The translations under genes and the position numbers were made by a program. Shown one piece after another: positions 1 through 64,000 of a stretch of 64,000 nt of DNA. Below the pieces are notes generated by a model that was given only the letters and a program-made list of their open reading frames with translations, had not been told where the DNA came from and did not search any database. The stretch's first letter is position 1. Every line of letters begins with the position of its first letter. Origin of the DNA: Ailanthus altissimus (taxonomy: Eukaryota > Streptophyta > Magnoliopsida > Sapindales > Simaroubaceae); contig OX327711.1 of the NCBI GenBank assembly GCA_946807835.1, positions 16,775,501 through 16,839,500 on the forward strand. The letters run 5' to 3'.

Positions 1-617
1 AATTGAAGGAATCAGAAACATTGTTGAGTTAGTAATTAGTTTTAGAGTTATATAAGCTTGTTGACGTGACATGTGAGTCAGCAAATCAAGTGTAAAATGT
101 TGCTGATGTGACAAGAAAGTTTTAAATTGTATTCTCTCTTTCCCGTCAAAAGTTTGTTGTAACAAACTTTTGGCCAAGTCTTTTAGTTTTGATTAATGAA
201 TAAAATCGTCAAGTTCGGTTCATATATTCCTCTACTCATAAACTTTCTCTTCTCCAAAACTTTCTCGGCTGCCAAACAGCTTTTACAGAAACTTTATAAT
301 CATCAAGTATTAGAAAAATGAGACGAAAGCTCAATATAAGTAACTCATAATCAGTATAAGAATTTGGGTAGTTCAGTTGACGTAGTGGAAACATTAAAAG
401 ACGAAGGTCTCTACGAAAAAAAAAAGTATTGATTGACAAGACTAGATCTACGAACTTATTCTTAGTTTTCCCTAAAAGATTAAAGTCATCGAAGTTTCTT
501 TAAAGACTATGAAAACCACTTTAAACACAAATTTTAGGCCTAAAGTGACAAAATTTGATCGACGTAACAACCGAAGTCTATTAAAGATAAAAATGAAACA
601 AAATTAAAAAAAAATAA
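1..617. other. Intergenic left edge; short inverted repeat only
   Basis: No gene recognised. The stretch is AT-rich and the reading frames crossing it are short and without familiar motifs. It contains one near-perfect inverted repeat with 12-base arms at 147-158 and 161-172 around a 2-base centre, which could form a small hairpin. The 3' end of the F-box gene lies just to the right on the minus strand, so part of 300-617 is probably its 3' UTR or terminator region. Confidence 0.5.
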
Positions 618-2099
618 TTAAAAATGAATTTGATGCCTGAAATGGCAGAATTTAACCAAAATTAGATGGATGTGCGGCAAAAGGCGACGAGTTTTCCTAT
701 CTTCATCACAAGCTTCGATGTCAATGCATTCATGAAAACTAGAAGCAGAAAGAAATACAGAAGATTCTTGCAGAAACCGACCTTACTGTATCCGAAGGGC
801 CTGAAGATGCTCGTCTAAAGTATATGTCTCCAGCTCAGGTGTCCTTTCTAACACGCTTGCAATGGCAGGTAGGTTCCATTCTCTTATCCTTGTCCCAAGT
901 GTTAAATTCTTAAGCTTTGAAGATGGAGAAGTCATATCCTTGCATATTGACGTAATCTAAACATTATCAAGAAAAAAGAACCAAAAGAACCAAAAATGTT
1001 AATCATACATATAATAAGATACAAAAACCTATTTATATGCCCACATTAATAAGTAAAGCTGGACCTGCCCCATTGATCGATGCTTCAAATAAGATAGTCA
1101 TTTTAGGGAATATTAAATACATGTATCAATATAAAATATTGAAGGATATTCGCTCTATTCAAACAAAATTATAGAATAATGATAAATAAAAAATTTAACA
1201 GGCAGTGATTGAAAACCTACTTGAAGGCACCAAGTATCGACGGTAACTTTCTGGACGTGAGGAAGCTCTTCAAGAAACTTCTTTAATCTATGGAAATTCT
1301 TCTCTCCGGGACTGATCAAAAGTTCACCATTGAACTTGTATCTTCTTTTGAAGATACCCCCGAGCAAGCTGATAGAAATAATATTAGGAGCCGAGATTTC
1401 TATCACCAATGTACTTGGCTGCACTTTCCCCCAAGAACCATCTATCACTAATTTTTTCAAATTCGAAGAGCTCACATCGAAAACCTGACTAACCCCATCG
1501 CAGCAGTGCAACCGCAAGGATTCAAGCATGGGACTACCTGATAAAACTTTTCCAATGATTTCATTACTCAACTTCGCATAGCCAATGATTAAAACCTTGA
1601 GTTTAGTCCAAGAAATACTCCCCATTAGCTGAAAATCACAGTATACGATATTCAATATCCTCAATGATGAAGAGGAAAATATATATTGAGGTAAAACATA
1701 GGGTTCAGCGTCGTCCATTAAATGTCTTCTTCCAGCGTAAGTAAAATTCAGACTGAGCTCCTCCACATGGCGTTTTGTGGCGAAAAGGACCCACTCATCT
1801 GCTTGCGAACTGAAAGACTGTTTATATCTAAAACGTCTAACGAGGAACTTTTCAATTTTCGAAGCATTGTATAGCCCTAGGGTTTTGTCGACAATTGAGG
1901 CCCATTTTTGTGAGGAATATTTGTTTGGGCAGTGGCAATAGAAGTTGAGACTAGGAACTGCAGTCCAAACAGTGAGCCATCTCTTCGATAAAACGCAGGT
2001 TTTTATGATGTCTCTGACGGTTAAAAAAGAAAGGATGTGTTGGATGATCGGATCGGGTAATGCGCTTATACGATCTTGGCCTTGATCTCCGCAGTCCAT
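618..2099 (-). CDS. F-box/LRR protein with FBD-like C-terminus, 3 exons
   Basis: Likely substrate-recruiting subunit of an SCF-type E3 ubiquitin ligase. The protein starts at ATG 2099 (a longer frame upstream has no ATG). Residues about 10-50 are a typical F-box: ISALPDPIIQHILSFL, then TCVLSKRW. Leucine-rich repeats of the F-box/FBD type follow (LRILNIVYCDF, KLKVLIIGYAKL, MLESLRLHCC, NLKKLVIDGSW). I assemble exons 2099-1221, 956-787 and 738-618, joined at GTAGGT/AG and GTAAGG/AG, giving 389 residues. Exon 2 encodes an FBD-like strand (LERTPELETYTLDEHL) and exon 3 the LLPHIHLILVKF motif. Oddity: intron 2 would be only 48 bp, short for a plant, although it has a good pyrimidine tract. If it is not spliced, the protein ends at TAA 785-783 after LRIQ. 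Substrate unknown. Confidence 0.78.
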
Positions 2100-2137
2100 T
2101 TTTCTTTCTCCCAAGACCGTGGGATCATTCGAGAGGT

Positions 2138-2245
2138 TTAGAGAATCTTGGAGACGTCGTGAAATATAGGAAACGAAGAGCCTGGCCTCGATGGGGTCAT
2201 TACTTCTGGAGAACTGTCGCCGCTCTCCCGCTCCTCCATGGACAT
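2138..2245 (-). promoter_or_regulatory. Possible upstream ORF in the F-box gene leader
   Basis: A 35-codon frame begins at ATG 2245 and ends 39 bp before the F-box start codon. It is rich in Glu, Ser and Pro (MSMEERESGDSSPEVM at its start). The same stretch can be aligned by eye with the leader of the F-box pseudogene at 25.9-26.04 kb, where the similar frame has lost its ATG. It may be a translational uORF or simply ancestral leader sequence; no splice from it into the main frame is evident. Confidence 0.3.
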
Positions 2246-2741
2246 GATCTTAATGACGGGCTTCTTTCTGTTTCACTTAAAATCGTCTTTCTCTTGACTT
2301 ACAAATTATTAAAACAAACTAGAAGTACATAACCTCTAAAAGACCTAGATTTTAGCTTTTTTCTTCTTTTAATTTGATTCCGTACTAAAACGATGATCTA
2401 TCTTCTAATTTTTTTTTTTTTTATCTCATGATTTATCTTCTATTAATAAGGTGGATTGCGGGTTTCAAACAGAACAGACGTAGTCAAGGATTCGGACCGA
2501 AAACAAAGAAAAAAAAATCAAAATTATGTTGTTTTTTATTTTTCTTTTGAATGATAATTAATTTGAAGTAGGATCTTTTAAAAAAAAATCAAAATTATGT
2601 TGATTTTTATTTTTCTTTTGAATGATAATTAATTTGAAGTAGGATCTTTTTTTAATCTAATCTTACTCAATTTTTTAAAAAAAATTTAATATATATATAT
2701 ATATATATTGCATTACGTATATATGGTTAAGACTTATTTTT
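2246..2741. repeat. AT-rich spacer with 71-bp tandem duplication and (TA)n
   Basis: No gene. Positions about 2510-2651 are two adjacent copies of a roughly 71-bp A/T-rich unit (each ends in aatttgaagtaggatctttt) with one or two differences, so the duplication is recent. A (TA)n microsatellite runs from about 2688 to 2709. Confidence 0.8.
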
Positions 2742-3771
2742 TGTTGATGTATAAAAATGATTTTTTTGGATTAACGAGACTTTAGTTTGTTAAGGGGGAA
2801 TCGAACTTGAGCCTTGACTAGACTGGAGTGATAGTAAAGGCTTGGGTTTCCTACTTTCTGTGAACTATTGAGAGAAGGGGGGTAGGACCTGCAAAGAAAT
2901 ACGAACACAAGTTTAAAGGTGGTCTTGCCGGAATAAGTTTCAGGAAAAATGCTTCAATGCTTAAATCAGAAAGTGGGGTTCTTTCTTTTAAAAATATGAC
3001 AAAATATGAATAAGATATTATTCTCGGGACAGGGGATACTCCTTTTCTTTTCTTTTTTTTTTCTTTTTTCTTCTTTTTTGTATTTTTGGATTTTTTTCAT
3101 CATCTTCCTCCATATCTCTCTTTTTTTCTTTTTATAGTGATGGCATTTTGAGGACTTTTTTAAGTTTTTCTCTGCAGCATTTCTATCTTGTGCCGAATAT
3201 TTTTTATTGCGCTTTTGACACACGCCAATATCTTCATACTGTCCTCTTGACTTACACCGAATATCCTTCTGTAAATTTTCTGACCCAGTTCTTGTCCCAC
3301 GTTAGATGTCCCTTCTGATGTGTTAAGCATATTCCTCGAATTTGTCTCTGCCGGCAGTTTTAATTCAAGTGAGGCTTATTTTGGTTAGCTCAAATCAAAT
3401 CTTGAACGACCCTTCCCTACTGGTTTAATGTTGAAGTGGAGTCCCTAAGAGCGAAGTTTTGGAATGTAGTCAGTACCTGCTCAGTTGTGGTTGTGTTTGT
3501 GTTTGGGTCAGCAAAGGCTGAACAGGCTTTCTCACTTGCCAACCAGATCCCTTGAGTCCGAATCGATTCTCTATTACTTCTATCGGGTTTAGACCCATTA
3601 ACCATTACTCCTAGGCCTGCCTTTGGATTAGACTCGCTGTGCGAATTCTAGTAAACTTTTTGGGGTAAGAATGGCCTTTTTAAAGGGAACATCTAGCTGG
3701 GCTTCCAAGGGCCAGTCTTGGTTGAATTTAGGGCCCGAAGGCAGAAAGATTGGTGTTTTCAGGGGGGAACA
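2742..3771 (-). repeat. 3' LTR of element A
   Basis: About 1030 bp, aligning end to end with 8166-9183 (for example ggtaggacctgcaaagaaa in both) but with frequent substitutions and small indels. Minus-strand start is TGTTCCCCCC at 3771. It contains a long pyrimidine-rich run around 3043-3090. Confidence 0.75.
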
Positions 3772-4546
3772 GAGGTCCGCCAATTTCTAATTTTGATTTA
3801 TCAAAACTGAAAACTCTACTCTAGTCTAGTCGGCCCATATTGCTCCTCGGACCCCCCCACTTCATCTTTTCTTTTATCATCTTTTTTCATTGGGGCCGAC
3901 CCAGTTTGCTCCCAAAAAGCAATCTCGTTATCGAGTCTGAATTTTGGAAAAGTTAAAGCGGGCAGGATTATTGTGGTGACATCATGGTGACCTGAAAAGT
4001 TATCGTCACGTAGTGGCAATTTCTTCCAAGATTTTTAAATTTAATAGTGAATCGCTTCAAACGTCGTTTTTTATTCTTGTGTCAGTTTCTTCATTGTTAG
4101 TCGTTGATCTTCTTCCGATCGTGCGGTTGATAGCAGCTACAACCCAATAGCCTAGGTTGGTGGGTCTCTTTTTCCGAGTGATGTTTAACTGACTAAAGTC
4201 TCTCGGACTATCCGATCTGTTTGAATCCAACAGCTTAGTTTGCAACTTTCTAAAGAGACGTCCTTTTATTGCACCTGGGGATCTGAGGTGTTGCGTCTCT
4301 TGCACCAGATGCCTTTTTACCTTTCCTATCGATCTTACCGATTTATTTTTTAATTTTGAATGGCCTAGATCACTTCACTATTGCCTATAAATAGTCACCT
4401 TCTTCTTCATTTTGTACCTTTTATTACACATTTTTTATTTTTTGCTGTCATCTTATAGTGTTACCATTGCTTCATTGAAGGTGCGTTCTTGATCTAGCGA
4501 ATTCATCTCCGTCGTTCTCAACTCTGACTTCCTTTAGTTCTTCTAG

Positions 4547-6100
4547 TATGTCCTTTTATTCTCTTTCTAGCTTATTTTCATCTGTTTTATTTTTTTCGAG
4601 GACTTATTTTAGATTTTGCTTCTAGCCTTTTTGTCTGTATTTTCTCCGTTTTGATTTTTTCTTATGCTTTCTGGTCCTAACGACTGTCGCCTATTTTATC
4701 ACTTTCGAGCGCAGTTGGCGTGTTGCTATCCTTACCCAGTAACCCATAGTCTCATTTAAGAAGTGTCTTCTGTTAGTTGATAGCCTCTAGAGTCAATCTA
4801 AACCTTTCAGTTGTGGACATGGCGGTTTAGGAGGGGGAACAGTCCCCAAAACTCCCTTTGGTTAGGAGCAGCAGGGGGGTCGGGGCGAGTGAGGGAGCAT
4901 TCACCTCTGCAGGTAGAGTTCCCTTATTTGAGGTAGATCTAAATGAGGTCGAGCCGGTCACGAGTACCAGAGAAGGCGAAGGCAACGATCCCAAAAACCC
5001 AGTGATGGATGAGGGCGTGGAGGTAGTGGAGTATAAAATGAATACTAGATACCGCGTCTCTTGCCTTAGTGAGGATGACCTAAACCTCATCAGGCACTCC
5101 TATGACATTCTTAAGACGGTCACTCTTAGTCTTCCCTCCGAAGAGGATTATCTGAGCAACCCTACCAATGACGAGGTGGTCATTCATATTGAGTTCCTGA
5201 GGCTGAGACTCAGGCTTCCCATGCAGCAGTATTTTGCTAAGATGTTGGCCTGCCTCAGGATAGCCCCTTATCAGCAAGGCCCAAAACTCATAGAGAGTGC
5301 TTGCGGGGTTACTCATCTCAACTCCGGCTTTCCTCAATTCTTTTGGTATGTCCTTTTATTCTCTTTTTGGCTTCTTTTAATCTTTTTTTTTTTTTTTGGG
5401 ACTTGTTTTAGACTTTGCTTCTATCCTTTTTGCCTATATTTTTTCCGTTTGGTTTTTCCTTGTGCTTTCTGTTCCTAACGACTATCGCCTATTTTACTAT
5501 TTTTTAGCGCGGTTGGCTTGTTGTTGTCCTTGCCCAGTAACCCGTAGTCTCATTTAAGAAGTGTCTTTTGTTAGTTGATGGCCTCCATAGTCAATCTAGA
5601 CCTTTCAGTTGTGGACTTGGCGGTCGAGGAGGGGGAACAGTCCCCAGAACTCCATTTGGTTAGGAGGAGCAGGGGGTCGGGGCAAGTAAGGGAGCATCCA
5701 CCTCTGCAGATGGAGTTCCCTCATTTGAGGTAGATCTAAACCAGGCCAAGTTGGTCCAGAGTACCAAAGAGGGCGAAGGCAATGATCACGAGGACCCAGT
5801 GGCGAAGGAGGGCATAGAGTATAAAATGAATACCAGATACCGCGCCTTTTGCCTTAGCGAGGATGACCTAAATCTCATCAGGCACTCCTATGATATTCTT
5901 GAGATGGTCACCCTCAAGCTGCCCTCCGAGGAGGATTATCTGAGCAGCCCTACCAATGACGAGGTGGCTATTCATGTTGAGCTCCTGAGGCTGGGACTCA
6001 GGCTTCCCATATAGCGATATTTTGCTAAGATATTAGCCTGCCTCAGGATAGCCCCTTTTCAGCTGAGCCTAAACTCATAAAAAAATGCTTGCGGGCCTAT
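4547..6100 (+). repeat. 800-bp tandem duplication inside element A
   Basis: Copy 1 is 4547-5346 and copy 2 is 5347 to about 6100; both start tatgtccttttattctctt. Each contains intron-like pyrimidine-rich sequence followed by the same Transposase_28-like exon. The copies differ at roughly one base in ten to fifteen. Copy 1 keeps an ATG but has a stop at codon 4; copy 2 lacks both the ATG and the stop. Only copy 2 leads into the next exon. Confidence 0.85.
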
Positions 6101-8255
6101 TCGTCTTGTGGTCAAGGACAAGGCAATCCTCTCATCCTCCTTACCCTTCCAATTTTCAGGAATTGTGCTACCTGTACTATTTCAAGAGCAATGCCATGAG
6201 CCAAAAGAGCATTTATTACCTCTCGTTTCATGGCCTTCAGAACCTGGTCTCGGGTCGACCAACCTTCGTAAAAGACTGGAATGAAAAATGTATTTTTACT
6301 GGGGGAGAGTGGGATCAGAGGGTCCCTAAGAGGGGTAGGGGAGAGTGGGTCATCCCTGCTACCTTTTCTGTGGATGCAGGTCCTAATTCTCACGTAATGT
6401 GTAGATTTAAGTGATCAGCTTAGCTCGACTGACTTTTCTTTGTTTGCCCTTTCTTTGCAGTTACCTAGGGGACTGACGTAAAAGTTTTCGAGCAGGCCCT
6501 TACTCGGATAAACGCAGCACTTCAATATATCTGCTCGGTTCATAAGCTACTATCTCTGTCTGGCCTTGTTGAATCGAGATTAGTTCACTCCGTTCCTTCT
6601 CTGCCTCAAACCCGAAGTGAGTTTTCATCTTTTTTGCTCCAAACTTTCCCTTCTCGTTCCCCCATTTTTGGTTCTTACATTGTGTAAATTGCAAGAATAT
6701 CTGAGCAAGAAGGTGGTGAAAGAAGAAAGATGAGTCGAACCAAAGGTTCTTCCTCTAGTGGTCGAAGGCCTTTAAACCCTGAAAATGTTATGGGGATGCT
6801 GTTCTGTTCTTGGAGGATTCAGGCGAGGGAGCCCTCTCAAGGGAAGGGCTCATCTTCGCCATCTGCGGGTGATCGAGCACGCGAGGACAAGGCTTACTGA
6901 GGTCTGAATTAAGGAGGTTCTTCTAGGGAACGGGCTTCTACTGAAGTTCGGCCACAAAACTCTCCTACTGTCCCAACTAAGAGCAAGGAGCAGGGCTCTA
7001 TGGCTCGTCCGTCAGCCCAAGTTACACAGGCTGGACAAGCTACATCTTCATCGAGCTCCCTAAGGTGGGAGGGGCGGTCTTTCCGCGAAGGGCCCTCTCG
7101 AGTGTCCTCCTCTGTTCTGGTTTTGAAGGTCATGGAGGACTTGAGCTTTTTGCTCCCAATAATGCAGAAGCTAAATGGGTACGTGACCCCCACCTGGGCA
7201 TGTCAAGCGTCTTCTTTGGATCCTTCCACGGGCTTCAACGTCGCACTAAGCTTTGCCCTTGACATAATTTGCCTGATCTCTAGTTTATTTCCCCTTTGTA
7301 CATTTACTTGCTCTAACCTCGCATTTTTTCGCAGTTCATTTTCCTTCTTTCTTGGTTTTGGACCGAGATTATGGGTTTTGCGACATGTGCACAGAAAGCG
7401 GAGGATGACCTTGCTCGGTCTCGGGCCGAGACTCAGGGGATGAGAAGGATCACTGAGCAGGAGAGAAAGATGGCCGATGAGGCGGGGGCCAAACTAGATG
7501 AGATGACAACCACTAAGGCCAAGGCAAAGAGCCAATTATCTGAGCTCGAGCACTAGAAATGATTGGTCGAGCAGACGATGAAGAACTCTCTGGTGGTGGT
7601 GGGAGTCCGAGTTAGAGAGCTGACGCGCCAAAACGAAGAACTCAAAATGCGGCTAGATGTCGCTTAAAGGGAGAGAGAGCTGATTGAGAGAGCCAGATCT
7701 CTCTAGTGGCCCAGCTTAAGCAACAGTGGAACCAGTGGTCGACTAGTCATAAGGAGGGCTTCTGTCAAGGCGCAACAGAAGGATTTCAGAGGTTCATCGC
7801 CCTTTTTGAGGAGCACTACCTAGAGATTGACCTACAATGGCTATGGTCCTTAGCCACTGGGGGCTATTTCCATGAAGGAAAAACTTCTGAGGCCCATGAT
7901 GATGACATGTCAGTGCTTACTGATGCTGGTAAGAATGACCCCCCTTCCGGCCAATACGCCTGCCCGTGTTCAGTATGCCGTAATTTTGAGTGGTGGTAAG
8001 GTTACCCCTCATGCCAACCAAGGGCAAACTAGTAACACTGCCCCTATTGAGCCACAAGGAACTGTAGATGTTCCAGTCGACCCGGCTGTTGTCGTAGCTC
8101 CTCTGGTTGATAATGTTCCTAAAGCAATTTCGGTCGGCAATGTTCTCACAGAAGGTGCCAAAAACTGTTGGCCTGAAAGAAATGGTTTCTCAGGTCAACA
8201 AGCCTTTAATTTATTGAGGGAGAATCGAACTTGGGCCTCGACTGGACTAGAGTGA
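4819..8255 (+). pseudogene. Decayed 'putative gypsy-type transposon' (Transposase_28-like) gene
   Basis: Plus-strand gene fragments antisense to element A. Around 4858-5330 a frame encodes EEDYLSNPTNDEVVIHIEFL, then LRLRLPMQQYFAKML, resembling the family Pfam calls putative gypsy type transposon (Transposase_28). A second copy lies at 5751-6014. About 6170-6415 continues the family pattern (LCYLYYFKSNA, then FVKDWNEKCIFTGGEW). About 7371-7720 encodes a charged, Ala/Glu-rich coiled coil (AQKAEDDLARSRAETQ), and 7706-8000 the C-terminal part with GFCQGATEGFQRF. Frames are separated by intron-like sequence and broken by stops (for example TAG four codons after ATG 4819). Function of the family is not established. 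The same domain order recurs antisense in element B. Confidence 0.6.
8143..8160 (-). other. Primer-binding site of element A
   Basis: Minus strand reads tggcaccttctgtgagaa five bases inside the LTR end. The same kind of sequence follows the 5' LTR of element B (46712-46730), which supports both the boundary and the kinship of A and B. Confidence 0.55.
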
Positions 8256-9183
8256 TTAGTAAAAGCTTAGGTTTCTTGCTTTCCATGAACTGTGGAGAGA
8301 ATGGAGGGTAGGACCTGCAAAGAAACACAAATATAAGCTCAAATTTAGTCTTACCGGTGTGGGTTCCGACGAAGACGCTCAGAAGCTTAAGTCAAAAAGT
8401 GGGGTTCTCTCTCTTAAAAATAGACAAAACATGAATAGGACATTATTCTGGGGACGAGGGGGATACTCTTTTTCTTTTTTCTTCTTTTTTTATTTTTGAA
8501 TTTTTTTCATCATCCTCCTCCATGTCTCATTCTTTCCCTTTTTATAGTGATGGCTTTTCGAGGACTTTTTTAGGCTTTCCTCTGCAGCATTTCTGTCTTA
8601 CGCCGACTATTTTCTACTATGCTTTTAACACACTCCAAATATCTTCGTACTGTCATCCTGACTTACGTCGAATATCCTTCTGCAGATTTTCTAACCCTAT
8701 TCTTGTCCCACATCAGATGTCCCTTCTGATGTCTTAAGCATATTCCATGAGTTTGCTTCTGCCAGCGATTTTGGTTCAAGTGAGGCTTATTTTGGTCAGC
8801 TCGGATCAGATCTTGAACATCCCTTCCCTATTGATTTGATGCTGACGCGGGGTCTCTAAGAGCAAAGTTGTAGAATGTAGTCAGTACCTGCTCGGCCGAG
8901 GTTGTGATTGGGTCAGCAAAAGCTGAATAGGCTTTCTCACTTGCCGATAAATCTCCCGAGTCTGAACCGATTCTCTGTTACTTCTATCGAGTTTAGGCTC
9001 ATTGGCTATTGCTCATGAGCCTGCCTTTGGATTGGACTCGTTGTGTGAATTTTGACAAACTTTTTCAGGAGGAGAATTGCTTTTTTGACGGGAACGTCTG
9101 GCTAGGTTTTTAGAGGCCGGCCTCAGTTGAATTCAAGGCCATCGAGCCGAAGGCAGAAAGATAAGGGTTTCGAGGGGAAAACA
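8166..9183 (-). repeat. 5' LTR of element A
   Basis: About 1018 bp partner of 2742-3771. Minus-strand start is TGTTTTCCCC at 9183 and the end is ggccaaca at 8166, immediately followed by the primer-binding sequence. Confidence 0.75.
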
Positions 9184-9329
9184 TCTTTATAATTTTTTTT
9201 TTTCAACTAACAATTCTATATGGCCAAGATTTATTTTCTAATAATTTTATTTTTTTTTTTATCAACAACTAACTTTATATTACTAAATGTTAGTAGTGAT
9301 AAGGCAAAATATTAAACTTGGAAATAATC

Positions 9330-10055
9330 TTGGAAAATTTTCACAAATAGTCAAAATTGGATAAGCCTTAATTTTTTTTTAACCATCATTTCAAAATTTT
9401 AACTTTTTTAGTCAAATAAATTAATTTTAGACATATTTATCCCCAAAGTATTCTCTCTTTCAAAATCGTGTAACACATTTGGTAATTTGTGTTGTTTTTG
9501 AAAGTTATTGACTGGGGGTGTATGATAGCGACAGATGTATGGTGGCTTTGGGTGATTTGTGATTTTATGTTAGTGAAAATTATTGTTGTTGGTGTGTGGT
9601 AGCAGTTGCGGTGGAGGAAGGAAGGTTTATGAGATTGTGGGAAGGAGCGGTAGTGATAAATTTGATGTTCTTATCGCACCGGATGAAGCTAGCGCAATAA
9701 GAACCTATTGCTCTTTATTGTGCTAGTATTAAAAAATTATGCCAATTTTTTTAAAAAATTTTAAATTTCCCTAATGATGTCGTTATTATTGTGTTCTTGA
9801 TAATTTTAATTAATATTTATTTAATAATTTTGCTAAAGGCTACGTTCAAATAGAAAAGATTTATACTTTCTTTTTTTTTAATCAATAAAAAAAACTAGAT
9901 AGATTGAGTGTGCTTTTTTTTTACTGTGAACTAATATATATGAGAGGGTATTTTCATCTAAAAATGATTTATTTGACTAAAAAAATTTGAAAGTTGAACT
10001 AGTAGGTAAAAAAATTGACCCTCCAATTTTGGCTATTTGCAAAAAGCTTCTTAAA
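9330..10055. mobile_element. Non-autonomous TIR element (MULE-like)
   Basis: The two ends are inverted copies over about 100 bp: the left end includes caaatagtcaaaattgga and agtcaaataaat, and the reverse complement of the right end includes caaatagccaaaattgga and agtcaaataaat at matching spacing. Long AT-rich inverted ends without a transposase frame fit a Mutator-like MITE. The interior shows no coding sequence. Exact ends and the expected 9-bp target duplication could not be fixed by eye. Confidence 0.55.
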
Positions 10056-10283
10056 ATTTATTTATACAGTGGTAGAAAGTAACATAAGTTTTGTAACCTA
10101 TAAATATTTTTTCTAAAAAAAGAAGGTTGAAGGACTGCACAAAAGATGGACTTTTTTAAAGAATAAAAATCTTTACCATTACAATAATGACCTTCACAAT
10201 GCTAAATTATCATCAATTAATATTCATCGATACTATTTTATAGTGTCAGTATTGATAGAGTTAAAAATTTATTGAAATTAAAA

Positions 10284-10288
10284 TAACA
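10284..10288. other. Target site duplication of element C, left copy
   Basis: taaca directly before the 5' LTR; the same five bases follow the 3' LTR at 19831-19835. Five bases is the usual length for Ty3/Gypsy integration. Confidence 0.9.
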
Positions 10289-13139
10289 TGTAGTAACCAG
10301 TATCCACGACTGGTAAGAATAAGTATTTATATATGTATAAATATACGTATTTTATTTGTATGTTGGTGATACTTGAATTATATATTGTTATTAGTAATAT
10401 TTTTATAGGTTAAGGATATACGATTAGTATTGGGTTTATTTGTATGACTTTAGATTTATTTTAGGGACCAAATTGTTATACTTTGAAAGTTTTAGGGGTG
10501 AATTCGTAAATACCAAAAATTAACCACTTAGTATAAAAATACACTTTTAAAAACCCTAATTCTCTCATTTTGGTCGAGCTACCCATTTTTAGAGAGAGAA
10601 GAGAGAAATAAAGGAGAGAGAAAGAGAAGAAGAAGAAGAAAAAGAAGAAGAAATTGGAATTTTGGATCTTTAGAGGTATATCACAACTAATTATCAATTT
10701 ATTGGCGTTAATTAAGTTAATTTCTTTAAGTTTTTATTTCTGGAAATATGTATAATTAAGGATTTGATGTGTATTTCGTTTGATGTTGTGAGAATTGATG
10801 ATGATCTATAAGATAGTTTGATAAATCATGATGAATTATGGAATTTCTGCTGGATAACCTCTTGATCTAGGAAATTTATAAATTGTTGTGATTCGATTCT
10901 GGTTTTGAATTTTGAGTATATGAAATTAGACATGTTTAGGATCATCTGAGACTTTGAATCGACTGAAAATCTCAGAAATTGAATTTGTAGTGAATTTACC
11001 AAAATGACCCTGGAATTCTGGAAATTTCCTGTGTAAACAGTATGATACAGTGGAAAATAATTTTTGACCTGCTGAATGATCTTTAAAAATTACGAATTTG
11101 TGGAATATGATAATTTTATATGTCTAATATGATATACTCGGAATTGAGAATTTGGATCAATGTGGTTGAAGTGTTATGAATTTCTAAAGTGTATCAGCTC
11201 ATTGTAGTATTTGATTAACAGATTTTTAAAGTTATGAAATAAAATAGTTTTAAAATACTTTTGGCAGTTATTTGGAAGCCAAATATTTATCATGGACTGA
11301 GATATGTGTCAAGAGTAATTATGTGGTAGTTTTATAATTTTTGAGTTAGTATATGATTTTATAAAATTGGGAGATTGAATACTGTTCAGTAAGTATCTTG
11401 ATCCTGTCAGGTTTGTAGTTTGGATTCGATGGTGTGTATGGAATGGATTGTGTAGGAATTTTGATATAATATTCATATATAAGAAGTATATATGAGTCAA
11501 GAATGATATATTCTGATTTCGGAGTAATTGGACATCATTTGATGTATTAGAAATTTTTGTTAAGTGTAAGTGGTCAGAATGACAGGTTTTGAGAAACCAA
11601 ATATTTAGACCAATTTGATGTGATAAATGCATTGTGTATAATTTTGTAAGCTATTTAAAGTATTTTGTGTGAATTGTGAGGCTTATAAAAGGATTAATCT
11701 CCATTGATAGGTTAAGGAGATTTAAGCCTTGTAGCTGAAAGTGTTAAGAGGTAAGTATACTAGACTTACTACTGGAATCACAATAAACATAATAATTGTT
11801 TTGTATGATTTTGTAAATGGGGTTAAGAATATGTTTATGATATGTCAAAGTATATTTTGATATGAAATGTGAATATATGTTTATGAATGTGAGCATTGAC
11901 ATTGAGCATGGACATACATGTGTTTTTTTGAAAGTGAGCTTTCCAAAATAAGATGCGTTTAACAAAGAAAGCTTTTGAAGTGTAATATGTCCATGAGAAA
12001 TATTTTGTGATTTGAGGGTACTTGAACTCACTGTTAACTTAGTAGGCATTTTATGTGATTTGTGGAGCCTTTATGTGTGGCCTTTCCTTCGGGATTGGTA
12101 TATGTTATGTGTTCCGTATGTAGGGAGGATCCTATTGGTACCTAAAGGAAGTGTGAGTCATCACATTCGTGTGGTGGCGTATTGGTACATGTGAGAGGAC
12201 TCACCGATGATCAGGGTGAGGGTTTGGCTTTTACCTTCGGGCATAAGCGTTATATATGTGTGATTAAAGACCTCACTTGTACTATTCCTCTCATACGGTA
12301 TGTCACCTACGAGTGACATTTGGCTCATTATGTGATATGTGATATGTAAGTCCTACTAAGTAGTAGTCGAGTAATGGTATTCCTATTATGTGTTTTGAAA
12401 GAATGTGTAAGCGCTTACATGATATGTGATTTGATAAGATTATGATTTTGATTGATCACAGCATATCATACATATGCATTGTGTACATATATGTATTTGT
12501 ATTTGATATATGAAAAACTAGTATGCTTACTGAGTTTTATACTCATTATAGTTTATGGTGATTTCAGGTAAATAAGGTACATGTGTGCATAGCGGATTTG
12601 GCAAGGCTTCTGCTGTTCCTTGGGTTCCCTAAGTTGTTAGGTTGCTAAGTGTTTTATTTGGGGACACGTGGGATAAGATATTTGATTTGTCCCTAGTGAA
12701 TAAATACCTATGTATTATTTTATTGTGTGGTTGGATTTAGTTTAAGTTTCACCAAGTGTAGTAATGGATTGATTTTAAGTAAGAATTTGCAATGGATATA
12801 TTCTGGGCTCCCGGTAACAAAGTTGCTACTGGTGACGTAGTAGAGTGTTAATCTCTGAGAAAACTCTGCGTATCTCCGGTTTAATAATTGTCCCAGTCAT
12901 AATTCAATTGCTATAATTCTGAAAGAAATTGAAATGAATGTTTAAATATTGTCAAGAGAAGTTTATATTTATATGTTAGGTTATGGTTGATTTTAGTGTT
13001 GAACTTACTAGCAACTTGCTAAGGATTTCTGTGTTGAATGAAAGTTGAAAATTTTGTGTAATATTATTTATGAGTGCACATGCAGTGAATGAATGTAAGT
13101 GATGTCGTGTGTCGGATCTTTTGGGTCTGGGGCGTGACA
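10289..13139 (+). repeat. 5' LTR of element C
   Basis: 2851 bp, begins tgtagtaacc and ends gggcgtgaca. It contains a GA-rich run (10591-10652) followed by many short A/T-rich stretches; no gene is supported within it. Its apparent identity with 16980-19830 implies a very recent insertion. Confidence 0.95.
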
Positions 13140-13584
13140 GCTTTTATTGGTATCAGAGCTAAGATATGATTCTGTAGACTTTTAAGTGTCGAGTCAAGGG
13201 AACCGAGCAGATGCCAAATCCTTAGGATTGTATTTGTAGCTTTGTTGTGTAAAAGTTTGACATATTCCTTAAATTTTGTATGATTTTGTGAAGATGACAC
13301 AGTATCCAAGAGCTGCTAAGATTGTTGTTGTTGTGGATAATGGTACCTTGTGGATCTTAATGTTACCATTTAGATTTTCTTTTAAGTTATGACTAATATG
13401 CTTAGTAAGAGTGATGTTGAATATCTTATAATGATAATTTTCATGTGATAGAGCAAATTGAGATAATTTTCTCAATGACAAAATATAGAGAAGTAGAGTA
13501 TTGAAGACATCAATTGAAACAACTTTTATTGAAAAGGAAAACAACAACACAACAACAATAGCAGCAACAATAATACAGTAGAGG
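13140..13584 (+). other. Internal leader of element C with vestigial frame
   Basis: After the primer site a 32-codon frame opens at ATG 13294 (MTQYPRAAKIV...) and closes at a stop. It may be a trace of gag but is too short to classify. An AAC/CAA-rich stretch at about 13540-13572 precedes the LOG stop codon. No other gene seen. Confidence 0.4.
13148..13160 (+). other. Primer-binding site of element C (initiator tRNA-Met)
   Basis: tggtatcagagct, eight bases inside the 5' LTR. This is the complement of the 3' end of plant initiator tRNA-Met, the commonest primer of plant LTR elements. It fixes the element's transcription direction as plus. Confidence 0.9.
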
Positions 13585-14238
13585 CTACGGAGTGAGATTT
13601 AAGTCTATTTTGCGCTTCTTCTGACTGTCATAAGTAGACCAGTCTAACTGATGCAATGTTGGATTAGACAGAGGAATAAAAGACTGCAATTGATCAATCA
13701 GTTGATCAGCAGTTGGAGCAGAAATAAGAATTCGTCGTGCTAGAAGTGGGATGAATTGTGTTCCCACTACATAGTCAAGAAAAGATATCAACCCGTCGTA
13801 AAAACCATTAACATTTAACAAACCAATGGGTTTTTGGTGGATTTGTAATTGTGCCCATGAGACAATTTGAAAAATTTCCTCCAAGGTCCCGAAACCTCCT
13901 GGTAGAGCTATGAAAGCATCCGCATGCCTAAGCATTTGAGCCATTCGCTCGTGCATAGATGAGACTTGTAACTCATCCCCAATTGTTTTTCCTACAACAT
14001 TTTCAATAGCTAGAGGTTTTGGAATGATACCCAAAACTCGACTACCTTTATTGTGTGCAGCTTTTGCCACAGACCCCATTAACCCTCGGTTACCTCCTCC
14101 ATATACTAAATGTATATTTCGCTCAGCTAATACCTTACCAAGATTTTCTGCAACTTTTGTAAACTCTTCAGTATTCCCAGGGTTGGATCCACAAAAGACA
14201 CAAATTTTTGTGAATCGACGAGCTGAGGTTTCCTCCAT
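13585..14238 (-). CDS. LOG: Cytokinin riboside 5'-monophosphate phosphoribohydrolase (LOG), intronless, inside retroelement C
   Basis: LOG enzymes cleave cytokinin riboside 5'-monophosphates to the active free base plus ribose 5-phosphate in one cytosolic step. The 217-residue frame starts at ATG 14238; an in-frame GTG four codons upstream is not the start. Seen: KICVFCGSNPGN (11-22), LVYGGGNRGLMG (44-55), VLGIIPKPL (68-76), MHERMAQM (95-102), the signature PGGFGTLEE (113-121), and GLLNVNGFYDGLISFLD. Length matches the family. The family motif MHxRKxxM keeps its Arg (residue 98) but Lys 99 is Met. Plant LOG genes normally contain several introns; this copy has none, so it probably derives from a spliced transcript captured by element C. 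It is antisense to the element and has a TATA box 60 bp upstream. No frameshift or stop. Whether it is expressed is unknown. Confidence 0.93.
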   Translation of the reverse strand: MEETSARRFTKICVFCGSNPGNTEEFTKVAENLGKVLAERNIHLVYGGGNRGLMGSVAKAAHNKGSRVLGIIPKPLAIENVVGKTIGDELQVSSMHERMAQMLRHADAFIALPGGFGTLEEIFQIVSWAQLQIHQKPIGLLNVNGFYDGLISFLDYVVGTQFIPLLARRILISAPTADQLIDQLQSFIPLSNPTLHQLDWSTYDSQKKRKIDLNLTP

Positions 14239-14297
14239 TGTTATGCTCACCCTAATCTTTGAATATTTTTGAGTTTGTATAAGGATGCAATAATAAT

Positions 14298-14305
14298 GTA
14301 TTTAT
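14298..14305 (-). promoter_or_regulatory. TATA box of the captured LOG gene
   Basis: Minus strand reads tataaata, flanked as ctctataaatac, about 60 bp before ATG 14238. It is an ideal plant TATA sequence at a plausible distance, so the retrogene may own a promoter rather than rely on LTR transcription, which would be antisense. Confidence 0.55.
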
Positions 14306-14835
14306 AGAGAAACAAATTGATAATAGCTGTGGAGCATATGTGTAAGTATGTTCAAGTATATATTTTTCTCGATTCTTGTGAGGTAAAACAAAAAAAAAAA
14401 GAATGAGTTTTACTTTATCATTTTATAAGGGACAATAGGTCGCAAAATCTTGAATAAATATATGTTGATATGTAAGTGTGATAAAAAAATTGTGTCAGAA
14501 GTGTGATAAGTTAGGTAAGATAATTAAGAAAAGTCAATAAAGGCCTATTTCATGGATTTAGGGACTTAGCCATTTTGGCACTAATGGTCGACAATACATC
14601 AATGACTTGAATACTTTTTGAGCTAACAATTGGACTTTGGACATGAGGCCAAATTAACTTTATTAATTACAAAGATTTTGTGGTCTTAACATTAATTTTT
14701 GGCCGATAGATTAAAAGCAGATATGAAGAAAGATAAAGCACACTTGACATAAAGATAAAGCAGTAATCAGTCTCTCTTTGATGTGATAGAGCAACACGGA
14801 TCTAGTTTCTGTGAAAATAGAAACAACAATGTAGG
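14306..14835. other. Spacer between the two cargo genes of element C
   Basis: About 530 bp, AT-rich, no coding frame. It must hold the upstream promoter region of LOG and the 3' end of the second gene, both of which read on the minus strand. Confidence 0.5.
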
Positions 14836-16029
14836 TCAAAATGAGTCTCCTTGGTCGCTTTCATCTGTGTCGTATCCGTGAGAGAGGAACTTATGGAGTT
14901 GTTGTTCCCATACATTGAATGAGGGCTCTGGTGGAGTGGAATGTGGGTCTACCATATCTTGATCTTCTCCAGGTGAGCTGGTCTGGATGAGGGATGTGCT
15001 GGCTTCCTCTTGGATTTGGGTGTCGGTTGGATAAGGTTGGGAGTCTTGAAAGAGGGATAAGTCAAGATTGGGTTGGTGTTGGTCAAGTTCTGTCGGGACA
15101 ACTGGCTGAGATTGAGTAGGTTCTGTCGGGACAACTGGCTGAGATTGGGTAGGTTCTGTCGGGACAGTTAGCTGAGGCCATTGGTGAAGGTTATTCATTG
15201 CTTGTCTGTATCTGGCATAATAAGTCATGTTTGGGATATGGTGATGATGAGTAGAGTAATCTGTATTTCTGATATGTGAAAGATGATATTTTTGTCTTTG
15301 TTGAAATTTGAGTATATTGGCAAAATTCAGGTCTTCTGTAAAGTCAGCTTCAACTTGTTCCCAAGGTGCAGCATCTTCTGGGGAGATCCAAACAGACGGA
15401 GGAATTATTTGATTTTCCTGAGCAAGAACTCTTTCAAGTTCTCTCTTTTGCTGAATTACTTCTTCAGGCCAGAGCTTAATTGATCCCTTTAGTGAAAGGG
15501 TAAATGTGAAGTAATCCTTAACAGTGGGGTAATAATGAATCTCGTGATCTGAAATAATCATACCCTTCCGTTGGAGAAGTAAGACTGACCAAAGATGTTG
15601 TCTGGGGACTGCAGCATTTGTGTTGTTTGCAATCATGTATTGAAATTTAGTTATCCACCATGTCTTTGGGTAAAACCATTGGAGAAAAATCAGGGCTGGA
15701 TGATCTTCATCACATTTTTCTAATTTTTGGAGGGTTCTAAGTAATGGAAATTCCATGGCAATTGTATACAGATCCAACAGGTACCATAACAAGTAAAGGA
15801 CAGGTTTGGACCATTGGGAAAATGGGAAAAAAGAGTGCAGGTGAAAGAAAGGGTATTCTAAGTTGAACAAAGGGCCACCAAGAACTGTGAGGCCGTGTTC
15901 TTGGACTGCTAAGATGGCGTAGTGTCTGATGAATTCTTTGGCACGGGAATGGAGTGTTCTGGTTTTGATTAGGTCTGGAAATTGTGGTGGAGTAAAAGGA
16001 ACAGGAGGAGTTATGATAATGGGATTCAT
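14836..16029 (-). CDS. Unidentified 397-residue protein, cargo of element C
   Basis: An intact frame that I do not recognise. An ATG at 16128 would lengthen it by 33 residues but lies upstream of the TATA box, so I choose ATG 16029 (MNPIIITPPVPFTPPQF). The N-terminal two thirds looks globular and is rich in aromatic residues (FFHLHSFFPFSQW, LYLLWYLLDLY, LIFLQWFYPKTWWITKFQY). It continues with an acidic Trp/Pro region (PPSVWISPEDAAPWEQ) and a His cluster (STHHHHIPN). The C-terminus is low-complexity: tandem VPTEPTQSQPV repeats, then Ser/Asp/Glu-rich to GYDTDESDQGDSF. No reverse transcriptase, protease, zinc knuckle or clear membrane segment. It could be an element-encoded accessory protein or a second captured host gene. 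It is co-oriented with LOG. Confidence 0.7.
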   Translation of the reverse strand: MNPIIITPPVPFTPPQFPDLIKTRTLHSRAKEFIRHYAILAVQEHGLTVLGGPLFNLEYPFFHLHSFFPFSQWSKPVLYLLWYLLDLYTIAMEFPLLRTLQKLEKCDEDHPALIFLQWFYPKTWWITKFQYMIANNTNAAVPRQHLWSVLLLQRKGMIISDHEIHYYPTVKDYFTFTLSLKGSIKLWPEEVIQQKRELERVLAQENQIIPPSVWISPEDAAPWEQVEADFTEDLNFANILKFQQRQKYHLSHIRNTDYSTHHHHIPNMTYYARYRQAMNNLHQWPQLTVPTEPTQSQPVVPTEPTQSQPVVPTELDQHQPNLDLSLFQDSQPYPTDTQIQEEASTSLIQTSSPGEDQDMVDPHSTPPEPSFNVWEQQLHKFLSHGYDTDESDQGDSF

Positions 16030-16090
16030 TATGAAGATGGTAAGAGGGTTGGTTTTCTTTATTGCTAGAAAAGTGATTATGAGGTTTAGG

Positions 16091-16099
16091 CTATTTATA
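16091..16099 (-). promoter_or_regulatory. TATA box of the unidentified cargo gene
   Basis: Minus strand tataaatag, flanked as ctctataaatag, about 62 bp before ATG 16029. The spacing is nearly the same as for LOG. It supports the downstream start choice and an independent promoter. Confidence 0.55.
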
Positions 16100-16129
16100 G
16101 AGTTTTGTGAAAGAAAATCAATAATCATT

Positions 16130-16979
16130 TTGTTCTTTCCTTTTCCGTAGATGACGTTAAAGGAATAGTTGAAAAACCATATTTGCCATCGCAGTAATTG
16201 TGCTAGTGCAATCTTTTCTGTTTGAAACTGAGCATATTAGAAAAAGCAGACATGTCAGTCTCAATGAGAAAATGATGTCCAATAAGGTGGACTATTTTTT
16301 TTTAAAGAGTTAAAGTAAGAGATATAATGTTAAAACCTATAGTTTAAGAATCAGTTGAACTAAAGGTCTTTTTATTGAAGTTGATTTTTGATCGTTTAAG
16401 ATAATGCCTTCAATATTCTGATTTGAATGACAACTTAGTTGCGTAGAAATGTTACATTTTTTTTGAATGATATCAAAGTAGTGAATGATATTATGACGTA
16501 TGAGTATATGTTGAAGGGATTAAAATTTTTAAAGGAGTTAAGAATTTTATGTGAGAGATTAGTATGGGTATTCTACATCTATATTATTCTTTAATGAATA
16601 AAAGGTGAAGTGTATAGATGCCCATTAAATATTGAATGAATGAGAGAAAAGAATAAAAATATGTGTGTATATATTTTATAAGTCCATAATGTGTGTCATG
16701 TGTTTATTTTATGGATGAATGTTTCGTACTTCTCTCATATACTAAGCTATGAGCCAACTTAGAGATAATCGAACATATGAATGACTGTTTATCAGGATTT
16801 TGGACCACAATGAGAAAATCCTATATACAAGGAAGATTGCTTTGTAAATGTTTTATGAATAAACCATATTGTTGAAAAGGAAACTTGGGAATGAGAATAA
16901 GAAATGAGATCTAAGTATCCCCATATGTTTGCTTAAGTCATGAATTTCGAGGACGAAATTCTTATAAGGAGGGGAGAAT
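16130..16979 (+). other. 3' internal region of element C with pol-end remnant and polypurine tract
   Basis: AT-rich and without an open frame. The last 40 bases read gaatttcgaggacgaaattc (16942-16961) followed by the polypurine tract aaggaggggagaa (16966-16978). This pattern is typical of the end of Ty3/Gypsy pol in plants and suggests that the interior was replaced while both termini were kept. Confidence 0.6.
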
Positions 16980-19830
16980 TGTAGTAACCAGTATCCACGA
17001 CTGGTAAGAATAAGTATTTATATATGTATAAATATACGTATTTTATTTGTATGTTGGTGATACTTGAATTATATATTGTTATTAGTAATATTTTTATAGG
17101 TTAAGGATATACGATTAGTATTGGGTTTATTTGTATGACTTTAGATTTATTTTAGGGACCAAATTGTTATACTTTGAAAGTTTTAGGGGTGAATTCGTAA
17201 ATACCAAAAATTAACCACTTAGTATAAAAATACACTTTTAAAAACCCTAATTCTCTCATTTTGGTCGAGCTACCCATTTTTAGAGAGAGAAGAGAGAAAT
17301 AAAGGAGAGAGAAAGAGAAGAAGAAGAAGAAAAAGAAGAAGAAATTGGAATTTTGGATCTTTAGAGGTATATCACAACTAATTATCAATTTATTGGCGTT
17401 AATTAAGTTAATTTCTTTAAGTTTTTATTTCTGGAAATATGTATAATTAAGGATTTGATGTGTATTTCGTTTGATGTTGTGAGAATTGATGATGATCTAT
17501 AAGATAGTTTGATAAATCATGATGAATTATGGAATTTCTGCTGGATAACCTCTTGATCTAGGAAATTTATAAATTGTTGTGATTCGATTCTGGTTTTGAA
17601 TTTTGAGTATATGAAATTAGACATGTTTAGGATCATCTGAGACTTTGAATCGACTGAAAATCTCAGAAATTGAATTTGTAGTGAATTTACCAAAATGACC
17701 CTGGAATTCTGGAAATTTCCTGTGTAAACAGTATGATACAGTGGAAAATAATTTTTGACCTGCTGAATGATCTTTAAAAATTACGAATTTGTGGAATATG
17801 ATAATTTTATATGTCTAATATGATATACTCGGAATTGAGAATTTGGATCAATGTGGTTGAAGTGTTATGAATTTCTAAAGTGTATCAGCTCATTGTAGTA
17901 TTTGATTAACAGATTTTTAAAGTTATGAAATAAAATAGTTTTAAAATACTTTTGGCAGTTATTTGGAAGCCAAATATTTATCATGGACTGAGATATGTGT
18001 CAAGAGTAATTATGTGGTAGTTTTATAATTTTTGAGTTAGTATATGATTTTATAAAATTGGGAGATTGAATACTGTTCAGTAAGTATCTTGATCCTGTCA
18101 GGTTTGTAGTTTGGATTCGATGGTGTGTATGGAATGGATTGTGTAGGAATTTTGATATAATATTCATATATAAGAAGTATATATGAGTCAAGAATGATAT
18201 ATTCTGATTTCGGAGTAATTGGACATCATTTGATGTATTAGAAATTTTTGTTAAGTGTAAGTGGTCAGAATGACAGGTTTTGAGAAACCAAATATTTAGA
18301 CCAATTTGATGTGATAAATGCATTGTGTATAATTTTGTAAGCTATTTAAAGTATTTTGTGTGAATTGTGAGGCTTATAAAAGGATTAATCTCCATTGATA
18401 GGTTAAGGAGATTTAAGCCTTGTAGCTGAAAGTGTTAAGAGGTAAGTATACTAGACTTACTACTGGAATCACAATAAACATAATAATTGTTTTGTATGAT
18501 TTTGTAAATGGGGTTAAGAATATGTTTATGATATGTCAAAGTATATTTTGATATGAAATGTGAATATATGTTTATGAATGTGAGCATTGACATTGAGCAT
18601 GGACATACATGTGTTTTTTTGAAAGTGAGCTTTCCAAAATAAGATGCGTTTAACAAAGAAAGCTTTTGAAGTGTAATATGTCCATGAGAAATATTTTGTG
18701 ATTTGAGGGTACTTGAACTCACTGTTAACTTAGTAGGCATTTTATGTGATTTGTGGAGCCTTTATGTGTGGCCTTTCCTTCGGGATTGGTATATGTTATG
18801 TGTTCCGTATGTAGGGAGGATCCTATTGGTACCTAAAGGAAGTGTGAGTCATCACATTCGTGTGGTGGCGTATTGGTACATGTGAGAGGACTCACCGATG
18901 ATCAGGGTGAGGGTTTGGCTTTTACCTTCGGGCATAAGCGTTATATATGTGTGATTAAAGACCTCACTTGTACTATTCCTCTCATACGGTATGTCACCTA
19001 CGAGTGACATTTGGCTCATTATGTGATATGTGATATGTAAGTCCTACTAAGTAGTAGTCGAGTAATGGTATTCCTATTATGTGTTTTGAAAGAATGTGTA
19101 AGCGCTTACATGATATGTGATTTGATAAGATTATGATTTTGATTGATCACAGCATATCATACATATGCATTGTGTACATATATGTATTTGTATTTGATAT
19201 ATGAAAAACTAGTATGCTTACTGAGTTTTATACTCATTATAGTTTATGGTGATTTCAGGTAAATAAGGTACATGTGTGCATAGCGGATTTGGCAAGGCTT
19301 CTGCTGTTCCTTGGGTTCCCTAAGTTGTTAGGTTGCTAAGTGTTTTATTTGGGGACACGTGGGATAAGATATTTGATTTGTCCCTAGTGAATAAATACCT
19401 ATGTATTATTTTATTGTGTGGTTGGATTTAGTTTAAGTTTCACCAAGTGTAGTAATGGATTGATTTTAAGTAAGAATTTGCAATGGATATATTCTGGGCT
19501 CCCGGTAACAAAGTTGCTACTGGTGACGTAGTAGAGTGTTAATCTCTGAGAAAACTCTGCGTATCTCCGGTTTAATAATTGTCCCAGTCATAATTCAATT
19601 GCTATAATTCTGAAAGAAATTGAAATGAATGTTTAAATATTGTCAAGAGAAGTTTATATTTATATGTTAGGTTATGGTTGATTTTAGTGTTGAACTTACT
19701 AGCAACTTGCTAAGGATTTCTGTGTTGAATGAAAGTTGAAAATTTTGTGTAATATTATTTATGAGTGCACATGCAGTGAATGAATGTAAGTGATGTCGTG
19801 TGTCGGATCTTTTGGGTCTGGGGCGTGACA
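16980..19830 (+). repeat. 3' LTR of element C
   Basis: 2851 bp, same ends and same length as the 5' LTR. The short ORFs seen in both copies are identical and have no recognisable product, so I do not call them genes. Confidence 0.95.
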
Positions 19831-19898
19831 TAACAAGTATAAGTAAATTATTGATACTATAATATTAAAACTATTCTCATCTAATAATATATAAAAAA

Positions 19899-22170
19899 AT
19901 GTTACAAGAAATTTGACTTTTAACTACAATAAATTTTGTGGCTAATGATTTTTTTTATGAATTTTGTGGCTAATGATTTTTTGTCATAAAAAAAATTCTT
20001 GACAATTTTTATCACTTATAGTGCATGGTAGATTGTATATAGCCACAAACTTATTACGTTGTTAAATTTTATTTCATACTTGATTCCCTTTATTATTGGA
20101 GATAAAAGATTTGTTATAAAAATCATGATTATATCATTTTTGTGACTAAAGATACCTTTTAACCACAAGGTATTTGTGTTTAAAGATGATACAATTAGTT
20201 ACAAAACTATTTGTGATTGAAAAAGCATTGTTTAGATATATATATTTTGTGACTAAATGTACTATTTAGCCACGATATACTTTTTGGCTAAATATTTTAT
20301 TTAGCCATGCAATTTGTGTTCGTTACTAAATATTTTTACTATTTGGCAATAAAATATTTTGCAGCTAAATATGTTACCATTTAAACACAAAGAAATAAAC
20401 TATTTAACCACGAAGTATTTGTTACAAAATATTCTTTTAGCCACCAAATGTTTTATTACATAATCAAAATATATTGTGGTTAAATATATTTAACCATAAA
20501 ATTAATTTATTAAATATTATAAAAATAAATATATTATAATTGTTATATTTTATATTTTTATATTTATTTTATAATTTGAAACTGATATTTTATAGATCAT
20601 TATATGTATATATAAAACTTTTACAGTATAATTATTTAAGAATACATATGAAAATAATAATAATAATTAATTATGTTAATTGATTCAACAAAGTGTAATA
20701 AAAAGTATTTCAAATACAAAATAAAAATAGAAATATACAATCATGATTGAAGTGACTGCGAAGATTGCTGTAATGATGAAAGCATATCATCCGGAATAAT
20801 CCTACTAATAACAATCTTGAATTGTTTAAACTGAGTAAATAAATCATCAATAGAACTCTATTATGATTGCACAATAGTTTTGGTCTCTTGCAATTCTGTC
20901 TTTGTCGCCTCTAACTTATTATGTAATACTACCTCATTTTGACTAAATGTTCTCTATAGATGTGATTTTCTCCTAACTTTAAGTCCCGAGTAGTAAGTCT
21001 TTTTCTTTCCAAACACCTTTTTAAATAAATGTTTATCATTGAATTATTTTCATATCTCAGTATTTATCTGCTTCTGAAGTTGCACCATCTTCTCCAATAA
21101 ATAATGAAAGTCAAATATTAACAAAATAATAACTTCACTATATTAACAAATTAATTAACTAAAAGAAATAATGTCAAACATGTAAAAATAATAACGAAAA
21201 CACTTATATATCATGATTGCACCTCAGAATTAACTCATTTTTTATTAGCACTTTAATAGGTAGTCAAAAATAAATTTGAAAAGTTTTGTACTTCTCTACT
21301 CTCATTTAATGTATAAACTAGATATTTAAAATATAATAAAAATATGTGAAATATTGTAAAGATATAAAAATAAAATGACTATTTTACCTTAGAATTTTTA
21401 CGATGGATAATAAATAATTTAGACCCACCATAATAATTATATGATAGTTTCTTCTTATTTTTCACATTTTTCTTACACCTTGCTTGAAAATAAAAAAAGT
21501 AAACTTTAGTATAATATATAATATAAATTGTATAATAAACTTTAGTATAAAATATGTGAAATATTGTTAAGATATAAAAATAAAATAACTATTTTACCTT
21601 AGAATTTTTACGATGGATAATAAATAATTTAGATCCACCATGATAATTATATGATAGTTTCTTCTTATTTTTCACATTTTTCTTGCACCTTGCTTGAAAA
21701 TAAAAAAAAAGTAAACTTTAATATAATATATAATATAAATTGTATAATAAACTTTAGTATAAAATATGTGAAATATTGTTAAGATATAAAAATAAAATGA
21801 CTATTTTACCTTAAAATTTTTACGATGGATAATAAATAATTTAGATCCACCATGATAATTATATGATAGTTTCTTCCTATTTTTCATATTTTTCTTACAC
21901 CTTGCTTGAAAATAAAAAAAAAAAGTAAACTTTAGTATAATATATAATATAAATTGTATAATAAACTTTAGTATAAAATATGTGAAATATTGTTAAGATA
22001 TAAAAATAAAATAACTATTTTACCTTAGAATTTTTACGATGGATAATAAATAATTTAGACCCACCATGATAATTATATGATAGTTTCTTCCCATTTTTCA
22101 CATTTTTCTTACACCTTGCTTGAAAATAAAAAAAAGTAAACTTTAGTATAATATATAATATAAATTTAAA
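19899..22170 (-). mobile_element. Degraded CACTA (En/Spm) transposon fragment
   Basis: The left end, ttacaagaaatttgactttt at 19901-19920, matches the usual CACTACAAGAAA-type terminus with its first bases altered. From there to about 20480 there are many short copies, in both directions, of a motif like ttgtggctaa, as in CACTA subterminal regions. On the minus strand 20740-21120 has coding-like but stop-ridden sequence, and 21388-22130 carries exons resembling the plant transposase (Ptta/En/Spm, TNPA-type) family. The other terminus was not found; the copy is inactive. Confidence 0.55.
21341..22165 (-). repeat. Four tandem copies of a ~212-bp unit, each containing a transposase exon
   Basis: Unit starts (aatatgtgaaatattg) lie at 21341, 21551, 21763 and 21977, so the period is 210-214 bp with few differences. 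On the minus strand each unit contains a 95-bp exon flanked by an AG acceptor (ttttcaag) and a GT donor (gtaaaat); in the first unit it is 21482-21388. The exon encodes CKKNVKNKKKLSYNYYGGSK and then LFIHRKNSK, like the conserved Lys-rich, Gly-Ser-containing part of Ptta/TNPA proteins. Slippage or unequal exchange has multiplied one exon. Confidence 0.8.
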
Positions 22171-25100
22171 TGATAATATTTTACAAATTTATAAAAATAA
22201 AATTAATCTAACCAAAATTTTGATAGCATCTCTTCTATATTTTAGATATAAATACCCTGTAATACATGAAAAATAAAAACTTCATAATATTTATAATACA
22301 CAATAATAATTCCATTTTCCCTCTTTCTCGGGAAGAAAGGACAACACTCCAGGAAACAAGCTTGAACACAGATGAGGTAAGTAAGTTGGTTGCTGGTTCT
22401 TACATGGGGCTTTAGACATCTACAATCGTCCTACTAACAACATACCTTTTGTATGATGGGTTAGCGAGAAAATGAGAACAGCATTGCTTCGTATTATCTA
22501 GATCCAAAGAACCAGTCAAGATATACCATATTGATCATATCATTGTAGCAAATAAAATATATATATATTTTGCATAAACATAAAAACAAAAATAAAAAAA
22601 CCATTATAATGTTATATCTCACTAATATGCTACAAACTTCAACAATAAAATCCAAACACCATCAACAATATCTAGCTTTTTCATCTTAAAAGTAGTTTAT
22701 TAAAATAATAGCACATTTTAAATAAAATTAATAAAATATAAAATTAATACATGATACTTTTCTTTAAACTAAAAGTCACAAAAATATTCTCAATCTTCAA
22801 TAGAGATCTTATTTAGAGGATGTCTAACTGTCTCTCTATGTGATTGTAACTTAATATAACTCCTCTTTAATTTGTAGCGATGATCATGATAATGCTCGCT
22901 CATAATATTATTTACATACATTAATTTATGGTATTAATCTAAATTTAAATCTATTCTATTTTATATTAATAAATGAATTATAATATTTGTAAGCAATAAA
23001 ATCACTCGTCAACATAAAAAATTAAATATATATATATATATATACCAAAAAAAAAATTTGAATAATTTCATTCTCTCACTTTATGATACATGGCTCCAAG
23101 ATTAAGACACGATTAAATGGCTCCAAGATTAAGACACGATTAAATATTTACTTAGGCACCACTACAGTCAACGACCCGATTATAAGATTCTTTGTTGAGT
23201 GCTCGTATGTATATAAATTGTACTTTCAGCCATTCGAAGTTTCACATAATGAATAACTACGAGGCAAATGCATGTAATTGAAATGAAGAAAAAAATAAAT
23301 AATACAAAAAGAGTGAGGCATTCAAAGCAATTTTAGAGAAGAGGACTAAAATCTAAAGTTCCTCTAGGCCTTAGAGACCATCTACATCATCACAAAAGAC
23401 TTTAATCACGAAAAATGTAAGAATAATTTTTAAAAAAAATGAATCCAAACAGTCTCTTATACGCTACGAAACCATAAAAGGGCCGTATTTTTTAATTGAA
23501 AAATAAATATCACCTAAATTAATTTACTGCTGTTAACTAAGTATAAATCAAGAGCTAAAGGTGTTGGTCGAATTAACTAGTTTTTTTTTAATTGTTCACC
23601 TATATCCGAGATTTGACTCCATCTATAACAAAATAGAGAGAAGTATGTGTTGTTAGGGGGTGTGTATATTATACACTTAAAAAAAAAAAAATTGAGTATA
23701 AATCAGAATCAAGCATACCAAGTCAACATGAGATATATACAAATGTAGATGCTATCAAATTAATGTGAACAAATATAACTTCCAACACATGAACCACAAC
23801 CATAGGCAATCTACAAGTTACGCCATCGAAGTCGGTTGAGAAAGTAAAATCTAAATATGGGACATGCATGATGAAATAATACTGATTTTCCTTAACATTT
23901 TGCATAGCATAATCTGTAATTCCACATTGTAAATACAAAGTAAAATCTTTGTTTCCGAAAATTAAATCTACCCTCATGTAACGACGGAATTTGAACCTTA
24001 ATTTTGAAATTACTATATGCTTCAATTGAAATTAATTTAAGATTTAAACTTAAATGCATTTGCATTTGGAATTCAGAATAACTTATTTCATTTAAAAAAA
24101 ATTGCTCAAAAAATTATGAAATTAGGTTAAAAAATGAATATTGTTTTACCGAATTTTTTTTTTTACTAATTTAAATAATTTTTTAATAATAATTTTTTAA
24201 TTATAAGTATCACAAAGTATGAGTTACTCATTGTATGTTTTGAAAGAAAATAAAATAGCTTAAATATCAATGAAGAGATATATATTAAATATAAAAATTT
24301 AAGTATTTTAGTTCTAAATGATGTGATATATGAAAAACTTTTGAATAATAAGTGTCATACACATTATAATTTGTTATAATGTGTGTAGTCACTGTAAGTA
24401 GCATGAACATAACCATTAAATATATCAAAACTCTATTGCTTTGCATGGTAATTGATATTATTTAATATTATATTTTATTATTAGTTAATTTTTATATTTA
24501 TATAACTTAAATTTAAATTTAATGTAATTTATCATTTTTTATTTATCAATTTGTTACTATTTAATATTGTTCAAATTTTGAAAGTTAAAATATATAATGA
24601 ATATCCAAAGTTAAAAATATCCAAATCATCAACTATATTTACCACAAAATTTTGAATGCTTCTACACTTGTCATATGATATCAAAACACGATGAAAAAAA
24701 TAAAATAAACATAATTTTACAACATTTTCATCGTCGACCTATTGTAAGTCTAATGCACTCAACCAATATCTACATATTTGTATGTTAACATCTTTTTATT
24801 AACAAAGTATTTTTTCTAAAATCGATTACCTGATTTTTTTTCTAAACTCTCGAACGGGCGAATAATTTCATATTTTCAACCCCGTTATTATTACAAACTT
24901 TTCACAAGAGAATCAATGCACTTATTACCGATCAAAAACTATATTTCTTCATATACATTTGTAAATTGAACTTACCGTAATAATATTTCATACACTAAAA
25001 TTTAATTTTAAAAAGTACTATTTTGTATGTCTAAAAATCTCTTCATACACGTCACCTTTATCAATTTTGATTGAGTGGACGTTAATCTATGTCTGATAAA

Positions 25101-25740
25101 GTTTAAGACTTATATCTTTAAGTCAAATATAAATGATGTTCTAAAAAATTCATTAGTTAGAATTTTATATTTTTTTGGGACATGTTATGCTTCTTGTAAA
25201 AATAAATAATAAATTAAATTAAATAAATTCAAATAAATAAAATTATAATAAATTATTAAATATAATAATAAATTAAATATACTAACTAACTAAACAAATA
25301 TAAATTAGAGATAAGTACAATTCTGTCCCACGAATTTGATTAATTACTCAAATTTGTCTCTCATATTTTGAATTATTTAATTTTGTCACTCTCTATTAGA
25401 TCATTGCTATTAAATTTGATGACGAATGATAAAATTGTAACTTACGAAGAAAATATTTATATACACGGGCACATGTCAAATTATTGGTTATTAATTAAAT
25501 AAATAAATAGGTACTATTATTGTTGTTAGTGAAAAAAATACTCAAATTTTATTTTATTAAATTTAATTAATTTTATCTACATAATGATTGTGTCATTTTT
25601 AACTAAAAAAAATTGAAAGACAAAAAAAAGAAAACGGTGGGATAATGACATGTATACAAAGATTTAATTAACTAGATAGGACTACTACATTTGCAAATTC
25701 GATATGATATAGATATTAATTATCCATAAAATAAAGAGGC
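22171..25740. other. AT-rich intergenic region, no gene supported
   Basis: Mostly A/T-rich, with a (TA)n run near 23024-23043 and an exact 27-bp tandem duplication (tggctccaagattaagacac... at 23091-23117 and 23118-23144). A 100-residue minus-strand frame at 23723-24025 has no recognisable motif and no gene context. Around 25310-25440 is a phrase common in plant intergenic repeats (taattactcaaatttgtctc). I see no other structure. Confidence 0.6.
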
Positions 25741-25741
25741 T

Positions 25742-26040
25742 CATTCTTGCGGGTCTGTGAAAGGGTGGCGGGGAAAGTTGAGGCCAAGAACGGCATGCCA
25801 AACAGCTAGCCATCTTTTTTATTGTTAAAAATGAGACGATGTGTTGGACGATCGAATCAGGTAATGTGCTTACATAATCTTGGTATTCGCCTTCGGATTT
25901 TTCTCTCCTTAAAAGATGGCGGAGAGCAGTCGAGAAACTCGGAAGAATTTTGATATAACGGTAGTGGAGAGCTTGGCCTTGATGTGATCGTTGCCACTAT
26001 AGCGCTGTCGCTGCTCACCGGCTCCTCCAATACTCACGGA
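25742..26040 (-). pseudogene. F-box pseudogene fragment, paralogue of the 2-kb gene
   Basis: The minus strand encodes QDYVSTLPDSIVQHIVSFL followed by TIKKMASCLACRSW, clearly an F-box and close to the intact gene (LPDPIIQHILSFL). Similarity extends upstream through the leader region (for example tggaggagc and aaggcca...ctc blocks). No in-frame ATG precedes the F-box, the conserved SKRW segment is altered, and the LRR part is missing after about 25745. A truncated duplicate. Confidence 0.7.
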
Positions 26041-26917
26041 GGTTTTGCTTTTGCTTTATTTTTATTTTTTAAATTATAAAAAATCTCTGGCAGCAATTTT
26101 TTCTTTTGATAAATTTTGAGAGATTTTTTTTTCTTTTTCTTCTTTCTTAAACGTTTTTTTTAATTTAAACGACTTTTTTATTGAATCTTTTTTTTAACAG
26201 TGAATTTTTCGACCCTCATAACTTAACGGCCTAAAATTATCAACCAAATTTGATTACCATGCTTAATTGTGAATAAATTTTAAGTTATCAATTTATTTAA
26301 AGTCGTCAATTTTTATTTTTATTTTTAAATCTTAAAGTTATTGTTTTAATGGACATCAATACACATCAATATATTATTCACTCCGGTTAATTTAGAGGAA
26401 AAAAGTTAGAAACTGATTTATCTCTTTTCTTTTGAGGCTGTGGCTTAAAAAGAGAGGGCATATAACATGATTTTTGTTTATATCAACGAAAATCTTTCAT
26501 CACCAATGAATATAAAACAGACTTTCATGCAAGTTAAAAGTTAATTGAAAAACTTGCTTCACAAGGATTACAAATTATCCGGCGACAAAAAAAAAAACTC
26601 AAAGAAATCAATGTGATACTCTCATCACCTAGAAAATGCCAAGCTCTTACTGTAATTCGTCACACATTTGCAAGTTTAACGAATAGAATATGCTATTTTC
26701 AACTTCTGGGGTCACGGAATTTTAACAAGGGTGTTTAAAGTAATGAGGAAAATAAATTAGAATGGAGAGCTCGTGTTAGAATTTGCTTTTTTTGCTTTCT
26801 CACGACAGAAGTTTTAAAAAAGAGAGCTATCAACACACTAATAAACATTTCACAAGAAAATCTAATTTTCTTTTCCTTCATGATATGCTCTTGAAAGGGA
26901 GAAGCAAAAATAGCTTA
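26041..26917. other. AT-rich spacer, no gene seen
   Basis: Pyrimidine-rich runs near 26100-26200 and scattered A/T tracts. No frame with recognisable content. Confidence 0.5.
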
Positions 26918-26981
26918 GCCGTTGCAATAGCTTAGTGGTGAGTATTTCCGTCTGTCCCCCGGGTTCGATTTCAGGCAACAG
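26918..26981 (+). pseudogene. Broken tRNA-Asp copy
   Basis: gccgttgcaatagcttagtg, then gtgagtatttccgtctgt, followed directly by cccccgggttcgatttcagg and caacag. It matches the intact tRNA-Asp 180 bp downstream along its whole length but lacks about 10 bases of the anticodon 3' arm and variable loop, and has several substitutions. Box B (ggttcgat) is retained, yet it cannot fold as a tRNA. Confidence 0.8.
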
Positions 26982-27096
26982 TTTTTTTTAGATTTCACTT
27001 TTTTTTATTTGTCAAAAGTTAAATTTATATGACAAATTAGTTGTATTGATAAAACATACATACAAGTAGATTATGAAAAAGGCGTACAACAACTAA

Positions 27097-27168
27097 GTCG
27101 TTGTAGTATAGTGGTGAGTATTCCCGCCTGTCACGCGGGTGACCCGGGTTCGATCCCCGGCAACGGCG
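27097..27168 (+). tRNA. tRNA-Asp (GTC)
   Basis: 72 nt. Acceptor stem GTCGTTG pairs with CAACGGC, and G is the discriminator base. The D arm contains the A box tagtatagtgg. The anticodon stem is CCCGC/GCGGG around loop CTGTCAC with anticodon GTC at 27130-27132. The T arm is CCGGG/CCCGG with ttcgatc (B box ggttcgatccc). CCA is not encoded and a T4 pol III terminator follows at once. No intron. It lies only about 320 bp upstream of the APC4 start codon on the same strand. Confidence 0.97.
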
Positions 27169-27489
27169 TTTTGAATTTTGAATTTGTTGTTTTGGCTCCG
27201 GTTCACTTGTTGTACTCGCCCTCTACTAACCTGATTCGAATTTTCCATGTTTTTGAACCGTTCGATTCTATTAAAAAAAGCGTGCTGCTAAAAGCCCGCC
27301 CTCTGCTCTCATTTTCAGTCCCTGCTCTCCGACTAATCTCATACTCTTTGGTTTTCAATCTCCTTTTTCTTACTCGGTTACTCCTTCAGAACGGTGTCGT
27401 TGTCCTAGTCTTTGTTGCCAATGTTCCAGTCCTAAGTGTATTCCTATTGTTGTTCAAAACGAATTGTGTTTATTTCTGAATTTCCAGCC

Positions 27490-30400
27490 ATGGAAACTGA
27501 TGAGGCGCCACGCGTTCTCCCGTTTCAGCTTCAATTCGACAAACCTGTCGCCTCTCAGGTGATTTTTTTAATTTTAATTTTATTTTGCTTTTAAGATTTT
27601 TCAAAAAGAAAATCAAATTCTGCGTACATTTTGTTTTTTATATGCAATTTTTTCCCCTAATTGGTAGATCAAAATAGCGGAATGGAATCCGGAGAAAGAT
27701 TTGTTAGCGATGGTTACTGAAGACTCGAAGATTTTCTTACACCGATTCAATTGGCAAAGATTATGGACCATTTCGCCTGGTAAATCACATTACTTCATAT
27801 CCTTACAACTTCTATTATATTCATTTATATGCAATTAGTTGAAAATTTTAAATGAAAATATCTCTAATTTAATTTTAGGAAAGTCGGTTACGTCCTTGTG
27901 TTGGCGTCCTGATGGTAAAGCAATAGCTGTTGGGCTCGAAGATGGGACCATTTCGTTGCATGATGTCGAAGTGAGTAGCTTAAGTACTGGCTAATACATG
28001 ACTTAGCAAGCCTGAATGTCTTTACAATTTGTAAATAGAAAAGGCAATGTGAATAATTCAATACATTTCACATTTCCTAGTTATTTGATGGGTGCTTTTT
28101 TACTGAAAATGATTCGTGTAGTTATATGAGTGTATAGTTATTTGATCATCTTATGCCATCATGCTATTTAAACATCTTGTCTTTTCTATATACGCAGAAT
28201 GGAAAATTGTTGAGAAGCTTAAAGTCCCATACTGTTGCTGTTGTGTGCCTTAACTGGGAGGAGGACAGAGAACTCGATAAGGTTTGTTTCTATCTTTCTT
28301 CTGGCTACTTGTATTTTTAGCTTAATTGATGAATTGGTTTGATTTTCTTACTCAAACTGCAATCCGGTTTTAAGGCTTTTGCTAAGGATTTAAGTTAAGC
28401 TTGTATCTTTCTTTAGGAGATATTCTTATTATGGTGAACACAATACTTCAATTTTCTTTTTTGGTCATAGCTGATTTTCTTTTTATGGACGGCAATATTT
28501 GTTTTCATTTCCATTGCTTTTCTGAATTCTGTTGTCAGAATGATTTTGGTAACATGTCAATGTACGAAGACCGTACTTCACGTTTCTTCCCTCCTGCTCC
28601 AAGAATTCCCCGGATGCCTGGGCTGGTGTCTGGAGATACTGGCTTCATGGATGATAGTGAAGATTCATTTCAGGAGTTGTCAAATTCCTCACACCAACGT
28701 TTTAATATTCTGTGCAGTGGAGACAAAGATGGAAGCATATGCTTTAATATTTTTGGAATATTTCCAATAGGGAAAATTGTAAGTTATAACCTAATGAAGA
28801 TGTGATCTATTATATGTTAATGTATAAGATTTTCTTTCTTATATTTTCCTCTTGCAGTAAATCTGTTTTTTTTTTCTTCCATTTTTGTCTTTTCATCTGA
28901 TTGCCTTTATTTTTCCATGTGAATTTTGTTACACCTCTAAATAATGCGCCAGAATATACTCAAGTTTCATGTTCCTGCTTCTCATGTGGATGAGCAAGCT
29001 ACTTGCCACCTTCAAAATGCTTCCATTTGTAAGGTATGTTCATGTGGATAGCCTTTCAAAACTTATAGTACTCATGTAGAAATGATGTTGAGGACAATTA
29101 AAATTGTTAGTTATTTATATTGCATGATTTGAGCAACTTCATTTAATACCGGATCAAATTGCTTAAAATACTTTAGACAATTCTAATGAATGCTATAGTA
29201 AGTATGAAGATGAAAATGGCTGTAACTTAGAGCAACATAGTACTAGCATAGTTAAATTAGATTTCAAATGAATCACTCATGAGAATGCATGAGCGAAGCG
29301 TTCTTGTTTCAAAGGTCCAGCTGTTGGACTAAAGATAATTTTCTGTTGAACTAGTAGCTCTTCTTGTGCTTCCTTTCTGTGTATTTCTTTTAAGAGAATA
29401 CCTTTATGCATATTTCAGTTCTCCAAAGAAAGGCCGACATCCAACTCTTCCTAATGCTAGCTCGTGTTGGTATATGATTGCTATTATCAGGTTGCTTTGT
29501 CAAAAGACCTTTGTCGTTTGATAGTCATATGCTCAGGACAACTCAGTCAAGCGGGTTTCAAAGATAGACAAATGGATGAAAATTGCATGCATGGCTTGCA
29601 TTGCTTAGAGCTCGATACATCTATATTTTCAAAGAGGTAAATTTTCTAGGGAAACTAGGATATCTTATTTTGGTTATTTAATGCATTGTGCTAAATTATA
29701 TTTGTTTTGAGTTTTTCCGCTTCAAAAGTTTGTCTTTCATGCTTCTTGCTTGCTTATAAACTGCTGCTTCAGAATAAAAGTTTTAGGCTGCAAAGTTACT
29801 TAAAATTTAAATAAACATGATTTATGGTACATTTCCTACCACTTTGCAGGAAAGATGAGCTCCATCAGGTGGCTCTGCAAGCTTCTAACATTGAGGATTT
29901 AACTGAGGTTATCCGGGCATCACTAACAGTTATGTGTAAGCAGTGGTCAGATGCCATGCATGCTTTTCATGAGAAGTTTGATTCTCTCTCTACTTTGATT
30001 ATTGACCATGGTAACTTCTAATTGCAACCCTAAATTGCAGTTTATTGTTGACATCCTTATATATTTTTTTTCCTTAGACTGGATCCTCTTTTTTCATATA
30101 GGTCTTGACTCATCTCCCCAGGAGGAATTTTTCAGCCTATTAGGTGGTGCTCGTACAAGTCCACCAATTCATCAATTTCTGGTTAACTCTCTTGGGGAAG
30201 CGGTATGCACTGCGTTGCATGGATTTAAGAATTCAGAGGATTTTGTGCTGTCTATTTCATTCATAAGTTCATTACATGACAGGGTGTCAAGCGTGTCTCA
30301 AAAGCAGTTTGTGGTGCTGGCAAAGAACTTCAGCTTATCGTCCTTGATCACCTTCAGGTACATTATAATCATTCTCTTCTATTGATGTGATACCTACTAT

Positions 30401-33400
30401 TTAAGGACTACTGATAAACTGGTTCTATAAGTCTGAAACATCTTATTGATTTTAGCAAAATGGTTAATAGATTGACAATTCGTGTATGAACCTGAAAGTC
30501 AATGACAACTGTATTTCAACCTTCTATGGCAAGGGAACCAGTAAATATATTTTCATAAACACACATTCTAACAGAGATAGAGACAAAAAAGTATAGTGGT
30601 GTGTATGTGTGCATGCTCACGTTATGGATGGAGCTAGGCATAATGTTTTCACAAAAGTTTGGTCTTTTTTTTTGTGTATTGATTGCAAATTGTCTTGTAG
30701 TCATTTTGTGTGGCTGATATGATTTTATTTTATTGTGTACCTTATAACAAGGGCTTGACTGGAAACTAAAAGATAAATATCCATTTCCTAGCCTGCTGCA
30801 GAAATTGTTGGATTTAGGATGGGAGAGCTAAGGGGCCTTTCAAGATGGCGGGCACGCTTTCAGGGTATTGGGTTGGATGAGACACTAATTAATAATGCAA
30901 CAGAATATTGTGGTATGTTTCTAGTACAAGTGGAGCGGTTTATGAGGGTCCTTTCATCTGTGGTGCAGCAGGTATGCTAAGTTGAGGATTGAATATTTTT
31001 GTATTACCTTTTCAAATATATACATGTTTCCACATGATAGTTTATGTATTAACAATTGTTAGCATGCATTGTTGCCTTTCAAAGACTCATTTTGTTAGCA
31101 TGCCACATTGAGTATCAGTGTCCAATATACCTAATTTGTCAGTTCAGGAATCAAGCTTACCCTTGGACTAGTAAAAAATGAATGATTAAGTGTACCAGAT
31201 ATACAATATGTCTTCCCACTATAAATATAGGTTCAGATATTAACTCTAAAAGCTCTGGATGGACACCCATGCAGAATTAATAATCCTGGTCACCATGATG
31301 TATCTAGTTAATGAATAATTAAAAGAGATTTGCTTGAAATGCTGAAGGCAATTTTAGCATATTCAGTCTTGTTTTAGTTTTAGTTGAACGACAAAAGTAT
31401 AGGGGTTGGATGTGCACTAATAAGCTTCTATGGAAAGGCTTGGTACTCTCTGAAATGAAGGAAAATTGTCTCTACTCAGAATCCTGTGATTCTTGTTTTT
31501 TTAATCTCTATCTTTATCTTTTCTTTCAGTTTTCAAATTTCTTCAACTGGCTTTTAAAATGCATAAAGCTACTAATGCAAGAACCAAGTGATCAGCTTCC
31601 AAGATACAATAGGTTTGTTTGTCGCATGTTCTTCATGTTCCATCTTCTAATTGACATTTATTTTTTAGTCACTCTTTTCTGCATTTGGCAGTGAGCTTGT
31701 TGTTATATTCTTGAAGTTTTTGTATGATCAAGATCCTGTTAGGCAGTTGCTGGAGCCTTCTGAAGTTGATCATTTTGTTGAAGTTGACCTGTGAGTATTT
31801 TCATTTCTTATATGCATCCTACTGTTTGTCACTGACAATCTTGTTTCACTGATATATTAGGTGACAATTTTTAGGGCCTTATTGGGCTTTGACTTGAATT
31901 CTGGGCATGATGTGTGAACCTTGAGTTCATGTCAAACCCGAAAAGACCCTATATCCCATACAAGTTACATAATAGTTCCTGTATGTTGTTATTGTAGCTC
32001 ACTGCAATTTTATGTGCAAATGTGTTATGGCTGACATATAATTTGACATTGGAGATTCTAGTATGAGACTTTATTTAGATTTTAAAACAAACACTTCCTG
32101 ATGAGGTTTTCAAGAGAAAGCTTTGTCAACTACTGCTTATAAGGATTAACATTCTAGAGGAAATTTATGGCCAATCTGACTAAAAATCAGTGATTAGAAA
32201 GTTTAATATTCCTTTGATATGTCCAATAGAATGCATAACAAGGTATACAACTGGCGTTTTTTATTTTTAACCTGGACGTAGTAGGTGTTAGCTGTCTTGG
32301 AAATCCTATTTCTTGTGCTTCATATGCATACATATCTTAATGCATGCACAAGTGTGAATATACATATTTAAGTTTGTGTAAGTGCTTATGCATGCAAATA
32401 TTTTTATATTTATAAATCATTATTGATCTTTTGAATAACTTATGTTGCTAAATCCTTAGGGAAACAATGCAAAGAGTTAGAGAATTAGTTCATTTTGGGG
32501 GATTTACGGACTGCATCCATCTGCAAAGGACATTACTGAAGGAGTTTCAACTTATGGAATCCAGGTATCACTTTCTCCCTTCCATTGCTCTCGTCTATTC
32601 GAGAGTGAAAATTGGTCTGGTAGAGAGATGTTATTGCAGTGAACATATAAGAGCCACAAAGAATATCCATATATATTATGCAATCATTCTTAATCTGTAA
32701 TCCAGAATTTGTTATGAATTTTCCTCCCAAGAATACTGTGTACATGAAAGTTATTCTGCAATCCTATTTATGTCCTATTTATGACTGAACAATTTCAGCT
32801 TCAAGGAAGCTTTCTTCATGCCATTTACTACCATTTCAACGAAGATACTTTGTGAGGATTTTCTGCCACTCTTCCCTCTTCCTTCTTCACAAACACCTAT
32901 GTCTATCGGCATTCCTATGTCTGTATCATACTACGAGGTACTTCAGCATGACTGGTTCTTTTTGTAACTGCAATGTTAATCCTAATTTTGCATGATCATC
33001 TTATAATTTATGCATATTGTTAAAGTATGATTTGGGTGTAAATTTCTTGTTTTATGTCTTCAAATCTCATCAGCAGCAGCACTGCTTGCATCCTCTTTCT
33101 TCTCCATTTCAATAATTTCCTCTTTTTTGTGTAGGGCGTCTCCCAATCGCACCAGACTTCTGACCATGATTTTATTGATTACATGTCTTTCCAAATACCT
33201 GATGAGCCATCTTCAGATATCGCAAATTGTATAGGCATAGCAAGAGGATTTATGCATGACACAAGCAGTGTCAAGATGGGCTACACTGCACTGGAGGCTG
33301 TGTTGTTATCTGTTCCTGCAGGTTATCATTGTGTGGACCTGTCCTTATATAAGGTATGACATAAGACATACCATGTGACATTGTGCAGTCTTTCAGTTTC

Positions 33401-34568
33401 ACTTTTTGGGATGCCCTATAACCTGTTATGCTTAAAATAGGAAAGCCAAATTGTTTTGCTACTGAATGAAGCAAGCACTGCTTCTGAGAGTTCTGGAGAA
33501 GCTTGCATGATGATCGTACAGGGTAGCAACCTTCCATTTGTATCTATCTCAAGATCTACCTGTCGCAACCATTGGGAATTACTTCAACTAAAGGTAAATA
33601 TTGTGTTTGCTGTTCATGTCCATATGCCTTGAATTATGCAATTCATCATAAGGTGCCCTTCTTTTGGGGGGTTTTATACCGCAAATCTTGTACAGCTTAA
33701 CATCAGTGCTACATCTTTAGTTAGACATGTCTTTGAAATTCTTTATTCTTATGCTTGGACCATTTTTCTTTCTTGCTCAGTGTTCTCTTTATAATTGCAT
33801 ATTTGTCAATATGGTTGTATGATGCATTAGTTTCCAGCAAGTGAACTTCTTTCAAGATGAAATACTTTATTTGTGCCATTGCTTTTGTAAATCCTCATCT
33901 TGTTCAAGTTGTATTGGTTTTTGGAAATACGAAAATTTTCCCAAGGTAATTTACTCAGCTACTTTACATTTACAAGTTTTTTTCCGATAAAATACTTACT
34001 CTCAGAAATATGTACAATTAGGACTCTGTTGTTCACTTGCAAATGGAAAACGAAAAGGTTCGCAGTATTCCTCATTCCGTGGTTGCTCCCTTGGCAGTCA
34101 GTGGTAAGTGTGTATCTCAATTTTTTTTACATCTTTATCGTTTTGAGGAACAATTACCCTTATGAGCTATAGTTGGAATGATAACCACAATGCTGAACAT
34201 GCGGTAAGACTGAAGGCAAAAGAATAAATACAACCAAATTTGCAAAATAAATAAATGTTGTTTTTAAACTTGCCATTCCTTGCTCTCAATGGATCATTAT
34301 TGTCATAAAGACAAAATTCCAGTCTTTGTGGAACCAAGAAAACTGTCTCAGATGTTGCCCAACCAGTTAAAATAAGAAGCATTATAGTAAATTCAAGTAA
34401 GCATAGTGAGTTCTAGTAAACATGACTGTTTTGCAAATGTTTTGACATCTTTTATGGATATCTACAATGACAGCATCCAGAGGTGTAGCGTGTGTTTTCG
34501 CTACAAGGAAGCGAGCCTTGGTATACATCCTGGAGGAAGACGAAGATGAAATTTCTGATACAGAATGA
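27490..34568 (+). CDS. APC4: Anaphase-promoting complex subunit 4, 19 exons
   Basis: Scaffold subunit of the APC/C ubiquitin ligase, which drives mitotic exit. Deduced exons: 27490-27558, 27668-27779, 27879-27970, 28198-28281, 28539-28778, 28953-29033, 29491-29636, 29850-30010, 30102-30202, 30283-30357, 30792-30971, 31530-31612, 31692-31790, 32460-32564, 32799-32937, 33135-33353, 33441-33593, 34022-34103, 34474-34568. All introns are GT-AG and the frame closes at 771 residues. The start [20 protein letters not shown] is followed by an Anapc4 WD40-type region ([39 protein letters not shown], residues about 24-115). The helical APC4 domain is near 260-480 ([48 protein letters not shown]). The C-terminus is acidic ([12 protein letters not shown]). 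The whole coding region is intact. Internal frames across introns are shadows. Confidence 0.95.
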
Positions 34569-36157
34569 CTGCTGATCATTGTTATTTATTGCCTTACAAG
34601 TCCTTTTTTGTGAGATTTATTACATGTCAGATGCTTTGGCTGTAAGGTTTGATTGATGGTACTTTATGCTCAGTGTTTAGTATGGGAATCAATCATAAAT
34701 GCTAAAATTAATAGTTAAAGTTATCTGTTAATCAAGTAATAGTTTGCAATCTCACTTTCTTTAAAGTTTATGGATATAGGATTAAGTATTATTATTACTC
34801 ACTTTCTGTTGGCTGTCAACAATCACAATTTTGATTTAAGGAAGAGGTGGGGATTATTTTTGCTGTCATATGATTTATCTTGAGAAGAGTTGGCTATTAG
34901 AATTCACTGTAGAGTTTGCTAAAATTTCAACTGTTTCTGTTTCCCTAAGGATTTTCTTATTTAAAACTTTGTGTCATAGGCTGTGAAATACACAAGCCTG
35001 AGCAATCTGAATTTGCCTTGGAAGTTCCAAAATATTTACTCTCAATGAGAATATGATGTAATGGCCTCTGACTAATACAAATGCTGTGGCATGAATTGAT
35101 TTTGCTTCATATCTAGGTGTTAAACATATCTTCATCATTCTTGTCCCTTGAATTGTGAACCATAGTCTGCTGCTTAATCAGCGGAGCAAGTCTGCCAAAA
35201 TCGCATTCTCATGTCAAATTAGTTTATCATCACGGCACTGCAGATTATTAAAAGATGCTGCTGAGGGAAAGTAACTAGATTTCTGAGTACAGTGAGAATA
35301 GAAAGTGGTAGGATATTCATTGCTACGCCCAAATGATTATCTGGCTTGAAAAACATGAACAGCATGCAGTTCAGTAACTTGGATTAAGGTGCATTTAATA
35401 CGCCAGCTCTGGTGAGTTCAAGCAAACATTAAGTTGGTAAAATCGTTTCCCATGAAACAAGAACTCTGTCACAATGAATCTAAAATGTTACTGCACTACA
35501 ATCTTTTGCAGCAAGTACATCAACGGGAACACTTTTTAGCAGTCAACAAAAACACAATTTGATAATGCAACAATGATGCTTGATCAGGCAATATCATTAT
35601 TACCATCAACCATTACTCAGCATGTTACAAGGCATGAACTCTGGCTTTTATTGTGTTTGATCTCATCTAAGACAATACAATAAGAAAATAGGTAAAAACA
35701 TATTAGCCAAATTTAGAAGTGAAATGAATGAATCTCCACTTTTATCCAGTTGACTCCGTGAGTAGATTAAAGAAGACCCGTGCCAAGTTTTACTGCTTTT
35801 GGAAAAGCTTTCTCCCAGTACAGTACCATCCATAAAACATCTTCAGATGAAACAGCTCCAAGATACCAGTCTTTCCAACTTCCAGATAATATGTTCATGG
35901 GTAGCAAACAACTGTAACAGCTGTTAATATAAGCCATAAGCTCACTATACATGCAGGAACTGTACATGCAGAGAAATGCCGAGATGTCAGTATTATAATC
36001 CAAGGAACAGCAGGGTCTTGGAGAGCAAAACGCCAACCAAGAATTCAAGTCCATGAGTATGACCATTGTCCTTGCTCCCATTGGATTAGAATGAAGCAGG
36101 GCAGGGAGGAAGCCTACTAACACCAAAACCAGATCAACTTTGCTACACCGACCATAG
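34569..36157. other. Convergent spacer between APC4 and CBP60
   Basis: APC4 (plus) and CBP60 (minus) end towards each other here, so the 1.6 kb must hold both 3' UTRs and terminators. A minus-strand frame at 35767-36168 overlaps the end of CBP60 and looks like 3' UTR. No independent gene is supported. Confidence 0.6.
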
Positions 36158-39100
36158 CTATGAATCATCTAACTCAACAAGTTGTGCCCGCCTCTCAGCA
36201 GCCTTCTTCCTGATAAAGATACCCCACCTGAGGGCTGCCTTCAGCTTCAGCCACCCAACAACAGCTTTGCCAGATGAACGTGAACTATCATCATTAAAGC
36301 TGAAGTTTGGAGATGGGTTGGCCATGAATGCAGATGAATAAGGATATGCATCTTCTGTAACATTGAAGGAAGGATGGCCTTGGCCTCCCATATTGAAGAT
36401 ACGAAGTAAATGCTGCTGCATGTCTTCATTCTCAAGCATCTCGTGACTTCTCATACGAATCTCCTCCTCTGAAAAGATGTCTTCAACTCCCCTATAAGTA
36501 GCAGGATTTGATGTACCAATAGTCTGGATACCCAATAAAGATGAGTGTGGCGGACCAAGGGCCAAAATATTTTCACTCCTTGAAAGATGGGATTCCTGTG
36601 GAACACCGACTAATGGGTTCTGTAGAGGGAATGAAGTACCATCAAATTGAATGGGAGCATTCACGTTTACATTCTGTGGCTGTATGGAGAAACTGGAATG
36701 TATGCTATTATCATAACCTAGACAGGAAAAGAAAAAATATTCATGTAGTCAGCAACCAAACATGTGAACAGGCACAAGCTCAGCCTTAGAGAAACAATAT
36801 GGAAAGCTTCAAAGCTACCACATTATAGAAAAAAAATGTCTTTTACCTATAAACTACTTTCTATATTGATAAAGCTATATTTGACAATGTTTTACTTTGA
36901 AAATAATACCTCCAACTGTTAAACCAGAATCTAGCAAAGGCTGCTCTGGAGGAACTGGAACCAACAGGGTTGGTAGAGTGAGCTGTTGGTCAAACGAATT
37001 TTCATAATTTTGTGGACCTGTTGGAATATCAGGTTGAGGAGGACCTACACTCTTATTCTGTGTAAATCCTAACAGAGACTTGCCATCATACTCTATTACA
37101 TGCATCCAGTTTTCATATGCCTTCTTGACTAAGGTATCCACATTGACCTGCATGAACCAAACCACTCTCAGATTTTTCAAGCTTTCATCCTTCTAATTGT
37201 ACACAAATTTCTATAAATATCTTATACAATGTTAAACTTTCAAAAGAACAGAAGTGATATATTTCAAAACTTCAGCATTCAATGAAACCATAAATGTGAC
37301 CATCATATATTTGTATTATTATGGACCAATTTGTTGATATAAAAGATATGTTTGTGACCAGTCATATAGACAAGTACATAATATTTATTTAAGATTTGAT
37401 GATATGAAAGAGCCAGAAAAGCAAAATTAGTGAAACAAAGAAGACTAATTATAAAGACTGAAACCAAGATTAAGTTCCAAAAGCACATCAGATGTAAGAT
37501 AACTAATGATATGAAACCACATAAATATATACCTTCTGACTGTTAGAGAGAGAATCAGCTGAATGATATTGTCCATTAGCAATGAGGCCACAGAACTCAT
37601 AAATATTGTTAAAAACAACACCAACATTCCTTGCATCGTCAGGATAATACACATACAGTTTCCCACTTAGCACACAAGTCTTTGCATGCTCCACGAGAAT
37701 ATCCCACATCTTATTGGACATGCCGCTTCCCAGGATCTACAACAAATGGATCAGCAAAACAATTACAAACAGTAATATGTGGATTTGATCAGTGATTTGA
37801 CAACCAAGCCTACGTTCTTACATTTCGCAACCCCTGTAAGTCTCTAACAACAAGTCGTAGGAAGTCTTCAACTGTGAAAATTCCAGCTTTATTTAGCCTC
37901 TTATGAAATGACCCATCTTTACCAATCTTCTCTAATCTCCATACCTCATCATTGAGTGCAGGTGGGTAGTGTTTCTTGTACACTGCAAAGAGGAAGAAAA
38001 AATGCAGATTTCTCATCTTCCCCTCAAACAAAGAAAACAAATAGACAACACTCAAAGAAATCTACTATAGAAGTTTCGGCTGTAATTAAGAACTCACATT
38101 CTCCCCTATGATCCTTAACAGTGAAGGCATCTGTTTTTGCTTCACGTATGCGAACACCTTCAGAAAAATCGGAGGCAACCTTCAGGCCTAACCTGAACTT
38201 CCTGCTCCTTATCCAGCTTGAATTGTCAGTAAATGTAAGCTCCCCTAATGTTCCTACTCCTTCCTTCAGAGTCACTTGCAGATCCCCAGTGAGCAGTGGC
38301 CTCTTTCCTTCACGTTCTTTGACCACATGACTCTCAAATTCTTCTGGAGTCCAATTATTGTCATCTTCATTGTTGAAACCACCTTCAAGAACCACAATAT
38401 CTACTTTCACCGAGGACTCTGGACCGGTTGTGACAATATGACCTGTGCTTGCATCAATCAAGACAATATGGATTGCAGCACCCTGCTCCCCTTCCACTTT
38501 CCCTCCAGTAAAGAGAGGAAGTGACAACCTAGACCTGAAGTGCAGCTGCAAGTTTCTACCATCAGATCCTTCAATACATTTTGGAGAAGACCTGCTTAGA
38601 ATGCAAAGCATCACTTCAGTGGCAACAACAGCAAACACAAGAATCAATGAAATTGTAAATGAAAGCTATAGCTTGAAATGAAAAGGTGCAAAATCCTAGT
38701 AACACCCACCCGCCATTTACTGAACAAACCTAACCTGATTCTACTGGGTTGATACTGGAGATATGACTCATTGTGTTTTGAAATAAATTAATAGCCAGAT
38801 CTCAGCCAATCAACCCTCTTAAGAACTATAGACAAATTCTTGCAAGAACAGCTGGCAGACAAGTTAGCCCACCGTATATCTGGGTATAAAGCAATGAACA
38901 AGCCATTTCATGTAAGGAATTACAACCATCTTTGCCAATCCAACTTACTTTTGGTGAGTAAAGAGAATCTAGCATATAGTCTTTTCCGTAATTCAAATGA
39001 AAATGAGGCAAAATTTCCTAACCTGCAAAAGATGTTCTCTTTTTTTATATATATTTTGTGGCTAAATACCTGCAGAAGAACTTAAAACGATGCACGACGC

Positions 39101-40743
39101 ATGTTTGCATGTAAAATGGAAAATCATACAAAAAAATTCTACATAAACTAAATTACAAGACTATAAGAGTGTGTTGATGACCTCAACAAACATGTCATTC
39201 TCCTAATACATGTCAAAAGATTGCAGAGTAGGATGGATGAGCTTGTTTAGTGAAGTTTTGTTGCACGTTTGACTGGGATCAAACCCCACTTACACTAGGA
39301 AAGGAGAAATTTATGAAATGAAGGAAGGGTATCTCATCACAAAGTGTTAACCCACGGTCCCAGTGGCTCTTCAGTGCACTAAAAAAGATCATAGTATGGA
39401 TCATTGATAGGAAAAAGTATCATACCTCCCAGTAAGTTTTGCAGGGCCTAGTTTCGCCAAAGCACGTTCCACTTCTTCACTCACCTGTTCAAAGTCAAAG
39501 GCAATAAAAGTGAGGAATCACCCAGTGCATTGGATACAGAAATACCAGTCAAAAAAAGAGAACTTCATTTATCATGCATCTCCAACCAAGTAGCATGAGA
39601 AACTTCTTTACAGATGTTGTGCCCATGGTAAAGTGCATGCAAAATGCCCCATTCGATATCCCTCCACATATGTCCAGCACAATCCAGACTTGGTTACAAT
39701 TTTGAAATAAAATAACTTAGTCAATGAGTGCAAAAATGGTACTCATAGACAAGCTGTTTCATTCATTAAATAAGCAAATGAAAAGTAAGAAAGGCATCCT
39801 AAATCCTACATAAGAAAGAACAAAATCCCACAAGAGACTATTCAATCTTACCACCCTCCGTAGAATAGGCTCTAATGAGGAGCAAAGCTTCTGTAGACTA
39901 TCCACCTTAAGAGCTTCGACGATTACACTGCATCAAAATGGAAACTTTTTAAATTAAGCAATTTCTACCTTATGACATCAACAATACTTATCAAAATAAA
40001 TTGAACTTTAGTAAATGAAGAATTAAACTCAGGAACAGCAATACAGACAAGTCAAAATTTACATACAAACATTCTCTTCAAGTTGGCAGTTAGAAATAAT
40101 AAATTTAGCAGCTCATTGGAACATAAAAACCAAGGGAAATAATTAATCTTAGTAAAGCACACCTGTAACCTTAAGATAAGAAATTATATTACTGAAAACA
40201 AGATTATGTTAAGTTACTTAGCCTTTTTTTTCAGTTCATACAACAAACATCGACCACTACCATCAGAACAACTGAACAACAAGAACAGCAACAAAGACAG
40301 CCTTAAAAGCTCCTCAATTTTTCCTAGCCACGTCAAACAATTCACATGTCCAGTTCATTTCCTCACAGAATCAAGGCAAAGGTCTCCAAAGTCAACCAAA
40401 TCACCAAATTTAGTGCTGTCTGCTTGAACCAGCTCAGAATCAAGGACGTCAAACAATTCACAGGTCCCAGTTATTTCAATAAAAAAATCTACCTAACATG
40501 TAAGTCAAATTCAACTAACAAACTGTAACCAACTCCATACACTAACCAACAAACAACCAAATTAAACTGCCAAATATAGCCAACAACAATTGTAAATAAA
40601 TAAATAAAATATCTTTTTCAGCAAAATTAATTAATTAATTACCTAGCCAAAGCAGGTCGTTTCCTGTCAGGCTGACCTTCTTCAGCAGAACTCGAATCCA
40701 ATCCTCTCTTACTATTGGATCTCTCCATGTACCTCGTTTGCAT
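36158..40743 (-). CDS. CBP60: Calmodulin-binding protein 60 (CBP60B/C/D type), 8 exons
   Basis: Plant-specific calmodulin-binding transcription factor family with roles in immunity and growth. Exons on the minus strand: 40743-40643, 39927-39852, 39484-39426, 38591-38098, 37982-37822, 37736-37533, 37147-36910, 36717-36158; 630 residues with GT-AG junctions. Seen: a basic N-terminus ([27 protein letters not shown]), the conserved CBP60 core ([20 protein letters not shown], then [58 protein letters not shown] segment) at about 90-380, and a C-terminal basic amphipathic end ([20 protein letters not shown], then [10 protein letters not shown]). That end resembles the C-terminal calmodulin-binding region of family members other than CBP60g. 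DNA binding by the central region is known for SARD1/CBP60g and inferred here. Start ATG 40743 fits the first family exon. Confidence 0.95.
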
Positions 40744-41864
40744 CTTCCAGAAAACGTCACCGTTTCCAATACTCTCCGAGAAACTACACGATAACAAATT
40801 CAAAATAAAATTCGGAAACCTTTTCCTTCAAGATTTCAAGCGACTTGATTTGACTCCAGTAAGAGAATAAAATTTTAGAGGGAACACAAAAGAAGAAAAA
40901 GAAGAAGGTGAAAGAGCGAGCGGGAAAGTAAAACTCGAGCAAGTGGAATTTCAATTTTTGTTGAGTATGTCAGAAGTTTCCACGAAATGACTGCGAATTT
41001 TCGCTTGCCTTTCGGTCTTTTTTCTTTTTGTGGAGGTCTGTTACAGTGACGGGCTGACGACTTTGCAAGTGTAACGAATCTGTTGTGTGATTGGCTGGTG
41101 GTTGGACCGTGGTTATGATGTTTTCAAGATCAGATGATCGGGTGATCTGAGCCGTCAGATTTGGCAAAATTAGGAATCTTTAATTATTTTAAGGTTTTTG
41201 ACACGTGAGTGATTGGGATTCTGAATTTGTGAGCTGTGACTCACGACTGTCCCCTGGATTTTGTTGATTTTATTTTAATTAAAGAATTTGTGAATTTAGA
41301 GTAACGTAAGAAAAACGAAGTGATTAATGATTACTAGTCAAAGTTCAAACTCGACGATTAGGATTATTAGTGGACAAGAAGGCTTGAAACAAGTTTAGTA
41401 ATCTGCCTAACTAAAAGATAATATCGCATTGACAAATAAATTTGTCAGAATTGGGGACTTGGTCTTAGTTTCGGTTTAAGAAACCCAAATTGCTTTTCTC
41501 TTTTGCTTCTTATTTTAAGTTAAAGAGTAACCCTCAGGATTACGGTGTTGCTGATATAGTATTACAAGATAAATTCAGCATGCAGAACCAAAGGGAAGAA
41601 GCTGAGTATATATCTAAAACAGAAGAGGAAACCATACAATCAGTAATTTAAAACATCATGATTTCTTGCAAAGGGACTATAATTCATTGCCAGAAAAGGG
41701 ATTTTTATAGTGTAGCAGCAATGCTTTCATATGACAAAAAAATCTGCAACCAACCAAAACACTACAGGCTATGCAGAACATCTAAATAGCTGCACTTCTT
41801 CTTAACCTCAATAATCGCCAGAGTGAAAGAATATTTCAACCTTGTTTATTCCGGGGCTGGATAG
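40744..41864. other. Spacer: CBP60 leader/promoter and NOL12-like 3' region
   Basis: Both neighbours read on the minus strand, so this 1.1 kb contains the CBP60 5' UTR and promoter (just above 40743) and the 3' end of the upstream gene. A GA-rich stretch at 40885-40935 is typical of plant leaders. No further gene seen. Confidence 0.55.
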
Positions 41865-44555
41865 CTACCGCCTTTTCTGGTTCTTTTTCTTCCCTTTTTT
41901 TTTGTCTCTCTTATTTTGTGGCTTTGACCGCGATTTGTGTTTTGCAACTTTCTTGAATGACTTACTTTTACTCACAGGTATTTTGTGCTTTTTATCAGCC
42001 CCAATAGATATTGGAACAGCCAAGGGTGTGGTTTCACTAGAAAAGTTTTCTTCTTCGCAAGAGATCTCAATAGTTGTCACAGTGACTTTCATGTCACCAT
42101 TATCATACATTGTTGTTCCTGTGACCAATAAAAAAATCCAAGAGCCAATTGTTAACTGATTATAAAGCTTAAGCTCACCGTACAATAACATATGCCAGAT
42201 CACCATGAGCAAGCAAAGTTAACGGTTCAATACATGCATGCACCAAGAACACTAAAACATACAACTAGATTTACATTACGCAGGTATTAACCAATACTCA
42301 GAAAATCAGCCAATAATCATACTACAGTTCTGGTAATTCTCTAACAAAAAATTAAAAGGAAAAAGATGCCAATGTCAACAACTGTCCAATATCAACTTCA
42401 TCGCAACATTCCAATTGATGCCAAGATGTAGCACAAGGATATAAAATGGGCATATTCCAATCCAGTGGACTGCTGACGGTTTAGCAACTTCAGAAATAAG
42501 ATCATCTAATAAAACAGACAACTATTATTGGAAGCAATTGGCAAGTGGATCAAGCAGGCAATAACTACCATGTCCAGCTAGTCACATGAGATCTTTAATG
42601 AAGACTGACATCCTTAAACGTCTGATACATATTTCAATTCACAGCTTGAAGTTTCTGAAAAATACCTGTAATGGATGGAACTGGCTCTCTTTCTTCATCA
42701 TCCTCGTGGTATTCCTCACTTTCATGAGGTGCAGAATCAGTGGGTGGTGGAGCTCCACCATACAAAGCAATCTCTCTCTCCAATCTCCTCTGCACATAAT
42801 ATGATGGAGAAGTATTAACTTAAGGCACATCGGAAATGCTTTCCAAATTACATGTGAATCCTATCTAAGTATATAATTGCTTTCAATGTGTTCCAGCAGT
42901 TTACTCCTAAACTAAAAAGAAAACGGATGTTGTTCTAGGAATTGTACAAAATTTTGGTTGTTTTCAACAGATTAACACTTTTTCAACATTTCTATCCCGG
43001 TTTATCCCAGGCCAGTGATTGTTTAGGTTGTCCATATAAAAACACAAACGGAGGAATACAGAACAAAGTATGACTCCATATGTACCGATTGAGTCACAAG
43101 AAAAGTTCAGTCCATGGTCAATGTAAGTTATTATCAATGTAACATTTATCTCAAACAACTAGCATAGACCACTTTTTCGCTTCTGTAAATTCATTTCACG
43201 GACTGGCATAAGAAAATAGCAATCGTGTTATGCAATACTTGCAAACAATAATCAATATTCAGCAATGATCAAACACAAACTAAGGTAATTTCTACAGAAA
43301 ATACACCCACCAGATGAGCGGATATCTATCTAACCTGAAGGCCCCATTGAATTTCACAGCATCATGCAAAATAACTATTCAATTTAAATCCTAGCATATG
43401 CAGAGTAATAAAGATCAAAATAGAAAAACAAATAACATGGAAATCAAGCCATTGTTCAATACAAAACTGTTCTTAATTATATCACAATTAACAGAAACTA
43501 TGAACTTGCAAGTGTAGTATATAGCAGAAAAACATCATTTTAATAATCAATGCCCAAAATAAAAAATTATTTGACAAAAATAATACACCTTGCTTGTTCT
43601 TAAGGTAATATAATCCAGAAGTCTCACATCTTGAAACATAATACAAAACACAAGGAGAAATGATCAAATTGTTCAATGCTCATAACAAGTGAAAATAAAA
43701 GAGACAAAGATCAACACATCCTCACTATGAAACAACCAGTAAGTTTCTTAGACACTCTCTGAGCAAGTAAGCTATCCATTTTCAATGCCAAACATTCGTT
43801 AGAATGTGTTAGCTTCAACGACAAACACTATATAATGAATTTTATATCATGTTAGAATGTACTGAAAGTGTTTGAGCCAGTAAGTTACACTGGAATATGG
43901 TACTGTAACAATAAGAATCCGTCTCCACAATGCATTGCGTTTTCACATGGTGTCTTGTCTCCTCATGAATGGTGTTAGATATCAAAATTATAAATCTCAT
44001 AATTGAATTCAATATTTGGACGAACAGTATTATTTGATCAAATTAATTTAAGCAGGAGATATGCAAAGGAAAACCACAGAGATAAAAATGGAACCTTTTT
44101 TCGCTGCTCAAGACGCTTACGCCTTTGCACCTCCTCTTGTTGCTTCTGCCCTTCTTTTCTCCTCTTCTTCTTCCTCTTGTGAAACCCAGTCACATAATCC
44201 CTAATAAAAAAAACTAACAAACTTGTATCACTTAGCACGGATAAACAAAAACCCATATAACACAATCATACACACATGTAAACCAAAACCTAAACGAAAC
44301 GATTCAATTCAACAATAAAGACAAAAGAACAAACAAAATTAGACTGTTTTTATTATTTTCTTTTATTGAAAAAAAAAAAAGCCTGTTTTTAAGTGTTCAA
44401 GCAACACTAAGTGAAAAGAAAGCGGGTTTGACCTACTTGAGATCCTTCTCGTCGAAAGAAACAGAGAGAGCTTTGTTCTTGAGAGCCCTCTTCTTTATGT
44501 ATCGACCTCGAACTTTTGGGACTTGCGGTGCTTCCCCTTCAATGTCCTCTTCCAT
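41865..44555 (-). CDS. NOL12: NOL12/RRP17-like nucleolar rRNA-processing protein, 4 exons
   Basis: Family members (yeast Rrp17, animal NOL12/Nop25) act in pre-rRNA 5'-end processing in the nucleolus. Exons on the minus strand: 44555-44437, 44200-44095, 42789-42666, 42118-41865; GT-AG junctions and a closed frame of 200 residues, close to the family's usual size. Seen: an N-terminal GRYIKKRALKNKALSVSFDE, then DYVTGFHKRKKKRRKEGQKQ and KRLEQRKKRRLERE, the Lys/Arg-rich coiled region typical of Nop25-domain proteins. An acidic stretch follows (ESEEYHEDDEERE), then IALYGGAPP-type linker and a strongly basic tail (KSRSKPQNKRDKKKGKKKNQ) likely serving as nucleolar signal. Identification rests on these motifs and composition. 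Intron 2 is 1.3 kb and AT-rich with no gene inside. Confidence 0.85.
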
Positions 44556-45184
44556 AGCGGCTGACCTCGAGGTTTTGCTAGTTGATTCTGCGCGCTTTAG
44601 GTTGAGAGAGCTCGGTTAACAATAGGGTTCGGGTTAGCTGGGTCAACAAAACGGGTCTGTTTTGGATCGGGTTAGTTGTTTAATCTTGTTTAATCTTGCT
44701 ATAAGTAGGTTCGTATAGGCCTAGGCAATTTGGATTTAGTACATTGCTAAATGCACCTTAAACGTTTCCGTGGAACACACTTGGCCTACACTCCCTAGTT
44801 TTTGGTTGTATGGTCCTAATGATAAAGTAGGACACCGAAGAAAAAGAAAAGTATAAATAAAATCAATAGCAGATAATAAATGTTTAAAATAAAATAAAAG
44901 GGAGGAAAAAAAAAATTGAGACGAATATAAAAGAAAGAGTAATGGGGGGGGGGGGGGGGAATTGAAAGAAAAGAGAAAGGAGAAAGAGAAAATAGGAGAA
45001 AAAGAAAGGCAATTAAATTGTGATAAATTTAAAATTAAAAAATATGTAATACAGAAAAAATTAGATATTGTAAATAAAAGAAGACAAGAAAATGGTAACA
45101 AAAAAATAAATAAATAGAAGAGAGTTTGCATTTATTGTGAGTTTTGATGCCTACTACTTTGCTTATGTATATATATCGCTTATG
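44556..45184. repeat. Purine-rich spacer with G16 run
   Basis: Intergenic. 44820-45120 is strongly purine-rich on the plus strand, with an uninterrupted run of 16 G at 44944-44959, which may vary in length or reflect assembly uncertainty. The left part contains the promoter of the NOL12-like gene. No gene. Confidence 0.65.
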
Positions 45185-46709
45185 AGTTGTATTTTGATGT
45201 GCTAAAAATTAAATCAAGGCCATCCATTTTGAATCATTCTCCCCTAAATCTCACTATATGATTGTGCACTAAGAAAATAGCATGTGCTATGTTCTAACAC
45301 AGTGGAGGTTATAATTGAGCCCCCTCAAGCAAATATGGCAAATATGGCAAAGGTAAAATTACTCTCACATCTTTACTTATTTTAAATAAAGAAAAATTTG
45401 TCATTAGATAGTTTTAAAAAAAATGAAGCAGAGTGAGAATTTTTTGGTCAAATAAGAAATTTCAAAAGATAAAAAAAAAAAAAAAGTGCAATTAGTTAGA
45501 ATGTGCCACGTGTCACAAAAAAGTTAGTTTTTATTATTTCAACACCTCAACATTAAGAACTAGGGGAGCTGATATTATGAATAAAAGATTGGTGACACTT
45601 CGTCTGACCTAGAGTAAGTTACCTTTATGGAATTAAGCTTGGGCCTAAATGCTTGGATCTCCACAAGTCAATCTATGAAACCCATCTAGTGGGACTTGAA
45701 TGATAACATATATTACCACTCAGTAACAGTATCAAAGGACAAGTCATCGAAGTTTGTATGCTTACCACGTTAGCATAGGCCCACCAACAATTGTACACGT
45801 CAGTATATCTTAAGTCATGCCACGTCAGTAGCATGGCCCATTATAGAAGCACTTAAATACCACGTCATACGAGCTATTAGACCTAGAGATAAGATGGGAT
45901 AAGAGATTTTCCAAAGAACCAATGAGTGGACGCCATATCAACATGCATAGAGTTTTGTTCGCTAGTGATATTATTGACACAATAGACAAAAGGTGTCTGA
46001 AGTAGGTAAACAATTCAGCTTAAGACCTGTCGAGTTCAGGGGAAAAGAGTCAGAAATCGAGCTCCCAGATTTCACCAACTCGACCTGACAGCTTAAAAGT
46101 AACTAATCACAAATATTCCTAGTAATCCAAACGCCATGGGAGATGAAATGATATTTTTTCCCTCAAGTGAAGTTTTTCAAAATATCTCTCATGATATGAA
46201 CTGTTATCCAATAGTAGTTCTCCATGTGTCGCATTTGAGGAGAAATCTCCATGTTGGTACCTCAAAGCTCAAGTTAAGTCTCTAAAATTGAGAGGTCGTA
46301 AGATAACAATTGAACAATTTGAATTTTGAACTCTCTCTAGTAAGAGAAAACTATTAATCTTCTCTCTAGAATTTATACACTTTATTTGGAGCAAGTAAAC
46401 CCTAGGAAACTTTCTACATAATACACCTACTTGATTTAAGCGTTAAAGGGCCATCACCGTCTACCTCGCCAGCACTTGCCACTAACCTCACGTGCTCTAT
46501 ATTCCTCATATCCCCTTAGGTTGCCCAGTTCCAACTTAGTGTTCAACTTACTCTCAACTCAGTTTTGGACTCTCCACTATCAAGACGACCTCTAACTCAA
46601 CCCTCGGGGATAAAAGGCTTAAGAAACTCATATTTTCTAACACCTTTCTCTCTCACACACAACTCGTTAGGGTCGGGCTTTTATCGAGGTCGAAATTTAA
46701 AGCTTAACA
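45185..46709 (+). repeat. 5' LTR of element B
   Basis: About 1.5 kb, ends gcttaaca. It aligns with the 3' copy through shared blocks such as agcataggcccacca and gtcatgccacgt. It carries one copy of the block that is triplicated in the 3' LTR (from about 46113). The left limit is uncertain by tens of bases. Confidence 0.65.
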
Positions 46710-46711
46710 TC

Positions 46712-46730
46712 TAGCACCGTCTATGAGAAG
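46712..46730 (+). other. Primer-binding site of element B
   Basis: tagcaccgtctatgagaag two bases after the LTR end, a mutated form of the tggcaccgtctgtgagaa-type sequence also seen in element A. Confidence 0.5.
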
Positions 46731-47689
46731 TTGAGAAAAGCCTTGCTTTTAGACATTTTGTCAGGTTTGACCAACCAAGGGTGCGTACAAACCCTTAACC
46801 ATGTCTAAAATGTCAAAAGGAATCAGAGTCTTGCCTAAAAATCCATTTGTTAAAATAGTGGCTGAGAATACATGTTCTACTCTTATACTCATACCCTTTG
46901 CATGTGGTCATATGCAAAGAAATATGTGCAATCTCCTCATACCTTATTGGTGATGTTCGAGGGTGAAGGGTTGAAAATTAAACTAGCCACGTAGAATTCC
47001 CTTTAGCAATACTGAGCCGAGAACTAAAGTGAGGCACCCATCAACTGTTTACAGAGGAAGTGGTCAATGAGACCCAAAGCACAGTGAAAACATGCTGAGC
47101 TTTAAAGGTACGAGTACTTGACACTATTTTTATCTCTATACACTATGTTTCCTTCCTTAATATCTTACTTTTAATAAGCAAAGTTGTTAAAGCCTTCTTA
47201 GTGGTACCCGTAGATAGTGTCCAAGGCTAATAAATCAGTGATTGTAGTAACATTAGATTTAGGTTCATTATGTAATATTTGAAAGAGCCACAAGTTCATA
47301 GTAACGAGAGACTTAGTGCGCCAAACGGATAGTTATTCTCTTACATATTATGTTAGTGAAATCAAAGCATATCACATTTACACAAAAGTGATCGCCAAAC
47401 ACATAACAACATGTTTGTCAAGACTAAAAATAAAATATGCTGAAATTTTCCATATGCAAAATAGTTCATGCATTAACTAGTGTTGCCTAGTTAAACAACT
47501 CAGGCCTAAGGTACCTAAGAGCTGAAGGCAACTCAATAGCCCAAACCCATTAAAAGGCCTATCAACATAGTTCACCAAAAGGCATCTAAAGTCCGAAAAC
47601 ACATTCAAACATAGTATCAAAGTTTAAGAGTCAATTAAGTATAGTCATCATAAAAACAAGTTCAACAAAAAAATAAATAAGTTTATAGA

Positions 47690-50280
47690 CATCGCAATAG
47701 ATAAGAGCAGTAGTAGAGACTTAAGCTCTATAGATCATAGCCAGAGGAGTCGTTGAGATAGGCATCTAGTCACCACCGTCATTGTCTTTACCTCTATTGC
47801 GATCCTGGATAGTAAGGTCCGTGAGGACGTTAACCTCAAATGGGTCTTTAGCTGACTCCTCCCTAACATCTTCTTGCTAAGGAGCAATGTGACTGGTTAA
47901 GGATTTCACAGTGTTGCACTCATTCTCAGCTGAGGCAGAAGCAGTAGGAGCTTCGAGTGTCAAAAAGCTAAAAAATTTCTCAATGAAAGCATCCGATGCC
48001 AATTGGCGGACATGACTTAGAGCCTTTTAAACAACTTCTCTGATCTTCCGTTCCAGAAGATCCACGATGTTATTATGCTCATTGTTGGAAAACACTAAAG
48101 CTTTCTTGTCTTCTTTGATCTGTGATAGCTCCATTTTTATGCCAATAAGCTCGTTGGCTATCTGAGTAAGGTTTTGCTTATGTTTGTCAATCTTGCCCCT
48201 CAGTACCTCCTTAGCCTTCTTTGAGGATACTTACAATGTCATCAGATTCACTGCAGCCTTCACAACCTTCTTTAGCACCCATATATACTTCTACAAGGTA
48301 AATGTAACCTACAACCAACAATTAAGTTAGATGAAGTTGAGGCACCATAGAATAAGATTCACAATTCAACAAGAATAAAGGAGTAATATACCTTATGAAC
48401 TTGGCCAATAGCCCTAAACGCAACACTCAGTGGGTTTTGCTGAGTAATTAACCCAGCTAGCTCGGAAGGTAAAGCTTTTTAGGCATACTACAGATAGGGC
48501 AACAAGTATTTCATTATCTTCTTGAACTGAGAGCTCAAGTCATCTAAGCGTAGCAGGCTCACATAGGCTTGGCTCACCTCAGACACCTTCTTCTTCTTGG
48601 ACACAAGAGGGTTAACACTTACAGGCCTAACAGAAAAAAAAAAAAAAAAGCAGCAGAGTTTCCCCTAACAAAGGATCCAAAACCGTAATGCTGATGAGGA
48701 CTGGGAGGGTCCTTCATCAAATCCTTCGTCCAATTGTCACCTGTTATCAGATTGAAGCCTAGTAGCTAAAGAGGAAGTTGAAGTATCACTTGCAAAGACC
48801 AAAGAAGACATTGGAATTTTGTTATGATAACCCAACCATAACACGAGCATTACCTTACAAATCTCAAAACGTAAAAAATTCAGTAAATGAGTTCACTCAC
48901 TAATTTTAAGGGCCTGGGGAGGCACTAAGCCAATTAATGCAACGTCCCTCAGATAGAGTTCATCCAAGAAGTTAGAATCAACACTAGCAAAGTCAGTAAA
49001 TCTTTTGGCAGCAACAACAACTTACTCTTAAGTAGAAGGAACCAGTTTTAGGTCCTTAGATCAATATCGCACTAAGGTCACATCAAGCATAAACAAAGGA
49101 AAAAATAATAATCAGTAGCTCCACAACCTTTTGTAACAACGTGCAAAACAATACAGAGATATACGAAAAGAAAAGAAAAAAAGTGAAAATACTTATCATC
49201 AGAGGCGAAATGAGAGCTGACATTTTTTATATGGCGGCCACCTTCATTGAGGAGCCCCAATCTCCACCAGTGAAAAACTGGTGCTTCTTCCAATCTACTT
49301 GAGACTTATATTCGTCGATGGAATTGATATTTTTATCCCAGGAGTTTGCGTAATAAGTGCCCTCTATAAGGCTATTCCTCATCAGGCATAACAGATTCTT
49401 AAAGTCCTGGACTAAGAAGTCATCACCTAAAACTTTCTTCCACAGCACGTGGCAGCCAATGATAGACCTCTAAAAAGCGACAATGAGTTAGGCAGAAGCA
49501 AGATCAAGAACAGTAAGTAACTTTCTAAAGGCAAGCTGAAGCGAGAGCCTAAGCCCGAGGGCGAGAAACTCCTTAAATATAGTTACTTCTCCCTCATGAA
49601 AAAACGTTAAGTACTCACCTAGTTGGGGAATCCTAAGCGTAACAGAAGAAGGGATAGCAAAATCTTTCCAAATTGAATCTAGGTTAGCCTTGGTTAGTTC
49701 AGAGTACTCAAACAGAGGAATATAAGGCCTTAAGGCAGATTACTTAGTGTCCCTTAAGGGAATAAAGAACGTGGAGCCCTTAAAGCTTCTTGGTGGAAAT
49801 AATAGGAGACAGTTTGAAGACAATTTACACTTCATTTTATGATAAGGGTGACATGGGTGTGGAAGTTTCTCATTTGGGCTCGAGATAGGAAGCTTTAGAT
49901 CCTTAGCCTATTTCTTCTAACGACTCATCATTAATGCTCATCTCCCACGGGCTAAGCCTTCTACTACTAGTATCATCCACTCTTTGAGCTCTTAACATCC
50001 TATAAACACCATGCTCGATTTTTGGCCTCGGTTCTCTAACTTACATAACAACCCATGCAACAACAAGTAAGAACTCACATGAGTACAAGTAAAGAAAGAA
50101 AAGAGAGGGTGGGAAGTTCCTTACCTTTTATAAGCTTGGGTAGTTGCCCTAGCAAGTAACTCGATCTTAAAGAATTTTGAAGATAACGCCTATAAGAAAC
50201 CAAACAAAAGCCAGCCTTAGTACGATGGAAAACATGGACAATATGAAAAATTAGGGGAAAGATGAAAAGCACGAAGGAGC
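47690..50280 (-). pseudogene. Decayed Transposase_28-like gene antisense in element B
   Basis: Minus-strand remnants in the same order as element A's cargo. 49448-49227 encodes WKKVLGDDFLVQDFKNLLCL and VDWKKHQFFTGGDWGSSMKV, comparable with FVKDWNEKCIFTGGEW in A. Further on, 48300-47700 encodes a coiled-coil region (KMELSQIKEDKKALVFSNNE, LERKIREVV, then EKFFSFLTLEAPT). Stops and shifts interrupt it and intron-like gaps separate the pieces. Not functional as it stands; function of the family unknown. Confidence 0.5.
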
Positions 50281-50419
50281 GTGTTTTGGTTTCTACTTAC
50301 TGCATAGGTGGTCAGAATTCAGTTACCATGCACTAAGGTCAAGAGTAGAACTCTAAGAAGATCAAATGTGAAAAAATAAGAAGGGAGGAAAAAGAAAAAC
50401 ACTATGAAGGATAAAGCAT

Positions 50420-52831
50420 GTTACTCTGTAATTTGAAATAAAGAGGTTAAAAAGATGAATGGGCGACGAAATCTAAGTCATCCACTTTTAACCCTTCTCC
50501 CTAGATCTCGCCACGTGGCTGTACGCTGAAGAGATAACATATGCCATATTCTAACATGGTGAGGGCTATGATTGAGCCCTTTTAAGCAAATGTGGCAAGG
50601 GCAAAATTTCTCTCACACCCTCCACTTATCTCGAGAAAAAGAAAAATTGCCCTTAGGCAATTTCCAAAAAATTAAGTGGAGTGGAAATTTTCTTGCCAAA
50701 AGGGAAATTTACAACAAAAGAAAAAAAAATAACGAAGAAGTGTAACTAGTTAAGAAGTGTCATATGTCATCAAAGAGTCAGTTTCTACTACTTCCTCACC
50801 TCAACACTAGGAACTAGAGGGTGATGTTGGGGATAAAAGATTGGTGATACTCAGTTCGGCCCAGAGCAAGCTATTTTAGTGGGATTGAGCTCTAGCCCAA
50901 AAGCTTAGATCTCCACAAGTCAGCCCATGAAGCCCATCTAGTGAGACCCAAGTGACGGCACGTGTTACCACTCAGTAGCAGTGTCAGAGGATACGTCATC
51001 AAAGTTTGTGTGCTTACCATATCAGCATAGGCCCACCAGCAGACGTACATGTCAACACACCTTAAGTCATGCCACGTTAGTAGCATGACCTATTGGAGGA
51101 GCACCTAGATACTACATCATATAAGCTACTAGATGAGCACCTAGATAAGAGAATCTCCAAAGAACCAATGAGTGGATGCTACATCAATATGCACAGAGTT
51201 TTATCTTTTGGTGACACTGTTGACACAGTGGACGTAAGGTGTTTGAAGTAGGTAGACAATTCAGTTTAAGACCCGCTAAGCTTATGGGGACAGGTTCAGA
51301 AGGCTCAATGAGCTCCCATGTTTTACTAACTCAACCTGACAACTCAAAAAGTAACCAATCATCAATATTCTTAGTACTCCAAAAGTCTGAGGAGGTCAAA
51401 TAACATTTTCCCCCTTAAGTGAAGTTCTCCAAATAATCTTCATAATAGGAACTGTTCTTCAATAGTAGTTTACCACATGCCACCATTGAGGAAAAATCTC
51501 TAAGCTGGTATTTTACATGCTTAAGTTAAGTCTTTAAAATTTAGAGATGGTAAGAGGACAATTGAGCAATTTGAATTTTAAACTTTCTCTAGTAAAAGAA
51601 AACTCTCTATCTTTTCTTTAGAATTTCTATAAATTCCTTAAGGCAAATAAACTTTAGGGAACATTTTTCATAACACACCCACATGACTTAAACATCGAAG
51701 GGCCATCACCGACCACCCGTCGGTGCTTGCCACTAACCTCGTGTGATCTGTATTCCTTACGTCTCCTCAAGTCCCCACAGGTTGTACAGCTCCAACTTGG
51801 TGTTCCTAGTACTCCAAAAGTCATAGGAGGTCAAATGCCCTTTTTCTCTCCAAGTGAAGTTCTCCAAAATACTCTTCATAATAAAAACTGTTCTCCAATA
51901 GTAGTTTGCTACGTGTCATCCTTAAGAAAAAAATCTGTAGGTTGGCATATTCCAAGCTCAAGTTAAGTCTTTAAAATTTAGATATGGTAAGAGGACAATT
52001 GAACAATTTGAATTTTAAACTCTCTCTAGTAAGAGAAAACTCTCCACATTCTCTTTAGAATTTTTACATTTTCTCTAGGGCAAATAAACCCTAGGAAACT
52101 TTCTCCATAACACACCCATCTTACTTGAACATCAATAGGCCATCACCGATCACTCCGTCAGTGCTTGCCATTAACCTTGTGTACTTTGTATTCCTCAAGT
52201 CTCTGTAGGTCCTCTCAGGCCACTCAGCTTTAATTTGGTGTTCCTAATACTCCAAAAGTTAGAGGAGGTCAAATGACATTCCTCCCTCCCCTAAGTGAAG
52301 TTTTACAAAAATACTCTTTATTATAGAAACTGTTCTCTGATAATAGTTTGCCACGTGTCACATTTGAGAGAAAATCTCTAAGATGGAACCTTTCAAACTT
52401 AAGTTAAGTCTTTAAAATTTAGAGATGGCAAGAGGACAATTGAACAATTCGAATTTTAAACTCTCTCTAGTAAGAGAAAACTCTCCACCTTATCTCTAAA
52501 ATTTTTACACTTTTTCTAAGGCAAATAAATGTTAAGGAACTTTCTTCATAACACACCCACCTGACTTGAACATTGGAGGGTCATCGCTGACCACCCTGTT
52601 GGCGCTTGCTTGTAACTTTGTGTGCTTTGTGTTCCTTAAGTCTCATTAAGTCCCTTAAGGCCGCTCAACTCCAACTTGGTATTCAGTTCATTCTCAGCTC
52701 TTTTTTAGCCTCTCCACCATCAAGACTATTTCTAACTCAACCCTTAGTGACAAAATGCTTAAAAAACTTGAATTTTCTCGCACACAATTAGTTAAGATTA
52801 GGCCACCTCAAGACCGAAATTTAAACTAACG
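50420..52831 (+). repeat. 3' LTR of element B, enlarged
   Basis: About 2.4 kb partner of the 5' LTR. A TGTTGGGGATAAAAG block at 50825 and the end near aaatttaaactaacg (52831) match the 5' copy. The extra length is accounted for by the tandem block at 51373-52685. Confidence 0.65.
51373..52685 (+). repeat. Three tandem ~437-bp copies within the 3' LTR of B
   Basis: Copies start at 51373, 51808 and 52247, each with (a/t)actccaaaagt followed by gaggtcaaat, then agtgaagtt, aactgttctc and atagtagttt. The 5' LTR has a single copy. The expansion therefore happened after insertion or was carried only by this end. Confidence 0.85.
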
Positions 52832-53924
52832 CGCACACGTGTATATATATATATAATTAATAAATTATATTTATAAAAAAATATTATTACACCGACCTTG
52901 ATTACACCAATCATATAAAATATTTAATATATATCACCATTCTAAATGAAATTATCAAAAATGATTAAAAAAAAGTCCATCCTTATCAAGTTTTCCTTCA
53001 TCTTTCCGAGTCCTTAAACCCAATCACCGAACCGATCATCAATCTACATTTTAACTTGAAAAACAACTAAATAACTAGAAGTCAATTCTTAAAGAAAAAG
53101 TTATTTTCTCTTAGGTGTCTTTTAGCATCTCTCTTAAGCTTTTGAAGAACCAAAATTAGGATTAAAAACCAAATATTTAGTGCAAGGGAGAGGCAGGTCC
53201 AAATATTTAGTCACTATTTTTTTTTTTTGGACAACTATCATCCATTAGTTTTAAAATAAATGTTAAACAATGAGATTACTATTAAATAAAGGGAGGTGAG
53301 CTTCCTCGTCTGACCAAATAGAACATATGCAGTAAGTAGATGAAATTAAAAGCCATCCATACATAATAACATGCAAATTCCTTTCCGGCCTCTCGCCAGC
53401 ACGCATGAAATAATCCAAGTTACATCGGAAAATGTTTGCACTTCACATTAACAGGAAAAGCAATGATCTCGACAACCTTACAAGTGGATCGTTGGGCCCT
53501 ATGCAAAATCCTCCCCGCCGCCCAAGCCTTCTAATTTATTTAGATTTCTAATTTCTTTAATCATTTGGATATTATCCTATCTGTTTCCTCAGTTAGATAT
53601 TTTTTTCAAATATTTAAAATAAAATTATTCGATAAATATGAATCTGCAACTGAATTTCAAAATCCTCAACAAACCGAAAGGGTTGACAAAAAGCTCTATT
53701 TGCTTTGTGCTGTCAGGGCGCGTGGCATTTACTCATCAAAACGTCAAAAATACTAAACGACTGAACCAAACCAACCACCTCTCATCTTGCGTGCAACTCG
53801 AAGCAACGAAATTGTTTTAAATCGTCAGACTCGTCTCTCAGAGACCGAACAACATAGCATAGTAAGACACTCCCGAAAAGTCGAAGCTCCATACAGAACT
53901 TACCTCTCTCTTCCTCTCAAGGAA
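52832..53924. other. Spacer and SPHK1 promoter region
   Basis: AT-rich with a short (TA)n run near 52843-52853. The last 300 bp before 53925 should contain the SPHK1 promoter and leader; a pyrimidine-rich stretch (cttacctctctcttcctctc, 53899-53918) sits just before its ATG. No other gene seen. Confidence 0.5.
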
Positions 53925-56052
53925 ATGGATCAACACGCACTGTCGGAGCAGGTCCAAATTAATGGAAGGAAAACGACTATGACGTTGACCATAGACGGGA
54001 GTCTTCGGTGGACCGAGGGAGGTTATCGGAGTTTGAATTTGGAGAAGGAGGTTCTCGGCTTTGTAGCGGAAGTTAGTAAAATTAGAATCAGAGCTGTTGT
54101 TGAAAGACGAGGCAAAATCTGCTGCGGAGGGAGCACCGGAGGTGTTGTGAGGAAGGATTTTGTATTCGAGCCTTTGACTGCTGATTCTCAAGGACTTTGG
54201 TGTGAGAAACTCCGTGATTGTCTCGATTCTTTTGGTAAGTTCTTTTTATTATTATGATTATTATTGTAAAAGTATCATTAATTTTTGTTTATTTAATATT
54301 TTTTATGCTGTAATTGAGGTTTGTGCAATTGCTTTTTGTGAAATTTGTCTGTTAGCTTTGGTTTGAACTACAGATGAAATTAATTAAATGAAATTTGCTC
54401 TGTATTTAGCCGTTTTCACTGTGTTTAGTTAATGCTAATGCTATGTTTTATCATATTGAGGTAACTGTTAGGCGTCTTTGGCAGTATAGAGTGCTCGAGT
54501 AAAAGCGTTTTTAGAAAAGCACTTGGAGTATTCTTATGATTGAGAAGCCTTGTATTTTCAATTTCTATCAAGTAAACTCAACTGCTTTTGGCTATTTCAC
54601 AGCTCTTTCAACAATGTCAGAGAACACTCCAGTGGCGCTATTAATCCTATCTTTTGTTTTTTTTTTCAAACAGTTATTTAAACTTAATTGTGATAGGAGC
54701 ACTTTATGTGCCGTCGTTTTTTTTTTTTCCTCTAAGAAAGAAATTTTTTTTCGTTTTCCTGTCTCTAGCTTTTTCTATATTAATCTCTTTTTCAATTTGC
54801 AATATAGGACGGCCAAAGAGGCTACTGATTTTTGTGAATCCATTTGGCGGGAAGAGAATAGCATTCAAGATTTTTCTTGATCATGTGAAACCACTCCTGG
54901 AGGATGCCAATATCCAATTTACAGTGCAAGGTTTGTTTTCATTTACAAATTACACAAACTGGTTATTGATGTTTATTTATTATTGGATTATAGCTCATGC
55001 CTTTTATATGTCAATGCTTAGAAACTACACATCAACTGCATGCTAAGGAAGTTGTTAACGGGCTGGATCTTACAAAGTATGATGGAATAGTTTGCGTCAG
55101 CGGTGACGGTATCCTTGTTGAGGTTGGTTGGAAATGTTTAGCTGCTGCATACAATACTGTGTAGTTTTTGCTTTTGACAGTAACTATGTATTCTACTTTT
55201 GGAAGAATTTCTTAGAAAAAAAATGATTATAGAGGCCACCGACTGCTGATTTATATATATTGAAAAATATTCTGCAGAATCTTTAGTTTGTAAGTTCTAT
55301 TTCAATGTTCAAGATTATCCATGTTACTATTTTTTCCTAAGGTAGCATATCTTATATCTTTAATGTCTAATATGCTTTCTTTTTTCATAATTCATATGAA
55401 AATTGTAATAACTTGTTTAATCTGTATTCAGAAAAAATAAAATATCAAGGGTTCTCAGTTTTATAACTCCCACTGATTTGATGTATCCTCAGAGAAAATT
55501 GTAAATGTTTCCTTTGAATAAAACACTGTTTAGAACATATTTGGATTTGGATTGGGTTTATCATTCATTTGTCCATTGAAGCTTGGACTGTCAGGCCTAA
55601 AAGTTAAGACAAAATTGTTGTCTTACATAACTCAAGAGGTTTTGGTACTATGTTTGTTGTTTTCTTTTCCTTTATGTTTTTTTTTTCTAAGATCACTTTA
55701 TAGTGTAGTGCAGTGTATGTTTTTGAATTACTTTGTTTTTCCCGAGTAGTTATAACATCTGTGACATCATTACTATGATGGCTGTTTTGGTGTAATATTC
55801 TTTTGTATGCCTTTAAGAAGAGATGTTCACATTTTCTTGTTTAATTTCTGAATTATGGAATTTTTATAACTTTGCTTCCTCTGTCTTTCTAACAAGTGTT
55901 GGAACCTTTTAGTAGGTGGTAAATGGACTTCTTGAGAGAGAGGATTGGAGTTCTGCAATAAAAATGCCTATTGGAGTGGTTCCTGCAGGTTTGTTTTCTT
56001 CATATTTAATTCTCATTTTCCCAGACATACATATATGTGTGTACGTATGTAT

Positions 56053-56086
<34 letters not shown>

Positions 56087-59000
56087 TCACCTTTGATTTT
56101 TTATTTTTCTCAAAGAGGGCATGGTCAATGAACAAGCAAAGTATTTGGAGTTATTGCACAACGTATGGAATGCAGTACAGTGTTCATCCCTAGTCTTCTG
56201 TGACATCATTGGCTCTAGGTCTATGCATATACATATGGGCAATTAAAAAAGAAAAGAAAAAGGGATTTGTCTTTTTGAGGTAAACAATCTTAAAAATCTA
56301 GGTGAGGGTAAAATTGGAAGCTAGCTCCTTATCTGATGGGAAATCATTTAGTTGATCTCCACAAGATTTGATGAATATTTCAAATGTCCAACACTATTTA
56401 TTATGGTAGTTGCAACTGAGGGTCTCTTCTATAACAAAGACATACTTTCGGACCCTAATTGCTGCAATATGTTTCATTCGTTTCCTTATTTGTGGAACAT
56501 TATTTATTACAAGATCTTGGTTGCAAGTTTATTTCACTGTTTTCAGGAGCCAGTCTATCTGGCAAATATTTGGGGTTTCTTCAATTCTGATTTCAATTTA
56601 CTCATTGCACCCTTTCTACTGTTTCCTGCATGCTCGTTGTGATTATTCTGGATTTTTTTTCCCCTAAAAGTGCACCATTTAGTGGTTAGACTTTTTTTTT
56701 TTTTTTCCGTTCTTTTGGCATGTAAATTAGGCATTTTGACAACTTCTTTACAATATTTTGATCTGTGTCACATGGATTTTATGGATGCAGGCACAGGAAA
56801 TGGAATGGCCAAATCTATACTAGATGCAGTTGGTGAACCTTGCAATCCGTCCAATGCCATTCTAGCTGTTATTCGAGGTTACAGATGGTGTCTATTAGTA
56901 TTTTGTCATTCTGATTTTGAATTCATATATTGGTCTTTTAATATCTAATAAGCGGTCGTTAATTTTTATCTCAGACTTTTCATTTCATGCTACTTATTAG
57001 CAGGCCATAAGCGTCAACTGGATGTAGCTACTATTTTGCAAGGGGAGACCAGATATTATAGTGTCCTGATGTTTGCATGGGGTATGCGAATAATTTCTCC
57101 TGTTATTACTAGATATGCAGTTGAACTTATTCTAATAATACGAGGCTGGATTCTATTGCAGGTTTTAGTTTTATAATTAGCTCAGGTTTTAAATATGGCA
57201 GTGCTTTAGTTTTTAATTTTTCTTACAAATTCTCTCCCTTTCTCTTTCTCTGATCCTTCTTTTCAGGTCTGGTGGCAGATATAGATATCGAGTCTGAAAA
57301 ATATAGGTGGATGGGGAGCGCTCGCATCGACTTTTATGTATGTTCTTCCAGTATCTCTTGTTTGACATGCATGCATAGTAGATGCATATATAAATGCATA
57401 CATGTCTACATATATAGATTCAAACATGCATTCATTAATGGGTGTTTGTGTTTGTACAAACTGTGCTCTAAATCAATAAAAGTTTGGTTATTAATTCAAA
57501 CATTCTGTTAATATAGTAGAACCTCAATAAATTAATACTCTTGGGACTAAGAAAAACATATTAATTAAGTGAATATTATATAATTGATTAATTAATAAAT
57601 TATTAATTTAAAAGACATCCCTTATTTTGCAAAATATTGTATCTAATATTCTTTTATCATAAGTAAGCTAATTAATTTGAATCCATTTTTCTTAATTATA
57701 TATTTAAAATAGATTCATAAATTTTACTTATTAAAGATTATAGTTCAAATATAGAGTATGTCTCGCGCAAAAAAGTAGTTGAGGCGATAGTAACATTGAA
57801 TAACTATTTGTTACAATATGAGAATGCTACACTAGAAATTCTTTTGCAAAAAGTTAGAGATGAGATTCAAGTTGACATCAATTTAAAAATAATAATAATA
57901 ATAATAATAATACCAGATACATATTTTAGGAAGGCCTTCTAGACATATCATATGGATTTAGTTGCATATTAATTTATATAGTAAGTGGGTCCTAAATGAA
58001 ACTATAAAGATTTTTTTTTATAATGTTAATTCTGATAAATTTATCAACTTATACACCCAAGTTGGGTCAAACAAAAAATATTATTTAATCGAGGTTATTT
58101 AATTTATCGAGGTTCTATTGTATGTTGCACATCTTTAAGTAAAATATGCAATATTCTTTTTGTTTTTAGTAATATATCCTATCTTGGACATTGTAGCTGG
58201 AAAATGAATGAATGGTAATTTGCTGCATCTAACTGATTGGTATAGGCTACTCTCTTAATGCCAGTATTGAGTATTTTCTCCCTAGTTACCTTGTGGAACA
58301 GGATATAGAAGGCAGATTTGATATTGCTATGAATTGTTGTGAGAACCAACTGATATTAATCCTTCTTTGTCCCTTCTGGTATAGGCTCTACAACGGATAT
58401 TACATTTGAGGAAATATAATGGACGAGTTTCTTTTGCGGCTGCACCTGGTTTTGAAAACTATGGTGAACCAACCACTTACAGTGAACATAATAGTGGGAA
58501 TCCAACTCAAGAGCAGCCGATTAAGGTTTTGGAGCATGGCTACTGGGGACCTGATGTTGATTTAAAAAATCTAGAGTGGAGGACAATTAACGGACCATTT
58601 GTCTCAGTCTGGCTTCATAATGTACCATGGGGTGGGGAAGACACCATGGCCGCTCCCGATGCAAAGGTTGGTTTTTATTTTGCACTGTTTTTGGAATACA
58701 TATCCTTGTGAAATACACTGCTTCTCTCTTTTTGTTTCTTCCATGGTTTATCGTCTCTGTATGTAGTAAACCTTATCTTGTATACTTGGTATGAGTGGTA
58801 GGATCATTCAAAATTATAAGTGTAGCTTACAGCTTGAGTGGATTTCGGTCTTTCTTTTTGAAAAACGTTTCTGAAAACACTTTTCTTACTTGAGATATTC
58901 TCTTGTATGCTATTATATATATTCTCTAGTGTGACTACGCTTGTGAATTTGCATATATGTAGTTAAATGTGTTTTTTTTTTTTGGGGATTGCTGGAGAGA

Positions 59001-59949
59001 ATGACTAAACAACTCTAAAGCTGTATATTTAGGTTCTCCTTATGGTTTTCCTTCTCTGTAGATGAGAGTTCTATCATGCAGAATCTGTTTAGCACTTAAT
59101 TAGGTGGTAGAATTTGATTAATGAACCATTTTCCCTTGAGCTGTTCTTTTCTAGCATTATGGTAGAATTGTATGTCTGTTGCATAATGAGTTTGACTGAT
59201 AATTTGTTGCAGCTTCTATTGGTTCACATGTATCTGCTGTCTATAGGCATAACTGATACTTCTTGGCTGGTTGATGTGCAGTTCTCCGATGGCTATTTGG
59301 ACCTGATTATTTTCAGGGACGGCCCGAAGTTAGCATTGATAGGATTGTTGACAGAGTTAAACAAAGGAGGTCATGTCAGTTCTCCATATGTTATGTACCT
59401 TAAGGTGAGTTTGTTAAACAATGACTATTGACTTGTGTGATTGCACCCCCCCTATTCTTGTTCTTCTAATAGATGTTTGAGAATTGCTTGACTGGTGAAG
59501 AAGATTGGTCTGCACAGACCCACCTGCGCAACTCCCCCTAAAACAGTAAATAAATAAGTAGAATACCTTTTCCTTTCACATAGTAAAAATATCTGTCTTC
59601 TGGTTTATGTGTGCTACTTCATTGACACCGTCCATTTCAAGGGAGATATCTTTTATGTTTTTCTTGATAACTTGTAAAGGTTCCTCCGTTTCTCTCTGTT
59701 CATGAATCTCATCTGCATTCTCTACAAATCTGCAATGAACTACAGGTTAAAGCATTCATCTTGGAGCCCGGTATTTGCATTCAGGAACCAAGCAGGGAAG
59801 GAATTATAGACTGTGATGGTGAGGTCATTGCCAGAGGAAAAGGATCATACCAATGTGATCTGAAGTCCTTGATGTCCTACAATAAGCTACAAATAACTGT
59901 GGATCAAGGTTTAGCTACTCTATTTTCCCCATATAGAAATGAATCGTAG
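53925..59949 (+). CDS. SPHK1: Sphingosine kinase, 10 exons
   Basis: Phosphorylates sphingoid long-chain bases to their 1-phosphates; in plants linked to ABA and stress signalling. Exons: 53925-54234, 54808-54930, 55022-55122, 55916-55988, 56791-56877, 57004-57081, 57267-57337, 58385-58666, 59282-59404, 59746-59949; GT-AG throughout and a closed frame of 483 residues, the size of plant SPHK1. The diacylglycerol-kinase-type catalytic core is clear: LIFVNPFGGKRIAFKIF, YDGIVCVSGDGILVEVVNGL, MPIGVVPAGTGNGMAKSI, then CNPSNAILAVIRGHKRQLD. The C-terminal lobe has WLHNVPWGGEDTMAAPDAK, FSDGYLDLIIFRDG, KAFILEPG and ends QITVDQGLATLFSPYRNES. The nucleotide-binding SGDG and GTGNGM motifs are intact. Intron 4 (803 bp) holds a (TA)n run near 56060-56086. 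Intron 7 holds a pogo-like insertion. Confidence 0.97.
57514..58120 (+). mobile_element. pogo-like (Lemi/Emigrant-type) Tc1/mariner remnant in SPHK1 intron 7
   Basis: The left end, tagtagaacctcaataaatt, and the reverse complement of the right end, caatagaacctcgataaatt, are inverted copies flanked by TA on each side (57512-57513 and 58121-58122). Ends of this kind belong to pogo-like plant elements. Inside, the plus strand at about 57778-57887 encodes VEAIVTLNNYLLQYENATLE and then ILLQKVRDEIQ, resembling the C-terminal end of a pogo/jerky-type transposase, so this is a deletion derivative rather than an anonymous MITE. An (AAT)n run lies at 57888-57912. Confidence 0.75.
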
Positions 59950-61787
59950 TTTTACATGGATTTTGAGTTCATAGTTACCTGGATATCTAACAAATAGAGA
60001 AATTTCCATGGGTCGTTTATCATCTTTTGCCTGTATAGAACTAGGAATTAGAAATAAGGTATATGGAGAAAAGAAAATTATGGCAAGTTGCTTGCTGAAA
60101 GGGCTTTGCAATTGTAAGTCTCTGCTTTCGAGGAAATTTACAGTTCGTTTTTCCTTTGGTCTTCACAAATTAAGTACCTGAGGTTGAAGTTGGTTGTAGC
60201 AATAATTGTTCTATACTTGCCTGATTGCTCAATGACCATAATGTTCACAAAGATTGTTTGCCTCCATTGTTGAATTTCAAGCTTTAGTCATGAACTAAAA
60301 TAAAATATGATGGTGTGCGAGTGTGACTATAAACCTTTCTGTACGAATATTAGCATTTTTATGTAGACCTTCTGAAAACTTAATTTTGATTTTGAGATGG
60401 CATTGAGAGTGTTACAAGTAACAAAATTATAGTTTAAAGTGCGTTGCCCTGTTGATTGCATGGGCATGTTTCATGTTTCAAATTATTCGCCAACAGAACT
60501 AGAAAGCCGTACAAGCACTTCTACAAATGCCCTTGATTGTGGAGTCGAGAATGAAACGGTTAAATCGCTATTCTTGAAGAAGCTTTATTTAGTGTGCTCC
60601 ACATGCAAGCAACTTATTTATTTAACTCCCATTTGTTGGGCAACATGTGAACCTGAACAAAGTTATTGAACTTCAATATGGCCAACTGCACGTTCTCCTG
60701 CCAACGTGGAACAATTAGCACCCTCCTTTTTGGACCGACCATATATCAGATATTCTTTACTGAATTAAAAATGTTGTTACATGCACTTTATCTTGTGCAT
60801 TTTACATGATCTGTAAAATGACGTTTCGTATTTGTCTCCTTATATCAAGCATTAAATGTGAGGGACTGCTCACATTTGTAATTTAAGTTGAAAGCCTATT
60901 TTATTATATTACCCCGGCGAAACGCGGTGCGGCGACGCGTTGCGAGTAGATATTTTTTTTTAATATCTCTATACCATTTTCTATGTGGACGAGGAGAAAA
61001 GCCAATCCTTTTTGTTTGTCTTGAATTTCGTCCGTTTGAGGCCAGCCCAGCAAGTAAAGTAACCGTCTGGGAGAAAGCTTAGCTAATGCACGGAGCTCTT
61101 GACTTATTACTTTATGTCGACCTTTGTTCGGATTCATACTTTGAAATGAAAATCATCAACTGATTGGATAGGCTTTGTTACTTTTCCCACGGCATGTACT
61201 ACATGGTAAAACTTTAGATGTTATATTCTTTTTTGTTTGTTATAAAGATATTGTGATTGTCATAAAATAGAAGTATTAAAAATATAAAAGAAAAAAATTA
61301 CGCTGTCATCAATACTTATTAATTATTAAATATTTTAAGTACAAATTTAATTTAATTTAATTATTATAATTTTAAAATTAAATTATAAAAAAAAAACACT
61401 TTTATATCAATGGATTGTAAGAGTAAGTTAATGTAAGTTTTTCAAAAATTGAGCTGTAAATTTGTATGTTATTTTGTGTTTCATTAAATGAACGAATTGA
61501 GATGGTACACGTGGGCATGTTTGGTTCCAACTCCAAGAAAGAAAAAGGTGAAAGATTTAAGAATTAACTGTCACGTGCATGCAAAGCATGAAACATACGG
61601 GAAAAGAATTGGAGAAAAATTTCATCAGTGGTGGGACCATCTTGTGGGACCATCGACTTCGACTCGATTCAAGAAGCTTGGTTGGACTTGGACTTGGACC
61701 TGGACCGGACATAGAAATATGAACCACTTTGTCGTTTGTGGGGCCAAAATGTGGACCTTATCATTAAACATCTTAGCTCCGGCTTAG
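59950..61787. other. SPHK1 3' flank, no further gene supported
   Basis: The first few hundred bases should be SPHK1 3' UTR. A short frame at 60439-60669 has no ATG-supported, recognisable product. A GC-rich patch at 60912-60946 (cggcgaaacgcggtgcggcg) stands out against AT-rich surroundings but does not fold as a tRNA. A few ttggac hexamers repeat at 61681-61705. Confidence 0.5.
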
Positions 61788-63701
61788 GAGAAATGTTATT
61801 TTTGTCCCTGATGAATAGGGTATTTATCTTAAAGGTCTTTCAATTTTTTAAAACCTCATTTTAATCTTCGCCGTTATGACAGTAACGTTAAAAATTGAAT
61901 TTTGAAAAGCAAATATGTACTTTGATCTTTGTATTTTAAATTTTAATTTTTAAATTGAAAAAAATGAAGGGACTTTTACTGTTTGAAAAGTCAAAAGAGC
62001 AGTCAATTAATGCTCGTTAGAATTTACCCCATTAAAATTTGGAGACTCGTCAAAAATGAAAACTCAAAAGAATCCTTCATCTTCATCTTCGTTTTCTCCA
62101 TTTTGTTTAAAAATCCAAAAGAATGCAAGCACAAAGAAGGTGATCTAGTTGGCCTACCAACTCTTTCAAATGTGTGTGGGGATGAAAAACTTAATGGGCG
62201 TAATAGAAAGTGGCTCAATTTCTGCACTAAGCAATCTTGAGGATACCCTTAAATCTGAACAGAAAGTACATTACTTGCTTATTACTAGTTGCTTATATGT
62301 GCTCGTGCTCTCCCAACGTGTTCCCTTACATCTAATTCCATTATAGATGGATTGAACAATCTTAAATATTCACCCATAAATATACATCTTGTTCTTGTAT
62401 CGGGACTCTAAACCCACATTTGCCTACGCATTGATAGGAAGTATATTACTTGCTTGGGTTTCTACATGTTGTATCCTAAAAGTTATTCTTTGTTTCCCAC
62501 CATATTAGGCTCTTCCTGATACGCAAGGTGAAAGATAAGATCAGAATCAGGAGGCAGTTTGCCGACACAACATCAACAAGGGCAAGTCCTTGTGGTTTTG
62601 GTGGTGGAAACTGGATCTTAAGCTGACCGATTATGCCAATCGACAACACTAGTATTGATGGTAAGATAGAAAATCAATGGTAGATTGAAAGGAAAGTGTA
62701 TGAAGATCCATAATTCTCTAATGCCACCATGAATTTTTTTTTTCTTTTGGTCCGGTTAGGACTTATTGTTTTATTTGGAGATATAATCTTGACTTAAAAA
62801 TCAAATTAAGAGACAAGGATGCAGAGCCAGTGCTAATTTTAATAATTTTGGGAGTGATGGTCCATAATGATGCAATGATTCAAATAAAATTAAGATAAAT
62901 GACATTTGAACTTCTTGTTATAGTAAAGTGACAAATTATTCACTTTATTTTTAAAATTATTTATTTTCATTTTATTTTGATAATTTTTTTTATTAAATTT
63001 GATAGAGGTATTTATTTTTTAAACTTTTTATTGTTATCAATCGACATTATTGATAATTTTTAGTTTTATTCAATTTAAAAATAGATAATTTTATCAAATT
63101 TAACAAAAAAATAATAAAAAATAAGTGAAAGTAGGCAATTTAAATCTTTTTTCCGTAAGAAATAAAGAATTTACTAGTTTTGGAATCCGATGCTACATTG
63201 TTACTTAATATCTTAAGGGATAAACTTTATTAAAATAAAATAAGTAAATTATCAATTTTACTATGACATGGATTTAAATGTTATTTTTTAATAAAGGATT
63301 ACAATAGTAAAAATTGATAAGATCTAAATAAAAGTATTTTAATATTAAAGGTATACTCATTTTTTTTGTCTTATTCACTTATGTGAGAGTATTTATATAA
63401 TCTCATATTTTTAATTTGACTTTATTTGATTATTTATGGGTATTTCAGTACATATACTTTACTTTTATCTTATTTAATTAATTGAGACTATTTTTATAAT
63501 TTTATATTCTTCAGCCTGGCCAATTAGCTCCAAACATTGGCCAATTGTAACAGCAAGTGTATTATTGTAAAAGCATTTAAAAAATAAATATGTAACAAAA
63601 AAGTCATAATTGTAGAGACTAAAATGGTATTTTTTTTTTTTAAATGCAAGACCTTTAAGGTAAATATCATATTCATCAACGGTAAGAATGACATTTCTCT
63701 C
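61788..63701. mobile_element. TIR transposon of ~1.9 kb, possibly MULE-like
   Basis: The two ends are inverted copies over about 95-100 bp. Left: agaaatgttatttttgtccc, then tgatgaat, then cttaaaggtctt, cattttaatctt and ttatgac. The reverse complement of the right end gives agaaatgtcattcttaccg, tgatgaat, cttaaaggtctt, cattttagtctc and ttatgac at the same spacing. No transposase found. The interior has a less A-rich stretch (62020-62640) with several short frames that could be a captured gene piece. Target duplication not resolved by eye. Confidence 0.6.
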
Positions 63702-64000
63702 AATCCTTAACATTACTGACTACATACCAATTAAAAAAAAATTCACACAAAAAATTAAAACATAATTTAATAATTTAAACGAATAGTTCAAACTTCATTT
63801 TTTTTTAAAGAATGATAATATTATAAATATAAATTAATTATACAACCTCATTCATATTAATTGATATAGTATGATAAAATTATTAGTTATTATTATATAT
63901 ATTTATTTTTTTAGAACGTTGTTATTATATTTATTACAAAACGATATAATAAATTTAAATGATTTAAACTTGTAGTTATAATTTTATTAATTTTAAAATA
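63702..64000. other. AT-rich right edge
   Basis: Almost entirely A/T runs; nothing recognised. Confidence 0.6.

Follow-up and report, generated by a model that had tools for sequence, protein, structure and literature searches.

A very young non-autonomous LTR retrotransposon of Ailanthus altissimus with an antisense LOG frame of a mobile LOG clade

Structure of the element and its antisense frames

The window is a stretch of 64,000 nucleotides of contig OX327711.1 of Ailanthus altissimus, and it contains at 10289–19830 an element that is framed by two long terminal repeats (LTRs), the 5' LTR (10289–13139, + strand) and the 3' LTR (16980–19830, + strand). The matching 2851-bp LTRs of the original prediction are borne out by base-by-base alignment, as 2851 of 2851 bases are identical without gaps in the blastn self-match, and substantial divergence is ruled out. 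The 5' LTR contains a TATA-like box at 10532, which is one of ten such matches found in this LTR by a TATA scan. The perfect 5-bp target-site duplication, taaca, is confirmed at 10284–10288 (left copy) and 19831–19835 (right copy). Sequence scans also locate a primer binding site (TGGTATCAGAGC, 13148–13159, + strand), 8 nt past the 5' LTR, and a polypurine tract (16966–16978, + strand), both of which had been predicted, the primer site as an initiator-Met site, and it is indeed of the tRNA-Met type. Two direct LTRs, a short target duplication, a primer site and a polypurine tract together identify this element as an LTR retrotransposon.

In agreement with the predicted interior without gag-pol, no gag-pol domain is found by Pfam in the two long interior frames, nor in the eight short frames scanned, which are a subset of the 70 stop-to-stop frames of at least 30 codons; the gag and pol of an autonomous element are thus absent from the frames scanned. 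The element is thus one copy of a non-autonomous LTR retrotransposon that is present in high copy number. The copy is very young, also as predicted, although the zero differences in 2851 bp of LTR provide only a bound on its age. The sole match in the eight short frames is sub-threshold and concerns an unrelated SAM-like domain (E = 0.045).

The intact, intronless LOG frame of 217 codons plus stop that had been predicted antisense to the element is found at 13585–14238 (− strand), where it is recognized by Pfam (PF03641, E = 4.8e-40) and by its structure model, and it has the anticipated PGGFGTLEE signature. A TATA box lies about 60 nt upstream of its ATG (14300–14306, − strand), with a matching box in the elements carrying the related frames LOG-B and LOG-C, and an AATAAA lies 55 nt past its stop (13525–13530, − strand).

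A second conserved antisense frame, ORF X (397 codons, 14836–16029, − strand), is absent from the original account. It was delineated from the ORF list, Pfam and the comparison of copies, is conserved in the family and has no known domain. A TATA box (16093–16099, − strand) precedes its ATG by about 65 nt; the frame contains a 33-bp tandem repeat (15087–15166, − strand) and is followed by a candidate AATAAA (14659–14664, − strand). ORF X matches no Pfam family and no viral contig, and just one relative is found among 5.8 billion proteins, being a 98% copy of ORF X; its structure model (pLDDT 33.6) is uninformative.

Copies in the genome and selection on the cargo

The search for other copies in the 939-Mb genome finds at least 150 LOG copies, so that chance is no concern. 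All 150 copies scored, out of 6213 first-look candidates, are 97–100% identical over at least 216 of the 217 residues; 146 are without a stop and four are broken, and the LOG frame is therefore not broken everywhere else, as had been considered. ORF X behaves similarly, all 104 copies scored (out of 2640 candidates) being 97–100% identical and 93 being without a stop. LOG and ORF X are both present in the 20 LOG-chosen copies that were fetched (one with a partial ORF X), and 19 of these 20 have two LTRs, or pieces of both, within the fetched stretch. LOG also adjoins ORF X in all 24 ORF X-chosen copies that are absent from the LOG list, its frame being unbroken in 20 and broken in four. The PGGFGTLEE motif is altered in one of 21 copies. 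Both ends are readable in 15 of the 20 sister copies, and the 5-bp target duplication is exact in 12 of these and one base off in one, with tandem arrays at the ends of the other two.

A possible alternative is that successful master elements copied LOG and ORF X along as inert filler, their conservation reflecting recent amplification only. This explanation is consistent with the youth and likeness of the copies (0–9 LTR mismatches per 2.7–2.86 kb in the 15 copies measured), with the near-neutral ratio of the variants that occur in a single copy (33 non-synonymous or stop versus 16 synonymous, p = 0.33) and with the six LOG-B copies, a small set in which no selection is visible (two synonymous, seven non-synonymous and two stop variants). 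However, the variants common to more than one copy favour synonymous changes, with 18 synonymous versus 10 non-synonymous or stop variants (16 versus 7 when identical sequences are counted once). In the LOG-chosen copies, the variation in LOG is 0.7–0.9% at the first and second codon positions, compared with 2.4% at position 3 (3 of the 20 copies being left out of this count as too short) and with 2.2–2.9% in three of the four blocks outside both frames, the fourth varying by 1.6%. The long-term dN/dS values between LOG subfamilies are 0.32, 0.23 and 0.14. A purely passive role of the cargo is considered improbable, at about one chance in five.

Copies picked by LOG score are biased for selection counts on LOG, and the count was made on the 23 gap-free ORF X-chosen copies. 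Their LOG frames have 34 synonymous, 41 non-synonymous and four stop variants, giving a ratio of 1.32 versus 3.31 expected (p = 7.5e-5), or versus 2.46 expected when transitions are weighted fourfold (p = 0.0051); the ORF X-chosen set includes four copies with a stop in ORF X, and the ratio is 1.32 with or without them. The substitution patterns in these copies, chosen without regard to LOG, point to purifying selection on LOG, as far as can be judged from sequence. For ORF X, the ratio is 1.36 versus 3.70 expected, obtained from 14 equally long rows (seven of the 21 being left out) in copies picked by LOG score. Why purifying selection should act on genes carried by a non-autonomous element is difficult to see unless there is a benefit in cis or to the whole cell.

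The LOG protein and the mobile-LOG clade

The predicted structure of the window LOG resembles Arabidopsis LOG3 (2a33) with a TM score of 0.92–0.93 by target length, and the fold, the PGGxGTxxE motif and the catalytic Arg and Glu are all shared with Arabidopsis LOG3 and LOG8. The identity over the structurally matched core is 51–52%. In the sequence alignment, the window LOG is 44–48% identical to the eight LOG3-like proteins, versus 59–97% to the 37 relatives included. Unlike LOG3 and LOG8, the window LOG has an altered N6/prenyl pocket, a basic and EAR-like tail and no introns. In the available part of the description of Corynebacterium LOG (PMC4979012), the adenine/prenyl pocket is formed by Met96, His97, Lys100, Glu125 and Trp129. 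The Met, His and Trp are retained in the window LOG, and the Lys and Glu are replaced by Met99 and Gln124, such that the pocket is altered at two of these five residues. The same change is seen when comparing 120 mobile-LOG relatives with 120 LOG3-like proteins: the pocket lysine is present in 12 of the former (lost in 108) and in all 120 of the latter, and the pocket glutamate in 13 and 120, respectively. The catalytic Arg is retained in 114 and the catalytic Glu in 115 of the 120 relatives.

The C-terminal tail, KKRKIDLNLTP (codons at 13588–13620, − strand), combines a basic run with a DLNxxP motif. EAR-motif repressors have an exposed LxLxL or DLNxxP, and the window protein has DLNLTP at its C-terminus, where model confidence is low (pLDDT below 50 at residues 202–217). 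An LxLxL tail is present in 99 of the 120 mobile-LOG relatives versus none of the 120 LOG3-like proteins; one of the 21 relatives without LxLxL (P0002) has DLNxxP instead. Both are short motifs, which counts against the weight given to the EAR-like tail. In the tree, the mobile LOGs form a single clade (support 99/96). The new aspect of the present comparison is, at the level of sequence, this mobile-LOG clade with its EAR-like LxLxL tail and its loss of the pocket lysine, the catalytic residues being mostly retained. The window protein is probably a nucleotide-binding enzyme of the LOG fold in which the N6 pocket is altered, and the release of cytokinin that had been predicted for it is at most putative.

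Origin and possible role of the antisense genes

Outside this family, the nearest LOG of the genome among the matches listed (in which all 150 scored places are occupied by mobile LOGs) is likewise intronless and lies inside Ty3/gypsy (Athila-like) elements, in sense orientation behind pol; for LOG-B, this is seen in the one element examined, whose pol frame has RT, RNase H and integrase. The LOG cassette common to the window and these elements (13454–14309, − strand; blastn, 76–82% identity to pieces of the Athila-like elements L030–L035) comprises a TATA box, a short leader, the LOG frame and a polyadenylation-like signal, the homology starting at the conserved TATA box and stopping beyond the LOG stop codon. 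The dS between the window LOG and LOG-B is 0.48, and the insertion is therefore much more recent than the LOG lineage. The window element does not itself fit the Athila lineage: according to the part of PMC6317226 that was available, a tRNA-Met primer site is found in most chromoviruses and Ty1/copia, and not in non-chromovirus gypsy elements. By these comparisons, the cassette is an old intronless retroelement LOG that appears to have moved with its promoter between element lineages, and not to have come from host mRNA.

It has also been considered that the antisense block is an endogenous caulimovirid fragment, with an RNase H end, ORF X as the next gene and LOG as an extra viral gene. About 49 codons in frame before ORF X (16091–16236, − strand) weakly resemble the end of the RNase H of the 'Enzymatic polyprotein' (PDB 8r0s, E = 0.011–0.12), which we take to be the name used for the caulimovirid polyprotein, and the TATA box preceding ORF X is in agreement with this. 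However, the score is marginal, this stretch has no Pfam match, and it is closed in 95 of the 104 ORF X copies, because the open frame there is 422 codons. In addition, LOG is already accounted for by the Athila-like elements, and no close LOG is found in IMG/VR (none in one search and one remote 35% match in another). A caulimovirid origin of the whole block is considered very unlikely and was set aside.

The original prediction was that the element had recently caught a spliced host LOG mRNA, becoming a mobile cytokinin-activation gene. An intact, intronless frame in a young element agrees with this, and the occupation of all 150 scored matches by mobile LOGs leaves room for a closer host parent. 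It is nevertheless unsupported, because the common block extends past the start codon to an upstream TATA box, a feature that an mRNA would lack; the nearest relatives found are the intronless LOGs of other retroelements, and the low LOG3-like identity and the dS value also speak against it. Fresh capture was rejected as highly improbable.

The further suggestion, that 5' LTR read-through RNA silences parent or host LOG genes, agrees with the antisense position of LOG relative to the LTR promoter and is the least credible, because at the above identity to LOG3-like proteins long pairing with host LOG mRNA is unlikely, and the constraint tracks codon positions. Such RNA could regulate the mobile LOG itself.

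The preferred explanation, to which a probability of about two in three is given, is that the locus is a young non-autonomous element in which LOG and ORF X lie antisense behind their own TATA boxes, as kept selfish cargo of the old mobile LOG lineage. The element would be moved in trans by the gag-pol of an autonomous relative. The LOG protein would be made from its own minus-strand promoter, as suggested by the conservation of the TATA box, and would act in the host nucleus or meristem via nucleotide or cytokinin turnover and/or TOPLESS-type co-repressors, presumably favouring survival or germ-line spread of the element in that cell. A wider and distinctly tentative extension is that plant LTR elements pool accessory genes as viruses do: a LOG-derived effector without the cytokinin pocket, with a nuclear, TOPLESS-recruiting tail and its own promoter, might be passed between unrelated lineages, in one of them beside a carlavirus-type nucleic-acid-binding protein, and might reprogram host transcription, silencing or meristem state.

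Genes that retrotransposons carry as cargo are commonly regarded as accidental; a LOG that is kept intact, is present in at least 150 near-identical copies and is common to different element families suggests the use of host-hormone or co-repressor pathways by retrotransposons. Like LARDs and other non-autonomous LTR elements, the window element has long LTRs, a primer site, a polypurine tract, target duplications, no gag-pol and many copies, but LARDs are thought of as non-coding, whereas this family conserves two frames. That LTR elements can carry LOG is already known. Steinbauerova et al. (2011) reportedly described Ty3/gypsy elements that have an additional LOG (YgdH/LOGL4-like) domain. 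The predicted unusual nature of the cargo stands only in part, since the available part of PMC9289625 describes gypsy elements of Citrus and Populus that have LOG (YgdH) domains. These are likewise LOG-type domains in LTR retrotransposons, an arrangement resembled by LOG-B and LOG-C; in contrast, LOG in the window has the antisense orientation, lies beside ORF X and has its own TATA box, in an element that lacks gag-pol and has a primer site of the tRNA-Met type, and the same part of PMC9289625 does not mention the tail and pocket changes. Antisense ORFs between pol and the 3' LTR are described for Grande, RIRE2 and Retand, those of Retand being mostly TRP28, in the available parts of PMC7264820 and PMC11963269; these are similarly antisense genes within LTR elements that are conserved across copies, but LOG, as found in the window, is not mentioned in these parts.

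The matches with a species name include mobile-LOG relatives from both rosids and asterids. Proteins of Reevesia, Xanthoceras, Paulownia and Populus that are annotated as LOG-like or hypothetical may be encoded by elements, and LOG family counts are therefore possibly inflated.

Anatomy and copy number of the window element

The window element, an LTR retrotransposon at 10289-19830, is bounded by a 5' LTR (10289-13139) and a 3' LTR (16980-19830), each of 2851 bp and delineated by sequence self-match, and a base-by-base comparison shows that the two are identical at 2851 of 2851 bases, as the original prediction of matching LTRs had it. The 5-bp target duplication flanking the element, the primer site of tRNA-Met type (13148-13159) and the polypurine run (16966-16978), all proposed earlier, were each located in the sequence. 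The interior was said to be devoid of gag-pol, and indeed no gag-pol domain is detected in the two long frames and eight short ones that were scanned. The LOG (cytokinin riboside 5'-monophosphate phosphoribohydrolase) frame, on the minus strand at 13585-14238, is intact as claimed: it matches PF03641 with E=4.8e-40, and its AlphaFold2 model (pLDDT 84.3) has a TM score of 0.92-0.93 versus LOG3 (by target length). The solved structures nearest to the window LOG are those of Arabidopsis LOG3 and LOG8, which we take to be At2g37210 and At5g11950, respectively. The LOG3 name is also given in PMC4979012. The original account did not include ORF X, a second antisense open reading frame of 397 codons (14836-16029, minus strand), which has no known domain and a sole relative, at 98%, among 5.8 billion proteins. 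Confidence in this anatomy is high.

The window corresponds to C29:16775501-16839500 of a 939 Mb genome in 37 contigs. The window LOG protein finds 6213 first-look candidates in this genome, and all 150 that were scored are at 97-100% identity over at least 216 of the 217 residues; 146 of them have no stop, which goes against the refuting condition, set earlier, of a LOG frame broken everywhere else. Several pairs among the 150 are about 6.5-6.7 kb apart, and this spacing fits tandem elements with a common LTR. ORF X finds 2640 candidates, of which the 104 scored are all full length at 97-100% identity (93 without stop); the copy counts of both frames are lower bounds. Both frames are present in all 20 copies that were fetched on the basis of LOG (one with only a partial ORF X), and 19 of the 20 have two LTRs, or pieces of both, inside the stretch. 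Nineteen of these 20 copies have a stop-free LOG frame, and ORF X is full length and without stop in 11, open but 33 bp shorter in two and broken or cut in seven. For the 15 copies of this set in which both ends are readable, the LTR pairs differ at 0-9 bases, and the 5-bp duplications match in 12 and have one base difference in one, the other two copies ending in tandem arrays. The copy number is stated with high confidence. A stretch of about 49 codons at 16091-16236 of the window (minus strand) is weakly similar to the final part of a caulimovirid RNase H; it is open in the window copy and closed in 95 of the 104 ORF X copies.

A LOG cassette common to other elements

A LOG3-like query finds 5682 candidates in the same genome, and all 150 that were scored are further intronless LOGs, at 51-53% identity to the query, 12 of them with a stop. 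Seven of these loci were inspected, being six LOG-B loci (L030-L035) and one LOG-C locus (L036). LOG-B is in sense, 3' of an integrase-end frame, in five of the six loci, and the sole LOG-B element traced upstream (L037, on contig C30) has a single 1288-codon frame with protease, RT, RNase H and integrase domains. Sequence features and printed cases suggest that the LOG-B elements are Athila-like. LOG-C sits 3' of pol pieces bearing stops.

The original prediction derived the cargo from a captured spliced mRNA. Instead, the LOG-B region matches window 13454-14309 at 76-82% DNA identity, in a block that starts at the TATA box (CTATAAATACA) and extends beyond the LOG stop, and a TATA box of the same kind is found upstream of LOG-C. 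The dN/dS values are 0.32 for the window LOG and LOG-B (dS 0.48), 0.23 for the window LOG and LOG-C, and 0.14 for LOG-B and LOG-C. An old cassette, carrying a promoter-like box of its own, is therefore present in at least three element families of this genome; that the cassette is common to several families is held with high confidence. The window element has it in the orientation opposite to that of the LTRs. A 253-codon LOG class of this genome has match pairs about 10.8 kb apart (for example C1:28384998/C1:28395851 and C3:33583107/C3:33593933), which suggests tandem full-length elements with a common LTR.

L037 has a further ORF (373-960, minus strand) in the interval that separates pol from LOG. 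It matches Viral_NABP (PF05515) at E=2.1e-7, with 31.6 bits for a cut-off of 23, has a weak match to Carla_C4 (E=0.0047) and none in the PDB. Judged by sequence, this ORF probably encodes a cysteine-rich nucleic-acid-binding protein of carlavirus type, which would thus lie within a Ty3/gypsy element, adjoining LOG. Frames of this sequence are open in four of the six LOG-B loci and split in the other two. A literature search listed no text that connects such a viral-type gene with a retrotransposon LOG.

PMC9289625, which refers to Steinbauerova et al. 2011, describes consensus gypsy elements with YgdH/LOG domains in two Citrus species and also, when the filter is relaxed, in Populus. Antisense ORFs in general are treated in PMC7264820 and PMC11963269, and the main text of PMC11593424, on LOG evolution, contains neither 'retrotranspos' nor 'intron'. 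Literature searches that paired LOG with endogenous pararetroviruses, with retrotransposons or with an expansion of intronless genes listed nothing closer. The 2011 abstract reportedly names two Athila-like elements with LOGL4 similarity.

Proposed selection on the two cargo frames

The LOG variants of the LOG-chosen set (21 sequences) are 30 synonymous, 13 non-synonymous and 1 stop, a count of little weight because copies picked by LOG score are biased; a sample was therefore taken from the ORF X ranking, being its first 24 copies absent from the LOG list. LOG is found in all 24 (20 unbroken, 3 with a stop, 1 with gaps), and the 23 gap-free copies have 34 synonymous, 41 non-synonymous and 4 stop variants. 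The ratio of non-synonymous plus stop to synonymous variants is 1.32 versus 3.31 expected (p=7.5e-5), or versus 2.46 when transitions are weighted fourfold (p=0.0051), where the p values are guides only, because any shared ancestry of the copies would make their variants non-independent. The outcome is unchanged when identical sequences are counted once (19 left). Counted in this way, variants in more than one copy are 16 synonymous versus 7 others. Single-copy variants alone, in the first 19 copies, come close to neutrality (33 non-synonymous or stop versus 16 synonymous, p=0.33). Such a pattern is to be expected when source copies evolve under constraint and dead ones drift. Choosing copies that the LOG list lacks makes this test lean against LOG conservation, and their high ORF X rank makes it lean towards young copies.

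The ORF X variants are 45 synonymous, 59 non-synonymous and 2 stops (ratio 1.36 versus 3.70 expected) in 14 sequences, which are the window and 13 of the 20 LOG-chosen copies, seven being dropped for length. In 18 sequences, LOG codon positions 1, 2 and 3 vary by 0.86, 0.69 and 2.36%, and the four blocks that belong to neither frame vary by 1.6-2.9%. Selection on the cargo frames is proposed with moderate confidence.

The mobile LOG clade, its pocket and its tail

The window LOG was compared with its relatives (best 120 of 7908) and with LOG3-like proteins (120 of 7990). Among the relatives are many Reevesia pubescens entries and a few of Xanthoceras, Paulownia and Populus, although most rows name no species. 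A tree was made from 67 rows, namely the window, 41 relatives and 22 LOG3-like proteins (each drawn from its set of 120), LOG8 and two bacterial rows. A branch supported at 99/96 separates the window and the relatives from the other rows, in a sample that has no LOG5- or LOG7-type proteins and whose selection by similarity to two queries favours this split. LOG8 groups with the LOG3-like rows; the bacterial rows are long branches, as the program warned, and the midpoint root is for drawing only. Copy number, frame and the printed Citrus and Populus cases, with genomic context from this genome alone, suggest that mobile elements carry the relatives of other species as well.

PMC4979012 proposes Arg99 and Glu122 as catalytic residues of Corynebacterium LOG, has adenine bound by Met96, Lys100 and Glu121, and proposes that the prenyl group is held by Met96, His97, Lys100, Glu125 and Trp129; alanine substitution at the AMP-binding and catalytic positions, apart from Ser19, all but abolished activity. 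The window LOG keeps Arg98, Glu121, Met95, His96 and Trp128 and differs at Met99 and Gln124. The pocket lysine is present in 12 of the 120 relatives versus all 120 LOG3-like proteins, and Glu125 in 13, the histidine in 67 and Met96 in 96, each again versus 120. The tryptophan is invariant in both sets, and the catalytic Arg and Glu122 are kept by 114 and 115 relatives, respectively, versus 120 LOG3-like proteins.

LxLxL and DLNxxP are candidate EAR motifs here, a kind of motif that recruits TOPLESS. LxLxL occurs within the last 14 residues of 99 of the 120 relatives, and a run of at least three K/R within the last 18 residues of 102, versus none of the 120 LOG3-like proteins in either case. 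The window LOG ends in KKRKIDLNLTP, of the DLNxxP kind, as does one relative (P0002); of 21 copies, 19 have this tail exactly, one has one change and one has a stop just upstream. LxLxL is missing in 11 of the 12 lysine-keeping relatives (the pattern left 2 of the 120 unread), and therefore the pocket change and the tail gain go together.

The element would be mobilised in trans by a tRNA-Met-primed relative; according to PMC6317226, non-chromoviruses do not use tRNA-Met sites. LOG and ORF X would each be transcribed from the minus strand, as suggested by TATA boxes about 60-65 nt upstream of the ATG. The retained catalytic residues imply that the LOG protein would bind, and may hydrolyse, a nucleotide monophosphate, and the altered N6 pocket and the tail could make it a regulatory effector, away from plain cytokinin release. 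Speculatively, the elements might gain, for example, if meristem cells were kept dividing or repression were altered; this would suit selection on a non-autonomous cargo, because anything that benefits an entire cell or lineage would help all copies there. Confidence in this sequence-based assignment of function is low.

Elsewhere in the window, about four 214-bp units that are 96% alike stand in tandem at 21339-22166, and there is a three-unit 441-bp tandem repeat with related sequence about 5 kb away (51368-52684 and 45338-46638). Other features are an F-box/LRR gene (1158-2249, minus strand), a tRNA gene (27097-27168, plus strand; Rfam, 60.3 bits) and a calmodulin-binding-protein-type exon of a host gene (38027-38665, minus strand; PF07887, E=2.1e-64).
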